Shown piece by piece: positions 1 to 64,000 of a DNA stretch of 64,000 nt. This DNA comes from Mesostigma viride (Eukaryota > Streptophyta > Mesostigmatophyceae > Mesostigmatales > Mesostigmataceae), in assembly GCA_009746045.1 (NCBI GenBank), contig RPFO01001845.1, forward strand, positions 1 through 64,000. The letters are read 5' to 3'. The notes under the pieces are model-generated. The model was given only the letters and a program-made list of their open reading frames with translations. It ran no database searches and was not told the origin of the DNA. The translations under genes were made by a program, and so were the position numbers. The first letter of the stretch is position 1. Each line of letters begins with the position of its first letter.

Positions 1-1383
1 TTTTTCAGGCCTGCGCAGTGCACGTCGGAACCTTCCATGGAAGAACGGCCGTTGTTGCGCGCCTGGGCGAGGGATCTACGAGGGCAAGGTATAGATTTGT
101 GGCGACTGTTATCTACTATCAGTTCTTTCTTCGAAGAGCTCATCGTTCGAAGTTTTTTGCGTTCGTTTTGGTCAGTTTCCGCCAGTTAACTCTCCGTTGC
201 TCGCCGTCGTGTTGACGAATACCTGGCAGCTTTAGCTTGTTTTCGTTGATGTCTTGATCAAATCCGCTTCAGTCTCAGCCGATAGATCCTAGGGAAGGCG
301 TAAGGGATTTCATAGCACGTGTTCTGGCAAGGATGTTGTGCGTATGGACGCTTCTTGTGTGTGATAGTGACGCACCCTTTCCTCGCAGCGGCATCACAGC
401 GGTCAGAAGCTGAACGGCCGCCACTGGTTTCTTTGCATTTGATCGTGTAGGGAAGGAAGTTTTTTTATCGACGACCATGTTGGAGCTATTGCATTTGTGT
501 GACTGCATGTAGATAGCTGCCATCATTGGTTTATTTGAGCTTTCCTTGTTATGATGATGTGACAAGACAGCAATGTGCTGAGCCAACCATGGTTGACATG
601 GTTGACTGCATGCGAGCTTTGTATGCCATGATCTCCTTGGTTCCTTGCCCTCCATAGTTCCAGTTTGTTGCCCATGTCGGGTAGGGCAGTTAAGGAGTTG
701 TTGCTGTGTTGGTAAGATTGGTTGGCATAACCCTTACATTCTAACCTGGGAGAAACATAGAAAATGCTGGTAATGCATGTTAGTGCCATCATCATTATTG
801 CTATTCACGTACCTATAAGTCTGGCCATGCTCGAGGGAGGGTGAAGGAGTATGAGGTGCGTGGCCACCCCTTTGTACTTCATAACATATTCAGCATGGAT
901 TTGATGCATGTTGGATGGAATGCAAAGTGTGATTGTGTTTACTTGCTTTCTGAGTGGTCCTTAGCGCCTTGTCAGGTGGTGAGTGGTCGTCTAGGAAACC
1001 CATCAGTGCGTGCCACAGTGACCCCCAACCTTGAGCATGTGTCGTCATCAGTGTGCTAGAGTTAACTATATGTGCTGTTGATCATAGATAGATTTGCTGA
1101 GTTCTTGGCATGAAGTTTACAAGGTAACCTTGGGTAGAGTATAGTGTATGCTCTCTTGGCATGTATGCCTAGCGATCGTGTTGCTATGCTTGCGCTGGCA
1201 AGGTTGGCCATGCCGAGGGCAGGTGAGGGCAGATGTGGTGCCTAGCCGTTTGCTTATGTTTTGTGATTGAGTGGGGCATGCTTTCTGGCTTTTTGGATGG
1301 AAAACAGCATGCCTAAGTGGCCATATACAAAGAAAACCCCCCTTAAGCTTATGTTCAGGTTTTAGCACGCATAACCTTAAATT
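1..1383. other. No gene recognised
   Basis: Short open frames occur on both strands, but none shows a recognisable domain, convincing splice structure or biased composition. I see no RNA gene or transposon end here. Confidence 0.5.
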
Positions 1384-1410
1384 ACTTGAGCTAGACTTGT
1401 CGGAATGACC
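1384..1410 (+). repeat. 27-bp direct repeat, copy 1 (copy 2 at 1740-1766)
   Basis: The same 27 bases, beginning ACTTGAGCTAG and ending GGAATGACC, occur here and at 1740-1766, flanking the PHD fragment. The core ACTTGTCGGAATGA also occurs inside the family B LTRs (near 21976-21991), so both copies may be remnants of related LTRs. No target duplication was found. Confidence 0.6.
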
Positions 1411-1683
1411 TGTGTTAAGGGTGGCTGTCACGACGTGATGCAAAGGGAGGGGCAGGGGGGCGATGGGGAAGGTAGCAGTGATGATGAGAATGATGTTGAT
1501 GATATTCCTTGCCTTGCATGTGCGTCCCCGGATGAAATTGACGGTGTCCCTTTCCTGCTGTGCAGCACATCCGAGTGCAAGGGAGGACTGCATGGGTGCT
1601 GCGCTGACCCCCGTTGACTAAGGAGCCCAAGGGGGATTGGTTTTGCCCTGCCTGCCTTGTGCAGGATGCTTACAAGGGCTGAT
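1405..1683 (+). pseudogene. PHD-finger fragment, frameshifted
   Basis: The first frame (1405-1617) encodes an acidic stretch (SSDDENDVDD) followed by the start of a C4HC3 PHD finger: C-x2-C, 14 residues, C-x4-C, x4, H-x2-C. That frame then stops, but the frame one base over (about 1610-1683) supplies K-G-D-W-F-C-P-A-C, which is the final W and C-x2-C pair of a PHD finger. A C-run at about 1606-1611 is the likely place of the slip. PHD fingers read histone H3 tails in chromatin proteins and are also carried by some transposons. No upstream exon or promoter is evident. I take it as a broken exon or a transposon-borne domain. The family assignment rests on the cysteine/histidine spacing only. 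Confidence 0.6.
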
Positions 1684-1766
1684 ATAGTGACATTTTCTGT
1701 TTTAGCGGGCATTTTTCTGAAAACACGTCTGACGCAATAACTTGAGCTAGACTTGTCGGAATGACC

Positions 1767-2712
1767 CGGGACTTGGAACACTGCTGTCCCCCTGTTAGCC
1801 GGAATTTTTGTTGATTTTGTGGCCTTATCGGAAGTGTTTATGATGTGTTTATTCTCAATGTCCGGTAAAAAATGACCTGCTTTGCGGGAAAATTAATAAC
1901 TGTTCAAGGTTTTGCCATTTCCATGATGTAAATAGCTCAGCAAGCTACAAACTCAGGGAACTATATGACCTTGATTTTTGGTAGCCAACAAATAAGTGCA
2001 TTGGCTGGGGCATACCCAGCCCTAATTAGCGTCTTTTGCTATTTATAGCGCATTATTGGCGTATATATGGGGGTAGTACCCCCAACAAGCATGGACAATG
2101 CACTAGAGATGCATGCATGGACAACTCACTAGAGATGTTATTTAGTGCCCCCAATCATAATTCAGCATTGTGCAAATGAATTTCAAGTGATATTAGCATA
2201 TGTCAAATTTTAAGGGTTTTGGGGTGCCACCTCCCCTTAACCCATAGTCCGCTGACCCATTTTTGGCACTTTTATACCCCTGAAAATGAAAAAAATCATA
2301 ACTTACAGGCCACAACTCCAAATACCCCCAACCAAGATGCTAGGAGTATCTACACTTCAAGGGCTTTCAGAATATGCAATAATACCTTGGCTTTATCAAA
2401 GCATTTGGATGATAGCTCCAGTCAAAGCTGGCCAAAAGACGATCTTTTTTCCCCAAGGAAAAGTCTACCCCCCCCTAACTTCCCAGGGAGGGCAGGGAAT
2501 CTCAATACCAACATTGGACAACTTAGTTGGATAGTCAAATGGGGGTTTCCTTGGGTCAGACCACCCGGATAACCCATTACCCCTATATAACGAGCTCATA
2601 CATGTGTGTGGGTTACGCACGTGAAAACAGCTATCTATGACATGCAGCACAGTAATGCATTATAACAAGCTATCAAAGGCTGCCAAAAGTGCTGGAATAC
2701 AAACACGTTGCC
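1767..2712. other. No gene recognised
   Basis: AT-rich non-coding sequence with a small local duplication near 2090-2130 (CATGGACAA...CACTAGAGATG twice). I see nothing else that can be named. Confidence 0.5.
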
Positions 2713-2926
2713 AAGATGTGGTTAATCGATTAATTAATTAGGAACATAACTGAGCCGTTGGGAGTACATGTAGCACATATCCCTGAGAAGGGGCATATGG
2801 CTTTTAATACATTCTGGGCTACTTCCTGCAAGGGTAGGGTGTAAACTACACCTGCTCTAGGTGCACCAAGGGCACCTGCACCACCATGATGTCTAAGAGC
2901 TCAATTAAGGCATGGCATGGGGAGCA

Positions 2927-3007
2927 CCCATCCATCAAGGAATATGTGCTACATGATCTCCCAACGGAGGCATGTTATAATTTAATTTAATTTATATTTT
3001 TAATTTA
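2927..3007 (+). mobile_element. Short retroposon-like insertion with 10-bp target duplication
   Basis: ATGGGGAGCA occurs at 2917-2926 and again at 3008-3017, while the right arm of the inverted repeat has it uninterrupted. The 81 bp between end in an AATTTA-rich tail. Variable-length target duplication plus an AT tail suits a severely 5'-truncated non-LTR retroposon. Confidence 0.55.
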
Positions 3008-3244
3008 ATGGGGAGCATGCTCCTGTTTCAGGTTAATACCCACGAGCCCCGCGGCCCATTGCTAGAATGCAGGGTAGAAGTCCGCAGGTGGAGGTTATTG
3101 CCCCTGAGGATATCCGCTACACTACCGCCTCGTCTACCATTACAGTACATGACAGCTGAGATAAGGATGATATCCCCCTCAAGTGACTATTTATGGTTCC
3201 AAGGGCATGATGCCTTGAATGAAAGAGTGCGTGCGTGCGTGCAT

Positions 3245-3560
3245 GAGTGAGTGAGTGAGTGAGTGAGTGAGTGAGTGAGTGAGTGAGTGAGTGAGTGAGT
3301 GAGTGAGTGAGTGAGTGAGTGAGTGAGTGAGTGAGTGAGTGAGTGAGTGAGTGAGTGAGTGAGTGAGTGAGTGAGTGAGTGAGTGAGTGAGTGAGTGAGT
3401 GAGTGAGTGAGTGAGTGAGTGAGTGAGTGAGTGAGTGAGGGAGGGAGGGAGGGTGGGAGGGAGGGTGGGAGGGAGGGTGGGAGGGAGGGAGGGAGGGAGG
3501 GAGGGAGGGAGGGAGGAGGGAGGGAGGGAGGGAGGGAGGGAGGGAGGGAGGGAGGGAGTG
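3245..3560 (+). repeat. Tetranucleotide microsatellite (GAGT)n then (GAGG)n
   Basis: About 48 GAGT units run into about 30 GAGG units with a few GTGG variants. The long open frames here (Ser-Leu-Thr-His or Gly-Gly-Arg-Glu repeats) are artefacts of the repeat. The mirrored tract in the right arm is about four times longer. Confidence 0.95.
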
Positions 3561-3759
3561 CAAACGTCCGGGGAAATACGCTTTGGATTTGGAGCTCGAT
3601 TTTGCTTTGTAAATTGTCATGATCAATCTGCAGAGGACTTTTACCGGGCATTTTCGGCATCAGTCGATTAATGCATGAAAGGAGACAGTGTCTCTACCTT
3701 TGTCATGTTTCTAAGAAATATCATGGCAATGGTAATCCTCCCACCCACACTATTCACCA

Positions 3760-3975
3760 AGCACACGTTCAGCCCACTGACCAAGCACATGTTCCACCCA
3801 CTGACCAAGCACACGTTCAACCCACTGACCACACGCGGGTTCCGCCTACTGACCAAACACACGTTCCACCCACTGCATGACCAAACACGGGTTCCCTATA
3901 CTGACCAAAACCACACGTTCAACTCACTGACCAAGCACACGCTTTACCCACTGACCACGCACGGGTGCACCATAC
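3760..3975 (+). repeat. Minisatellite, unit about 24 bp
   Basis: Degenerate units of the form CTGACCAAGCACACGTTC-CACCCA are repeated about nine times. The same array is present in reverse complement near 14080-14300 in the right arm. Confidence 0.8.
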
Positions 3976-4148
3976 TAACCAAAGCACTCCGGGTTAGTAC
4001 CATCATCCACAGGGTGTCCAGGTGCTGCCAAGTTGCCCTAGCCCCTACACTGCACTCACCCACCAAACTAAACAGCCAATGCAAGCAAACAACCCAGCCA
4101 CCAATTGAAAGCAAACGGCATGTCTCTTTACCCTAATAATAAAGTCTG

Positions 4149-4407
4149 TACAGTCATTCATGCCTTAAGTTGGGTTGGCTTAAAGTTGTGTTCACGCCTT
4201 AAGTTGGGTCAAATAATTAAGTAAACTCGTGCCCCCGTTGGGTCGCATCGGCTTTCGGCATTCAAGTTCAAAGTAGTTTAGAACAGTATGTTTGAGTATC
4301 TTTAGTTCAAATTAGTACAATTAAGTTAAGTCATTGACACGTAAAGTTGGGTTGACCCCTAAAAAACCTTGAACCCAAATCAAGGCGTGAATGACGGAAT
4401 AACTGTA
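4149..4407. mobile_element. MITE-like element, left-arm copy
   Basis: About 259 bp begin TACAGTCATTCATGCCTT and end with the inverted equivalent (GGAATAACTGTA), giving imperfect terminal inverted repeats of about 35 bp that include a GGGTT-type block. It has no coding capacity. The right-arm copy is at 13646-13906. A target duplication is not clear. Confidence 0.55.
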
Positions 4408-4525
4408 CCAGTAGGGGCTTGGCCCCTACCGGGTCTACTTGTTATGGATAAATTAAAACACACAAATTATTTTGACCATATAGCTTGTAAATTAGTAACA
4501 ACATTTAACGGGTGAGACCACGCAC

Positions 4526-5060
4526 CTGCACATTGATGTACAGCAGGGATGCAGCTGCTAGCTCTCGATTGCCACCCCATGAGCCATCCTTGCGCATCCG
4601 TGACAAATAATCTAGAAAGGAGACCTCTTCCTTTTCATTGAAAGAACTAGTGATCAAGAAGGGCGTGTGTGCCTGCAGAAACGTGGCAATGTATGAATGG
4701 TACAGCACTCCATATTCAAGCAGTTATGATAAAGAATGGGCATACTAGGAATGAGTTGGCGGCAGTGCATGCGCAGGTGGCAAATTAAACGTGTATAATG
4801 ACGTGTGTATACGTTATACGTGGGCGCCGCACAACAACATGCTGTGATCGACAGGCCAATGGAAAGGACATGTGAAATGCAGGCAAGCAAACATGGGAAC
4901 TAAACACGTAAAGAACAACGACATAGGCATCTCCACAATACCTGCATATAGTCCACGACTTCCTGTCGGCACTGGTGTGTCCCCATTATGTTTCCCGTGC
5001 GCTGATCGATATCAATGAGTTATATATAGCCCCAAGCAGACAGTTGCCATCATGTGGAAT
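4526..5060 (-). pseudogene. OTU-like cysteine protease exons, left-arm copy
   Basis: Reading the minus strand, a first piece (about 5060-4942) carries the OTU catalytic motif D-G-N-C-L and then, after a frame break, R-Q-E-V-V-D-Y-M. An intron with GT at 4941-4940 and CTGCAG before 4672 separates it from a second piece (4672-4526) with L-D-Y-L-S-R-M-R-K-D-G-S-W-G-G-N-R-E-L, the other signature block of OTU deubiquitinases. This copy lacks nine bases near its 3' end that the right-arm copy keeps. The exon with the catalytic histidine is not found; the MITE and minisatellite follow instead. It is a dead gene fragment, possibly captured by a transposon. Confidence 0.6.
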
Positions 5061-5599
5061 GGCGCAGAGAGGGCAATTGCTGAAGGCCTGTGGCGAGTCC
5101 AAGTAACACCATGCTCACCGGCAGTAACGTCTAACCACAAGTACTCGAAAGATAATTGGGTGTATACGTAAGTGCGCAGGATAAACTTGATCATGACGCC
5201 ACATGTCGCCACATTCGGGCAATAGGCATGGATATCCCCGCCTATTCGATATATATGAGCGACGTCGTCGGATTACCCACTCGCCAAGTCAAAGTCTTCC
5301 CGAAAAGCGAGCGGGCGCGCTAAAGAAGACTTACATTCGACCAGGAATCATCAACACGCCCAGCTGCTCGCGCAATCTAGTAACTAAATCACACAGCGCC
5401 GATGCAGGCCGAACCGACCTTTTCCCACAAATATTAGGCTGCGGCTTTTACAGGGCTAAAATTATCGCGATATTTCAAATAAATGACACTCCGATCACTG
5501 TCAGCATTGTTGGCAAGCACTCAATATGCCCCGGAATCGATGTCTAGTGCAGCACCACCATTCATTTCTTTATCCCTGCTTTTTTTTTTTTTTAGACGG

Positions 5600-5653
5600 A
5601 CGCTCCAGATTGTCGGCGGCTAACGTTTTAACTTTTTTCATTTTGCCTTCGTA
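5600..5653 (+). repeat. 54-bp direct repeat, copy 1 (copy 2 at 10804-10857)
   Basis: The 54 bases starting ACGCTCCAGATTGTCGG and ending GCCTTCGTA are found here, abutting the TIR element at 5667, and again at 10804-10857, abutting the TIR element at 10860. The repeated context suggests a duplication or two related insertions at the centre of the inverted repeat. Confidence 0.85.
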
Positions 5654-5666
5654 GTTTTTTTTTTGG

Positions 5667-8600
5667 GCTTTTGACAGATCTGTAAAGTTAGGGCCCGAAA
5701 AATACAGATGGCTAGGCGTATATGCAGATCTGTTTTTTTATTCCAGATCTGTACGTAAACTCCGACGTAATGCCTTTACGTCTTCGGGGGTCGAGGTGCA
5801 GGCCGTGTTCACTTGTTCAGTACCTGGAAGCAAAATTCAGCCATGGCTACTGTACGAAAGCTAGAGGAATGTCAGCCGTATGACCTGCACACGAGGGTAA
5901 TTAAGAAATCAAGCCGAAGTTAATCCTGCATCTTAGCGAGCAGAATAATTGCAAACACAACAGCAATTGTGCGACAGACCAAACAATAATGCCGCGTGCA
6001 CTAGGCTCTGTATTCTGGTCACACCCATGTGCATTTGCTGCATTGGATTAGGCGCCATTACGAACTGAGTCGAGGGAAAACGCGAGGAGCGCCATCTAAG
6101 CAGTTGCTTGTCATGTCTATACGCCCGGGCATCTTATTATCTGTCTACCATGCACGCATTTTCCTTGGACGAATCAAACAGCTTTTGACATTTTAATGGC
6201 GACATTGAAGTCCGGCCACGACAATATAGCGCTGCTCAGAGCTTCGTTGCCGAGAAAGATGTGCTTTGTCCGGGCCGATAATGTAACTCTGCATAGACCC
6301 CGGTAGCTTTCAGCATGCGCATATTGCTTGAGGTAAGCGAGCCACGACGCCTGCAGGTGCTCCTGCCGAGGTGGAGACCTCCGAGAGCACGTGGATTAGG
6401 CTCATGCGTCAAAGCAGCATCGACCTTCATTCTCCTGGTGTGGAAGGTCACTTTTCAGGATTAACATATCTGAATGTTGATGGCCTGTGCATTTTCTGTC
6501 AATTGAGCAGCGATTGAAACCATGAGCCATGCAAGTGTAAGGTGCAGAATTCAGTTGATGAACCCAAGCCGGTAATGTGCAGAATTGATGAACCCAAGTT
6601 ATATGTGCAGATGTTTCGTCCCATTGGCTGTGTGCTAGTGCATGAACCGTCTAGGCCCTTGGCGTGTACTCACTTGCTGCAACCGTGCCCACAGCTGCTT
6701 GTCAATACACGCGGCAGGCACAATGACTTTTGCCGCGAGGTGAAACATTGAACTCCCCCACACCTTGCATTTTTCACTCTTTGTTTTCCCTATCCATCCT
6801 ACCCCCCAGCACACACACATGCACACACACACACGCCCACATACTGCACATGCACACAAATGTTCACACACACACGCCCACATACTACACATGCACACAA
6901 ATGTTCACACACACATGCACACACGCACACACATACACACATGCACACATGCACACATGCACACATGCACGCATGCACACATGCACGCATGCACACATGC
7001 ACGCATGCACACACGCACACACACACACATGCACACACGCACGCATACACACATGCACACATACACACATGCACACACGCACACATGCACACATGCACAC
7101 ATGCACACACGCACACACGCACACACGCACACACGCACACACGCACACACGCACACACGCACACACGCACACACGCACACACGCACACACGCACACACGC
7201 ACACACGCACACACGCACACACGCACACACGCACACACGCACACACGCACACACGCACACACGCACACACGCACACACGCACACACGCACACACGCACAC
7301 ACGCACACACGCACACACGCACACACGCACACACGCACACACGCACACACGCACACACGCACACACGCACACACGCACACACGCACACACGCACACACGC
7401 ACACACGCACACACGCACACACGCACACACGCACACACGCACACACGCACACATGCACACATGCACACATGCACACACCCACGTGCGCACATGCACGCTA
7501 ACACATGCGCACACACTAACACACACATCGTCGTCAGAACACACATGCACACAAATGTGCACACACCCACGAGCACACGTGCACATGCATACAATCCCAC
7601 ACAAACACAGGCAGACTTGCACACATGCGCCACATACATTAATCCATCACCAATAAACTGGTTGCTTGGACCCAACGACCTTCTTACTCGCCTGTCCACC
7701 CAACGTTCTGCCCATCCTCCCGCCTGCCCGCCTGCATGTCTGCCACCCGCCTACTGCCCACCCATCTGTCAGCCTGTCTGCCTGCTTGTGTGCATGCCTG
7801 CGGGCCTGCATGTGCACCTGCGCCCATGCACCTGTTATGCCCCCATGGCACGTATATGCAGCCTAGCTAGTTGAGTGTCTCTTTGCACGCGCACATGGGT
7901 GGCTACATGGGCATTTGCCTGTGTCTTGGGCTGGGGGGTTGGGCTGATTAGTTCAAGAGTGGGCGGGAAGACGGTGGTATAATTGGGTGGGTAGGGACGG
8001 AGTGGATGGATGATTGGGGGGGCTGGATGCGGGTGGGACTCAAGTTCGTGTAAAGTCCAAAGTTGCCTGTAGCATCAGCAAAAATAAGCGAGAAAGCAGC
8101 CTAAATTCAAGGAGCCTACTTGTTGTAACATGTGCCAAACTGCAATTAATGGTTGCAGGCTCACAAGCTGCCAGCTTCATAACGCAAATGGAATGAATTG
8201 CATGGTTACAGGACAAGCGTGTGGTTGGAAATCTTACAATGCCTGGCAACGTCTCTTTCATGTGCCCACTGAGAACCGCTGTTCAACACAGGAAGGCTTT
8301 GGCAAGCAACGAGCTTCGGCCAGGGCCTTCATTGCAAGGAAGCGTGTGTGAAGCAATAACGTCAGGATTTACAAGCAGAAACTATACCTAACTTTGCGAC
8401 CTTCATGCAGTATGTCATGTGCATGGCTATGTAGTATGTGCCAACAATCACAACGAAAAAGTGCGAAATTGCAAACATTGCCATGGAAGGGCAGGAGCCA
8501 CGCACGCAGCAAATTAAAACGGTTCGTGAACCAATCTGTCGGGCATAAAGGCAGCAAAGTCTGGCCAGCAATAATGCAGTGCGATGCGAGAAAAACTCGG

Positions 8601-9114
8601 TAACTATGGGCAGGCAGGCGCAGCTCGTCCTCAGCAGTGCTATCTAACGTGACGGCGCCTTATTTCCGCGTGCACGGTGCCGAACATGGCACTGGCCTGA
8701 TTCCAGTTGCAGCAACGCCAGATGCCTTCCCGTCATAGAGCAGAGGCTTCACGTACGTCGACATCGTTGCCTACCAATCGTAATGCTTCCCGTGATAATG
8801 CACTCGCGTCCGAACAAAATGTCGAGAAAGCAAACAATCTACACGCGATAAAACTGGGCTGCTAGCTTTTCAGGACTGGTTTTACCATGCCTTAAAATTC
8901 CATTAGCTTACTTTTAAAACCATGGCTGACTAATTTTGGCTAATTTTCAGGTATTTGTGCCGCACCGCCCGCATGCATGGCCCGGGACGAGTCTCGAAGA
9001 CGTAAGGGCATTACGTCGGAGTTTACGTACAGATCTGGAATAAAAAAACAGATCTGCATATACGCCTAGCCATCTGTATTTTTCGGGCCCTAACTTTTCA
9101 GATCTGTCAAAAGC
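5667..9114. mobile_element. TIR element with 120-bp inverted termini, no transposase seen
   Basis: Bases 5667-5786 and 8995-9114 are inverted copies of each other (both begin GCTTTTGACAGATCTG reading inward). They are flanked outside by runs of T on the left and of T followed by GAG on the right. The 3.2-kb interior holds the CA-rich microsatellite (6811-7620) and no open frame that I recognise as a transposase. It is probably a non-autonomous DNA transposon, or two solo ends of one. I could not define a target duplication. Confidence 0.6.
6811..7620 (+). repeat. CA-rich microsatellite with (GCACACAC)n core
   Basis: Variable CACATG/CACGC units lead into a very regular 8-bp array, GCACACAC, from about 7100 to 7450, then decay again. 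Long Thr-His and Cys-Val open frames on both strands are repeat artefacts. Confidence 0.95.
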
Positions 9115-10803
9115 TCTTTTTTTTTTTGAGACTATCGATGTGCACATGTCAGTTGGCTAAGCTTAGCCGCCTAGCGGCTAAGCTTAGGTAAGGTTTACGA
9201 AAATTTTCAAACTTTTCATTAAAATTATATTAAAATATTTAAGCGCGACGCACAGCGTCTCCACAGACATTTTTCTACCTACAAAAGTCATACAATGTTA
9301 ATCATGATTCTGGCGCTGTCACAAGGTCCGGCCGGCGACTTGCGCCGGAAATGCGCGGACTACACAAAGTAATTTGGCACACGGCCACGTCCAGGCTGTT
9401 TGGGATCATAAAAAGACTTTCCTCACGTGACTTAGTGTTTTCCTGTTGACATCATGCCCATTTAATATTAATGCTGCTGTTACCCTGCTCATGACCATCA
9501 TGCCCTGAATTCCATTCTTTGGTGACTTAGTGTTTTCTTGTTTAGGGGCTGGCATGCATGCGTTGCCATTGACATGCCATGGATGAAAAACGCCAAGAAG
9601 AGTATATGGCCCCGCTGCCACCAAAAAGCACCTGGTTGATCAACCAAGGGGATAGCCTGCACAGTGAGACACAAACACAGCAGACCCAGCAAAGCAAAAT
9701 TCAGGTTGTAAGCGAGTGGAGATTACTTTTGACATGCTTGATGAAGAAATATATAACACACCTTCTATTGTCACACCTTCTATAAACAAATAGTTGATTG
9801 ATCACCTTATACACCACGTAAACATGCTAGCAGACGCGCTCTTCAGTCCAGTGAAAATCCACGTGCGAAGCAAGTCAGCTTACGCAGAAAGCACCATGAA
9901 TGTAAATGACGCCCCAAACCCGTGACCAGGCAAGCATCCAGAGGGGCTTTCCAAGCCCAGTATATTCCAGAAAAAAGCATCACAGATCCTTGGGCAACCG
10001 AACGGACGTTAACGGACATTCGAAGGACCATGAAGATGGCGTCCTGCACGGCTAAGAAAATAAAACGCAACGCTACGCTATGTCTTTGCTGCGACTAGGT
10101 GGATTCGGTGAAAAGGAAAGAACGCAACCATGAAAATGCATCAGAAGGTAGTATCGATCAGGTAGTACCCCGGTAGGTAGTACGCCTCACCATCGGCATC
10201 GCCAGTTACGTCCCGTGGCAAAAAATCCAGCGTTCTTTCCAATATGATGACACCAGAAACTCGTCGGCCCCACCCCACGCCTTCCACGAACAGCAAACTG
10301 ATTTTACTAGGCACCCAGTACGTAAAGCAATTAAGCATGATACTACAATACCTAAATCTACAACGACATTCCATTTCCAGGTCGCCATAGCGACGCGGAC
10401 CTCTCCCACGGAGGTATCACTCCGTTGACGCACCTCCAGCTCAGAAAATTTCGTACTTGCTCTTCAAACATAAAATTTTGACGTATAAAACCATGGCTGC
10501 GCATTCCCCATCCCAATTTTCTAGCGTACGTTTCCTGCCATCGCCAGCCAGCATATTGCTCGCGGAGCACGTCACTTTGTTTTTCGTCCGGCGGCGTGGC
10601 CTGCGGCTGCGTCGTTTCGGTGGTCTTATCGATTTCGGGTCGTTTCCGTTGGATTTGTGACCGTTGGGGCCGAAGGCCGTTTGTTTTCCGTAGTTTGCTT
10701 GTTTTGGATTGGTTGTTTATGTGTAGTATTTTGTAGTATTCTGGACGGACGACCCGAGCCGCTAACTTAGCGGGTTTATCGCGTCCGTTGGATCCATCAT
10801 CGT
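9115..10803. other. Inter-element stretch, no gene assigned
   Basis: No domain was recognised. On the minus strand, 10141-10360 reads like protein (a frame with S-L-L-F-V-E-G-V-G-W-G-R-R-V) between plausible splice sites, but I cannot name it. A perfect hairpin sits at 9157-9187. Confidence 0.4.
9157..9187. repeat. Perfect 14-bp-stem hairpin
   Basis: CTAAGCTTAGCCGC at 9157-9170, loop CTA, then GCGGCTAAGCTTAG at 9174-9187: 14 paired bases with no mismatch, 43 bp outside the right TIR of the 5667-9114 element. Confidence 0.85.
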
Positions 10804-10859
10804 ACGCTCCAGATTGTCGGCGGCTAACGTTTTAACTTTTTTCATTTTGCCTTCGTATA

Positions 10860-12460
10860 TCCATTACTGTACTATCACCGGCCAGGCTGTCTTTGGCCCG
10901 CGCACGCAGTGAAATGTTTATGTTCCGCCTCTCTAATTCGACTCCGCGACACCGGAACAGTCAGCGCGACGCGGAATTGCGCGGGAAACGGCTCTGTTTA
11001 CCGCCAACGCGGTTTTACTGAACACCGGTACAAACGCTAACCTTGTTCAGCCTGAACCGCCAGCTGATCGAAGCCATTTCGTTCAGTAAATTTCAGAATT
11101 AACCTTGGAACGGAATCATTTTGTAACATCGTTGGCTAATACTCGGAATCCTCGAATTCAGTCTCTTCGCGCCGATTGGTCCATTTTTAACACCATTTTA
11201 ACACCAAACCGCTTAACACTCCGTCTGTGAACAAACTGAACTTATAACGGGCGTGGCCAGTAATTTTTCGTAGAATGCAGAATCGCGCCAGATGCGGGTG
11301 CCGGAGCGTCGCGCCGAATCTGGAAAAACGGTTCGATGGGATCCGAGATCCAATGTTGGGCTATTTGAATATATTTTTAATATTTTTTTTGGATAACAAA
11401 TATTGGTGAATTGCACGTTGCCATATGAGGGGGTTTGGCTACAAATGTTAACAAAAAAGGGGTGATGAGATGGTTCTAAATTTGGGTATGATGATAAAGT
11501 TGAGGGCACCAAAAACCTCCTAAACCCAAAAGTACACTACATAATGGACGCTTGGTGAGAAATTCAGCATCAATCATGCACAAGCTTCCAAATATCTAGG
11601 GACTCAAACCATTACGGGTGACACCCGTAATAACAACTAGAATGCTCCATTCTAGCCTTTGGGTGTGCCATTCATGTGGCATGGCCATCTGTGGTACCAT
11701 GGCACATCCTCTCATTAGAGGATGATATCATACTGGCTGTTGGCTCAGGAACAACACAGGGTGTGGGACCCAGGGCCCAATAACGACAAGCCCAGACCGC
11801 TCCATCTTTTTCATGATCTACTGGGTCGTAACCAGGTATTCACCATTATGCCTCACGGCGACATGACTCAGGTCCACTGGCTTCCCTGGTCTAATAACGC
11901 GCCCTATTAGCCTTTCACCTGTCACCTCCACACGTGTGTGTGCCCACCTTTAATTAGGATTCGCTGATACTCATTTCCCCTCTCACCTCTTAATTGGTCC
12001 ATAATTGGCTAATAAAAATATACCCATTTCCCCGAAAATGCTAATAGGGCCGGAACGAGACGGTTTTCAAAGTGCGGCACGAGTACGGGCGTGGTGTCTT
12101 TTTGGTGTTAAGGGTTTTGGTGTTAAAATGGTGTTAAAAATGGACCAATCGGCGCGAAGAGACTGAATTCGAGGATTCCGAGTATTAGCCAACGATGTTA
12201 CAAAATGATTCCGTTCCAAGGTTTCTGAAATTTACTGAACGAAATGGCTTCGATCAGCTGGCGGTTCAGGCTGAACAAGGTTAGCGTTGTACCGGTGTTC
12301 AGTAAAACCGCGTTGACGGTAAATAGAGCCGTTTCCCGCGCAATTCCGCGTCGCGCTGACTGTTCCGGTGTCGCGGAGTCGAATTAGAGAGGCGGAACAT
12401 AAACATTTCACTGCGTGCGCGGGCCAAAGACAGCCTGGCCGGTGATAGTACAGTAATGGA
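10860..12460. mobile_element. TIR element with inverted termini of about 360 bp
   Basis: Bases 10860 to about 11217 and about 12103-12460 are near-identical inverted repeats that begin TCCATTACTGTACTATCACC. TA lies directly outside both ends (10858-10859 and 12461-12462), which would suit a TA-targeting element. The centre of about 0.9 kb has no transposase-like frame. Very long TIRs with a small non-coding core suggest a foldback or non-autonomous element. Confidence 0.65.
11611..11723. repeat. Cluster of consecutive short hairpins
   Basis: Perfect stem-loops follow one another: ATTACGGGT-GAC-ACCCGTAAT (11611-11631), CTAGAATG-CTC-CATTCTAG (11637-11655), a GCCAT/ATGGC hairpin (about 11668-11685) and ATCCTCT-CATT-AGAGGAT (11706-11723). 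The cluster lies in the core of the long-TIR element. Confidence 0.75.
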
Positions 12461-12989
12461 TAAAGCAGGATAAAGAAATGAATGGCGGTGCTGCACTAGA
12501 CATCGATTCCGGGGCATATTGAGTGCTTGCCAACAATGCTGACAGTGATCGGAGTGTATTTATTTGAAATATCGCGATAATTTTAGCCCTGTAAAAGCCG
12601 CAGCTTAATATTTGTGGGAAAAGGTCGGTTCGGCCTGCAGCATCGGCGCTGTGAGATTTAGCAACTAGATTGCGCGAGCAGCTGGGCGTGTTGATGATTC
12701 CTGGTCGAATGTAAGTCTTCTTTAGCGCGCCTGCTCGCTTTTCGGGAAGACTTTGACTTGGCGAGTGGGTAATCCGACGACGTCGCTCATATATATATTG
12801 AATAGGCGGGGATATCCATGCCTATTGCCCGAATGTGGCGACATGTGGCGTCATGATCAAGTTTATCCTGCGCACTTACGTATACACCCAATTATCTTTC
12901 GAGTACTTGTGGTTAGACGTTACTGCCGGTGAGCATGGTGTTACTTGGACTCGCCACAGGCCTTCAGCAATTGCCCTCTCTGCGCCATT

Positions 12990-13524
12990 CCACATGATGG
13001 CAACTGTCTGCTTGGGGCTATATATAACTCATTGATCAGCGCACGGGAAACATAATGGGGACACACCAGTGCCGACAGGAAGTCGTGGACTATATGCAGG
13101 TATTGTGGAGATGCCTATGTCGTTGTTCTTTACGTGTTTAGTTCCCATGTTTGCTTGCCTGCATTTCACATGTCCTTTCCATTGGCATGTCGATCACAGC
13201 ATGTTGTTGTGCGGCGCCCACGTATCACGTATACACACGTCATTATACACGTTTAATTTGCCACCTGCGCATGCACTGCCGCCAACTCATTCCTAGTATG
13301 CCCACTCTTTATCATAACTGCTTGAATATGGGGTGCTGTACCATTCATACATTGCCACGTTTCTGCAGGCACACGCGCCCTTCTTGATCTCTAGTTCTTT
13401 CAATGAAAAGGAAGAGGTCTCCTTTCTAGATTATTTGTCACGGATGCGCAAGGATGGCTCATGGGGTGGCAATCGAGAGCTAGCAGCTGCATCCCTGCTG
13501 TACCGAGTTAACATCAATGTGCAG
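12990..13524 (+). pseudogene. OTU-like cysteine protease exons, right-arm copy
   Basis: Frame from 12990: P-H-D-G-N-C-L-L-G-A-I, the OTU active-site block whose C is the nucleophile. About 50 bases on, a frame break is needed to reach R-Q-E-V-V-D-Y-M-Q, which ends at 13099 against GTATTG. An intron of 269 bp ends in TTCTGCAG at 13368, and the next exon (13369-13524, phase 0) encodes L-D-Y-L-S-R-M-R-K-D-G-S-W-G-G-N-R-E-L and N-I-N-V-Q before GTGCGTGG. Block order and spacing match OTU-family deubiquitinases (known family). The histidine exon is missing. It is more intact than the left copy, but still broken. Confidence 0.65.
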
Positions 13525-13645
13525 GTGCGTGGTCTCACCCATTACATGTTGTTACTAATTTACAAGCTATATGGTCAAAATAATTTGTGTGTTTTAATTT
13601 ATCCATAACAAGTAGACCCGGTAGTAGGGGCCAAGCCCCTACTGG

Positions 13646-13906
13646 TACAGTTATTCCGTCATTCACGCCTTGATTTGGGTTCAAGGTTTTTTAGGGGTCA
13701 ACCCAACTTTACGTGTGAATGACTTAACGTAATTGTACTAATTTGAACTAAAGATACTCAAACATACTGTTCTAAACTACTTTGAACTTGAATGCCGAAG
13801 GCCGATGCGACCCAACGGGAGCACGAGTTTACTTAATTATTTGAGTCAGTGAATTATTTGAGTCAGTGAACACAACTTAAGCCAACCCAAGGCATGAATG
13901 ACTGTA
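13646..13906. mobile_element. MITE-like element, right-arm copy
   Basis: Mirror of the element at 4149-4407: TACAGTTATTCCGTCATTC at one end and GAATGACTGTA at the other, about 261 bp, no coding capacity. Confidence 0.55.
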
Positions 13907-14079
13907 CAGACTTTATTATTAGGGTAAAGAGACATGCCGTTTGCTTTCAATTGGTGGTTGGGTTGTTTGCTTGCATTGGCTGTTTAGTTTGGTGGGTGAG
14001 TGCAGTGTAGGGGCTAGGGCAACTTGGCAGCACCTGGACACCCTGTGGATGATGGTACTAACCCGGAGTGCTTTGGTTA

Positions 14080-14300
14080 GTATGGTGCACCCGTGCGTGG
14101 TCAGTGGGTAAAGCGTGTGCTTGGTCAGTGAGTTGAACGTGTGGTTTTGGTCAGTATAGGGAACCCGTGTTTGGTCATGCAGTGGGTGGAATGTGTGTTT
14201 GGTCAGTAGGCGGAACCCGTGTGTGGTCAGTGGGTGGAACGTGTGCTTGGTCAGTGGGTGGAACATGTGCTTGGTCAGTGGGCTGAACGTGTGCTTGGTG
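14080..14300 (-). repeat. Minisatellite, unit about 24 bp, right-arm copy
   Basis: Reverse complement of the array at 3760-3975 (GGTCAGTGGGTGGAACGTGT-type units). Confidence 0.8.
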
Positions 14301-14507
14301 AATAGTGTGGGTGGGAGGATTACCATTGCCATGATATTTCTTAGAAACATGACAAAGGTAGAGACACTGTCTCCTTTCATGCATTAATCTACTGATGCCG
14401 AAAATGCCCGGTAAACGTCCTCTGCAGATTGATCATGACAATTTACAAAGCAAAATCGAGCTCCAAATCCAAAGCGTATTTCCCCGGGCGTTTGCACTCC
14501 CAGGCTC

Positions 14508-15549
14508 CCTCCCTCGATCCCTCCCTCCCTCCCTCCCTCCCTTCCTTCTCCCTCCCTCCCTCCCTCCCTCCCTCCCTCCCTCCCTCCCTCCCTCCCTCCC
14601 TCCCTCCCTCCCTCCCTCCCTCCCTCCCCCTCCCTCCCTCCTCCCTCCCTCCCTCCCTCCCTCCCTCCCTCCCTCCCTCCTCCCTCCCTCCCTCCCTCCC
14701 TCCCTCCCTCCCTCCCTCCCTCCCTCCCTCCTCCCTCCCTCCCTCCCTCCCTCCCTCCCTCCTCCCTCCCTCCCTCCCTCCCTCCCTCCCTCCCTCCCTC
14801 CCTCCCTCCTCCCTCCCTCCCTCCCTCCCTCCCTCCTCCCTCCTCCCTCCCTCCCTCCCTCCCCCTCCTCCTCCCTCCCTCCCTCCCTCCCTCCCTCCTC
14901 CCTCCCTCCCTCCTCCCTCCCTCCCTCCCTCCCTCCCTCCCTCCCTCCCTCCCTCCCTCCCTCCCTCCCTCCCTCCCTCCCTGACTCACTCACTCACTCA
15001 CTCACTCACTCACTCACTCACTCACTCACTCACTCACTCACTCACTCACTCACTCACTCACTCACTCACTCACTCACTCACTCACTCACTCACTCACTCA
15101 CTCACTCACTCACTCACTCACTCACTCACTCACTCACTCACTCACTCACTCACTCACTCACTCACTCACTCACTCACTCACCACTCACTCACCACTCACT
15201 CACTCACTCACTCACTCACTCACTCACTCACTCACTCACTCACTCACTCACTCACTCACTCACTCACTCACTCACTCACTCACTCACTCACTCACTCACC
15301 CACCCACCCACCCACTCACTCACTCACTCACTCACTCACTCACCCACCCACCCACCCACCCACCCACCCACCCACCCACCCACCACCCACCCACCCACCC
15401 ACCCACCCACCCACCCACCCACCCACCCACCCACCCACCCACCCACCCACCCACCCACCCACCCACCCACCCACCCACCCACCCACCCACCCACCCACCC
15501 ACCCACCCACCCACTCACTCACTCACTCACTCACTCACTCACTCACTCA
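14508..15549 (+). repeat. Long compound microsatellite (CCCT)n-(CTCA)n-(CACC)n-(CTCA)n
   Basis: About 475 bp of CCCT with CTCCTC interruptions, then about 315 bp of CTCA, about 215 bp of CACC and a short CTCA run. Open frames of more than 400 codons here are repeat artefacts. It is the mirrored counterpart of the much shorter 3245-3560 tract. Confidence 0.95.
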
Positions 15550-17107
15550 CCGTGTTGGTCTGTACGGCAGTACGGGGTACTCGGTAAAACCCTTGCGTAC
15601 TGTAAAAATACAGGTATTTTTGCGAGGGCTCAAAAATACGCGAAAAAATACGCAGTACGGCATACGGGGTATTTTTGACATTGTGGTAAAAAAGTACGGG
15701 GTATTATTGAGGCCAAGGCTTAAAGTACGGGGTATTCTAAGGATGTGTGGCCCTGCATCCAACAAATGTCACTATGTACTATGCTCTCTGCTATTCATTA
15801 ATGAGCATAATTAATGGCAGTGACTTGCCACCTGCCACACTTAGATCGACATTGCAATACATCCTTCAAGTACATTTGTATATATTGTGGACATGCAAAC
15901 TATTGACCATCTAACACCGGTCTCTTTAATTACAATGCATTATTGACAACATAATACATTATTGAATGGTATAATGCACCCAGAGCTCTGGCAGCCTCGA
16001 TGCAGAGGATGTCATAGCACTATAGATGGCAGCTTCGCTGCACAATGACAACAAGTGCATGCCACGAATCCCTAATTAAAAATAAAATCATTGGCAATGA
16101 ACCCAGAATTGACCTTCACTGCTGCGGCAGGTCCATACTTTGCCACTGCCGCGATCATGTTCTTGTACGAGGCGCTGGCGGCGACGTGAAACGGAATGCC
16201 ATTCTCGTAAAAGAAAGAGGCCTGGGCAAGGCGGACTTCCTGGAGCTGCGCATTGGAAAAGCACTGTAGAATCGTCTTCTGCACTGCCTTGCCAGAGCCA
16301 CAAGGGCCAGCACCTGGGGCAGCGGCAGGCAGAAGGGCCTTGGCAACGCGGGCACCGAGCACTGCCTTTTGCTCCTTCTTTTCCAACCGGGCTGCCTCAG
16401 CCGCCTGAAGCCTCCCGATCAGGCCTTCTACATTCCTAGACTGCTGGCAAAATGTGGCTCCCTTGTTGGGGATGTGGCCGAGATGGCCGACAGTGCGATT
16501 CTTGCTAAAGTTGCCAGGCCTGCCGAACTTGTAATCGCACAGCTTGCACGCCTGGCCACCTCTGGCCGACTACCACGTCTTCCCCACTCACGGTCTTTTC
16601 CACCTCGTCAATCAGGTGGAGGTATTGATACTCCTCTCCCCTTTTGACGACTGGAACTCTAGGCATGGTCGCCTCTTTTAGGATTGCCTAGCGCACAATA
16701 CATGAACCGGCGCACCCGGCACCCTCTATTTGCTTTAATTGCGTCGTCAGTCTTCTGCGTCTTTTTGGAAGTGCACCCGTCCCTAAACCTTATGATTCTG
16801 CCATGCATATGCTCTGTCCCCTCGCAGCTTTTCTCCCGCGCAATAAAAAATCCTGTCAAAAAATGTAGAAAGGCACACCGTCACGCGTGTACTAGCAAGT
16901 AGCTATTCACTCGCTGCAATTTCAGCAGTTTCAGTACCACTGACAGGTCTGGGCCTCTCCCCACCGCGTGACACGTCCGCGACCTCCAAAATCGGCTAAG
17001 TCCAAAGTGAAAAACAGTGAAAATCGTACGGCGTACGCGGTCGAAAGCATCAGTACCGTGGAATACGGCGTATTTTCATACCCGAGATGCCGTACGAACC
17101 AACACGG
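15550..17107 (-). mobile_element. Degenerate hAT transposon inside a microsatellite
   Basis: The element starts CCGTGTTGGTCTGTACGGCA and ends with the imperfect inverse (TGCCGTACGAACCAACACGG). CTCACTCA lies on both sides, consistent with an 8-bp target duplication although the host repeat makes that ambiguous. TACGGGGTAT-like motifs recur at about 15573, 15665, 15696 and 15726, near the left end, as in hAT subterminal binding sites. It encodes a BED/DUF659-type fragment on the minus strand. Confidence 0.75.
16072..16660 (-). pseudogene. hAT transposase fragment: BED zinc finger plus DUF659-like start
   Basis: A first frame starts with M-P-R-V-P-V-V-K-R-G near 16665. A frameshift near 16575 moves to the frame that carries C-K-L-C-D-Y-K-F-G, then H-L-G-H-I-P-N-K-G-A-T-F-C. 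That is the C-x2-C...H arrangement of a BED finger. The same frame runs on to L-A-Q-A-S-F-F-Y-E-N-G-I-P-F, S-Y-K-N-M-I and A-K-Y-G-P, the opening of the DUF659 region of hAT transposases. It stops at 16072, long before the DDE catalytic core and dimerisation region. It is a dead transposase remnant in the middle of its element. Confidence 0.75.
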
Positions 17108-17386
17108 CTCACTCACTCACTCACTCACTCACTCACTCACTCACTCACTCACTCACTCACTCACTCACTCACTCACTCACTCACTCACTCACTCACTCAC
17201 TCACTCACTCACTCACTCACTCACTCACTCACTCACTCACTCACTCACTCACTCACTCACTCACTCACTCACTCACTCACTCACTCACTCACTCACTCAC
17301 TCACTCACTCACTCACTCACTCACTCACTCACTCACTCACTCACTCACTCACTCACTCACTCACTCACTCACTCACTCACTCACTC
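17108..17386 (+). repeat. (CTCA)n microsatellite, part split off by the hAT element
   Basis: About 70 perfect CTCA units. Together with 15514-15549 it is the tract into which the hAT element inserted. Confidence 0.95.
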
Positions 17387-17460
17387 ATGCACGCACGCAC
17401 GCACGCAGGCAGGCACTCTTTCATTCAAGGCATCATGTCCTTGGAACCATATATAGTCAC

Positions 17461-17680
17461 GCTTGTCGGTGGCGCTGACTCGGGCCATGGCTGACATCAT
17501 GCTCCGCCGTACGCGGGCTGATTTTGCGGTGCAGCAGGGCTATTAGGTTCCTCCCGTTAGGAGTTTCCATTGGTCTTATCGTAGTATAGAGATTTGACAT
17601 GGCTCTGTATAGAGGTTTATAGCTGGGCGTTTGCTTTGGTTTGAGTGATTTCACTCTGCTGTAAGTAATTATATTATTAA
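17461..17680 (+). mobile_element. LINE-like short insertion with 11-bp target duplication
   Basis: TATATAGTCAC occurs at 17450-17460 and 17681-17691. The left arm of the inverted repeat has the equivalent sequence once, without the 220 bp. The insert ends ATTATATTATTAA. Target duplication plus an AT tail indicates target-primed retroposition. A short frame begins M-A-D-I-M-L-R-R, which I do not recognise. Confidence 0.6.
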
Positions 17681-18073
17681 TATATAGTCACTTGAGGGGG
17701 ATATCATCCTTATCTCAGCTGTCATGTACTGTAATTGCAGACGAGGCGGTAGTGTAGCGGATATCCTCAGGGGCAATAACCTCCACCTGCGGACTTCTAC
17801 CCTGCATTCTAGCAATGGGCCGCGGGGCTCGTGGGTATTAACCTGAAATAGGAGCATGCTCCGCATGCCAGGCCTTAATTGAGCTCTGAGACATCATGGT
17901 GGTGCAGGTGCCCTTGGTGCACCTAGAGCAGGTGTAGCTTACACCCTACCCTTGCAGGAAGTAGCCCAGAATGTATTAAAAGCCATATGCCCCTTCTCAG
18001 GGATATGTGCTACATGTACTCCCAACGGCTCAGTTATGTTCCTAATTAATTAACTAATTAATTACCACATCTT

Positions 18074-18353
18074 CATGTTGTAGATAGATTAAATGCACAC
18101 GGATAGATTCCAATGCACATTTCCATCACCATTCATCTTCTTCATCCTGAACGACTCGAACACGCGGACAAGATAACGGCAGGCTCGAGCTACCATGGTC
18201 AGGATTCTCCCGATTTCTGGCCTGCGCTGGTTGTCTCCTTGAGATTAGACCGGTAGGATTGTGTGTCCCCATCCATCCATCCATCCATCCATCGGGGTTA
18301 ATGCTCCGTGACTCCCCAACGGGAGCACGAGTCTAATTAATTGATTAATTAAT
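18074..18353. other. Spacer with a short (CATC)n tract, no gene
   Basis: Contains about six CATC units near 18266-18292 and a TGCTCC...GGGAGCA inverted motif at about 18303-18330. A similar motif is seen near 20670. No gene seen. Confidence 0.4.
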
Positions 18354-19741
18354 CGGGGTTCTTTGAACGGAGTTTCTTCTATACGTGAATGCGGGAACAA
18401 GAGGCCGCTGGATTAGCGGCTTATATGTCGTAGTGTTTTCTCGTAGCTGTTTGGCTAGAGCTTTTGTGATTAGTAGATGCAGTATAGTGCATGGTTGAAA
18501 AATGAATTAAATAAAATGTGCGTTCCGCGCTTAATTGGGTTGATTATACCCGGGCGGAACGGGGCGTGAGGTGCAGTGCCCCTGAAAAGAACAACCTACG
18601 CATTATTTAATACTAGCCGTGCAGATTCGGGATATTCTACCCCCGGTCTGTACGGTTAGCGTCCTACTAGCATCACTGAACATAAGGGTTTAATGACGTC
18701 AGTTAGCTAGGGATAAGGGAGGTTTTGCGACTAAAAGCCGCTCTGGCTGGTTTTGTCGGCCTCTTTCTTTGCTCGTTGTCGTTGCGGCGGCAGCCGCAGC
18801 TATGGGTGCTGCGGAGCAAAATCCCAAAAGCACTGGTTGCACCGGCCACTTGGCCAGTGGTGAGACTTCCAGTTGTTAACCGGCCAGGCGTAGTTCCTCG
18901 GCCGGTTAACTAAAAGAAAAGAAAATGATTACCTCCGGTCCGCACCTTTTCCCCAGCTTGGGGTCTTTGGTGGGTCGGGTGCCGTGACAGGTGCTCAACT
19001 GTCGCTAATTGGTCGGCCCAGTGCGCGAGCTGGTGCTCCGTACCTGGGGATGCTTGCACCCCGGGTTGGAGCCGGATGGCTGGCACTGGCGACCCGTGTC
19101 TCGGTCCGCGGCCTGAGGCTTTTTCTTCGGAAATCGCTGCTGGCCAGCAAACTTTGCAATTGCCTTCCGCCGAGGGGGGGGTGGTTGGGGCTGGGGACGG
19201 CGATGGGAAAAGCGCCTAAGCTAGAAATTTTTCCCCCACGCATAGAAACCTCGGGGGGAATGCGGTCTTGGCTGAACGGACTCTCGTTCAGCCAGGTGCC
19301 TGGGGCTGTGGCCTCGGGCATCCGGGCTGGCGGGGCCTGGGCTAGGTCCACGTTTTTTCTCGAAGCACCCCGGGTCTATGGGGAGACGGCCATAGCGGTA
19401 CCGACTCGGGGCCCCGAGAGGGGTCATGATAGGCTGGCCGTGCGCAATCGCAGTGCAAATGCGCTGGGCCTTTTTGGGCCTGGCCATGCATCCACAGCCG
19501 CCGGGCACACGCCTCCCGATGTGGGGGGGCTCCCGTTTTGCGGCAGGGCGGTCACTTGTGACAACGAGCAAGGTGGAGTGCGGCTTCAAGGGAAAGCCAG
19601 GGCGGGGGTGATTGGGCAACGTACTTCATGAAGGGCCTTGAACGGCGTGCCTCCGGGCATGTCAAACGTGTCACATGTATGCTTCCACTTATTGTTGTAA
19701 TGAAGATGCTGGTTTTTGTGGGAGCTACGTGGGACATGAAT
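18354..19741 (+). repeat. Dispersed repeat, full unit (head-to-tail pair, unit 1)
   Basis: The unit is a 421-bp block (18354-18774), a unique part of about 839 bp, and a 128-bp block (19614-19741) ending GGGACATGAAT. The next unit starts at the following base. The unique part has an open frame (18984-19631) without recognisable domains. The pair is flanked by AATTAATT tracts, which hints at a non-LTR element with a simple tail. Confidence 0.7.
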
Positions 19742-20324
19742 CGGGGTTCTTTGAACGGAGTTTCTTCTATACGTGAATGCGGGAACAAGAGGCCGCTGGA
19801 TGAGCGGCTTATAGGTCGTAGTGTTTTCTCGTAGCTGTTTGGCTAGAGCTTTTGTGATTAGTAGATGCAGTATAGTGCATGGTTGAAAAATGAATTAAAT
19901 AAAATGTGCGTTCCGCGCTTAATTGGGTTGATTATACCCGGGCGGAACGGGGCGTGAGGTGCAGTGCCCCTGAAAAGAACAACCTACGCATTATTTAATA
20001 CTAGCCGTGCAGATTCGGGATATTCTACCCCCGGTCTGTACGGTTAGCGTCTTACTAGCATCACTGAACATAAGGGTTTAATGACGTCAGTTAGCTAGGG
20101 ATAAGGGAGGTTTTGCGACTAAAAGCCGCTCTGGCTGGTTTTGTCGGCCTCTTTCTTTGCTCCCCACCCACCCACCCTTGTCTTGGTTGCAGTCTAGGGC
20201 AACGTACTTCATGAAGGGCCTTGAACGGCGTGCCTCCGGGCATGTCAAACGTGTCACATGTATGCTTCCACTTATTGTTGTAATGAAGATGCTGGTTTTT
20301 GTGGGAGCTACGTGGGACATGAAT
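19742..20324 (+). repeat. Dispersed repeat, internally deleted unit (unit 2)
   Basis: The same 421-bp block (19742-20162) and 128-bp block (20197-20324) are joined by only 34 bp, so this unit lacks about 805 bp of the interior present in unit 1. It ends in an AATTAATTAATT tail. Confidence 0.7.
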
Positions 20325-21356
20325 TAATTAATTAATTAATATACCACGCCATAATTTTAGCTGACATACAGAGCTAGGACGCTGTTAATTGGCGTCATCC
20401 GCTCAACCCCTCCTACTCAGATAATGGTCGGATCAGCAGGATACATAAGCAGCGTTTGGATGACGTTGTCAAAGACTACGACCCTGTAACTGTGGGTCCT
20501 AGGAAATATAAAAAGCAAGGTAGGCATTGTTTGCGTACGTGCATGCGCAAGATTAGCTCGAGGCCTCACTTGAGGCCCATATTTTGGATTTGCAGTGGAC
20601 ATCATACAGTTTATACGTGTTGACGTCGATCTTGGGGAGACTTGCACTGTATCTCAAATTGGGAATTCAGTGCTCCGTGGTCCCCCAATTATCGGGGACA
20701 CGAGACTAATTAAATTATTTATTTGTATTTTAGTGTAACCCGTACATTGTCAAGGAGGTCACATGGAAAATCAAATAACGGTTCAATTGGAGAGCAATAT
20801 TGATAAATGTTGTGCCCTAAACACCAGTCATCACGAACAAAACAAACATAAAAAAGCTTTTATCTAAAAACGATGGCAAGACGTATAAAGCAACATACTA
20901 TGTATACGCATAGTTTCTCTCTTAATAAGAACATTAAAGTCGTTTGGCCATGCGGTACACAACAAATTGTGAAGGCATACGTCAAGGCAAACCCTCCCAT
21001 GCCTGATTTTTTCCAAAACACAACATGGCCATGACATTAGGAACTCTTGGTCCTCACAAAGTCTAGCTACACCTATATGGATCAAGCACAAATGAGCGCC
21101 ATGGTATTCTGGCCAGAATAATTCCCGTGATTCACAAGTAATTGCTCAACGTCCCTTCATTCATTGGCCCAAGCTAACACCACAAAGAAAAGCTAGCTGC
21201 TATGGCACAGCTGGATGTGGACTTGGTAAACTCTAGGCAGATGCGAAGTTCAGGACAGGAGAAATTGGGAACCCAATCGCATCAAAATATCGCTCCTCCG
21301 TCGTGGACATGCAACGTGACGGGGGAGTCCCACAACCTGGGCGGGTTGTGCAGGTC
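20325..21356. other. No confident gene; possible exon pair
   Basis: On the plus strand, a frame ending K-D-Y-D-P-V-T-V-G-P-R-K-Y-K-K at about 20517 meets GTAGGC. TTTGCAG at about 20595 is followed by D-I-I-Q-F-I-R-V-D-V-D-L-G-E. This could be two exons around an intron of about 80 bp, but I do not recognise the protein. The rest shows nothing. Confidence 0.25.
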
Positions 21357-21361
21357 CATGT
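21357..21361 (+). repeat. Target-site duplication CATGT of the family B composite
   Basis: CATGT directly precedes the left LTR here and directly follows the right LTR at 43487-43491, so the 22-kb structure between entered as one integration event, later enlarged by nested insertions. Confidence 0.9.
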
Positions 21362-22056
21362 AGTTAACGTTCTTATCACACGCAATGTGAAGGATATGGT
21401 TGCAATGCAGCAATGTGTGATATGGTTGGAAACGGAGCTTTGTTAAAATCGGATAATGTTACAGCGCTCACACACTTGAGGCTTGTACACGCGCTTGCCA
21501 AGTCAAGGCACAACACGTGAGGCGGGCTCGCAAGAGATGCCCATTTGGCACTGGCCTATTGTTTATATACTTGTGCACTGTGCTTGCTAGTCCTGAGCAG
21601 CCTAGGAGGCCTGCTCAGTAATAACACCCCCGGTACAGTATTCACTACCTGTACAGCGCTCAACTCCTATACAGTAGGTCTGCCATACAGGCACAATGAC
21701 CACAGAGCACAGTCCACAGTGACTATTGCATCTGCACCTAGAAGTCCAGGACTAAGCCTGCGGTACCAACAGACCACAGGTTAAGGTTCCTATTTCCTGC
21801 GTACGACGTATTAATCCAATACCGTCGTAGGTACAGCACCTAATTCCTGTCAGCCCAGGAATTACTGTCGACCCCATATGTCGTCGGCAAATATTCACGT
21901 CCGACTTAGAAGAACAGCCGGCTCGCGCTCGCGCGCGACCGGGAAGTCGGAACGCCATAACTTTCTTGATACTTGTCGGAATGAACTCGTTCCGGTGCCG
22001 CTGGAATCGCAGAGATATGCCGAATCAGGATCACGCCAATGCGCTTGGCGTTAACT
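21362..22056 (-). repeat. Family B LTR, outer left (3' LTR in minus sense)
   Basis: 695 bp, AGTT...AACT ends on either strand. In the minus sense it starts AGTTAACGCCAAGCGC, has TATATAAA at about 21569-21562 and ends GAACGTTAACT. It is nearly identical to 42792-43486; I saw one difference (CTAGGAGG versus CTAGAAGG). Confidence 0.95.
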
Positions 22057-22077
22057 CCAATCCTTTCTTTTCTTGAG
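22057..22077 (-). promoter_or_regulatory. Polypurine tract of family B
   Basis: In the minus sense, CAAGAAAAGAAAGGATTGG lies directly against the LTR start. Family A has the closely similar AAAGAAAAGAAGGGATTGG in the same place. It is the expected plus-strand primer site. Confidence 0.75.
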
Positions 22078-22712
22078 CTGTAGCAGCTCACACAAGTCTA
22101 CATACAAACACACACAATGGGTACTGGACATCCTCCCCGACTACAAGTCACAACCCGCTGGGCATGACAGTCAGCTTGGATTCCTTATTATATGTACATA
22201 GCACCCATACTGGCTCAGGAGCACAAACAAATTACAATGAGTCCCTATCCCTTCACGGGAAGCTCGTTGTGTTACCCATGTACAAGAGGTTGGCCAACTG
22301 TGGCAGCCCATAGGTGTTCAGCTAAGAACTTGAGAAGTATGTACAACCTTCAGGACCTTAGGCGAAACCCCACAGATCACCCACAACAGCTCATCAGAAA
22401 ACATTGCTGACCCCCAGACGGGAGTCGGCGCCGGTCTGCTGCCCCTTATCGAACCAGACACAACATCTACGCGAAGCACATGCAAAACACAAGGCCCCAG
22501 CCCAGTACAATGTACTGAGGAAGCTCATGAATGCTGACTGTCAAGTCGGTCTATCTGTCTAAAAGCTGAGAGCTGGGTGCTTAAGTCTCTGGATATCAGG
22601 CTGGGAGCTTGATTGTACATAATCCTGAGCACACCTTGAGGGGTGAGACATGTCTCTGGTGTGGGAATGTCTGACATTGTCTCTGATGGAGAGATGTCTA
22701 TCTGGGGTTTTC
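22078..22712. other. Rearranged family B tail between outer and inner LTRs
   Basis: 22078-22224 is the 3' UTR segment next to the polypurine tract. 22225-22494 equals 31252-31519 in the same orientation. 22495-22712 equals 42147-42365 (pol end plus start of its 3' UTR) in plus orientation. The join at about 22488-22494 shares ACACAAG between both sources. The join at 22712/22713 puts internal sequence directly against an LTR terminus. Confidence 0.8.
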
Positions 22713-22731
22713 AGTTAACGCCAAGCGCATT
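22713..22731 (+). repeat. Family B inner LTR, first 19 bp
   Basis: AGTTAACGCCAAGCGCATT, the start of the third, inverted family B LTR. Its remaining 676 bp are at 30576-31251, displaced by family A element 1. GCATT (22727-22731) is duplicated at 30571-30575. Confidence 0.9.
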
Positions 22732-23348
22732 AGTTGTGAGGGTAAGAATGCCACGAATTCCGCCATGGTTCTTGCAGGAAGTTGCCTTTATTAACAATCA
22801 GGAAACACAGACGTAAGTCACGTCACTTCCAAGACTGCACGCAGCACAGACGACAGGGTCGCAGTGCCAAGAGAACGTGCACGCAAGAACTAGCGTCCCG
22901 GTGTGACCAAGTCACTCATATAGCTTACTAGGGACGCGTCCAAGTATTCAGCTGCACTGTCACAGCTGAACTGTCAATCAATTGATTACACAGACTCTGG
23001 CACGCCTTTGGCGCGCAGATCTATCAATTGTCCATACGGCTAGTCCTGTGGACCTATCCGTACACTAGTCAGCATCAATTGTCTCATAGGTCCTGGCGCG
23101 CTACAGTGCGCCTACCTATCAATTGACCATCAAGTCCTGTACAAGTCCTGTCAACGTCCTGCGGACTATCAAAGTGACACTTGTACATCCTGTGTCCGTA
23201 CGCGCCCACAGTGGCGCGCCGGGTACTGTCGGCACAGCCTAGGAAACGTCATAACTTTTACGTTCCTTAACCAAATGAGGCGTTCAAGGTGCCGTTGGAA
23301 AGAGCGTAACAATCTCTATCCATCTAACGTAAATCCTTTACGTTAACT
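22732..23348 (-). repeat. Family A copy 1, 3' LTR
   Basis: 617 bp. In the minus sense it starts AGTTAACGTAAAGGATTTACG and ends CCCTCACAACT. Its opening ACGTAAAGGATTTACGT is an inverted repeat, as the opening of the family B LTR also is. Confidence 0.95.
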
Positions 23349-23371
23349 CCAATCCCTTCTTTTCTTTAGGG
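23349..23371 (-). promoter_or_regulatory. Polypurine tract of family A copy 1
   Basis: In the minus sense, CCTAAAGAAAAGAAGGGATTGG directly precedes the 3' LTR. The same tract lies at 45277-45299 and about 60923-60945 in the other copies. Confidence 0.8.
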
Positions 23372-24295
23372 TCACATCCCCTGCCAGGGACCCTTGAAGT
23401 AGCTTGAAATGTCCTTCACTCCAGCTTGAAGCTTGAACAGATGTCTTTAATGGCCAATGCCATTCCCCCAGCCCTTTCTTTTAAGGAACTGGAAAAGAAA
23501 CAGATCTGCCACAGGGAAAACCATTTCATGAGAAATGGAGAAAACCTATGGAAGTGGCATTACAGAGTACCACCAGATATTAGAAGCACACAAAATTAAA
23601 TACATACAGGTTAATTCTATGAGGTCTTCTCCAGGAATTAATCCCATCACCTCGGTAGAGCCTCCAGTACAATGACCTTCTGGCGGTGAGTTACATTAAT
23701 CCCAGATACTAATCCCATAAAACCCAGTACATATTCAATATAAGTACAATAAATCCATGACAATTAAAATACCACTTGACAAAGTAAGGCGTATTACAAT
23801 AGTTTGCCTGTCATTCTCTCAACAGGGGTCTATTGGCGCCCGTCTTACGGCGCCCGTCTACTTGCCAGATGGTAAACTGCCACAGCAAACAAATGACAAA
23901 ATGAAACACATAGGCAACAATTAAATCCTGCCCTGGGGAACTAGGGAAGTCTGAACAGGCAAACACCTGAACAGGCCAGCTTGTAGAAACATAATACCAG
24001 GGAATCGAACCCCGCCCTATAAACCCCAGAATAAAGGTTCCCAGACCATTGTGAGAGTATGTACAAATATACATTTCTTTTAAAATAGAATACATGGTCT
24101 GTAATGGACCTGTCAACCTTGTGTAGTCAACAGCATGAACCCCAGCCAAAACCTGGCTGTATCCTGATTAAAATCAGAGTGAGTGTACCATGGTCCATGA
24201 GCCTTAGTACAGACTAAAATACAGGTATTATGCCAGTCACAATGCTGACACTACCACACAATCTGCTCTCCAATGCCCTATAACCATGCACCAGC
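23372..24295 (-). other. 3' UTR of family A copy 1
   Basis: About 0.9 kb between the pol stop and the polypurine tract, with no open frame of note. It contains the tRNA T-arm-like motif at 23996-24018. It is very similar in all three family A copies. Confidence 0.7.
23996..24018 (-). promoter_or_regulatory. tRNA T-arm-like (B-box) motif in 3' UTR
   Basis: In the minus sense GGGCGGGGTTCGATTCCCTG contains GGTTCGATTCC, a perfect RNA polymerase III B-box, and can fold as a 5-bp T-stem with a 7-nt loop. The same block is in family B at 31620-31641 and 42402-42422, although the surrounding 3' UTRs are unlike. No complete tRNA is present. Confidence 0.6.
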
Positions 24296-27200
24296 TTAGA
24301 CAGCTTGCTGAGATGGGTCCATCAGAGACTGAAGAACCTTGTATTGCACTGCTGCCTTCTGCACTAGCTTGGTCAAAGCATCAGCAGGATTGTCAACCCC
24401 AGGGATATGCTCAATATTGGCCAAGGAGGACAACTCCTTAAGAAGGAGATAATCCAAGTCCCTACTTCTGGCCATCTGCCTGTGCACAAACTGCACCATC
24501 CCCATGGAGTCTGTTTTTAGAAGAGTGGTAACCTGAAGTGGCCAAGGAGTGTTAGAAGTCATCTGATGAAGCAACTCCTTCAGATAAAGGCTTGTGTGAA
24601 TGCCTTCACAAATAGCCCTGCATTCTGCCACATCACTGCTGACAGCCACCCGTTTGTGCAGGCGACTAAACCAGCTCACCAAACTCCCCAGGCCTTCCTG
24701 TCTGAGCACAAAGAGCCCTGCAGCCCTGCCCCTGACCTTGGAGACCTGCCTGCTGTCCATTGAGCTATCCACATACAGCTCCATGCAAATGGGTTGTGAT
24801 AAATCCACTGCAGACAACAGAATGCCAGATGAAGCCCTGACCTGATCAGCCACCTTGGCAGACCCTAGCTCCACCAGCATGTCATCAGGCAACCTGGCTA
24901 TGACCATAAGGTCTGGCCTGGAAATGCCTGCCACCCAAGCAACCATGCCCCTCACCATGGGACACAGTGCCTGTGTGATGGTTGGAGGAAGCTTGCTAAT
25001 GAGGGTCTCTTGATAGTCATTGCCCCCCACCAGCAGCATACGCCACTCCCCTCCCTTCTTCACCAGTGTGGCCTCCATGCCCACAAACAGCAGAGGCTCA
25101 TTCTCCACCTGCCATTGCTCCCTACCCAGAGGAAACTTGGACTTAATGATGGAGATCAGCTCCTTAAGCCACGACGTGGGAGCTATCAGATGTAGGTCAT
25201 CCCCGTGCAGCGAAGCATACACTGGCAGGCCTTCCCATTGCCCCAGAAACAGACAGGGGTCTACAGGAGAGACCTTCAAGTTGCAATGCTCCTTCAGGAA
25301 ACGGTTGAGAGTCTCCCTCCAGATTATTGGACTTGACCTCAGGCCCTCCAGGCCCTTGAGGATTTTAAGGAACTCCGTGTGGATGTCCCTTTTCCATACA
25401 GCAGGCACCCTAACATAGAAAGGCGTCTTGCCCTCCCACTTTTCCTGTGCCACATCTGCATCACCCTCCAGAAATGCCCTCTTGAAGTCTATCACCACTG
25501 AGCCATAGTCCAAGCCCTTGTTGAGAAGGCCTAGAAAGACACACAGCAGCAGCCTCCAAGTATCATGCAGCATGCCAGGGGTATACAACTCCTCAGCAGT
25601 GCACTCACCAGTACCCTTGAACTCATTCAGCACTGGCCTGACATGTGGTACCTTGACCCCGTCCACCTCCTTCATCTTGATGACAAACTTGAGCTTGAGT
25701 AGACGTCGTGCAGGAGGCAGGTCATTGACAGGTTCCACGCATTTCTTGGAGATCCAGTCCTCCCCAGATTTAATCAGACCCAGTGTGACCTGGGGACACA
25801 TAATGGGAGAGGACATGAGCTTCACCAGGCCTTGGTAGTTGATAGGGCTGTGTCCAGCAAGTGAGTGAGGACCAATGCCCAAACTGCTTGGATGACTAGC
25901 AGCTGGCAGTATGAGGTCATCAACCAAGGGCTCCTGCCCCTGGCACACTTGCACACGCTTAACCGTCCTGGTTACTGCACGTGATAGGTGAGTGGTCCTG
26001 AAATTAATCAGTGGGACCTGACCAGCCCCTTCCTTAGTCAGGAGAGAGGACGTGATCACTACCCCATCCTGGCATAGGAAATTCTGCCCCAGAAGAGCAG
26101 GTCCTTGATAGCCCTCCAAGACACAAAAAGCAGTGTCCTGTCCAAGGATAGGAATGAATACCTCACCCAGTACCTTCACGTGTACCCCGCCACTGAAGTC
26201 AGACACAAACTGATAGCTGGGTTCAGACATGCTGTACCCTGCTGCAGCCCTGGTCCCAATAATGGAGACCTGAGAATTAGTGTCTACCTCTAAGGCAGTG
26301 TCCAGCCCCAGATTGCCATGCCACCTGAGCTTGGCTACCTTGGGCTGCTTCTTGGCCCTTTGTAGAGCCCCAATCAATCCAGCCAAACTTGTCCCCCTGG
26401 GCTTGGTTAGTGCCTTGGGCTTGACAGTTGACTCCCCAGCTGTTGACCTTGCAGCCTGTTCAACAAGTACCTCTGCAACCTGGCCAGGGCTGACAGATTC
26501 CCCTGCAACAGATGTGGTCGTTGCGTCAGTGATGTCACCTGGGACCTGAAAATCCTGCAGATCCTGTGAGCCTTGTGCCTGACTGCCCTCATTCATCAGG
26601 TTAGGCTTGACATATGACCAACTCAGCCGGTGTACATGCTTTGGTTCGTCCTCCATGCTGACCAAGCATGCGTGGCTAGCTTCATCAACCTGGGTAACCA
26701 CCCCAGGACTCCAGCTACCACGTTTGCCATAAAGGCTAGGTTCCTTCCAAGCTAGGACCTTCTGACCCACTTGTGGCTCCAGCATCTTCCAACCCCGGTC
26801 CTTCTCCCTCAGCTTGGCAAAGGTGACATGTGCAGCATGTTTCCAGCCCTCCAGCACATGTGGTGGGCACAGGCCATGATATAGACCCATTGGGCTGACA
26901 GCAACTCCATCATAGTAGAAGTTAACCCTGCTGTTCAGCTGCTGCTCCACGTTCCTCAGCCATGCACTCCTGACAAGTGCAGGTGCAGACAAGGGTACCC
27001 AGTCTTCAGAGATGATCAATTTCTTGACCTCCTGGATTGCCCTCTCGATAGCACCCTGCTGCCCATGAGCCTCCCTAGGTGTAACCAGCAACTCAGGAAG
27101 GGTAGGATCACCCTTGAGATGCTGAAACTGCATGTCCACCTGGATCCTTGTGGTAGGAAACTTGGCTCTTACATTCTGCAGGGCAGCCAGCAAGTACCTG

Positions 27201-27781
27201 TTCTTCATAGAAGGTAAATGCTCCAGCACCTTGTATTTCGTGTACCTGTCCACGCACACCAACAGTTGCATGCCCCTGATGTGTTGGATATCACACTGCA
27301 GATCACCAATGCTCTGAGGTAGAGCTTTGGCATGTGATTTCCTGGGCTTGTTGGAGGACAACTGGCACTTACACCGTGAGGCAGCTTGCTGACACGCCTT
27401 AAGAAGGGGTGCCCTGCCCATACGGAAGGCAAAGTTGTTTGACAGAGAAGTGGCATGCCCAAACATGTTGTGGATTCGGGCACCCAACTCCTGGTACACA
27501 GAGGAAGCAGTCCCTGGCACAGTCAGGACTGTGCTGTCAGGTTGTCCAGCATCACCATGCTGACTTCCATCCTGTTCTGACTCAGAGCCTGAGTCACCCT
27601 GCTCATGCCCAACACCTGGACCGCCAGCAGGGACCACATGCATACCACCAGAGGCCTTCACACCCCTCTGTGGTTGTACATTGGTTTCTCTCAAAATGAG
27701 AGGTCCACCCTCGTGCCCAGCACGAGGATGCATAGGGTCAGACATACTTACAGCTGCATCAGCTGTCAAGGACGTCTTCAT
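24296..27781 (-). CDS. Pol polyprotein of family A, copy 1 (IN-PR-RT-RNase H)
   Basis: 1161 codons without a break. Residues 104-139: H-x4-H and a cysteine group (C130, C137, C139), the integrase zinc region. Integrase core: D164, D216 and E246 (G-A-I-E-R-A-I-Q), with a W-S-P-G-V-V tail module near 357. Residues 497-569: L-E-V-D-T-N-S-Q-V-S, then L-L-G-Q-N-F-L 63 residues later, the layout of a retropepsin with N in place of the usual G. RT: D765 in I-D-F-K-R-A-F and D861-D862 in L-H-G-D-D-L. Copia-type RNase H: D1005, E1053, D1091, D1110, ending N-P-A-D-A-L-T-K. Integrase before RT places it in Copia, but the protease lies after integrase, not before. The start is nominal: the frame is open back to the gag UGA, 47 codons upstream, so readthrough expression is likely. 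Confidence 0.93.
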   Translation of the reverse strand: MKTSLTADAAVSMSDPMHPRAGHEGGPLILRETNVQPQRGVKASGGMHVVPAGGPGVGHEQGDSGSESEQDGSQHGDAGQPDSTVLTVPGTASSVYQELGARIHNMFGHATSLSNNFAFRMGRAPLLKACQQAASRCKCQLSSNKPRKSHAKALPQSIGDLQCDIQHIRGMQLLVCVDRYTKYKVLEHLPSMKNRYLLAALQNVRAKFPTTRIQVDMQFQHLKGDPTLPELLVTPREAHGQQGAIERAIQEVKKLIISEDWVPLSAPALVRSAWLRNVEQQLNSRVNFYYDGVAVSPMGLYHGLCPPHVLEGWKHAAHVTFAKLREKDRGWKMLEPQVGQKVLAWKEPSLYGKRGSWSPGVVTQVDEASHACLVSMEDEPKHVHRLSWSYVKPNLMNEGSQAQGSQDLQDFQVPGDITDATTTSVAGESVSPGQVAEVLVEQAARSTAGESTVKPKALTKPRGTSLAGLIGALQRAKKQPKVAKLRWHGNLGLDTALEVDTNSQVSIIGTRAAAGYSMSEPSYQFVSDFSGGVHVKVLGEVFIPILGQDTAFCVLEGYQGPALLGQNFLCQDGVVITSSLLTKEGAGQVPLINFRTTHLSRAVTRTVKRVQVCQGQEPLVDDLILPAASHPSSLGIGPHSLAGHSPINYQGLVKLMSSPIMCPQVTLGLIKSGEDWISKKCVEPVNDLPPARRLLKLKFVIKMKEVDGVKVPHVRPVLNEFKGTGECTAEELYTPGMLHDTWRLLLCVFLGLLNKGLDYGSVVIDFKRAFLEGDADVAQEKWEGKTPFYVRVPAVWKRDIHTEFLKILKGLEGLRSSPIIWRETLNRFLKEHCNLKVSPVDPCLFLGQWEGLPVYASLHGDDLHLIAPTSWLKELISIIKSKFPLGREQWQVENEPLLFVGMEATLVKKGGEWRMLLVGGNDYQETLISKLPPTITQALCPMVRGMVAWVAGISRPDLMVIARLPDDMLVELGSAKVADQVRASSGILLSAVDLSQPICMELYVDSSMDSRQVSKVRGRAAGLFVLRQEGLGSLVSWFSRLHKRVAVSSDVAECRAICEGIHTSLYLKELLHQMTSNTPWPLQVTTLLKTDSMGMVQFVHRQMARSRDLDYLLLKELSSLANIEHIPGVDNPADALTKLVQKAAVQYKVLQSLMDPSQQAV

Positions 27782-27922
27782 AGGAACCTGTACCTCTCCA
27801 GGTGACCTGGGGCCACACTGAACCTGGAGATCACCCTCTTGTTGCCCAGATATAAAATCTGCATTGGAGCACCTGGCCTCCCCCTTGGGTGAATTAAGGT
27901 GTGTAGGGGTTGCCTCAGACAG

Positions 27923-27925
27923 TCA
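27923..27925 (-). promoter_or_regulatory. In-frame UGA between gag and pol, family A copy 1
   Basis: gag ends CAG-UGA-CUG. The next 47 codons are open in the same frame up to the first pol ATG at 27781. UGA followed by C is the leakiest stop context known. The same stop is kept at 49850-49852 in copy 2, and an equivalent one in family B. Confidence 0.7.
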
Positions 27926-29049
27926 CTGCTCCTTGTTGTCTTCTTGCTGACTGCCCTTTGAAGGCTGGCCTGCCTGGGACTTGTTGTTGTTCTTCTTGTT
28001 GTTGTTGTTATTCTTGTTGCTGCCCTGGCCCTGGGACTTCTTGAAGCTGGGACACTCCTTCTTGATGTGCCCCCACCCCTTGCACAGGTAGCATTGTATC
28101 TTGGACTTGCCCTGGCCACTGCCCCCATTGTCAGACGCGTTGCCCTGCTTGGGCTGACCACCCACCCGCCTGAACACCGACTTGGAGTGTGACCTCCTGT
28201 CAGAATCAGGTGAATGATCTCCCTTGCGCTTGTGATGGTTGCCCCTACGCCCTCCTTGGCTTCGGTCAGCCTCAGACGTCTTGGAGCCACCCTGGGTACG
28301 CCCGCCTGCCTGGGTAGCCTTCACTGCTGGCACTCCACCCTCAAACAGCTCCTCTGCCTCGAGAGCTTGTTTAATGATGACCTTGTAGGCCTTCAGGGTA
28401 GAGTGTGGGGCACACATGACTTTTAAGGAGCCACGTGTCGCCTTATCCAGCCCAGAAACCTTGAGCCAGTTGGTTAGGGCTATGTTATCAGCGACATTAA
28501 AGCCGTGAGCCCTGCCCTCCTCAACCATCTTACAATAGTTGAGAAAGTTCTGGATCAGGTCCCCCTTGACCTCCCACCCTTGGTACTTGTCCTGCCAATG
28601 GATGCCCACTTCTTCCTCTGATCCTCCAGCAGCTCCTTCAGCAGCTCCTTCAGCTCAGCCACGTACAGTGCCCAGGCCTTATTGGCCTTTTTGCACTCCC
28701 TGGTTAGGTCCTTAATCTGGTCAGTACACTTGCCAAAAGTGCTACTGCCTATCCAGATTTGATAGTAATTTGTACCACCGTACAAGCTAGGGAACCCTTC
28801 CAATCCCTCCACAAACTCTTCAGCCTGCTTAGGCTTGGAGTCTGAGGTTACAGGCTGCAACTGATTGACAATTAAAAGACCCTGTGTGGTAAGATCAAAG
28901 CCATGAATAGCTTGTGCATTATTATTATTGTGAGGAAGGTTGGTAATCTCTCCGGTAAGCCCCACGTCATCTACGTGAGCGGTTCCACTACCAGCACCCC
29001 CATTATTATTCCCACTGGCTGGACCCTTGCTACGGCGTCCCTCAGCCAT
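27923..29049 (-). pseudogene. Gag of family A copy 1, one frameshift
   Basis: Starts M-A-E-G-R-R-S-K at 29049. A frame change near 28600 joins the first part to the second (28609-27923); copy 2 reads through this point (K-K-V-G-I-H-W), so the break is specific to copy 1. The second half has the retroviral zinc knuckle C-Y-L-C-K-G-W-G-H-I-K-K-E-C (C-x2-C-x4-H-x4-C) and a Q/N/K-rich tail. Consensus length is about 375 residues. Gag forms the particle shell and binds element RNA. It ends at the UGA shared with pol. Confidence 0.85.
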
Positions 29050-29218
29050 CCTGCACTACCAGCTATTCAAAGAACACCTTAACAAAGCAGCAGAAAATAT
29101 GTACAAAATTTTTGTGTCGCCACTGCCGCCTGCGCCGGTGTCGCTGCCGCCCCGCGAATTGCCGCTGAAAATTCGACAAAAAAATGTCGACGAGTACTGC
29201 AGAAGAAAATTAGGCCGA

Positions 29219-29929
29219 CTAGTAGTCAAGGCCCCTGAAGTCGCAGTACGTGTATACGAACTCACGATCCTCCATATCCAGCTCCGGACCTGCACCGGTA
29301 TGAATTAAAACCGGCGTGCTCCCCGCCGCGTAAGTTGCGACGCGCCGACGCGCGACGAGGCGCAGAGGATGTGTAAAGATCGTCAATAATTCCCACCCCG
29401 CGGGAATCCACTCTCGCACAGAGGCGAGAAATGCCACCAGGTTAATTAAAACCTGGCGCTCGCGACTGCGTACGCCGCGAGTGAGCAGCGATAACAGCGC
29501 GAGATCCTGAAACAAATTTGTCGACACCGCCGGCGCGCCCCCCGTGCGTAGCGATGCCCAGTTTTGCAGGTTTCTCTGGTAACCGGTGAGTGAAGAGAGG
29601 ACGTTGTCCAACTCCTCAATGGCAGTCGTGACTTCGGTCACCGACCGCAAACCTCCCCGCACCTGGACCGTAAATGTCGATAAAATGTTTCGAATCTGGT
29701 CCAACAGGTTGCGGATTGCCGGCACCAGTGCTGGCAAATCGGGGTCCTCGGGGTTATCCCCGAGCAATGCGTGAGCTGCACGCTGCTGACGATGAAGCTC
29801 GTCGAGCGAGACCGTTACTTCGTCGAGCAATTGCTGCCACGACGGCACCGTCGGTCTTGACGAAGAACCAGCCGGCGGAGCGGCTATTTCCTCATCGTCC
29901 GGAATCCGAAATTCTTCCGAATTTGGCAT
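29219..29929 (-). CDS. ORF1 of family A copy 1, extra ORF before gag
   Basis: 236 codons from an ATG only 24 nt after the 5' LTR to a stop 169 nt before gag. It begins M-P-N-S-E-E-F-R. The frame extends upstream into the LTR (to 30019). The protein has an acidic N terminus, then long hydrophobic/charged helices with heptad-like spacing (L-L-D-E-V-T-V-S-L-D-E-L and similar), an arginine-rich loop and an acidic C terminus. I do not recognise a family. Family B has an ORF of similar size in the same position with weak similarity around I-E-E-L-D-N-V-L, so it looks like a shared lineage gene. It may act as a structural or RNA-binding accessory, but nothing shows this directly. Confidence 0.65.
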   Translation of the reverse strand: MPNSEEFRIPDDEEIAAPPAGSSSRPTVPSWQQLLDEVTVSLDELHRQQRAAHALLGDNPEDPDLPALVPAIRNLLDQIRNILSTFTVQVRGGLRSVTEVTTAIEELDNVLSSLTGYQRNLQNWASLRTGGAPAVSTNLFQDLALLSLLTRGVRSRERQVLINLVAFLASVREWIPAGWELLTIFTHPLRLVARRRVATYAAGSTPVLIHTGAGPELDMEDREFVYTYCDFRGLDY

Positions 29930-29936
29930 CTTTTTG

Positions 29937-29953
29937 ACAGAGCGTGTAATACG
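29937..29953 (-). promoter_or_regulatory. Presumed primer-binding site of family A
   Basis: Directly after the 5' LTR, the minus sense reads CGTATTACACGCTCTGT. It does not start TGG, so a tRNA 3' CCA end is not the obvious primer. The family B LTR is followed by CAAATTACAATGAG, which shares C-x-x-ATTACA. Confidence 0.45.
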
Positions 29954-30570
29954 AGTTGTGAGGGTAAGAATGCCACGAATTCCGCCATGGTTCTTGCAGG
30001 AAGTTGCCTTTATTAACAATCAGGAAACACAGACGTAAGTCACGTCACTTCCAAGACTGCACGCAGCACAGACGACAGGGTCGCAGTGCCAAGAGAACGT
30101 GCACGCAAGAACTAGCGTCCCGGTGTGACCAAGTCACTCATATAGCTTACTAGGGACGCGTCCAAGTATTCAGCTGCACTGTCACAGCTGAACTGTCAAT
30201 CAATTGATTACACAGACTCTGGCACGCCTTTGGCGCGCAGATCTATCAATTGTCCATACGGCTAGTCCTGTGGACCTATCCGTACACTAGTCAGCATCAA
30301 TTGTCTCATAGGTCCTGGCGCGCTACAGTGCGCCTACCTATCAATTGACCATCAAGTCCTGTACAAGTCCTGTCAACGTCCTGCGGACTATCAAAGTGAC
30401 ACTTGTACATCCTGTGTCCGTACGCGCCCACAGTGGCGCGCCGGGTACTGTCGGCACAGCCTAGGAAACGTCATAACTTTTACGTTCCTTAACCAAATGA
30501 GGCGTTCAAGGTGCCGTTGGAAAGAGCGTAACAATCTCTATCCATCTAACGTAAATCCTTTACGTTAACT
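29954..30570 (-). repeat. Family A copy 1, 5' LTR
   Basis: 617 bp, no difference from 22732-23348 seen. It contains the presumed promoter; only weak TATA-like sequence (CTATATGAG in the minus sense) is visible. Confidence 0.95.
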
Positions 30571-30575
30571 GCATT

Positions 30576-31251
30576 GTCATGATCCTGATTCGGCATATCT
30601 CTGCGATTCCAGCGGCACCGGAACGAGTTCATTCCGACAAGTATCAAGAAAGTTATGGCGTTCCGACTTCCCGGTCGCGCGCGAGCGCGAGCCGGCTGTT
30701 CTTCTAAGTCGGACGTGAATATTTGCCGACGACATATGGGGTCGACAGTAATTCCTGGGCTGACAGGAATTAGGTGCTGTACCTACGACGGTATTGGATT
30801 AATACGTCGTACGCAGGAAATAGGAACCTTAACCTGTGGTCTGTTGGTACCGCAGGCTTAGTCCTGGACTTCTAGGTGCAGATGCAATAGTCACTGTGGA
30901 CTGTGCTCTGTGGTCATTGTGCCTGTATGGCAGACCTACTGTATAGGAGTTGAGCGCTGTACAGGTAGTGAATACTGTACCGGGGGTGTTATTACTGAGC
31001 AGGCCTCCTAGGCTGCTCAGGACTAGCAAGCACAGTGCACAAGTATATAAACAATAGGCCAGTGCCAAATGGGCATCTCTTGCGAGCCCGCCTCACGTGT
31101 TGTGCCTTGACTTGGCAAGCGCGTGTACAAGCCTCAAGTGTGTGAGCGCTGTAACATTATCCGATTTTAACAAAGCTCCGTTTCCAACCATATCACACAT
31201 TGCTGCATTGCAACCATATCCTTCACATTGCGTGTGATAAGAACGTTAACT
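30576..31251 (+). repeat. Family B inner LTR, remaining 676 bp
   Basis: Continuation of 22713-22731 after family A copy 1. Oriented opposite to the outer LTRs: TATATAAA at about 31044-31051 on the plus strand, ending GAACGTTAACT at 31251. The bases next to the GCATT duplication differ from the other two LTRs at two positions. Confidence 0.95.
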
Positions 31252-31827
31252 CAAATTACAATGAGTCCCTATCCCTTCACGGGAAGCTCGTTGTGTTACC
31301 CATGTACAAGAGGTTGGCCAACTGTGGCAGCCCATAGGTGTTCAGCTAAGAACTTGAGAAGTATGTACAACCTTCAGGACCTTAGGCGAAACCCCACAGA
31401 TCACCCACAACAGCTCATCAGAAAACATTGCTGACCCCCAGACGGGAGTCGGCGCCGGTCTGCTGCCCCTTATCGAACCAGACACAACATCTACGCGAAG
31501 CACATGCAAAACACAAGCTCCCATACTCGTTCCAACCGTGGAAAATCAGGGGACCTGTCGCCACCTCACCAGCATGGTGGATGGGTCAGCCAGTCCGTGA
31601 AACTCCGCCTTAAGACGGCACCAGGGAATCGAACCCCGCCCACAAACCACAGATCTGGGGAAACCTCAGACTGAGATGAAAACCCCAGATAGACATCTCT
31701 CCATCAGAGACAATGTCAGACATTCCCACACCAGAGACATGTCTCACCCCTCAAGGTGTGCTCAGGATTATGTACAATCAAGCTCCCAGCCTGATATCCA
31801 GAGACTTAAGCACCCAGCTCTCAGCTT
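31252..31827 (-). other. Family B leader and/or 3' UTR, left copy
   Basis: Starts CAAATTACAATGAG against the LTR terminus (possible primer-binding site in plus sense). Nearer pol it holds the T-arm-like motif (31620-31641) and a perfect ATCTGGGG/CCCCAGAT hairpin in pol sense. Somewhere between about 31270 and 31600 leader and antisense 3' UTR may be joined; I cannot place the join from this window alone. The mirrored copy is 42216-42791. Confidence 0.5.
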
Positions 31828-34800
31828 TTAGACAGATAGACCGACTTGACAGTCAGCATTCATGAGTTTCCTCAGTACATTGTACTGGGCTGGGGCCTTG
31901 TGTGGCAGCTTTGTCAATGCATCAGCAGGGTTCTCCTCGCCAGGGATATGCTTCAAGTCAACCAAATTGGCCAACTCCTTCAGCAACAAATAATCCAGGT
32001 CCCGGCTCCTGGCCAGCTGCTTGTGAACAAACTGGACCATACCCATGCTGTCTGTTAGCAACAACGTCTCCATCTGCAAGGTCCAAGGGGTAACTGAAGC
32101 CAGCTCCAGCATTAACTCCTTTATGTACAGGCTGGACTGGATCCCCTCGCATATGGCCCTGCATTCTGCCACATCTGAACTGATACAGACCCTCTTCTGC
32201 AGTCTGCTGTACCAGCTGAACAAACTTGCCCTGCTCTGATAAAAAGCAAACAGAGCAGCAGATCTCCCCCTGACCTTGGTAACCTGGCGAGCATCCATGG
32301 AACTGTCAACAAAGATCTCCAAGGTGATAGGCTGGGTAAAGTCAATCCCAGACAAAATCAGATCAGGGGTACTCTCCACCAACCGGGCTATGACTCGAGG
32401 CTTCTCATCCTCAACAAGCACCTCATCAGGCATTCTGCTATGGACCATCAAAGACGGACCACAGATGCTGGCAAACCAGGCCCACATGCCTCTCAACTCA
32501 GGTCCTGCAGCCTGGGTGATCTTCTCTGGCAAGGCCTTCACAATGGTCTGTTTATAATCTCCTCCAGCCTGAAGCCTGATACTCCACTCCCCGTCCCTCC
32601 TGAACAGGGTAGCCTGCATTCCACAGAACACTACAGGCTTGTTGGGCTCCTGCCACAGCTCCTTGCCCAGTGAAAACTTGCCACTGATGACAGGAATAAA
32701 CTTCTTCAGCCAGGTCGTGGGGGCTAGCAAATGCAGATCATCTCCATGCAAACTAGCATACACTGGCAGACCCTCCCATTGGGCCAGCAGCAAACAGGGA
32801 TCAACTGAAGACACTCTCAAGCCACACTCACTGATCAGAGCTTCCTGCAGCGTGAGTCTCCAGATGATTGGGCTCGACCTGAGTCCTTCCAGGCCCTTCA
32901 GAATAACCAGGAATTGTTGATGCAGCTCCAGCTTCCAGATGGCAGGCACCTCAACACAGTAAGGCTCATCCTGCTTCCACACCCTCCTGGCCACTTCTGG
33001 ATCAGATTTTAAAAATGCCCTCTTGAAGTCCAGCAGCACTGATGACATAGCTGCTCCCCTGTTCAGCAACCCCACGTAGAGACATAGCAAAATTCTCCAT
33101 GTGTCGTGTAGCATCCCTGGCGTGTATAGCTCCTCTCCTGGCAGACTCCCCGTGCCGTGATACTCATTCAGGACAGGCCTGACATGGGGCACTGATACCT
33201 CATCCACAACCTTCCTCTTCAGCACAAATCTCAAAGCAAGCTTCCTTGATGCTGGGGGACGTCTGTCTGTTGGTGCAGCACACTCAAACTGCAACCACTC
33301 CTCCAGTGCCTTGGAGAAGGCGAGCTTCCAAGCCTCAAACAAAGTAGGCGAGCTCATCTCTTGGACCAGCTGGTCATATGTCAAAGGAGAGTGTGCAGCA
33401 AGGCTCCTGTGAGTTATGCCAATACTGCTGGGGTGCAACACAGCTGGAATCACCAAACTGGCCGCTGGGGGCACCTCCCCTTCGTCCCATTTTACACCCT
33501 TGACTGGCTTGGCCCTGCACCTGACTGGAAATGTTGTCCTGAAATTTTCTAGGGGAATCATCCCCCAGCCATCTCTTCTCAGAGCTGTAGCTCTGATAGA
33601 AATCCCAGGATTGCCCAGAAAATTCTGACCCAAAATCACAGGGCCATCATAGTCCTCTAGGACAAGGAAGGTCACATCCACACCCATGACAGGGGCAGTA
33701 ACCTCTCCCAACACCCTTAGATGCGTCCTACCACTGAAATCAGACACCCAGGGGCAACTTGGTTCTCCGACCAGCAGTTCTCCTGTATGCTGAGGTCCCA
33801 TGACAGAAACCTGTGCATTGGTATCTATCTCCATGGCAGCTACCTCAGGTTCATCCAACTGGACAAGCTTGGACACCTTAGGCTCCTTCTTGGCTCTTTG
33901 CAAAGCCTGTACAATATCTGATAGACGCACACCCCTAGGCCTGGTGTCGGGCCGTTCCGGAGGTGCAGCCTGTCCGCCTGCTTGCCCAACCACCGTATGT
34001 GAAGGTACCCCAGGGGCCGGGCCAGGGTCACCCTGAGGGCTCGATACAGCTGTAGCACCCTGATCAGGAAGCTCCACGTCACCCCCGCCTTGTACACCAG
34101 CGGGCACCTGGAAGAGGTCTCCTTGATTACCTCCCCGGGGACGGATCTTTGACCAGGACAGACGGTGCACTGCTTGGGAGCCATTAATGGCCACCCAGCA
34201 CTTATGGCCAGCGGCTTCTACTCGGGTCACCACCCCATCATGCCAGCTGCCACGTTTCCCTGGAAAGCTTGGTTCCTTCCACACAACAACCTGTTGTCCA
34301 ACGTTAGGTTCTAGGACACTCCAGCCCTTGTCTTTCTGCCTCAGCTTGAGGAACTTGGCCTCTAGCTTCTCCTTCCATGCCTGCTCAGCATCAGCTGTCA
34401 GCATCCTGGTATGCAGCATAAGAGGATTGATGGCAATGTCACCAAAGAACATGGGAGTCCTCAGGTTCAGCCTGTCCTCCACAGAACGTAGCCATGCAGA
34501 TGTCACAATGGCAGATGACGTCCTTGGAATCCTCTCCACCAGCAGCACAGTCTTGATCTCTTGGATGGCTCTCTCCACCACCCCTTGCTGGCCGTGGCTC
34601 TCCCTGGGTGTAATCAGCAACTCTGGAAACTCTGGCAGGTTCTCACAGCACTCAAACTGAATGTCACACTGCAACAACTCCAACCCAGGGTACCTGCTCC
34701 TTGTCAACTTCAGAGCAGCAATCAATGTAGGCTTCTCCATGTCAGGCAGGATCTCTAGGGTCTTGTACTTGGTATATCTGTCCACTGCCACCAGCAGCTT

Positions 34801-35388
34801 CAAACCCCTGATTCTCTGAATATCTACCTGCACATGGCCTGGCTGCAAAATAGGAGTCCTGGCATGAGACTGCTTGGGCTTTCTAGCAACTAGCCTGCAC
34901 TTGCAAGCTTGAGCAACCTGTTGGCAGATGGAGTACAACTCACTTCCTCCCAGCCGTCTAGCAACTTGCAAAGACTGAGCTGCATGGCCAAACATGGTAT
35001 GCAACCTTGAGGCAATGTCATACAAGAGAGAAAACCTTTTATTGTCATTATTAGCAATCAAGGTATGTACAGATCCCTTATGTACAGGAGGCACCAGGGT
35101 CGTGCCTGTCAGACTGTCTCCAGCCCTATCCTCATCCTGACCATCCTGTGCCAGTCCTGCACGGTCAGAATGCTTCTGAGATCCACCTGGGTCCACATCA
35201 CCAGGTCCTACCTCAGGCTCAGCACCGCCATGGCGGGCACGTTGGCGAGTAACTACTGCAGCTACAGCTGGCATACTCTCTGTGGTAACCAAGCTTGCCC
35301 CATCGTGTCCAATAGGCTCTTTCACTAGAGCATGGGGCTGCCCCTCACTGCTGTCACTAGCAGCTTCATTACACACCCCTGGGGGCAC
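31828..35388 (-). CDS. Pol polyprotein of family B, left copy, intact (IN-PR-RT-RNase H)
   Basis: 1186 codons uninterrupted. Integrase zinc region H-T-M-F-G-H with C-K-C (about 130-164); core D189, D242, E272 (V-V-E-R-A-I-Q-E). Protease-like region between integrase and RT: M-E-I-D-T-N-A-Q-V-S with D522, then V-I-L-G-Q-N-F-L at about 584-591. RT: D787 in L-D-F-K-R-A-F and D883-D884 in L-H-G-D-D-L. RNase H: D1028, E1075, D1113, D1132 and N-P-A-D-A-L-T-K. Roughly half the residues match family A in the RT and RNase H. The frame has no ATG at its start (GTG at 35388) and is continuous with gag except for one UGA, so it is probably made as a Gag-Pol readthrough product. It lies downstream of a truncated gag, so this copy alone cannot make full Gag. 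Confidence 0.93.
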   Translation of the reverse strand: MPPGVCNEAASDSSEGQPHALVKEPIGHDGASLVTTESMPAVAAVVTRQRARHGGAEPEVGPGDVDPGGSQKHSDRAGLAQDGQDEDRAGDSLTGTTLVPPVHKGSVHTLIANNDNKRFSLLYDIASRLHTMFGHAAQSLQVARRLGGSELYSICQQVAQACKCRLVARKPKQSHARTPILQPGHVQVDIQRIRGLKLLVAVDRYTKYKTLEILPDMEKPTLIAALKLTRSRYPGLELLQCDIQFECCENLPEFPELLITPRESHGQQGVVERAIQEIKTVLLVERIPRTSSAIVTSAWLRSVEDRLNLRTPMFFGDIAINPLMLHTRMLTADAEQAWKEKLEAKFLKLRQKDKGWSVLEPNVGQQVVVWKEPSFPGKRGSWHDGVVTRVEAAGHKCWVAINGSQAVHRLSWSKIRPRGGNQGDLFQVPAGVQGGGDVELPDQGATAVSSPQGDPGPAPGVPSHTVVGQAGGQAAPPERPDTRPRGVRLSDIVQALQRAKKEPKVSKLVQLDEPEVAAMEIDTNAQVSVMGPQHTGELLVGEPSCPWVSDFSGRTHLRVLGEVTAPVMGVDVTFLVLEDYDGPVILGQNFLGNPGISIRATALRRDGWGMIPLENFRTTFPVRCRAKPVKGVKWDEGEVPPAASLVIPAVLHPSSIGITHRSLAAHSPLTYDQLVQEMSSPTLFEAWKLAFSKALEEWLQFECAAPTDRRPPASRKLALRFVLKRKVVDEVSVPHVRPVLNEYHGTGSLPGEELYTPGMLHDTWRILLCLYVGLLNRGAAMSSVLLDFKRAFLKSDPEVARRVWKQDEPYCVEVPAIWKLELHQQFLVILKGLEGLRSSPIIWRLTLQEALISECGLRVSSVDPCLLLAQWEGLPVYASLHGDDLHLLAPTTWLKKFIPVISGKFSLGKELWQEPNKPVVFCGMQATLFRRDGEWSIRLQAGGDYKQTIVKALPEKITQAAGPELRGMWAWFASICGPSLMVHSRMPDEVLVEDEKPRVIARLVESTPDLILSGIDFTQPITLEIFVDSSMDARQVTKVRGRSAALFAFYQSRASLFSWYSRLQKRVCISSDVAECRAICEGIQSSLYIKELMLELASVTPWTLQMETLLLTDSMGMVQFVHKQLARSRDLDYLLLKELANLVDLKHIPGEENPADALTKLPHKAPAQYNVLRKLMNADCQVGLSV

Positions 35389-35421
35389 CCTCCAGGGTTC
35401 AGGGATGTGTGCAGGCTCAAG

Positions 35422-35910
35422 TCAATGATCAGCAGCCTTGCCCTTGCCCTTGTCCTGGGATGGACCAGCCTTGTCCTTGCTGCCACCCTGAGCTGGCTTG
35501 CTCTGACCTTCCTGCCTCAGGTACGAGGGACACTCATTCCTGAAGTGACCCTTCCCCTGGCAGAAATAACATTCCACCTGACTGATGTCCCGTGAGGTCC
35601 CACTGCTGGGCCCAGCCTTGGGAGGACCACCCACCCTCTTGAAGTCAAACTGGGACTGTGGATGTCCCGACTTCGGCGGGGTCCCCCGTCCAGCCCTTCT
35701 GTCACGCCCCCTCCTGGACCTTCCTCGACCCCTTGAAGAGGTCTCAGGCCCTCTCGAGGGCGCTGGGCCCCCGTGGCCCGATCCCCTCATGGACTTAACC
35801 GTGGGTTCAGTGGCCTCCTCATCACCCTGACGAGGGCGCTTACCACCCACGTACTTGCCGCTGAAACACTCATACAACTGGTCCGTCATGGCTGCCCAGC
35901 CATGGACCTG
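35422..35910 (-). pseudogene. Gag of family B, left copy, 5'-truncated
   Basis: Equals the reverse complement of 37727-38210: the last 155 codons of gag including the knuckle C-Y-F-C-Q-G-K-G-H-F-R-N-E-C and the basic G-R-G-R-S-R-R-G-R stretch. It is cut at 35910, where the sequence switches to the leader of ORF1 in the other orientation. TGA at 35424-35422 is in frame with pol 11 codons before the GTG. Confidence 0.9.
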
Positions 35911-36002
35911 TCGTTACAACCAGTCTCAGCGGAACGGCCAGGAGGGTCGTTGCCGGTTGCGGTGTGCAGCGTTGACGACGCGAGGAGCTCGTCTGGTGGT
36001 GA

Positions 36003-36920
36003 ATGGTGCAGGAGGAACAACGGCAGCAGGATTTCCGGTTTCGGCAGTCTGCTGGGGGTTCGATTTCTCCTGAATTACGTTGTGTCGTTCGGGATCTATC
36101 TTTATTGCTTGCAGATCGTCCACCTGTAAATCGCAGCTTCGTGCAATTCGTCGACGACCAGGTCGAAGATTGGGAGCGAATTCTGCGACACGTACAAACC
36201 ATCGTCATTCCGGAGCACCGGAGCATCGACGACCTCGAGCAGGAGCTTCACGGGTTGGTCGGCATCCAGACGGTGATTACAGCAGTAGCTGAGCGAGTGC
36301 GGACGGAGTTGGCGGCAAGGCGAGGCGAGGTTGCGGAAGCAGCTGGCGCAGGGCGACACGAGTTTGTACCGACAGTAGCGGGCGCGGGAGTACCACGTGC
36401 TTAATTCGCAGGCGGCATCGGCGACGAGGGTGTTGCAGCGGGGCCAGTTAGGCGTGAACGACGCGGAGCGGAGCACTACAGGCGGCTTGCAGAGGTCGGG
36501 GCGACAGCGGAAGCCATCGCCGGAGGACAGCGCGCGACAAGAGTCGGCAGGTTTCCAGAGCGAGTAAGAGTTCCTTTTCAGGAGCTGCCCCGGCCCCTTC
36601 GCGTTCGTGTGACGCGTTGGGAAGAGTTTGCACCTCTTGGGTACGATAGTGACCTTGAGGAGGGAGCAGGGGGTGTCGCTGGGCTAGGCGACGAGACACT
36701 TGGTGACCACGAGGTGCCAAGATACAATCCGCGGGGTGCCAACGACGGGTTGTCACCTGTCTACTATACCAACGGTGACGATTCAGTCATCGCGGGCCGA
36801 CAGCGGGTCGACGACGGCGCAGCAGGTAGCAGGGTACCAGAGCTGATTGTGGTGAGCGACGGCGACAGCGACAAGGAGAACCAGGACGCGCCTGGGGCCA
36901 GCCGTGGTGGTCTTGCCTGA
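36003..36920 (+). pseudogene. ORF1 of family B, single copy at the palindrome centre
   Basis: Starts M-V-Q-E-E-Q-R-Q-Q directly after a TGA. The first part (36003-36404) is helical and charged (D-D-L-E-Q-E-L-H-G-L). It ends in TAA, but the same frame is open on both sides, continuing to 36920 with an acidic end (S-D-G-D-S-D-K-E-N). Around the stop, the adjacent frame looks more like family A ORF1 (R-A-R-E-Y-H-V-L against R-S-R-E-R-Q-V-L), so one or two frameshifts are likely. It sits before gag, as in family A. Function unknown. It is the only ORF1 in the composite and lies between the two inverted gag-pol arms. Confidence 0.6.
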
Positions 36921-37022
36921 GTGGTAACACTTGGCACTTTCCTTTCTTGTTCAGTAGCTTATATTGCTTTAATTGCTGCTTGGCCACTTGGCTGGCTGTA
37001 GCAGATCTGAACAGAGGCCATC
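36921..37022 (+). other. ORF1-gag spacer of family B
   Basis: 102 bp containing CTTTCTTGTTCAG and CTGGCTGTAG, both plausible 3' splice sites before gag, and two in-frame stops. It may be a spliced or reinitiation junction. Confidence 0.3.
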
Positions 37023-38210
37023 ATGGAAGATGGAGCTATCAACCAACAAGCGGGTTTTATGGGCTTCGGGCGGCGCGGCGCTGGGATGGATGGACGAGAT
37101 GGACGCGATGGACGCGGTGGACGCGATGGACGCGGGGACGGCCAAGCGCTGGGAGACCAGGCTGATGTGCCAGATAATCAGAGCCAAGGATCGCAGGGCG
37201 GGCAGCACGCGCCAGCCGCAGATCAAGCGGCGCCTAAGCGACCAACCGTTGCTGAGGGGTACGCGGTGCTAGGCCAGTTTCAGTCCATCAAGGACAATTG
37301 GCAGCCCCGGGATGCTGAGAGGATGTTAGAGGACATGAACTTGTACACGGAGATATACAACGGTGACAAGCTTCGCATCTTGGCGTCTAGTGCCTACATA
37401 CGGCAGTCGGCGAGGCGGCTGTTCAAGTTTGTTCGGGAGCGACATGCGGCGGGGGACACCTGGACGGCGTTTATGACGCGACTCAGGTCGTTCCTGAGTG
37501 ACAAGAGGACCATAGATGGGTCCCACCTGAAGCAAGAATACCTGGACTACAAGCCCATCAAGGGGCAACTAGTGGTCCACCCCTTTGAAGACTTCGTCAA
37601 GCTGAGGGAGGACGCCATGGCCAAGGGCTTCTTCGTCGCAGATCGGATGGCCATGGGCGACTTTCTCAAGTCGCTGCAGCTGGATCCGGTCACCATGGAT
37701 AATGTGACCATCCACATGCGACAGGTCCATGGCTGGGCAGCCATGACGGACCAGTTGTATGAGTGTTTCAGCGGCAAGTACGTGGGTGGTAAGCGCCCTC
37801 GTCAGGGTGATGAGGAGGCCACTGAACCCACGGTTAAGTCCATGAGGGGATCGGGCCACGGGGGCCCAGCGCCCTCGAGAGGGCCTGAGACCTCTTCAAG
37901 GGGTCGAGGAAGGTCCAGGAGGGGGCGTGACAGAAGGGCTGGACGGGGGACCCCGCCGAAGTCGGGACATCCACAGTCCCAGTTTGACTTCAAGAGGGTG
38001 GGTGGTCCTCCCAAGGCTGGGCCCAGCAGTGGGACCTCACGGGACATCAGTCAGGTGGAATGTTATTTCTGCCAGGGGAAGGGTCACTTCAGGAATGAGT
38101 GTCCCTCGTACCTGAGGCAGGAAGGTCAGAGCAAGCCAGCTCAGGGTGGCAGCAAGGACAAGGCTGGTCCATCCCAGGACAAGGGCAAGGGCAAGGCTGC
38201 TGATCATTGA
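37023..38210 (+). CDS. Gag of family B, right copy
   Basis: 395 codons. N terminus M-E-D-G-A-I-N-Q-Q followed by imperfect G-R-D repeats (five R-D-G/R-G-G units); a helical central capsid-like part (residues about 85-245, with W-T-A-F-M-T-R-L-R-S-F-L); an arginine/glycine-rich basic region; zinc knuckle C-Y-F-C-Q-G-K-G-H-F-R-N-E-C near residue 345; and a lysine-rich tail ending A-A-D-H. It ends CAU-UGA-CUU in frame with pol. It is the only complete gag among the family B copies. Capsid assignment rests on position and the knuckle. Confidence 0.88.
   Translation: MEDGAINQQAGFMGFGRRGAGMDGRDGRDGRGGRDGRGDGQALGDQADVPDNQSQGSQGGQHAPAADQAAPKRPTVAEGYAVLGQFQSIKDNWQPRDAERMLEDMNLYTEIYNGDKLRILASSAYIRQSARRLFKFVRERHAAGDTWTAFMTRLRSFLSDKRTIDGSHLKQEYLDYKPIKGQLVVHPFEDFVKLREDAMAKGFFVADRMAMGDFLKSLQLDPVTMDNVTIHMRQVHGWAAMTDQLYECFSGKYVGGKRPRQGDEEATEPTVKSMRGSGHGGPAPSRGPETSSRGRGRSRRGRDRRAGRGTPPKSGHPQSQFDFKRVGGPPKAGPSSGTSRDISQVECYFCQGKGHFRNECPSYLRQEGQSKPAQGGSKDKAGPSQDKGKGKAADH
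38208..38210 (+). promoter_or_regulatory. In-frame UGA between gag and pol, family B right copy
   Basis: CAU-UGA-CUU-GAG, then open in the same frame into pol with no intervening stop or ATG for about 49 codons. The mirrored stop in the left copy is at 35422-35424. Family A has UGA-CU in the same place. Confidence 0.7.
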
Positions 38211-41200
38211 CTTGAGCCTGCACACATCCCTGAACCCTGGAGGGTGCCCCCAGGGGTGTGTAATGAAGCTGCTAGTGACAGCAGTGAGGGGCAGCCCCAT
38301 GCTCTAGTGAAAGAGCCTATTGGACACGATGGGGCAAGCTTGGTTACCACAGAGAGTATGCCAGCTGTAGCTGCAGTAGTTACTCGCCAACGTGCCCGCC
38401 ATGGCGGTGCTGAGCCTGAGGTAGGACCTGGTGATGTGGACCCAGGTGGATCTCAGAAGCATTCTGACCGTGCAGGACTGGCACAGGATGGTCAGGATGA
38501 GGATAGGGCTGGAGACAGTCTGACAGGCACGACCCTGGTGCCTCCTGTACATAAGGGATCTGTACATACCTTGATTGCTAATAATGACAATAAAAGGTTT
38601 TCTCTCTTGTATGACATTGCCTCAAGGTTGCATACCATGTTTGGCCATGCAGCTCAGTCTTTGCAAGTTGCTAGACGGCTGGGAGGAAGTGAGTTGTACT
38701 CCATCTGCCAACAGGTTGCTCAAGCTTGCAAGTGCAGGCTAGTTGCTAGAAAGCCCAAGCAGTCTCATGCCAGGACTCCTATTTTGCAGCCAGGCCATGT
38801 GCAGGTAGATATTCAGAGAATCAGGGGTTTGAAGCTGCTGGTGGCAGTGGACAGATATACCAAGTACAAGACCCTAGAGATCCTGCCTGACATGGAGAAG
38901 CCTACATTGATTGCTGCTCTGAAGTTGACAAGGAGCAGGTACCCTGGGTTGGAGTTGTTGCAGTGTGACATTCAGTTTGAGTGCTGTGAGAACCTGCCAG
39001 AGTTTCCAGAGTTGCTGATTACACCCAGGGAGAGCCACGGCCAGCAAGGGGTGGTGGAGAGAGCCATCCAAGAGATCAAGACTGTGCTGCTGGTGGAGAG
39101 GATTCCAAGGACGTCATCTGCCATTGTGACATCTGCATGGCTACGTTCTGTGGAGGACAGGCTGAACCTGAGGACTCCCATGTTCTTTGGTGACATTGCC
39201 ATCAATCCTCTTATGCTGCATACCAGGATGCTGACAGCTGATGCTGAGCAGGCATGGAAGGAGAAGCTAGAGGCCAAGTTCCTCAAGCTGAGGCAGAAAG
39301 ACAAGGGCTGGAGTGTCCTAGAACCTAACGTTGGACAACAGGTTGTTGTGTGGAAGGAACCAAGCTTTCCAGGGAAACGTGGCAGCTGGCATGATGGGGT
39401 GGTGACCCGAGTAGAAGCCGCTGGCCATAAGTGCTGGGTGGCCATTAATGGCTCCCAAGCAGTGCACCGTCTGTCCTGGTCAAAGATCCGTCCCCGGGGA
39501 GGTAATCAAGGAGACCTCTTCCAGGTGCCCGCTGGTGTACAAGGCGGGGGTGACGTGGAGCTTCCTGATCAGGGTGCTACAGCTGTATCGAGCCCTCAGG
39601 GTGACCCTGGCCCGGCCCCTGGGGTACCTTCACATACGGTGGTTGGGCAAGCAGGCGGACAGGCTGCACCTCCGGAACGGCCCGACACCAGGCCTAGGGG
39701 TGTGCGTCTATCAGATATTGTACAGGCTTTGCAAAGAGCCAAGAAGGAGCCTAAGGTGTCCAAGCTTGTCCAGTTGGATGAACCTGAGGTAGCTGCCATG
39801 GAGATAGATACCAATGCACAGGTTTCTGTCATGGGACCTCAGCATACAGGAGAACTGCTGGTCGGAGAACCAAGTTGCCCCTGGGTGTCTGATTTCAGTG
39901 GTAGGACGCATCTAAGGGTGTTGGGAGTTAGCTGAGATACCTCGAGGCTGACTTGTGGCCGGAGCCACACAGGGGAACATACAGTGTGACCGGAGTTATT
40001 CTGGCGGAGACAGAATAACGGTGCCGAGCGCCGGTTGTGGCGCGACGCACACACGTGTACGCAAGTTACGTAGCTAGCAACTAGTCTAGTGGACGTTGTG
40101 CGTAGTAACGTTGCTCCAGGTCTAGAAGCCTCTAGAACCTGGACACGTGGCGGACAAGTGAGCGTAGTCCAGTTGTCCTAGGGATCTCGTGTGAGTGATG
40201 TGTCCACGACATATAATGTGTGCCCACATATGGAGTGAATAATGACAAGGAACGCCCCGATCCCTGGCGTTGCTGCAGCCATCATTCTCACACTGAGTCC
40301 CCAACGTCTCCGACGTACATCTATATATCTAACTTTGGGAGAGGTTACTGCCCCTGTCATGGGTGTGGATGTGACCTTCCTTGTCCTAGAGGACTATGAT
40401 GGCCCTGTGATTTTGGGTCAGAATTTTCTGGGCAATCCTGGGATTTCTATCAGAGCTACAGCTCTGAGAAGAGATGGCTGGGGGATGATTCCCCTAGAAA
40501 ATTTCAGGACAACATTTCCAGTCAGGTGCAGGGCCAAGCCAGTCAAGGGTGTAAAATGGGACGAAGGGGAGGTGCCCCCAGCGGCCAGTTTGGTGATTCC
40601 AGCTGTGTTGCACCCCAGCAGTATTGGCATAACTCACAGGAGCCTTGCTGCACACTCTCCTTTGACATATGACCAGCTGGTCCAAGAGATGAGCTCGCCT
40701 ACTTTGTTTGAGGCTTGGAAGCTCGCCTTCTCCAAGGCACTGGAGGAGTGGTTGCAGTTTGAGTGTGCTGCACCAACAGACAGACGTCCCCCAGCATCAA
40801 GGAAGCTTGCTTTGAGATTTGTGCTGAAGAGGAAGGTTGTGGATGAGGTATCAGTGCCCCATGTCAGGCCTGTCCTGAATGAGTATCACGGCACGGGGAG
40901 TCTGCCAGGAGAGGAGCTATACACGCCAGGGATGCTACACGACACATGGAGAATTTTGCTATGTCTCTACGTGGGGTTGCTGAACAGGGGAGCAGCTATG
41001 TCATCAGTGCTGCTGGACTTCAAGAGGGCATTTTTAAAATCTGATCCAGAAGTGGCCAGGAGGGTGTGGAAGCAGGATGAGCCTTACTGTGTTGAGGTGC
41101 CTGCCATCTGGAAGCTGGAGCTGCATCAACAATTCCTGGTTATTCTGAAGGGCCTGGAAGGACTCAGGTCGAGCCCAATCATCTGGAGACTCACGCTGCA

Positions 41201-42215
41201 GGAAGCTCTGATCAGTGAGTGTGGCTTGAGAGTGTCTTCAGTTGATCCCTGTTTGCTGCTGGCCCAATGGGAGGGTCTGCCAGTGTATGCTAGTTTGCAT
41301 GGAGATGATCTGCATTTGCTAGCCCCCACGACCTGGCTGAAGAAGTTTATTCCTGTCATCAGTGGCAAGTTTTCACTGGGCAAGGAGCTGTGGCAGGAGC
41401 CCAACAAGCCTGTAGTGTTCTGTGGAATGCAGGCTACCCTGTTCAGGAGGGACGGGGAGTGGAGTATCAGGCTTCAGGCTGGAGGAGATTATAAACAGAC
41501 CATTGTGAAGGCCTTGCCAGAGAAGATCACCCAGGCTGCAGGACCTGAGTTGAGAGGCATGTGGGCCTGGTTTGCCAGCATCTGTGGTCCGTCTTTGATG
41601 GTCCATAGCAGAATGCCTGATGAGGTGCTTGAGGATGAGAAGCCTCGAGTCATAGCCCGGTTGGTGGAGAGTACCCCTGATCTGATTTTGTCTGGGATTG
41701 ACTTTACCCAGCCTATCACCTTGGAGATCTTTGTTGACAGTTCCATGGATGCTCGCCAGGTTACCAAGGTCAGGGGGAGATCTGCTGCTCTGTTTGCTTT
41801 TTATCAGAGCAGGGCAAGTTTGTTCAGCTGGTACAGCAGACTGCAGAAGAGGGTCTGTATCAGTTCAGATGTGGCAGAATGCAGGGCCATATGCGAGGGG
41901 ATCCAGTCCAGCCTGTACATAAAGGAGTTAATGCTGGAGCTGGCTTCAGTTACCCCTTGGACCTTGCAGATGGAGACGTTGTTGCTAACAGACAGCATGG
42001 GTATGGTCCAGTTTGTTCACAAGCAGCTGGCCAGGAGCCGGGACCTGGATTATTTGTTGCTGAAGGAGTTGGCCAATTTGGTTGACTTGAAGCATATCCC
42101 TGGCGAGGAGAACCCTGCTGATGCATTGACAAAGCTGCCACACAAGGCCCCAGCCCAGTACAATGTACTGAGGAAACTCATGAATGCTGACTGTCAAGTC
42201 GGTCTATCTGTCTAA
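38211..42215 (+). pseudogene. Pol of family B, right copy, split by a solo LTR
   Basis: Same protein as 31828-35388 in opposite orientation. The only differences I see are one codon (V-L-V-E-D-E reduced to V-L-E-D-E near 41628) and a 409-bp solo LTR at 39926-40334 that breaks the frame inside the protease-like region. The frame before it runs on a few residues into the LTR and stops; an open frame resumes within the LTR (from 40242) and continues into pol through RT and RNase H to 42215. Confidence 0.93.
39926..40334. mobile_element. Family C solo LTR
   Basis: 409 bp, starts AGTTAGCTGAGATACC and ends ATATATCTAACT, flanked by TTGGG at 39921-39925 and 40335-40339. The left pol copy has TTGGG once at this place, which proves the insertion. 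The AGTT...AACT ends and 5-bp duplication match families A and B, but the sequence is otherwise distinct. The internal part is gone, presumably by LTR-LTR recombination. Confidence 0.88.
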
Positions 42216-42791
42216 AAGCTGAGAGCTGGGTGCTTAAGTCTCTGGATATCAGGCTGGGAGCTTGATTGTACATAATCCTGAGCACACCTTGAGGGGTGAG
42301 ACATGTCTCTGGTGTGGGAATGTCTGACATTGTCTCTGATGGAGAGATGTCTATCTGGGGTTTTCATCTCAGTCTGAGGTTTCCCCAGATCTGTGGTTTG
42401 TGGGCGGGGTTCGATTCCCTGGTGCCGTCTTAAGGCGGAGTTTCACGGACTGGCTGACCCATCCACCATGCTGGTGAGGTGGCGACAGGTCCCCTGATTT
42501 TCCACGGTTGGAACGAGTATGGGAGCTTGTGTTTTGCATGTGCTTCGCGTAGATGTTGTGTCTGGTTCGATAAGGGGCAGCAGACCGGCGCCGACTCCCG
42601 TCTGGGGGTCAGCAATGTTTTCTGATGAGCTGTTGTGGGTGATCTGTGGGGTTTCGCCTAAGGTCCTGAAGGTTGTACATACTTCTCAAGTTCTTAGCTG
42701 AACACCTATGGGCTGCCACAGTTGGCCAACCTCTTGTACATGGGTAACACAACGAGCTTCCCGTGAAGGGATAGGGACTCATTGTAATTTG
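42216..42791 (+). other. Family B 3' UTR and leader-like segment, right copy
   Basis: Mirror of 31252-31827. It holds the hairpin ATCTGGGG (42353-42360) / CCCCAGAT (42383-42390) and the T-arm-like motif at 42402-42422, and ends CTCATTGTAATTTG directly against the outer right LTR. Confidence 0.6.
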
Positions 42792-43486
42792 AGTTAACGT
42801 TCTTATCACACGCAATGTGAAGGATATGGTTGCAATGCAGCAATGTGTGATATGGTTGGAAACGGAGCTTTGTTAAAATCGGATAATGTTACAGCGCTCA
42901 CACACTTGAGGCTTGTACACGCGCTTGCCAAGTCAAGGCACAACACGTGAGGCGGGCTCGCAAGAGATGCCCATTTGGCACTGGCCTATTGTTTATATAC
43001 TTGTGCACTGTGCTTGCTAGTCCTGAGCAGCCTAGAAGGCCTGCTCAGTAATAACACCCCCGGTACAGTATTCACTACCTGTACAGCGCTCAACTCCTAT
43101 ACAGTAGGTCTGCCATACAGGCACAATGACCACAGAGCACAGTCCACAGTGACTATTGCATCTGCACCTAGAAGTCCAGGACTAAGCCTGCGGTACCAAC
43201 AGACCACAGGTTAAGGTTCCTATTTCCTGCGTACGACGTATTAATCCAATACCGTCGTAGGTACAGCACCTAATTCCTGTCAGCCCAGGAATTACTGTCG
43301 ACCCCATATGTCGTCGGCAAATATTCACGTCCGACTTAGAAGAACAGCCGGCTCGCGCTCGCGCGCGACCGGGAAGTCGGAACGCCATAACTTTCTTGAT
43401 ACTTGTCGGAATGAACTCGTTCCGGTGCCGCTGGAATCGCAGAGATATGCCGAATCAGGATCACGCCAATGCGCTTGGCGTTAACT
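42792..43486 (-). repeat. Family B LTR, outer right (5' LTR in minus sense)
   Basis: 695 bp with TATATAAA in minus sense at about 42999-42992. Transcription from it would run leftward, antisense to the right gag-pol copy and then sense to the left copy. Confidence 0.93.
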
Positions 43487-43491
43487 CATGT

Positions 43492-44659
43492 TGCCACTGA
43501 GTGACTCATGCGGCTTCTTCAAGCAGGCAGGGCAGAAACATGCTGTCGGCGCTACGCACCGTGATCATCAGTGACATCAACCTCAATGGACGGGTAAACG
43601 TGCTTGCGGACATATGCTGATGCGAGCACCGGTAGACGATGCCTGTCCTTGATCTACTAGTGCCCCTTCCACCGCATTTCAGAGGCACCCCCTCAATCTC
43701 ACGCAGCCTCCAGACCTTGGGGTCGTCCTCACGTATGCCAGACCGCTTCTGCATGCATGACATATCACGATGCATTGCAGGGCACACAGTATAGATATTA
43801 TAAGATAATAGATCTAGGACACTTACGAATAATAAAGAGAAAAATGTAAACAATATGCTGCACTACAGACCTACAAAAATTAAGCGCATGAAACTGAGAC
43901 GGTTTTATATGTAAATAGGAATGACAACTGACTGACCATATAAAATATATAATGGGCGATGAAGATAGAACTAGGTTAAGACAACAACCAGTGACCACCG
44001 GCATTCGAGCCAGGTCATGGGCGATTACGGGGGGGCTGCCGCCGATCACATAGCAAGGCTTCCCCTGGTATGCACCCGTGCGGGGGGTGCCTTCCTACGG
44101 GCGGTCGTTGGAGCAAACACGCGGTGTTGTGCAGTGGCCGGGGGCGTGTCTTCCTCGACGCGGCCTGTGGAGGCAGAAGGTGCCGACTTCTTCTCGGGTG
44201 CAGCACACCTGTCGTTGAGCGGTGCAGTGGCCGCGGGAGGCGTGTCTTCCTCGACGCGGCCTGTCGAGGCAGAAGACGTGCTGACTTGAACCTCTTGGGT
44301 GCAACACACCTGTCGTTGAGCCCAGCGGCAAGAAGACTTGCATCGCTGCTTGAAGCTGAAGCGCTTAGAGATGCTTGCTGTCGGCTTTGCGTCTGCCTGC
44401 CGGGAAGGGGCTTCACAGGAGAGACCGTGAGGTCGATGGTAATGCGCGGCATTCTGCTTGACAACAGCAGAAGTTAGAATGTGGTGGAAGGGCACCAAAA
44501 GGGAAGAACGGACGCAATTTATACCCACCTAAACGCCAAATATCTGTAGGCGCCCAACCGTCATTGCGACCTGTCATTTGTCAGAGTTAGGTATTGCGGA
44601 CTTGTCCTAGAAGTAACACCGCGCCAAAAAGCTAGTCAACCGACTCCTGACACCGGATG
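43492..44659 (-). other. Possible broken minus-strand gene with an intron
   Basis: 44464-44015 has a frame starting M-P-R-I-T-I-D-L-T-V-S-P (a SUMO-interaction-like I-x-I-D-L stretch). AT-rich sequence at about 43990-43790 ends in GCATGCAG and looks like an intron, and 43789-43550 reads as protein in two frames (R-E-D-D-P-K-V-W-R-L-R; Y-V-R-K-H-V-Y-P-S-I-E-V-D-V). The frames do not join cleanly. The sequence left of the composite (before 21357) would be its continuation. I do not recognise the protein. Confidence 0.25.
44131..44322. repeat. Minisatellite, about two units of 93-102 bp
   Basis: GCAGTGGCCG...GTGTCTTCCTCGACGCGG recurs at 44131 and 44224, and CACCTGTCGTTGAGC at 44206 and 44308. 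On the minus strand it encodes a repeated S-T-G-R-V-E-E-D-T-P-P motif. Confidence 0.7.
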
Positions 44660-45276
44660 AGTTGTGATAGTGAGAATGCCACGAATTCCGCCATGGTTCT
44701 TGCAGGAAGTTGCCTTTATTAATAACAAGGAAACACAGACGTAAGTCACGTCACTTCCAAGACTGCACGCAGCACAGACGACAGGGTCGCAGTGCCAAGA
44801 GAACGTGCACGCAAGAACTAGCGTCCCGGTGTGACCAAGTCACTCATATAGCTTGCTAGGGACGCGTCCAAGTATTCAGCTGCACTGTCACAGCTGAACT
44901 GTCAATCAATTGATTACACAGACTCTGGCACGCCTTTGGCGCGCAGATCTATCAATTGTCCATACGGCTAGTCCTGTGGACCTATCCGTACACTAGTCAG
45001 CATCAATTGTCTCATAGGTCCTGGCGCGCTACAGCACGCCTACCTATCAATTGACCATCAAGTCCTGTACAAGTCCTGTCAACGTCCTGCGGACTATCAA
45101 AGTGACACTTGTACATCCTGTGTCCGTACGCGCCCACAGTGGCGCGCCGGGTACTGTCGGCACAGCCTAGGAAACGTCATAACTTTTACGTTCCTTAACC
45201 AAATGAGGCGTTCAAGGTGCCGTTGGAAAGAGCGTAACAATCTCTATCCATCTAACGTAAATCCTTTACGTTAACT
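44660..45276 (-). repeat. Family A copy 2, 3' LTR
   Basis: 617 bp, slightly diverged from copy 1 (AGTTGTGATAGTGAGAATG against AGTTGTGAGGGTAAGAATG; GCACGCC against GTGCGCC). Confidence 0.93.
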
Positions 45277-46224
45277 CCAATCCCTTCTTTTCTTTAGGGA
45301 TCACATCCCCTGCCAGGGACCCTTGAAGTAGCTTGAAATGTCCTTCACTCCAGCTTGAAGCTTGAACAGATGTCTTTAATGGCCATTGCCATTCCCCCAG
45401 CCTTTTCTTTTAAGGAACTGGAAAAGAAACAGATCTGCCACAGGGAAAACCATTCCATGAGAAATGGATAAAAACCTATGGAAGTGGCATTACAGAGTAC
45501 CACCAGATATTAGAAGCACACAAAATTAAATACATACAGGTTAATTCTATGAGGTCTTCTCCAGGAATTAATCCCATCACCTCGGTAGAGCCTCCAGTAC
45601 AATGACCTTCTGGCGGTGAGTTACATTAATCCCAGATACTAATCCCATAAAACCCAGTACATATTCAATATAAGTACAATAAATCCATGACAATTAAAAT
45701 ACCACTTGACAAAGTAAGGCGTATTACAATAGTTTGCCTGTCATTCTCTCAACAGGGGTCTATTGGCGCCCGTCTTACGGCGCCCGTCTACTTGCCAGAT
45801 GGTAAACTGCCACAGCAAACAAATGACAAAATGAAACACATAGGCAACAATTAAATCCTGCCCTGGGGAACTAGGGAAGTCTGAACAGGCAAACACCTGA
45901 ACAGGCCAGCTTGTAGAAACATAATACCAGGGAATCGAACCCCGCCCTATAAACCCCAGAATAAAGGTTCCCAGACCATTGTGAGAAGTATGTACAAATA
46001 TACATTTCTTTTAAAATAGAATACATGGTCTGTAATGGACCTGTCAACCTTGTGTAGTCAACAGCATGAACCCCAGCCAAAACCTGGCTGTACCTGATTA
46101 AAATCAGAGTGAGTGTACCATGGTCCATGAGCCTTAGTACAGACTAAAATACAGGTATTATGCCAGTCACAATGCTGACACTACCACACAATCTGCTCTC
46201 CAATGCCCTATAACCAGGCCCAGC

Positions 46225-49200
46225 TTAGACAGCTTGCTGAGATGGGTCCATCAGAGACTGAAGAACCTTGTATTGCACTGCTGCCTTCTGCACTAGCTTG
46301 GTCAAAGCATCAGCAGGATTGTCAACCCCAGGGATATGCTCAATATTGGCCAAGGAGGACAATTCCTTAAGAAGGAGATAATCCAAGTCCCTACTTCTGG
46401 CCATCTGCCTGTGCACAAACTGCACCATCCCCATGGAGTCTGTTTTTAGAAGAGTGGTAACCTGAAGTGGCCAAGGAGTGTTAGAAGTCATCTGATGAAG
46501 CAACTCCTTCAGATAAAGGCTTGTGTGAATGCCTTCACAAATAGCCCTGCATTCTGCCACATCACTGCTGACAGCCACCCGTTTGTGCAGGCGACTAAAC
46601 CAGCTCACCAAACTCCCCAGGCCTTCCTGTCTGAGCACAAAGAGCCCTGCAGCCCTGCCCCTGACCTTGGAGACCTGCCTGCTGTCCATTGAGCTATCCA
46701 CATACAGCTCCATGCAAATGGGTTGTGATAAATCCACTGCAGACAACAGAATGCCAGATGAAGCCCTGACCTGATCAGCCACCTTGGCAGACCCTAGCTC
46801 CACCAGCATGTCATCAGGCAACCTGGCTATGACCATAAGGTCTGGCCTGGAAATGCCTGCCACCCAAGCAACCATGCCCCTCACCATGGGACACAGTGCC
46901 TGTGTGATGGTTGGAGGAAGCTTGCTAATGAGGGTCTCTTGATAGTCATTGCCCCCCACCAGCAGCATACGCCACTCCCCTCCCTTCTTCACCAGTGTGG
47001 CCTCCATGCCCACAAACAGCAGAGGCTCATTCTCCACCTGCCATTGCTCCCTACCCAGAGGAAACTTGGACTTAATGATGGAGATCAGCTCCTTAAGCCA
47101 CGACGTGGGAGCTATCAGATGTAGGTCATCCCCGTGCAGCGAAGCATACACTGGCAGGCCTTCCCATTGCCCCAGAAACAGACAGGGGTCTACAGGAGAG
47201 ACCTTCAAGTTGCAATGCTCCTTCAGGAAACGGTTGAGAGTCTCCCTCCAGATTATTGGACTTGACCTCAGGCCCTCCAGGCCCTTGAGGATTTTAAGGA
47301 ACTCCGTGTGGATGTCCCTTTTCCATACAGCAGGCACCCTAACATAGAAAGGCGTCTTGCCCTCCCACTTTTCCTGTGCCACATCTGCATCCCCTCCAGA
47401 AATGCCCTCTTGAAGTCTACCACCACTGAGCCATAGTCCAAGCCCTTGTTGAGAAGGCCTAGAAATACACACAGCAGCAGCCTCCAAGTATCATGCAACA
47501 TGCCAGGGGTATACAACTCCTCAGCAGTGCACTCACCAGTACCCTTGAACTCATTCAGCACTGGCCTGACATGTGGTACCTTGACCCCGTCCACCTCCTT
47601 CATCTTGATGACAAACTTGAGCTTGAGTAGACGTCGTGCAGGAGGCAGGTCATTGACAGGTTCCACGCATTTCTTGGAGATCCAGTCCTCCCCAGATTTA
47701 ATCAACCCAGTGTGACCTGGGGACACATAATGGGAGAGGACATGAGCTTCACCAGGCCTTGGTAGTTGATAGGGCTGTGTCCAGCAAGTGAGTGAGGACC
47801 AATGCCCAAACTGCTTGGATGACTAGCAGCTGGCAATATGAGGTCATCAACCAAGGGCTCCTGCCCCTGGCACACTTGCACACGCTTAACCGACCTGGTT
47901 ACTGCACGTGATAGGTGAGTGGTCCTGAAATTAATCAGTGGGACCTGACCAGCCCCTTCCTTAGTCAGGAGAGAGGACGTGATCACTACTCCATCCTGGC
48001 ATAGGAAATTCTGCCCCAGAAGAGCAGGTCCTTGATAGCCCTCCAAGACACAAAAAGCAGTGTCCTGTCCAAGGATAGGAATGAATACCTCACCCAGTAC
48101 CTTCACGTGTACCCCGCCACTGAAGTCAGACACAAACTGATAGCTGGGTTCAGACATGCTGTACCCTGCTGCAGCCCTGGTCCCAATGATGGAAACCTGA
48201 GAATTAGTGTCTACCTCTAAGGCAGTGTCCAGCCCCAGATTGCCATGCCACCTGAGCTTGGCTACCTTGGGCTGCTTCTTGGCCCTTTGTAGAGCCCCAA
48301 TCAATCCAGCCAAACTTGTCCCCCTGGGCTTGGTTAGTGCCTTGGGCTTGACAGTTGACTCCCCAGCTGTTGACCTTGCAGCCTGTTCAACAAGTACCTC
48401 TGCAACCTGGCCAGGGCTGACAGATTCCCCTGCAACAGATGTGGTCGTTGCGTCAGTGATGTCACCTGGGACCTGAAAATCCTGCAGATCCTGTGAGCCT
48501 TGTGCCTGACTGCCCTCATTCATCAGGTTAGGCTTGACATATGACCAACTCAGCCGGTGCACATGCTTTGGTTCGTCCTCCATGCTGACCAAGCATGCGT
48601 GGCTAGCTTCATCAACCTGGGTAACCACCCCAGGACTCCAGCTACCACGTTTGCCATAAAGGCTAGGTTCCTTCCAAGCTAGGACCTTCTGACCCACTTG
48701 TGGCTCCAGCATCTTCCAACCCCGGTCCTTCTCCCTCAGCTTGGCAAAGGTGACATGTGCAGCATGTTTCCAGCCCTCCAGCACATGTGGTGGGCACAGG
48801 CCATGATATAGACCCATTGGGCTGACAGCAACTCCATCATAGTAGAAGTTAACCCTGCTGTTCAGCTGCTGCTCCACGTTCCTCAGCCATGCACTCCTGA
48901 CAAGTGCAGGTGCAGACAAGGGTACCCAGTCTTCAGAGATGATCAATTTCTTGACCTCCTGGATTGCCCTCTCGATAGCACCCTGCTGCCCATGAGCCTC
49001 CCTAGGTGTAACCAGCAACTCAGGAAGGGTAGGATCACCCTTGAGATGCTGAAACTGCATGTCCACCTGGATCCTTGTGGTAGGAAACTTGGCTCTTACA
49101 TTCTGCAGGGCAGCCAGCAAGTACCTGTTCTTCATAGAAGGTAAATGCTCCAGCACCTTGTATTTCGTGTACCTGTCCACGCACACCAACAGTTGCATGC

Positions 49201-49708
49201 CCCTGATGTGTTGGATATCACACTGCAGATCACCAATGCTCTGAGGTAGAGCTTTGGCATGTGATTTCCTGGGCTTGTTGGAGGACAACTGGCACTTACA
49301 CCGTGAGGCAGCTTGCTGACACGCCTTAAGAAGGGGTGCCCTGCCCATACGGAAGGCAAAGTTGTTTGACAGAGAAGTGGCATGCCCAAACATGTTGTGG
49401 ATTCGGGCACCCAACTCCTGGTACACAGAGGAAGCAGTCCCTGGCACAGTCAGGACTGTGCTGTCAGGTTGTCCAGCATCACCATGCTGACTTCCATCCT
49501 GTTCTGACTCAGAGCCTGAGTCACCCTGCTCATGCCCAACACCTGGACCGCCAGCAGGGACCACATGCATACCACCAGAGGCCTTCACACCCCTCTGTGG
49601 TTGTACATTGGTTTCTCTCAAAATGAGAGGTCCACCCTCGTGCCCAGCACGAGGATGCATGGGGTCAGACATTCTTACAGCTGCACCAGCTGTCAAGGAC
49701 GTCTTCAT
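46225..49708 (-). pseudogene. Pol of family A copy 2, two frameshifts
   Basis: The frame starting at 49708 is open to about 47702 (integrase and protease-like region), where one base is missing relative to copy 1 (ATCAACCC for ATCAGACCC). A second one-base loss near 47392 (GCATCCCC for GCATCACCC) lies just after the RT motif D-F-K-R-A-F. The remainder (to 46225) keeps L-H-G-D-D-L and RNase H. No intact Pol can be made. Confidence 0.93.
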
Positions 49709-49849
49709 AGGAACCTGTACCTCTCCAGGTGACCTGGGGCCACACTGAACCTGGAGATCACCCTCTTGTTGCCCAGATATAAAATCTGCATTGGAGCACC
49801 TGGCCTCCCCCTTGGGTGAATTAAGGTGTGTAGGGGTTGCCTCAGACAG

Positions 49850-50966
49850 TCACTGCTCCTTGTTGTCTTCTTGCTGACTGCCCTTTGAAGGCTGGCCTGC
49901 CTGGGACTTGTTGTTGTTCTTCTTGTTGTTGTTGTTGTTATTCTTGTTGCTGCCCTGGCCCTGGGACTTCTTGAAGCTGGGACACTCCTTCTTGATGTGC
50001 CCCCACCCCTTGCACAGGTAGCATTGTATCTTGGACTTGCCCTGGCCACTGCCCCCATTGTCAGACGCGTTGCCCTGCTTGGGCTGACCACCCACCCGCC
50101 TGAACACCGACTTGGAGTGTGACCTCCTGTCAGAATCAGGTGAATGATCTCCCTTGCGCTTGTTATGGTTGCCCCTACGCCCTCCTTGGCTTCGGTCAGC
50201 CTCAGACGTCTTGGAGCCACCCTGGGTACGCCCGCCTGCCTGGGTAGCCTTCACTGCTGGCACTCCACCCTCAAACAGCTCCTCTGCCTCGAGTGCTTGT
50301 TTAATGATGACCTTGTAGGCCTTCAGGGTAGAGTGTGGGGCACACATGACTTTTAAGGAGCCACGTGTCGCCTTATCCAGCCCAGAAACCTTGAGCCAGT
50401 TGGTTAGGGCTATGTTATCAGCGACATTAAAGCCGTGAGCCCTGCCCTCCTCAACCATCTTACAATAGTTGAGAAAGTTCTGGATCAGGTCCCCCTTGAC
50501 CTCCCACCCTTGATACTTGTCCTGCCAATGGATGCCGACCTTCTTGCGTTGGTCTTCCAGCAGCTCCTTCAGCTCAGCCACGTACAGTGCCCAGGCCTTA
50601 TTGGCCTTTTGCACTCCCTGGTTAGGTCCTTAATCTGGTCAGTACACTTGCCAAAAGTGCTACTGCCTATCCAGATTTGATAGTAATTTGTACCACCGTA
50701 CAAGCTAGGGAACCCTTCCAATCCTCCACAAACTCTTCAGCCTGCTTAGGCTTGGAGTCTGAGGTTACAGGCTGCAGCTGATTGACAATTAAAAGACCCT
50801 GTGTGGTAAGATCAAAGCCATGAATAGCTTGTGCATTATTATTATTGTGAGGAAGGTTGGTAATCTCTCCGGTAAGCCCCACGTCATCTACGTGAGCGGT
50901 TCCACTACCAGCACCCCCATTATTATTCCCACTGGCTGGACCCTTGCTACGGCGTCCCTCAGCCAT
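49850..50966 (-). pseudogene. Gag of family A copy 2, frameshifted
   Basis: Starts M-A-E-G-R-R-S-K at 50966. One-base losses near 50725 and 50608 break the first third. The later two thirds (50614-49850) are open with the same zinc knuckle and end at the same UGA (49850-49852), 47 codons before the pol ATG. Confidence 0.88.
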
Positions 50967-51133
50967 CCTGCACTACAGCTATTCAAAGAACACCTTAGCA
51001 AAGCAGCAGAAAATATGTACAAAATTTGTGTCGCCACTGCCGCCTGCGCCGGTGTCGCTGCCGCCCCCGCGAATTGCCGCTGAAAATTCGACAAAAAAAT
51101 GTCGACGAGTACTGCAAAAGAAAATTAGGCCGA

Positions 51134-51675
51134 CTAGTAGTCAAGGCCCCTGAAGTCGCAGTACGTGTATACGAACTCACGATCCTCCATATCCAGCTCC
51201 GGACCTGCACCGGTATGAATTAAAACCGGTGTGCTCCCCGCCGCGTAAGTTGCGACGCGCCGACGCGCGACGAGGCGCAGAGGATGTGTAAAGATCGTCA
51301 ATAATTCCCACCCCGCGGGAATCCACTCTCGCACAGAGGCGAGAAATGCCACCAGGTTAATTAAAACCTGGCGCTCACGACTGCGTACGCCGCGAGTGAG
51401 CAGCGATAGCAGCGCAGATCTGAAACAAATTTGTTGACACCGCCGGCGCGCCCCCCGTGCGTAGCGATGCCCAGTTTTGCAGGTTTCTCTGGTAACCGGT
51501 GAGTGAAGAGAGGACGTTGTCCAACTCCTCAATGGCAGTCGTGACTTCGGTCACCGACCGCAAACCTCCCCGCACCTGGACCGTAAATGTCGATAAAATG
51601 TTTCGAATCTGGTCCAACAGGTTGCGGATTGCCGGCACCAGTGCTGGCAAATCGGGGTCCTCGGGGTTATCCCCC
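51134..51675 (-). pseudogene. ORF1 of family A copy 2, truncated and frameshifted
   Basis: Matches codons from about 85 to the end of copy 1 ORF1, with a small deletion near 51415-51425 that shifts frame, and is cut at 51675. Confidence 0.85.
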
Positions 51676-52560
51676 TACCAGCCATTAAGAATGTACTCCA
51701 GCACGCAAAATGTACTTCGTACCGAAGTTTGTCTTTTTATGCTGAAAATTGTCATGCATGATGTTTGCAACCAAAATAGACCTCGTACAAAGTTTGGTAT
51801 CGATCGGACGTCATCTTGGTGACATTTGCTAGCAATAAAGGTACATTTTTGTCATTTTTTGTTAAATTAAATAGTAATAAATAGGAAACAGTACTAAATC
51901 ACGTCAAACCATCATGGATATTTGCAAGCAACCTAATTACCACTAGAATAGACCATGCACAAAGTTTGGGGTCAATCTGAACTCAAAATAGTGACGTTTG
52001 CTAGCATAAATACTGCATTTTTTGCCATTTTCAAGCATTTTGCTCAGTGTAAGCTACTAAACAATATCAAACTACGTCATAAAGCTATGAAATATTGGAA
52101 GCAACCTAAACACCACTAGATTAGACCATGGGCTAAGTTTGGGCTCAGTCTGACGTCAAAATAGTGACGTTTGCTAGCATAAATGGTGCATTTTTTGCCA
52201 TTTTCAAGCATTTTGCTCAGTGTAAGCTACTAAACAATATCAAACTATGTCAGAAAGCTATGAAATGTTGGAAGCAACCTAACACCCACTAGATTAGACC
52301 ATGGGCCAAGTTTGGGCCCAGTAACTTTGATCTCAAAATAGTGACGTTTGCTAGCATAAATGGTGCAATTTTTGCCTTTTTCAAGCATTTTGGTAAGTAT
52401 CCCTCAAACTATGTCAGAAAACTGTGAATTGTTGTAAATAACCTGTTTGCCACTACATTAGACCATCCTCAACTTGTAAGGTCAGGCATAGGTAAAGGTA
52501 GTGACATTTGCTAGCACTATATACAAGCATATTATGCCTCTTTTCGCATATACACATCAA
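51676..52560 (+). repeat. Satellite, about five units of about 175 bp
   Basis: GTGAC(G/A)TTTGCTAGCA-type blocks recur at about 51821, 51993, 52167, 52344 and 52502, each followed by TTTTTTGCCATTTTCAAGCA-like sequence and a TTAGACCATG-AAGTTTGG block. The spacing of 158-177 bp is close to the length of many centromeric or subtelomeric satellites. Confidence 0.8.
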
Positions 52561-53163
52561 AAATAACAAGACATCATCATATCATGGCCTTAATACAAGG
52601 TGTGCAAATGCAAATCACACCAGATCGGATGACCAATGATGGGTGGCTGCATGCCATCACATCTACCAGGCTGCAGGGTGAGAGGCCACATCGCTACAAG
52701 ACAGGAATCCTCGCAATTGCACAACACCGCTAGTACACTGTGCACATACCCCAAGAGGATTTGGCTACAAGCCATAAAAGTTTGGCCATGCTAACACATT
52801 CTTCATCCAAGCAAAATGCAGCCTCTCCAAACTCAACTCGTTGATTTAAATTCAGCTAGGCCAGGCGTGCATGCTCTACTTGCCGACAACCATGAGTAAA
52901 CTTGTCTACCACTTCATTCCATGCGCCGGTAGATGGCACCGTCTCATCTACCAGTCATCCCCGGCTCCCATTCCGCATCCTCCTCTCCCTCTCCCTCTCC
53001 CTCTTCCTCCTCCCCCTCCCCCTCCCATTCTCCCTCCCCCTCTCCCTCCTCCTCCCCCTCCTCCTCCCCCTCTTTCTCCCCCTCTTTCTCTCCCTCTTCC
53101 TCCTCCTCCCCGCCTTCACTGTCACTGTGCACAGCAGGGACGGCATCGTCTATGTGGGTGCCA
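52561..53163. other. Spacer with CT-rich low-complexity tract
   Basis: No gene in 52561-52970. 52978-53115 is a CTCCC/CTCTTC polypyrimidine tract; on the minus strand it reads as an acidic G-E-E-E-stretch that could be a C-terminal tail of the next gene if a splice or frameshift near 53170 is allowed. Confidence 0.4.
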
Positions 53164-54923
53164 TCACCTGCGTTCACGGTGCCAGCCTAGCTCCTGTGGA
53201 AAGAAGCGAGCGCGGCCAAATGCCTCGACTGGGTGTGGGCAGCCGCACACGAACTGCGTCACCTCCGCCAGGGCATGATAGTCCTCATACTGCCCATCAG
53301 CCCACATCGCCTTGATGAGCAGGTGACCTCCCCTTTCCTGAACCTTAGTGACCCAGCCATGGAAGCGCTCCCTCTTCCTCGCTATCCCCGGAAACAGGGC
53401 ACACAGGCGCATCCCGATAAGCGCACGTGCTCCATGCTCGGCAAAGTAGGCATTGCAGTCATCCTTTGCTGCTGCCCTGGCGGCGGTGGCAGTCTTGTAA
53501 TGCTCAAAGTCAATCTGCGGGTGCTCTTTCAACGCCGCCACCGTGGCAGCTGACAGTTTGCCGGTACTGATCAGCTCAGGCTGGTGCACCTCTGCCGTAC
53601 CGCCTACTGTCCAGTGCTGCAGGTGTACATCAGAAATGGGGACCGTCATCCCTGCGCTGCCGCCACCTAATGTCACTCTAGAAAACTGGCCCGTCCACGA
53701 CGGTGCGTAGTAAGGAGAGGCGACAATGCTGTCACGCTCCGTGCGATCGCCTTCCAGATCAAGGACCTTCACCAGCATGTGTGGTGCCCACGGCATTCCC
53801 TGCCCGCAGGTGACGGCTGGCCGCTTAACAACGAGTAGGTCGCTGCGTCGTATGAGGCTTCCATTCACCTTGAAGGTGTGCCTGCCGGAAATCAGTGTGC
53901 GCAAAGCGGGCGTTGCCGTTGATGTGCTCCCTCGCGCAGCGGGCGCACATGCGCGGTTGATCTGCGCTTGAATCTCGCGGGCAGGGCAAGCGACGTGTGA
54001 GATTACTTGTTTTATGGGCAGCCTCAGTGCTCGTGTTGCCCGCGCAACCGACTGGTCGCCTGCAGATCGCAGCGGTAAGGGTACCGCCTTGTTCGCTTGC
54101 AGTTCACGCTTCTCTTTGAGCTTTTGCTCCATGATGTCGAACAGATTCTGGTTGTTGGCACGCACATCCTCCACGGACTTTGGCACCTGCTCAATCCATC
54201 CGTCCAGCAACTGCTGCTTCTCAGCGGCGACGATGTCAGGAAAAAGGCTGTGAAGGCTAGCGCAGGTACATCTCCTGGCACCGCCCTCGTCCCATTCAAA
54301 AAGCGGCACTAGACCAGGACTTCCTTTGGGGCCCTTGCCACGCTCTATGAGGAGGCACCCATAGACAGGATCTCCCTGCGGGGTGTACCCAATGGGCGTG
54401 ACCCCGTCACAAGCCTCGCCATTAGGCCCTGTGGGCTGCCACTTGTTCACCGGTGCATTTACCAACGTCTCCGATGCGGCTAGGCGCCAGCGGACATACA
54501 CGGTCATATCCGGGCCCCAAAACACTTCGAGATCGAACACCTTCGAAGAGCGGTGCCTCTCCCTCTCGGCTTCGGTTGCTGGCTCATCATCCAAGTCGGC
54601 GGTGGCGCCCGCGCCCGCACCCGCGCCGGCGCCTGCGCCCCCACCCCCGCCCGCGCCCGCGCGCGCGCCTTGGGTGGCGCCCGCGCCCGCACCCGCGCCG
54701 GCGCCTGCGCCCCCGCCCCCGCCCCGCCTGGGCCCGCGCCCGCGCCCGCGTCTTGGGTGGCGCCCGCGCCCGCACCCGCGCCTTCTCCCCCGCCCCCGCC
54801 CCCGCCCGCGCCCCCGCCCGCGCCATGGGTGTGGCCCGCGGCTGGCTTCTTCGGAAATGCGTCCATCGATTTCACCCACCGGCCGTCAGCGGTGGATGCA
54901 CCCTTTCGGCCACGTTGTGACAT
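53164..54923 (-). CDS. Uncharacterised protein with Gly/Ala repeat and Tudor-like end
   Basis: The most gene-like start is the ATG at 54923 (M-S-Q-R-G-R-K-G-A-S-T-A-D-G), which enters a GC-rich hexanucleotide tract (54835-54595) read as G-A-G-A-G-A. The long downstream frame (from A-D-L-D-D-E-P-A-T-E near 54600 to 53164) is in another phase, so an indel within the tract is needed. That part holds F-W-G-P-D-M-T-V-Y-V-R-W, a coiled region (M-E-Q-K-L-K-E-K-R-E-L) and a C-terminal F-H-G-W-V-T-K-V-Q-E-R-G-G...W-A-D-G-Q-Y-E-D-Y, reminiscent of Tudor/chromo-like barrels. I do not recognise the family. It could be a transposon ORF or a host gene. Confidence 0.5.
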
Positions 54924-55351
54924 CAAGCGCGGCGTCCCCAATAGAACAGTCATGCAATATGAATAATCATTAGTATCAACGATGCGTTCATGCAGGCGTG
55001 AACTGTGAAATACAACAAGCATGCAACAACGACTCCAGCACACTTAGTAAATACTGCTCATAATATCTGTGGCACATGCAACATGGTTAAAACACACATG
55101 GATGACCTGTATGGCTGCACATGAACTGTCCACCTAGAGAAGACTAGAAATTCAGCATGATATCAAGAGCCATCCACACAAATATATGTCTTACCGCAGC
55201 TTAGGGCTTCTTCGGGTTGAGTTGGCGAATCGAGCTTGTTGAGCCCTGCTCGAAGTAATGCTCAAATGCGATGCCCAGGCCCGCCAGCACATCATCAAAT
55301 GTGATTAGTTTCACAGGTGGTCCGAAGAGTTCCAAACGTGGTTGCTAATTT

Positions 55352-55858
55352 TCAGGCAGTGCCTGAAGGCCGCCTCGAAAGTGAAACGCGAAAGTGAAAA
55401 GGGGTCACAAACCCTATGTTCATATCCTTGACTCCCCCGTCGAGAACGAACCGAAAACCAGCGCCATGAACGAACTTGTGACGAGTAGATGACGACATCG
55501 TGGTTATGGCGTCGTACCCCCCCTGGTGCAGCTGCTGCTTTATCGCCGCCTTCCTGTCCTCTTGCTTCCGCCCGGGCGAAAACCAGGCGCTTCGCAATGC
55601 CTGGAGATGTGATATTCTAATGGGCTTCATGCACTCGTGGCCGCACTTACAGTCGAACGTCTCGTCGGTCACTAGGCTGCCGGCATGGGTGCTGCCGCTT
55701 AGCACTATGGCTGCGAACTTGCGCTTCCCATGGTGTCCCATCACCATGATAGCGAAAGCCAGGAAGCAGATAGCCACGATTATGTCCCAGCAAAGCCATA
55801 GCACACCTTCCGTTTCGACCGCCATGTCGGCCACTAGTCCGGATAGCTCAATGTGCAC
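55352..55858 (-). CDS. Uncharacterised ORF, one membrane segment and a Cys cluster
   Basis: 168 codons starting M-H-I-E-L-S-G-L-V-A-D-M. A hydrophobic stretch at about 26-41 (I-I-V-A-I-C-F-L-A-F-A-I-M-V-M) could span a membrane. Then comes C-K-C-G-H-E-C (C-x-C-x3-C), followed by a basic helix (R-K-Q-E-D-R-K-A-A-I-K-Q-Q-L), a layout seen at the N terminus of some DNA-transposon proteins. Its first 25 codons are inside the palindrome at 55785-56399, so the same start (M-H-I-E-L-S-G) is repeated on the plus strand at 56326. No family assigned. Confidence 0.35.
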   Translation of the reverse strand: MHIELSGLVADMAVETEGVLWLCWDIIVAICFLAFAIMVMGHHGKRKFAAIVLSGSTHAGSLVTDETFDCKCGHECMKPIRISHLQALRSAWFSPGRKQEDRKAAIKQQLHQGGYDAITTMSSSTRHKFVHGAGFRFVLDGGVKDMNIGFVTPFHFRVSLSRRPSGTA

Positions 55859-56399
55859 CTGACCTTGACACTAATCGCACAAACAGCCACAATTTTGCAA
55901 GCAAGAAGACATGGCTACCTCGGCATTTCATGAAATGTACTTCGTGAAATGCATTTCGTGAAATGTACTAAGGAACGTGATTGGCCGGCGTTCGCTCGCC
56001 AAATCTCGCAAAATGTACTAAGGCACGTGATTGGTCCCGCAAAATGTACTAAGGAACGTGATTGGCCGGCGAAGATTCTGTAGGGAATTTTAATTGCAGC
56101 AAACAGAATCTTCGCCGGCCAATCACGTTCCTTAGTACATTTTGCGGGACCAATCACGTGCCTTAGTACATTTTGCGAGATTTGGCGAGCGAACGCCGGC
56201 CAATCACGTTCCTTAGTACATTTCACGAAATGCATTTCACGAAGTACATTTCATGAAATGCCGAGGTAGCCATGTCTTCTTGCTTGCAAAATTGTGGCTG
56301 TTTGTGCGATTAGTGTCAAGGTCAGGTGCACATTGAGCTATCCGGACTAGTGGCCGACATGGCGGTCGAAACGGAAGGTGTGCTATGGCTTTGCTGGGA
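55785..56399. repeat. Perfect-looking palindrome, 297-bp arms, 21-bp spacer
   Basis: 55785-56081 and 56103-56399 pair end to end with no indel: every landmark I checked is mirrored about 56092. Each arm carries three GTACTAAGG(A/C)ACGTGATTGG units (CACGTG/CCAAT-type sequence), TTTCATGAAATG-type short palindromes and the first 25 codons of the ORF at 55858. Confidence 0.9.
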
Positions 56400-57596
56400 T
56401 GATTATCATCGTAGTACATCATATGTATTACAGTACATTTCACGAAGTACATTTCATGGAGGCAGAGGGAAAGTTCCTGTTCATGGTGAGTCGGGGTTAG
56501 CAATCACGGCAATGTCGATACATGTACTTGCAGTATATACAAATGCCATAATGTCCTTAGATGCAGCATGAATGTCTATTGTTCGGATTTCTTTTATCAC
56601 GATGCTTAGGATGCCTTCCGACAGAAATCTGCTGCGCTACAGGTCGGGAATACCTGAACTTGATATGCGTGGCCAGTGGCCATGGCAGCCGGGGTCGGTA
56701 AGAATTAACTTCGATAGCCATGAATAATGCGGAAAGTGAACGTTGTCCACCCGCTGCACAGGGAAAATGGCTGCACAGGAACGGCCTGACGTGATACTGT
56801 CGCAAAGCAGTTCTCATAAGCCGACAATTACACATTCGACTTATGATCGATAATCGGCGCAGGCCTTCGACATTCAAGCGCGCATCGAAACGTCGTGAGG
56901 ATTTCGGACATTTAGATGAAGTTGGATTGTTTTCGGCCCTCGTATTTGCCATGATCTTGGCCATCCAATCTTTTTGCTTCGTGCACAGTTTGCGTTTGCA
57001 GTTAAGCGTAGGTACATGACAAGCTTGCGTTTGCGTTTGCGTTTGCGTTTGCCTTTGCCTTTGCCTTTGCGTATACATTTGCATGTGCGCTTGCGTTGCC
57101 GTTTGCTTATGCGTCCCAATGTATGTCTGGCTTTGGGCAATTCTATTTCCTTGTCGTTGGGATATGAGTGGGTGCTGGCGGTGGTGTTACTGTCGGCAGG
57201 TAGAGTGGCAGTGGCTTCAACTTCTGTTGCTTTTTCATTGCATTTGCATTTTCATTGGGTCTCTGTAGTTAACAACTGCTTTAAATATCTTTGTTAATAG
57301 CCGGCTTCAGCTGTAATTTCGATTGCATGTTGCTTTTGAATTGCATTCGCACTGGGCACATGCAGTGGGCATTAGGCATTGGTAGTGCAATTACACATGC
57401 AGTCACACTTGCAATTGCAATGAAGTTGAAATTGAAGCTGCAGCTAAAATTTGCTACGTGCCTACTGGTACAGTCGCATGTGCAGTCAACTTTGTGCTTG
57501 TTTATTATTATTATTTCTTCTTCTTATAATTTCTTCTTATTATTATTATAATTTCTTCTTGCTTTTCGTAATGTGTGGTGGTTAGAATGGTGATGG
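56400..57596. other. No gene assigned; short hexanucleotide tract
   Basis: Includes GTACATTTCACGAAGTACATTTCATG just outside the palindrome and a (GTTTGC)n/(CTTTGC)n tract at about 57022-57080. Minus ORFs here are read from that tract. Nothing recognisable. Confidence 0.4.
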
Positions 57597-57748
57597 CAGG
57601 GGCAGGAGCAGGGGCAGGGGCAGGGGCAGGGGCAGGGGCAGGGGCAGGGGCAGGGGCAGGGGCAGGGGCAGGGGCAGGGGCAGGGGCAGGGGCAGGGGCA
57701 GGGGCAGGGGCAGGGGTAGGGGCAGGGGCAGGGGCAGGGGCAGGGGCA
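57597..57748 (+). repeat. (GGGGCA)n hexanucleotide array
   Basis: About 25 near-perfect units. Confidence 0.95.
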
Positions 57749-57910
57749 TCATGAGTTGCTTTCGGCCTGGCATGTGCACCAGAACTGGCATATGTGCTCG
57801 CAATGCAGCTTGCTACTCTTGTTCCTTTTGTTTGCCTTTTCTTTTGTTTGGGAACTGTTCGTGCAGGGGGGTGGGATGAGGCCGCGAGTCTCTGGGCAGG
57901 GGCATTGACG

Positions 57911-59260
57911 TGGGTAGGTGTGTGTCTGGGCTAAGTCTGCAATTGTCGCTGCTGTGCTGTACTTCTGGCTGTGGCTTACGGTGCATTTGTGGCTTGGAGT
58001 AGGGGTGAGGCTAGGGTGGGCGCAGGCGCGGGCGTGGGCGTGGGCGTGGGCGTGAGCGTGGGCATGGGCGTGGGCGTGGGCGTGGGCGTGGGCGTGGGTG
58101 TGGGCGTGGGCGTGGGCGTGGGCGTGGGCGTGGGCGTGGGCGTGGGCATGGGCGTGGGCGTGGGCGTGGGCGTGGGCGTGGGCGTAGGCGTGGGCGTGGG
58201 CGTGGGCGTGGGCGTGGGCGTGGGCGTGGGCGTGGGCGTGGGCGTGGGCGTGGGTGTGGGCGTGGGCGTGGGCGTGGGTGTGGGCGTGGGCGTGGGCGTG
58301 GGCGTGGGCGTGGGCGTGGGCGTGGGTGTGGGCGTGGGCGTGGGCGTGGGCGTGGGCGTGGGCGTGGGCGTGGGCGTGGGCGTGGGCGTGGGCGTGGGCG
58401 TGGGCGTGGGCGTGGGCGTGGGCGTGGGCGTGGGCGTGGGCGTGGGCGTGGGCGTGGGCGTGGGCGTGGGCGTGGGCGTGGGCGTGGGCGTGGGCGTGGG
58501 CGTGGGCGTGGGCGTGGGCGTGGGCATGCGCGTGCGCGTGGGCGTGGGCGTGGGAGTGGGCGTTGGAGTGGGCGTGGGCGTGGGCGTGAGCGTGGGCGTG
58601 GGCGTGGGCGTGGGCGTGGGCGTGGGCGTGGGCGTGGGCGTGGGCGTGGGCGTGGGCGTGGGCGTGGGCGTGGGCGTGGGCGTGGGCGTGGGCGTGGGCG
58701 TGGGCGTGGGCGTGGGCGTGGGCGTGGGCGTGGGCGTGGGCGTGGGCGTGGGCGTGGGCGTGGGCGTGGGCGTGGGCGTGGGCGTGGGCGTGGGCGTGGG
58801 CGTGGCGTGGGCGTTGGCGTGGGTAGGTGTGTGTCTCAGCTACGTCTGCTATTGTTGCAGCTGCGCTCTACTTCTGGCTGTGGCTTTGGGTATAATTGTG
58901 GCTTGGAGTAGGGGTGAGGCTAGGGTGGGCGTGGGCGTGGGCGTGGGCGTGGGCGTGGGCGTGGGCGTGGGCGTGGGCGTGGGCGTGGGCGTGGGCGTGG
59001 GCGTGGGCGTGGGCGTGGGCGTGGGCGTGGGCGTGGGCGTGGGCGTGGGCGTGGGCGTGGGCGTGGGCGTGGGTGGGAATGGGCGGATGCGGGGGCAGGG
59101 GCATGGGCATGGGCGTGGGCGGGGGCGGGGCGGGGCGGGGGCGGGGGCGGGGGCGGGGGCGGGGGCGGGGGGCGGGGGCGGGGGCGGGGGCGGGGGCGGG
59201 GGGGGGGGCGGGGGCGGGGGCGGGGGCGGGGGCGGGGGCGGGGGCGGGGCGGGGGCATGG
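57911..59260 (+). repeat. Higher-order repeat of (GTGGGC)n arrays
   Basis: A leader of about 110 bp (TGGGTAGGTGTGTGTCT...GGTGAGGCTAGGGTGGGC) occurs at 57911 and 58820. Each is followed by a (GTGGGC)n array (58021-58810, about 130 units; 58926-59075, about 25 units). The second array passes into (GGGGGC)n at 59115-59255. Long Val-Gly and Trp-Ala open frames are artefacts. Confidence 0.93.
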
Positions 59261-60116
59261 GCGTGTGCATGGGCGTTGGGGGGTCAGGGGGGCTGGGGTT
59301 GGGTTTGGGTGGGTGGGTCATTGGTGCAATGTTTGGAGTTGGGGCTTGTGTGTGTGTGGGGGGGGGGGGCATGGGGATTGCCATGCGCGTGCACGTGGGC
59401 GTCCGCGTGATCCTCTGTTCGTGTACATGTTCATGCATGTGCCATGACGGCACAATGCATGTCAGATTCGTGACTTTATCGTGTGTTCCCTAGTTGCAAG
59501 TATTACTGCTAAAATTCATTGCAGCATTCCATTCCTTGCATAATGCTTGATTGCTTGCATCAGTTCATTCTATACTTCGATCATGACCTGAAGTGCTTAA
59601 GTATTACCAGACTCTCGCGCAGTGTCAGAATGTCCAATTTTTAGCACACATGCATGTTTGCACACCAAAGCCCTCATTCCCATGTTGATAAGGCTAAGTA
59701 AAACATTTTTTTTTTTGTGCGGTGATCCACGAAATGCAGCTGTGAATGGCTCTAGGAGGTCACCAATGGTGGCCAGACCTGTTATTGAGCATTGGGAGAC
59801 GTTACAGGGGCATCAATCACAGTTACACTTAGTTCAGATGTAGTTCAATTTAGTACATTATAGTATAAATGTAGTAGAAAATAGTACAACCTAGTATATT
59901 GTAGCATATACTAGTTCAACTACCTCCAGATGAGATCCAGGGGCTATGGGGACACTTTTTATGCAAAACTGAACTTGAAACAAGCAAAAAACAAGAAACT
60001 TGGAAAAAATAAAAATGTACTTGTGCTGGAGTACATTCTTAACGGCTGGCAGGGGTTCGGACGAGGATAAATGTTGTCTCCGTCAATGGTATGACCAACC
60101 CATCTCGACAGTCGAC
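59261..60116. other. No gene assigned
   Basis: Mixed sequence with many TAGTAC/TAGTATA-type short motifs at 59830-59920. No domain seen. Confidence 0.4.
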
Positions 60117-60305
60117 ATGGAGGACCAGATGAACGTCGAGAGGTGGAAAGAGGAGGTCCGAAGGGCCACGGCCGAGTACATCCAGATCGACGACGCGCTC
60201 AAGCAGGCGGCCAAGGACACGATGCCTCTCCGCAAGAGGAAGAAGGAGCTGTCCTCCCTGATCCTCGAAAAGCTCGTGGGCGCCAAGGTGGACGCGTGCA
60301 ACATC
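60117..60305 (+). pseudogene. Large-DNA-virus-like small ORF, cut by a family A LTR
   Basis: From ATG 60117: M-E-D-Q-M-N-V-E-R-W-K-E-E-V, then Y-I-Q-I-D-D-A-L-K-Q-A, then L-R-K-R-K-K-E-L and I-L-E-K-L, with GC-rich third positions unlike the surroundings. The W...D-D-x-L-K...L-R-K-x-K-x-E-L pattern resembles the short coiled-coil DUF5760-type proteins of algal and other nucleocytoplasmic large DNA viruses. This is from memory and untested. The ORF is interrupted at 60306 by family A copy 3. It could mark an endogenised giant-virus fragment, or be any short coiled coil. Confidence 0.35.
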
Positions 60306-60922
60306 AGTTGTGAGGGTAAGAATGCCACGAATTCCGCCATGGTTCTTGCAGGAAGTTGCCTTTATTAACAATCAGGAAACACAGACGTAAGTCACGTCAC
60401 TTCCAAGACTGCACGCAGCACAGACGACAGGGTCGCAGTGCCAAGAGAACGTGCACGCAAGAACTAGCGTCCCGGTGTGACCAAGTCACTCATATAGCTT
60501 ACTAGGGACGCGTCCAAGTATTCAGCTGCACTGTCACAGCTGAACTGTCAATCAATTGATTACACAGACTCTGGCACGCCTTTGGCGCGCAGATCTATCA
60601 ATTGTCCATACGGCTAGTCCTGTGGACCTATCCGTACACTAGTCAGCATCAATTGTCTCATAGGTCCTGGCGCGCTACAGTGCGCCTACCTATCAATTGA
60701 CCATCAAGTCCTGTACAAGTCCTGTCAACGTCCTGCGGACTATCAAAGTGACACTTGTACATCCTGTGTCCGTACGCGCCCACAGTGGCGCGCCGGGTAC
60801 TGTCGGCACAGCCTAGGAAACGTCATAACTTTTACGTTCCTTAACCAAATGAGGCGTTCAAGGTGCCGTTGGAAAGAGCGTAACAATCTCTATCCATCTA
60901 ACGTAAATCCTTTACGTTAACT
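60306..60922 (-). repeat. Family A copy 3, 3' LTR
   Basis: 617 bp with the same ends as copy 1; no difference from it was noticed. Confidence 0.93.
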
Positions 60923-61570
60923 CCAATCCCTTCTTTTCTTTAGGGGTCACATCCCCTGCCAGGGACCCTTGAAGTAGCTTGAAATGTCCTTCACTCCAGC
61001 TTGAAGCTTGAACAGATGTCTTTAATGGCCAATGCCATTCCCCCAGCCCTTTCTTTTAAGGAACTGGAAAAGAAACAGATCTGCCACAGGGAAAACCATT
61101 TCATGAGAAATGGAGAAAACCTATGGAAGTGGCATTACAGAGTACCACCAGATATTAGAAGCACACAAAATTAAATACATACAGGTTAATTCTATGAGGT
61201 CTTCTCCAGGAATTAATCCCATCACCTCGGTAGAGCCTCCAGTACAATGACCTTCTGGCGGTGAGTTACATTAATCCCAGATACTAATCCCATAAAACCC
61301 AGTACATATTCAATATAAGTACAATAAATCCATGACAATTAAAATACCACTTGACAAAGTAAGGCGTATTACAATAGTTTGCCTGTCATTCTCTCAACAG
61401 GGGTCTATTGGCGCCCGTCTTACGGCGCCCGTCTACTTGCCAGATGGTAAACTGCCACAGCAAACAAATGACAAAATGAAACACATAGGCAACAATTAAA
61501 TCCTGCCCTGGGGAACTAGGGAAGTCTGAACAGGCAAACACCTGAACAGGCCAGCTTGTAGAAACATAAT

Positions 61571-61593
61571 ACCAGGGAATCGAACCCCGCCCT
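61571..61593 (-). promoter_or_regulatory. tRNA T-arm-like motif, family A copy 3
   Basis: Same GGGCGGGGTTCGATTCCCTG block as at 23996-24018; copy 2 has it at 45926-45948. Confidence 0.6.
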
Positions 61594-61871
61594 ATAAACC
61601 CCAGAATAAAGGTTCCCAGACCATTGTGAGAAGTATGTACAAATATACATTTCTTTTAAAATAGAATACATGGTCTGTAATGGACCTGTCAACCTTGTGT
61701 AGTCAACAGCATGAACCCCAGCCAAAACCTGGCTGTATCCTGATTAAAATCAGAGTGAGTGTACCATGGTCCATGAGCCTTAGTACAGACTAAAATACAG
61801 GTATTATGCCAGTCACAATGCTGACACTACCACACAATCTGCTCTCCAATGCCCTATAACCATGCACCAGC

Positions 61872-64000
61872 TTAGACAGCTTGCTGAGATGGGTCCATCA
61901 GAGACTGAAGAACCTTGTATTGCACTGCTGCCTTCTGCACTAGCTTGGTCAAAGCATCAGCAGGATTGTCAACCCCAGGGATATGCTCAATATTGGCCAA
62001 GGAGGACAACTCCTTAAGAAGGAGATAATCCAAGTCCCTACTTCTGGCCATCTGCCTGTGCACAAACTGCACCATCCCCATGGAGTCTGTTTTTAGAAGA
62101 GTGGTAACCTGAAGTGGCCAAGGAGTGTTAGAAGTCATCTGATGAAGCAACTCCTTCAGATAAAGGCTTGTGTGAATGCCTTCACAAATAGCCCTGCATT
62201 CTGCCACATCACTGCTGACAGCCACCCGTTTGTGCAGGCGACTAAACCAGCTCACCAAACTCCCCAGGCCTTCCTGTCTGAGCACAAAGAGCCCTGCAGC
62301 CCTGCCCCTGACCTTGGAGACCTGCCTGCTGTCCATTGAGCTATCCACATACAGCTCCATGCAAATGGGTTGTGATAAATCCACTGCAGACAACAGAATG
62401 CCAGATGAAGCCCTGACCTGATCAGCCACCTTGGCAGACCCTAGCTCCACCAGCATGTCATCAGGCAACCTGGCTATGACCATAAGGTCTGGCCTGGAAA
62501 TGCCTGCCACCCAAGCAACCATGCCCCTCACCATGGGACACAGTGCCTGTGTGATGGTTGGAGGAAGCTTGCTAATGAGGGTCTCTTGATAGTCATTGCC
62601 CCCCACCAGCAGCATACGCCACTCCCCTCCCTTCTTCACCAGTGTGGCCTCCATGCCCACAAACAGCAGAGGCTCATTCTCCACCTGCCATTGCTCCCTA
62701 CCCAGAGGAAACTTGGACTTAATGATGGAGATCAGCTCCTTAAGCCACGACGTGGGAGCTATCAGATGTAGGTCATCCCCGTGCAGCGAAGCATACACTG
62801 GCAGGCCTTCCCATTGCCCCAGAAACAGACAGGGGTCTACAGGAGAGACCTTCAAGTTGCAATGCTCCTTCAGGAAACGGTTGAGAGTCTCCCTCCAGAT
62901 TATTGGACTTGACCTCAGGCCCTCCAGGCCCTTGAGGATTTTAAGGAACTCCGTGTGGATGTCCCTTTTCCATACAGCAGGCACCCTAACATAGAAAGGC
63001 GTCTTGCCCTCCCACTTTTCCTGTGCCACATCTGCATCACCCTCCAGAAATGCCCTCTTGAAGTCTATCACCACTGAGCCATAGTCCAAGCCCTTGTTGA
63101 GAAGGCCTAGAAAGACACACAGCAGCAGCCTCCAAGTATCATGCAGCATGCCAGGGGTATACAACTCCTCAGCAGTGCACTCACCAGTACCCTTGAACTC
63201 ATTCAGCACTGGCCTGACATGTGGTACCTTGACCCCGTCCACCTCCTTCATCTTGATGACAAACTTGAGCTTGAGTAGACGTCGTGCAGGAGGCAGGTCA
63301 TTGACAGGTTCCACGCATTTCTTGGAGATCCAATCCTCCCCAGATTTAATGAGACCCAGTGTGACCTGGGGACACATAATGGGAGAGGACATGAGCTTCA
63401 CCAGGCCTTGGTAGTTGATAGGGCTGTGTCCAGCAAGTGAGTGAGGACCAATGCCCAAACTGCTTGGATGACTAGCAGCTGGCAGTATGAGGTCATCAAC
63501 CAAGGGCTCCTGCCCCTGGCACACTTGCACACGCTTAACCGTCCTGGTTACTGCACGTGATAGGTGAGTGGTCCTGAAATTAATCAGTGGGACCTGACCA
63601 GCCCCTTCCTTAGTCAGGAGAGAGGACGTGATCACTACCCCATCCTGGCATAGGAAATTCTGCCCCAGAAGAGCAGGTCCTTGATAGCCCTCCAAGACAC
63701 AAAAAGCAGTGTCCTGTCCAAGGATAGGAATGAATACCTCACCCAGTACCTTCACGTGTACCCCGCCACTGAAGTCAGACACAAACTGATAGCTGGGTTC
63801 AGACATGCTGTACCCTGCTGCAGCCCTGGTCCCAATAATGGAGACCTGAGAATTAGTGTCTACCTCTAAGGCAGTGTCCAGCCCCAGATTGCCATGCCAC
63901 CTGAGCTTGGCTACCTTGGGCTGCTTCTTGGCCCTTTGTAGAGCCCCAATCAATCCAGCCAAACTTGTCCCCCTGGGCTTGGTTAGTGCCTTGGGCTTGA
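61872..64000 (-). CDS. Pol of family A copy 3, partial (protease-like region, RT, RNase H)
   Basis: The frame is open from the window edge to the stop at 61872. It includes L-E-V-D-T-N-S-Q-V-S, L-L-G-Q-N-F-L, D-F-K-R-A-F, L-H-G-D-D-L and the complete RNase H, matching copy 1 nearly residue for residue. The integrase half lies outside. It may be intact. Confidence 0.92.
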   Translation of the reverse strand, partial: KPKALTKPRGTSLAGLIGALQRAKKQPKVAKLRWHGNLGLDTALEVDTNSQVSIIGTRAAAGYSMSEPSYQFVSDFSGGVHVKVLGEVFIPILGQDTAFCVLEGYQGPALLGQNFLCQDGVVITSSLLTKEGAGQVPLINFRTTHLSRAVTRTVKRVQVCQGQEPLVDDLILPAASHPSSLGIGPHSLAGHSPINYQGLVKLMSSPIMCPQVTLGLIKSGEDWISKKCVEPVNDLPPARRLLKLKFVIKMKEVDGVKVPHVRPVLNEFKGTGECTAEELYTPGMLHDTWRLLLCVFLGLLNKGLDYGSVVIDFKRAFLEGDADVAQEKWEGKTPFYVRVPAVWKRDIHTEFLKILKGLEGLRSSPIIWRETLNRFLKEHCNLKVSPVDPCLFLGQWEGLPVYASLHGDDLHLIAPTSWLKELISIIKSKFPLGREQWQVENEPLLFVGMEATLVKKGGEWRMLLVGGNDYQETLISKLPPTITQALCPMVRGMVAWVAGISRPDLMVIARLPDDMLVELGSAKVADQVRASSGILLSAVDLSQPICMELYVDSSMDSRQVSKVRGRAAGLFVLRQEGLGSLVSWFSRLHKRVAVSSDVAECRAICEGIHTSLYLKELLHQMTSNTPWPLQVTTLLKTDSMGMVQFVHRQMARSRDLDYLLLKELSSLANIEHIPGVDNPADALTKLVQKAAVQYKVLQSLMDPSQQAV

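Follow-up and report, generated by a model that had tools for sequence, protein, structure and literature searches.

A putative retropepsin between integrase and reverse transcriptase in two Ty1/copia-like retrotransposon families of Mesostigma viride

Two related families of copia-like LTR retrotransposons, A (copies A1, A2, A3) and B (B1, B2), have been identified in a 64,000-nt stretch of Mesostigma viride DNA (contig RPFO01001845.1; hereafter, the window). It is likely that both are Ty1/copia-like elements with a predicted retropepsin that lies within Pol, after the integrase and before the reverse transcriptase (RT), and not at the Pol N terminus (order IN-PR-RT-RH). This is probably a new form of the Ty1/copia organization, the protease being putative, and no description of the IN-PR-RT-RH order was found in the one open literature library searched for it.

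Elements and domain order of Pol

A1 and B1 have an intact Pol, and the Pol proteins of the two families are 50% identical. The identified elements and genes are as follows.

22732-30573, minus strand: element A1 of family A, approximately 7.8 kb in length, with an LTR at each end (self-comparison)
29954-30573, minus strand: 5' LTR of A1, 620 bp, 99.84% identical to the 3' LTR, with which it flanks gag-pol (self-comparison)
22732-23351, minus strand: 3' LTR of A1 (self-comparison)
27923-29049, minus strand: gag of A1, split over two overlapping frames, with a CCHC zinc knuckle near the end (zf-CCHC, E 0.0015, under the cut-off), closed by the UGA at 27925-27923
24296-27922, minus strand: Pol of A1, in phase with the gag end across one UGA (ORF)
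31828-35421, minus strand: Pol of B1, family B, intact, with the same domain order as in A1 (ORF)
37023-38210, plus strand: gag of B2, 395 aa, with CCHC; after the UGA at 38208-38210 Pol goes on in the same frame (ORF)
38211-42215, plus strand: Pol of B2, broken inside the protease-like segment, the ORF stopping at 39935
46228-49849, minus strand: Pol of A2, piecewise 99-100% identical to that of A1 (self-comparison)
61875-63998, minus strand: Pol of A3, residues 501 onward, including the entire protease-like segment and cut by the window end (motif scan)

Relative to A2, the gag of A1 has a frameshift that interrupts it. In A2 the Pol frame is disrupted at about 47.7 kb and 47.39 kb, both downstream of the protease-like segment. 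No 5' LTR of B1 or B2 was found within the window, which is rearranged around these two copies, as seen in self-comparison. The ORF upstream of gag in family A is rejected as a gene shared with B, the comparison of the two yielding no convincing similarity. No relatives of Pol were confirmed in viral contigs (whole Pol, RT-RH and protease segment as queries) or in genome contigs (whole Pol and RT-RH), each scan being seeded by two short peptide patterns only, and none were found among phages with the A1 RT-RH as the query.

The ORF at 24296-27781 (minus strand) encodes 1161 aa if counted from the ATG. The frame is open 5' of this ATG as far as the gag UGA at 27925-27923, therefore Pol is better counted from 27922, yielding 1208 aa, and residues of Pol A, and correspondingly of Pol B, are numbered in this way. 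In both families a single UGA separates gag from Pol, which follows in the same frame; this suggests that the codon is passed by readthrough. UGA as a sense codon is ruled out by the lack of in-frame TGA among 1208 (A) and 1197 (B) Pol codons, with tryptophan present 20 and 25 times, respectively. Minimum-energy RNA folds of the 120-123 nt following the gag UGA, computed with pseudoknots left out, are unremarkable (z-score 0.88 in A and -0.82 in B).

The order of domains is the same in both families: a poorly conserved linker, an HHCC/DDE integrase, a segment of approximately 115 residues, a copia-type RT and RNase H. The boundaries in A1, and those of the protease-like segment in B1, are as follows.

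27482-27922, minus strand: A1 N-terminal Pol linker, residues 1-147, without a Pfam match, 25% identical between A and B over 109 aligned codons
26993-27481, minus strand: A1 HHCC and integrase core, residues 148-310, D211/D263/E293 (motifs; Pfam rve)
26588-26992, minus strand: A1 C-terminal part of the integrase, residues 311-445 (comparison with B)
25997-26344, minus strand: A1 retropepsin-like segment, residues 527-642, D-T-N-S at 547, LLGQNFL at 610 (motifs, profile comparisons)
24299-25735, minus strand: A1 copia-type RT with the HGDD active site, and RNase H (RVT_2 match, motifs)
33538-33885, minus strand: B1 retropepsin-like segment, D-T-N-A at 533, ILGQNFL at 596 (sub-cutoff gag-asp_proteas match, blastp with Ddi1)

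The integrase lies upstream of RT, with HHCC/DDE at 151-293 and RT from about 736 (A numbering). The catalytic residues are D211, D263, E293 in A and D200, D253, E283 in B; the Pfam rve match at 26585-27502 of A1 has E 0.0054, under the cut-off, and the family B equivalent of the C-terminal part matches Agenet below the cut-off (E 0.013). The RVT_2 match of A1 (E 6.8e-7, 29.6 bits) is slightly below the cut-off of 31.6, and RT-RH of B1 has no Pfam match, yet is 61% identical to that of A. RNase H ends with ADALTK, which we take to be Ty1/copia-like. The copia rule of a protease upstream of the integrase (PR-IN-RT-RH) does not hold here, as the sole protease-like segment found, residues 527-642, follows the integrase. 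The rearrangement around B1 and B2 might suggest that this order was produced by assembly or recombination, but two families that share 50% identity have it within unbroken ORFs (A1, B1), and it is seen in five copies, so that such an artefact is extremely improbable.

The protease-like segment

The second motif of retropepsins is usually situated about 60-65 residues after the active-site Asp motif. In Pol, D-T-N is found at 547 (A1, base 26284) and 533 (B1, base 33825), and LLGQNFL (A) or ILGQNFL (B), at 610 and 596, that is, 63 residues further. As proposed in the earlier note, in both families this signature follows the integrase D-D-E and precedes RT, and the active-site glycine is replaced by Asn. 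D-T-N is present in all five copies (A1 26284, A2 48211, A3 63860, B1 33825, B2 39807), with Asp and Thr retained in each. Thus the segment departs from the retropepsin consensus D-(T/S)-G-(A/S), having D-T-N-S in A and D-T-N-A in B, while its second motif conforms to (I/L/V)-(I/L/V)-G-x-(N/D). Among 20000 shuffles of each Pol, the motif pair turns up in 4 for A and 3 for B; these counts are a guide rather than a blind test, since the pattern was drawn up with the sequence already in view and allows N at the third position.

The segment evolves slower than the linkers on either side: dN between A and B is 0.41, as against 0.80 and 0.72 for the two linkers, and is close to that of the integrase core (0.49) and of RT (0.34), with domain borders set by hand and dS saturated. 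At an overall identity of 51%, A and B share Asp, Thr, the LGQNFL motif and a Ser/Ala following the Asn. This conservation bears on the possibility that the segment derives from a retropepsin but lost catalysis with the change of glycine to Asn beside the catalytic Asp and is now structural, e.g., serving in Pol dimerization, Gag-Pol being unprocessed or cut by a host protease. Replacement of D-(T/S)-G-(A/S) by D-T-N in five of five copies would agree with it, but retention of the residues listed above argues in the opposite direction, as does the natural occurrence of a third-position replacement in a retroviral protease (PMC7072860), and we regard this explanation as unlikely. Loss of activity does not necessarily follow from the glycine change, because the feline foamy virus protease is described as having Gln at this position; in the same source the active-site Asp is the catalytic residue, and Thr, the dimer-grip residue (PMC7072860).

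The conserved segment is most likely a retropepsin, because comparisons with HIV-1 protease, Ddi1 and the Pfam gag-asp_proteas profile agree, each being marginal; no single retropepsin match reaches a curated or usual threshold. In the phmmer search of PDB, the best matches of the 116-aa A segment are HIV-1 protease tethered dimers (E 0.0097), where no single stretch passes alone, the single HIV-1 protease chain having E 0.79; 16 of 26 matches are retropepsins and ten, NFAT. For the 146-aa A segment (E 0.033) retropepsins comprise 12 of 13 matches, in both searches one protein family counted repeatedly. The aligned HIV residues are approximately 46-98, and the same offset places D-T-N at most four residues from HIV D25, itself outside the alignment. 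An unrelated protein, dGCA1, is at the top of ten matches in one segment search and second in another. Whole Pol A has ten PDB matches, none of them retropepsins, and the B segment has no PDB match.

The B segment aligns with positions 14-91 of 92 in gag-asp_proteas (E 0.12, under the cut-off), equalled by DUF6898 (E 0.12), and the longer B segment, with positions 69-91 only (E 0.22). With yeast Ddi1 retropepsin, the B segment has E 0.002 in a single blastp comparison (26% identity over 80 residues), and the alignment begins at the Asp motif and ends at LGxxxL. Comparison of the A and B segment profile with a two-row Ddi1 profile by hhalign gives E 0.0019 at a probability of 14%. For the whole-Pol profile the best place is at columns 545-617 of 1208 (score 24.7, E 0.015, probability 3%), a score reached by none of 120 column-shuffled Pols (maximum 21.8). 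Among 442 ORFs of the window scanned with the Ddi1 HMM, A copies rank 1, 3, and 13, the expected place thus heading the list, but at 0.3 bits or less and with no score being significant, and family B is absent from the best 15, while shuffled Pols score up to 3.0 (A) and 7.5 bits (B). The A segment has neither a Pfam match nor a blastp match to Ddi1, whole Pols have no protease match in Pfam, and the four segments searched yield no match in NCBIfam and one in PHROGs, of unknown function (E 0.23).

AlphaFold models of the segment, from two runs with two sequences each, are of low confidence (mean pLDDT 34 and 46), and in Foldseek neither has a match at E<=0.001. For the first model, the best 50 of 120 matches include 18 retropepsins, none with an E-value below 1.8; for the other model, that of B, none are among the best 50 of 172. 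These models do not decide the matter, every single match is marginal, and several searches miss, as might be expected if the segment were some other conserved all-beta domain resembling a retropepsin by chance, the real protease being absent or unrecognized. We consider this improbable, as comparisons of A, B and both converge on one fold family in a compatible register, and the motif pair is recovered in 4 and 3 of 20000 shuffles.

Search for a protease elsewhere and possible maturation of Gag-Pol

The earlier note had stated that gag and the Pol N terminus contain no D-(T/S)-G. This needs correction for Pol A, which has D-S-G at residue 110 (base 27595), but holds for such a motif with its partner: D-(T/S)-G followed by the glycine motif 40-100 residues on was found in no sense frame of A1 (22732-30573) or B2 (35914-43487), the two copies taken into the scan. 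Moreover, no Pfam protease match was obtained for the A1 gag (both frames), the B2 gag, two Pol linkers and the scanned ORFs upstream of gag. Hence the genuine protease in gag or the Pol N terminus, which by the earlier note would have overturned its proposal, was found neither by motif nor by Pfam, and the D-T-N segment is the only retropepsin candidate from the motif scan of A1 and B2 sense frames and Pfam, as had been suggested. The D-S-G at residue 110 could still point to an ordinary copia order in which the D-T-N segment is extra and the true protease precedes the integrase, being encoded by gag, by the upstream ORF seen only in A, or by the Pol linker. This is very improbable, given the absence of a Pfam protease in the regions scanned there and given that this D-S-G lies in a Ser/Glu/Asp-rich stretch without a partner motif, has no counterpart in Pol B, and belongs to a linker with 25% identity and dN of 1.04 versus dS of 1.34 (A vs. 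B).

With the retropepsin between integrase and RT, we infer the following scheme. Ribosomes reading through the lone in-frame UGA at the gag end would produce a minority Gag-Pol, packed into particles by Gag. There two Pol chains would pair via the protease segment, each contributing one Asp (D547 in A, D533 in B), and the putative active protease would cut the loose linkers on either side (in A, approximately residues 446-526 and 643-735), so releasing the integrase and RT-RNase H, and would also cut at the Gag/Pol border. That A and B form a separate copia-like lineage with the fixed IN-PR-RT-RH order and an active D-T-N retropepsin is a tentative reading, to which we give somewhat less than an even chance. 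Under it, either the protease moved, or the integrase was put before an ancestral PR-RT-RH block, and particle maturation would begin from a protease buried in Pol, not at its N terminus.

Comparison with known systems

The A and B elements resemble Ty1/copia in having LTRs, a CCHC gag, integrase before RT, an RVT_2-type RT and all enzymes in one Pol. They differ from Ty1/copia in the protease-like segment following the integrase, the HGDD active site of RT, the single in-frame UGA splitting gag and pol, and the integrase D-E spacing, 29 compared to 35 in Ty1/copia. In Gmr1-type Ty3/gypsy elements the protease stays first (PR-IN-RT-RH). Ty1/copia elements are defined as GAG-PROT-INT-RT-RH in the classification covering 5410 plant elements (PMC6317226), and Ty1 is reported to have D-S-G-A (PMC6952103), compared to D-T-N in A and B. 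Gmr1-type elements are described as having the integrase in a copia-like position (PMC2774666, PMC3601003), and they show that the place of integrase in Pol can change; the difference from A and B, by these descriptions, is that the module displaced with respect to RT was the integrase. The Tca2 element of Candida albicans, described as gag-UGA-pol with a single UGA needing bypass (PMC2194720), likewise has one UGA between gag and pol.

The order of Pol domains has been used in sorting LTR-retrotransposon superfamilies and in arguing about integrase acquisition (PMC6317226, PMC3601003). A protease between integrase and RT, if true, would be a further placement, bearing on which module moved. 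The feline foamy virus protease, as described, is similar to A and B in its non-glycine third active-site residue, and differs in that the residue is Gln and the protease, retroviral, whereas A and B have Asn (PMC7072860). Should the segment prove to be a retropepsin whose active-site glycine has become Asn, it would probe to what extent the D-(T/S)-G rule is necessary.

Elements, gag–pol junction and Pol order

Two families of copia-like LTR retrotransposons, A and B, are present in the window.

22732-30573, minus: A1, LTRs of 620 bp, 99.84% identical to each other
from about 44659: A2, further copy of family A
from about 60305: A3, further family A copy, cut by the window end
about 30571-35913, minus: B1, family B, truncated within gag
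to 43487, plus: B2, family B

Pol is a single uninterrupted frame in A1 and likewise in B1, and these two sequences (Pol A, 1208 residues, and Pol B, 1197 residues, both numbered from the codon after the gag UGA) share 50% identity. The gag of A1 carries a frameshift relative to A2 (28555-28609), and that of A2 is broken elsewhere, at about 50600-50800, so neither copy is intact throughout. A1, flanked on each side by AATG, apparently lies inside the 3' LTR end of B1 (30560-30600, 22711-22760). LTR ends are AGTT...AACT, not TG...CA, in family A, and seemingly inverted, TGAGTTAACG...CGTTAACTCA, in family B. A 236-aa ORF (29222-29929, minus) lies between the A1 5' LTR and gag; Pfam gave no match on the containing ORF 29222-30019, and no convincing relative was found among three B2 ORFs upstream of gag (26, 66 and 389 of 400 shuffles were as good).

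One UGA separates the end of gag from Pol in A1 and B2, both in the same frame, which is open from the UGA to the first possible start codon.

27925-27923: A1 gag UGA, then CTG
38208-38210: B2 gag UGA, then CTT

Neither Pol contains an in-frame TGA, with Trp occurring 20 and 25 times, which rules out UGA as a sense codon and makes it a stop here. The simplest reading of the sequence would be readthrough of the gag UGA. Minimum-energy, pseudoknot-free RNA folds of the 120-123 nt after the stop were no better than those of shuffles.

The D-T-N segment, a retropepsin-like stretch with D-T-N followed by LGQNFL (the glycine motif), does lie between integrase and RT in Pol A, as the earlier note had proposed for a protease. 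Domain borders were set by us from the alignment.

1-147: N-terminal linker, 25% identity to B
148-310: HHCC and integrase core (D211, D263, E293)
to 445: integrase C-terminal part, linker next
527-642: D-T-N segment, linker next
736-1010: RT (HGDD)
to about 1190: RNase H

The RT active site is HGDD in both families (24299-25735 minus; 31831-33276 minus), and A and B also share an integrase D-E spacing of 29 residues. The Pfam rve profile matches integrase below the cut-off in both families (E 0.0054 in A, 0.049 in B). RVT_2 matches the RT of A with E 6.8e-7, and no Pfam match was obtained for B RT-RH; hence, even the securely identified Pol domains match public profiles weakly.

Evidence on the D-T-N segment

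Very probably, the D-T-N segment is a retropepsin-derived domain, and its sequence suggests, with fair likelihood, a working protease; no single test proves it a retropepsin. In a phmmer search of PDB with the A segment, HIV-1 protease is the best match (E 0.0097), and 16 of 26 matches are retropepsins (one family, with tethered dimers scoring twice), the other ten being NFAT; another such search gave a similar result. The HIV-1 alignment covers HIV residues about 46-98, leaving out the active-site Asp, which at the same offset is 4 residues off. With two-row profiles, HIV-1 protease constitutes nine of ten PDB matches (E 0.13-1.4), and the unrelated dGCA1 is first in one such search and second in another. 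No retropepsin is among the 10 PDB matches of whole Pol A, and the B segment has no PDB match.

The B segment aligns with nearly the whole Pfam gag-asp_proteas profile (E 0.12, tied with DUF6898) and matches the yeast retropepsin Ddi1 with E 0.002; the A segment has neither a Pfam match nor a blastp match to Ddi1. In hhalign, the best alignment of the whole Pol profile with Ddi1 is at 545-617 (score 24.7, E 0.015), pairing the two Asp motifs, and LGQNFL with IGLDML of Ddi1. All 120 column-shuffled Pols scored below 24.7 (maximum 21.8). The motif pair itself, a pattern written after seeing the motif, turned up in 4 of 20000 shuffled versions of Pol A and 3 of 20000 of Pol B.

Conservation marks the segment as a domain: its dN is 0.41 as against 0.80 and 0.72 in the adjoining linkers (dN alone was compared, synonymous sites being saturated). 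AlphaFold models, built from two sequences, were too weak to help, and Foldseek found no significant match for them.

The absence of D-T/S-G from gag and N-terminal Pol, claimed earlier, holds in part: a D-S-G at residue 110 of Pol A, in a Ser/Glu/Asp-rich linker, had been missed (B has none), and in no sense frame of A1 or B2 does the glycine motif follow a D-(T/S)-G. Pfam scans of the gag parts, both Pol linkers and the upstream ORFs covered gave no protease match.

A shared noncoding block and other repeats

All five element copies, A and B alike, share an identical 22-nt block, GGGCGGGGTTCGATTCCCTGGT, which lies downstream of the pol stop and ahead of the 3' LTR.

23996-24017, minus: 22-nt block
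31620-31641, minus: 22-nt block
42402-42423, plus: 22-nt block
45926-45947, minus: 22-nt block
61571-61592, minus: 22-nt block

It lies inside diverged noncoding DNA (four of the five copies aligned) and was found in 0 of 100 shuffles. In shape it resembles a tRNA T-arm or Pol III B box; ARAGORN predicted no tRNA there, and Rfam gave sub-threshold matches to mascRNA only. The window also contains a perfect 297-bp inverted repeat with arms 21 bp apart (55785-56399) and long short-unit tandem arrays (CACGCACA, CTCC, GGCAGG, GTGGGC) at 6810-7482, 14505-15512 and 57595-59276.

Comparison with known elements

Tca2, like families A and B, has the gag-UGA-pol arrangement, though in S. cerevisiae that junction was not sufficient by itself to direct readthrough (PMC2194720). 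The retropepsin active site is D-(T/S)-G-A, where Thr/Ser forms the dimer grip; feline foamy virus protease, unique among the proteases compared there, has Gln in the third place (PMC7072860), where families A and B have Asn. Human ERV-K proteases with Arg, Glu, Asp, Val or Ala in this place are tabled as potentially active (PMC6058741). Given these variants, Asn would be unusual, and not by itself a sign of lost activity.

Tentatively, and with slightly less than even confidence, the sequences may represent a separate copia-like lineage with fixed Pol order IN-PR-RT-RH and an active D-T-N retropepsin. Viral, prokaryotic and phage sequence collections yielded no relatives beyond the window. 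Among the matches listed for an open-access library, which covers few subscription papers and repeat databases, no title or abstract start reports the IN-PR-RT order. The copia class is given as GAG-PROT-INT-RT-RH in a plant survey (PMC6317226), and Gmr1 gypsy elements are described as having integrase in the copia-like position (PMC2774666, PMC3601003).
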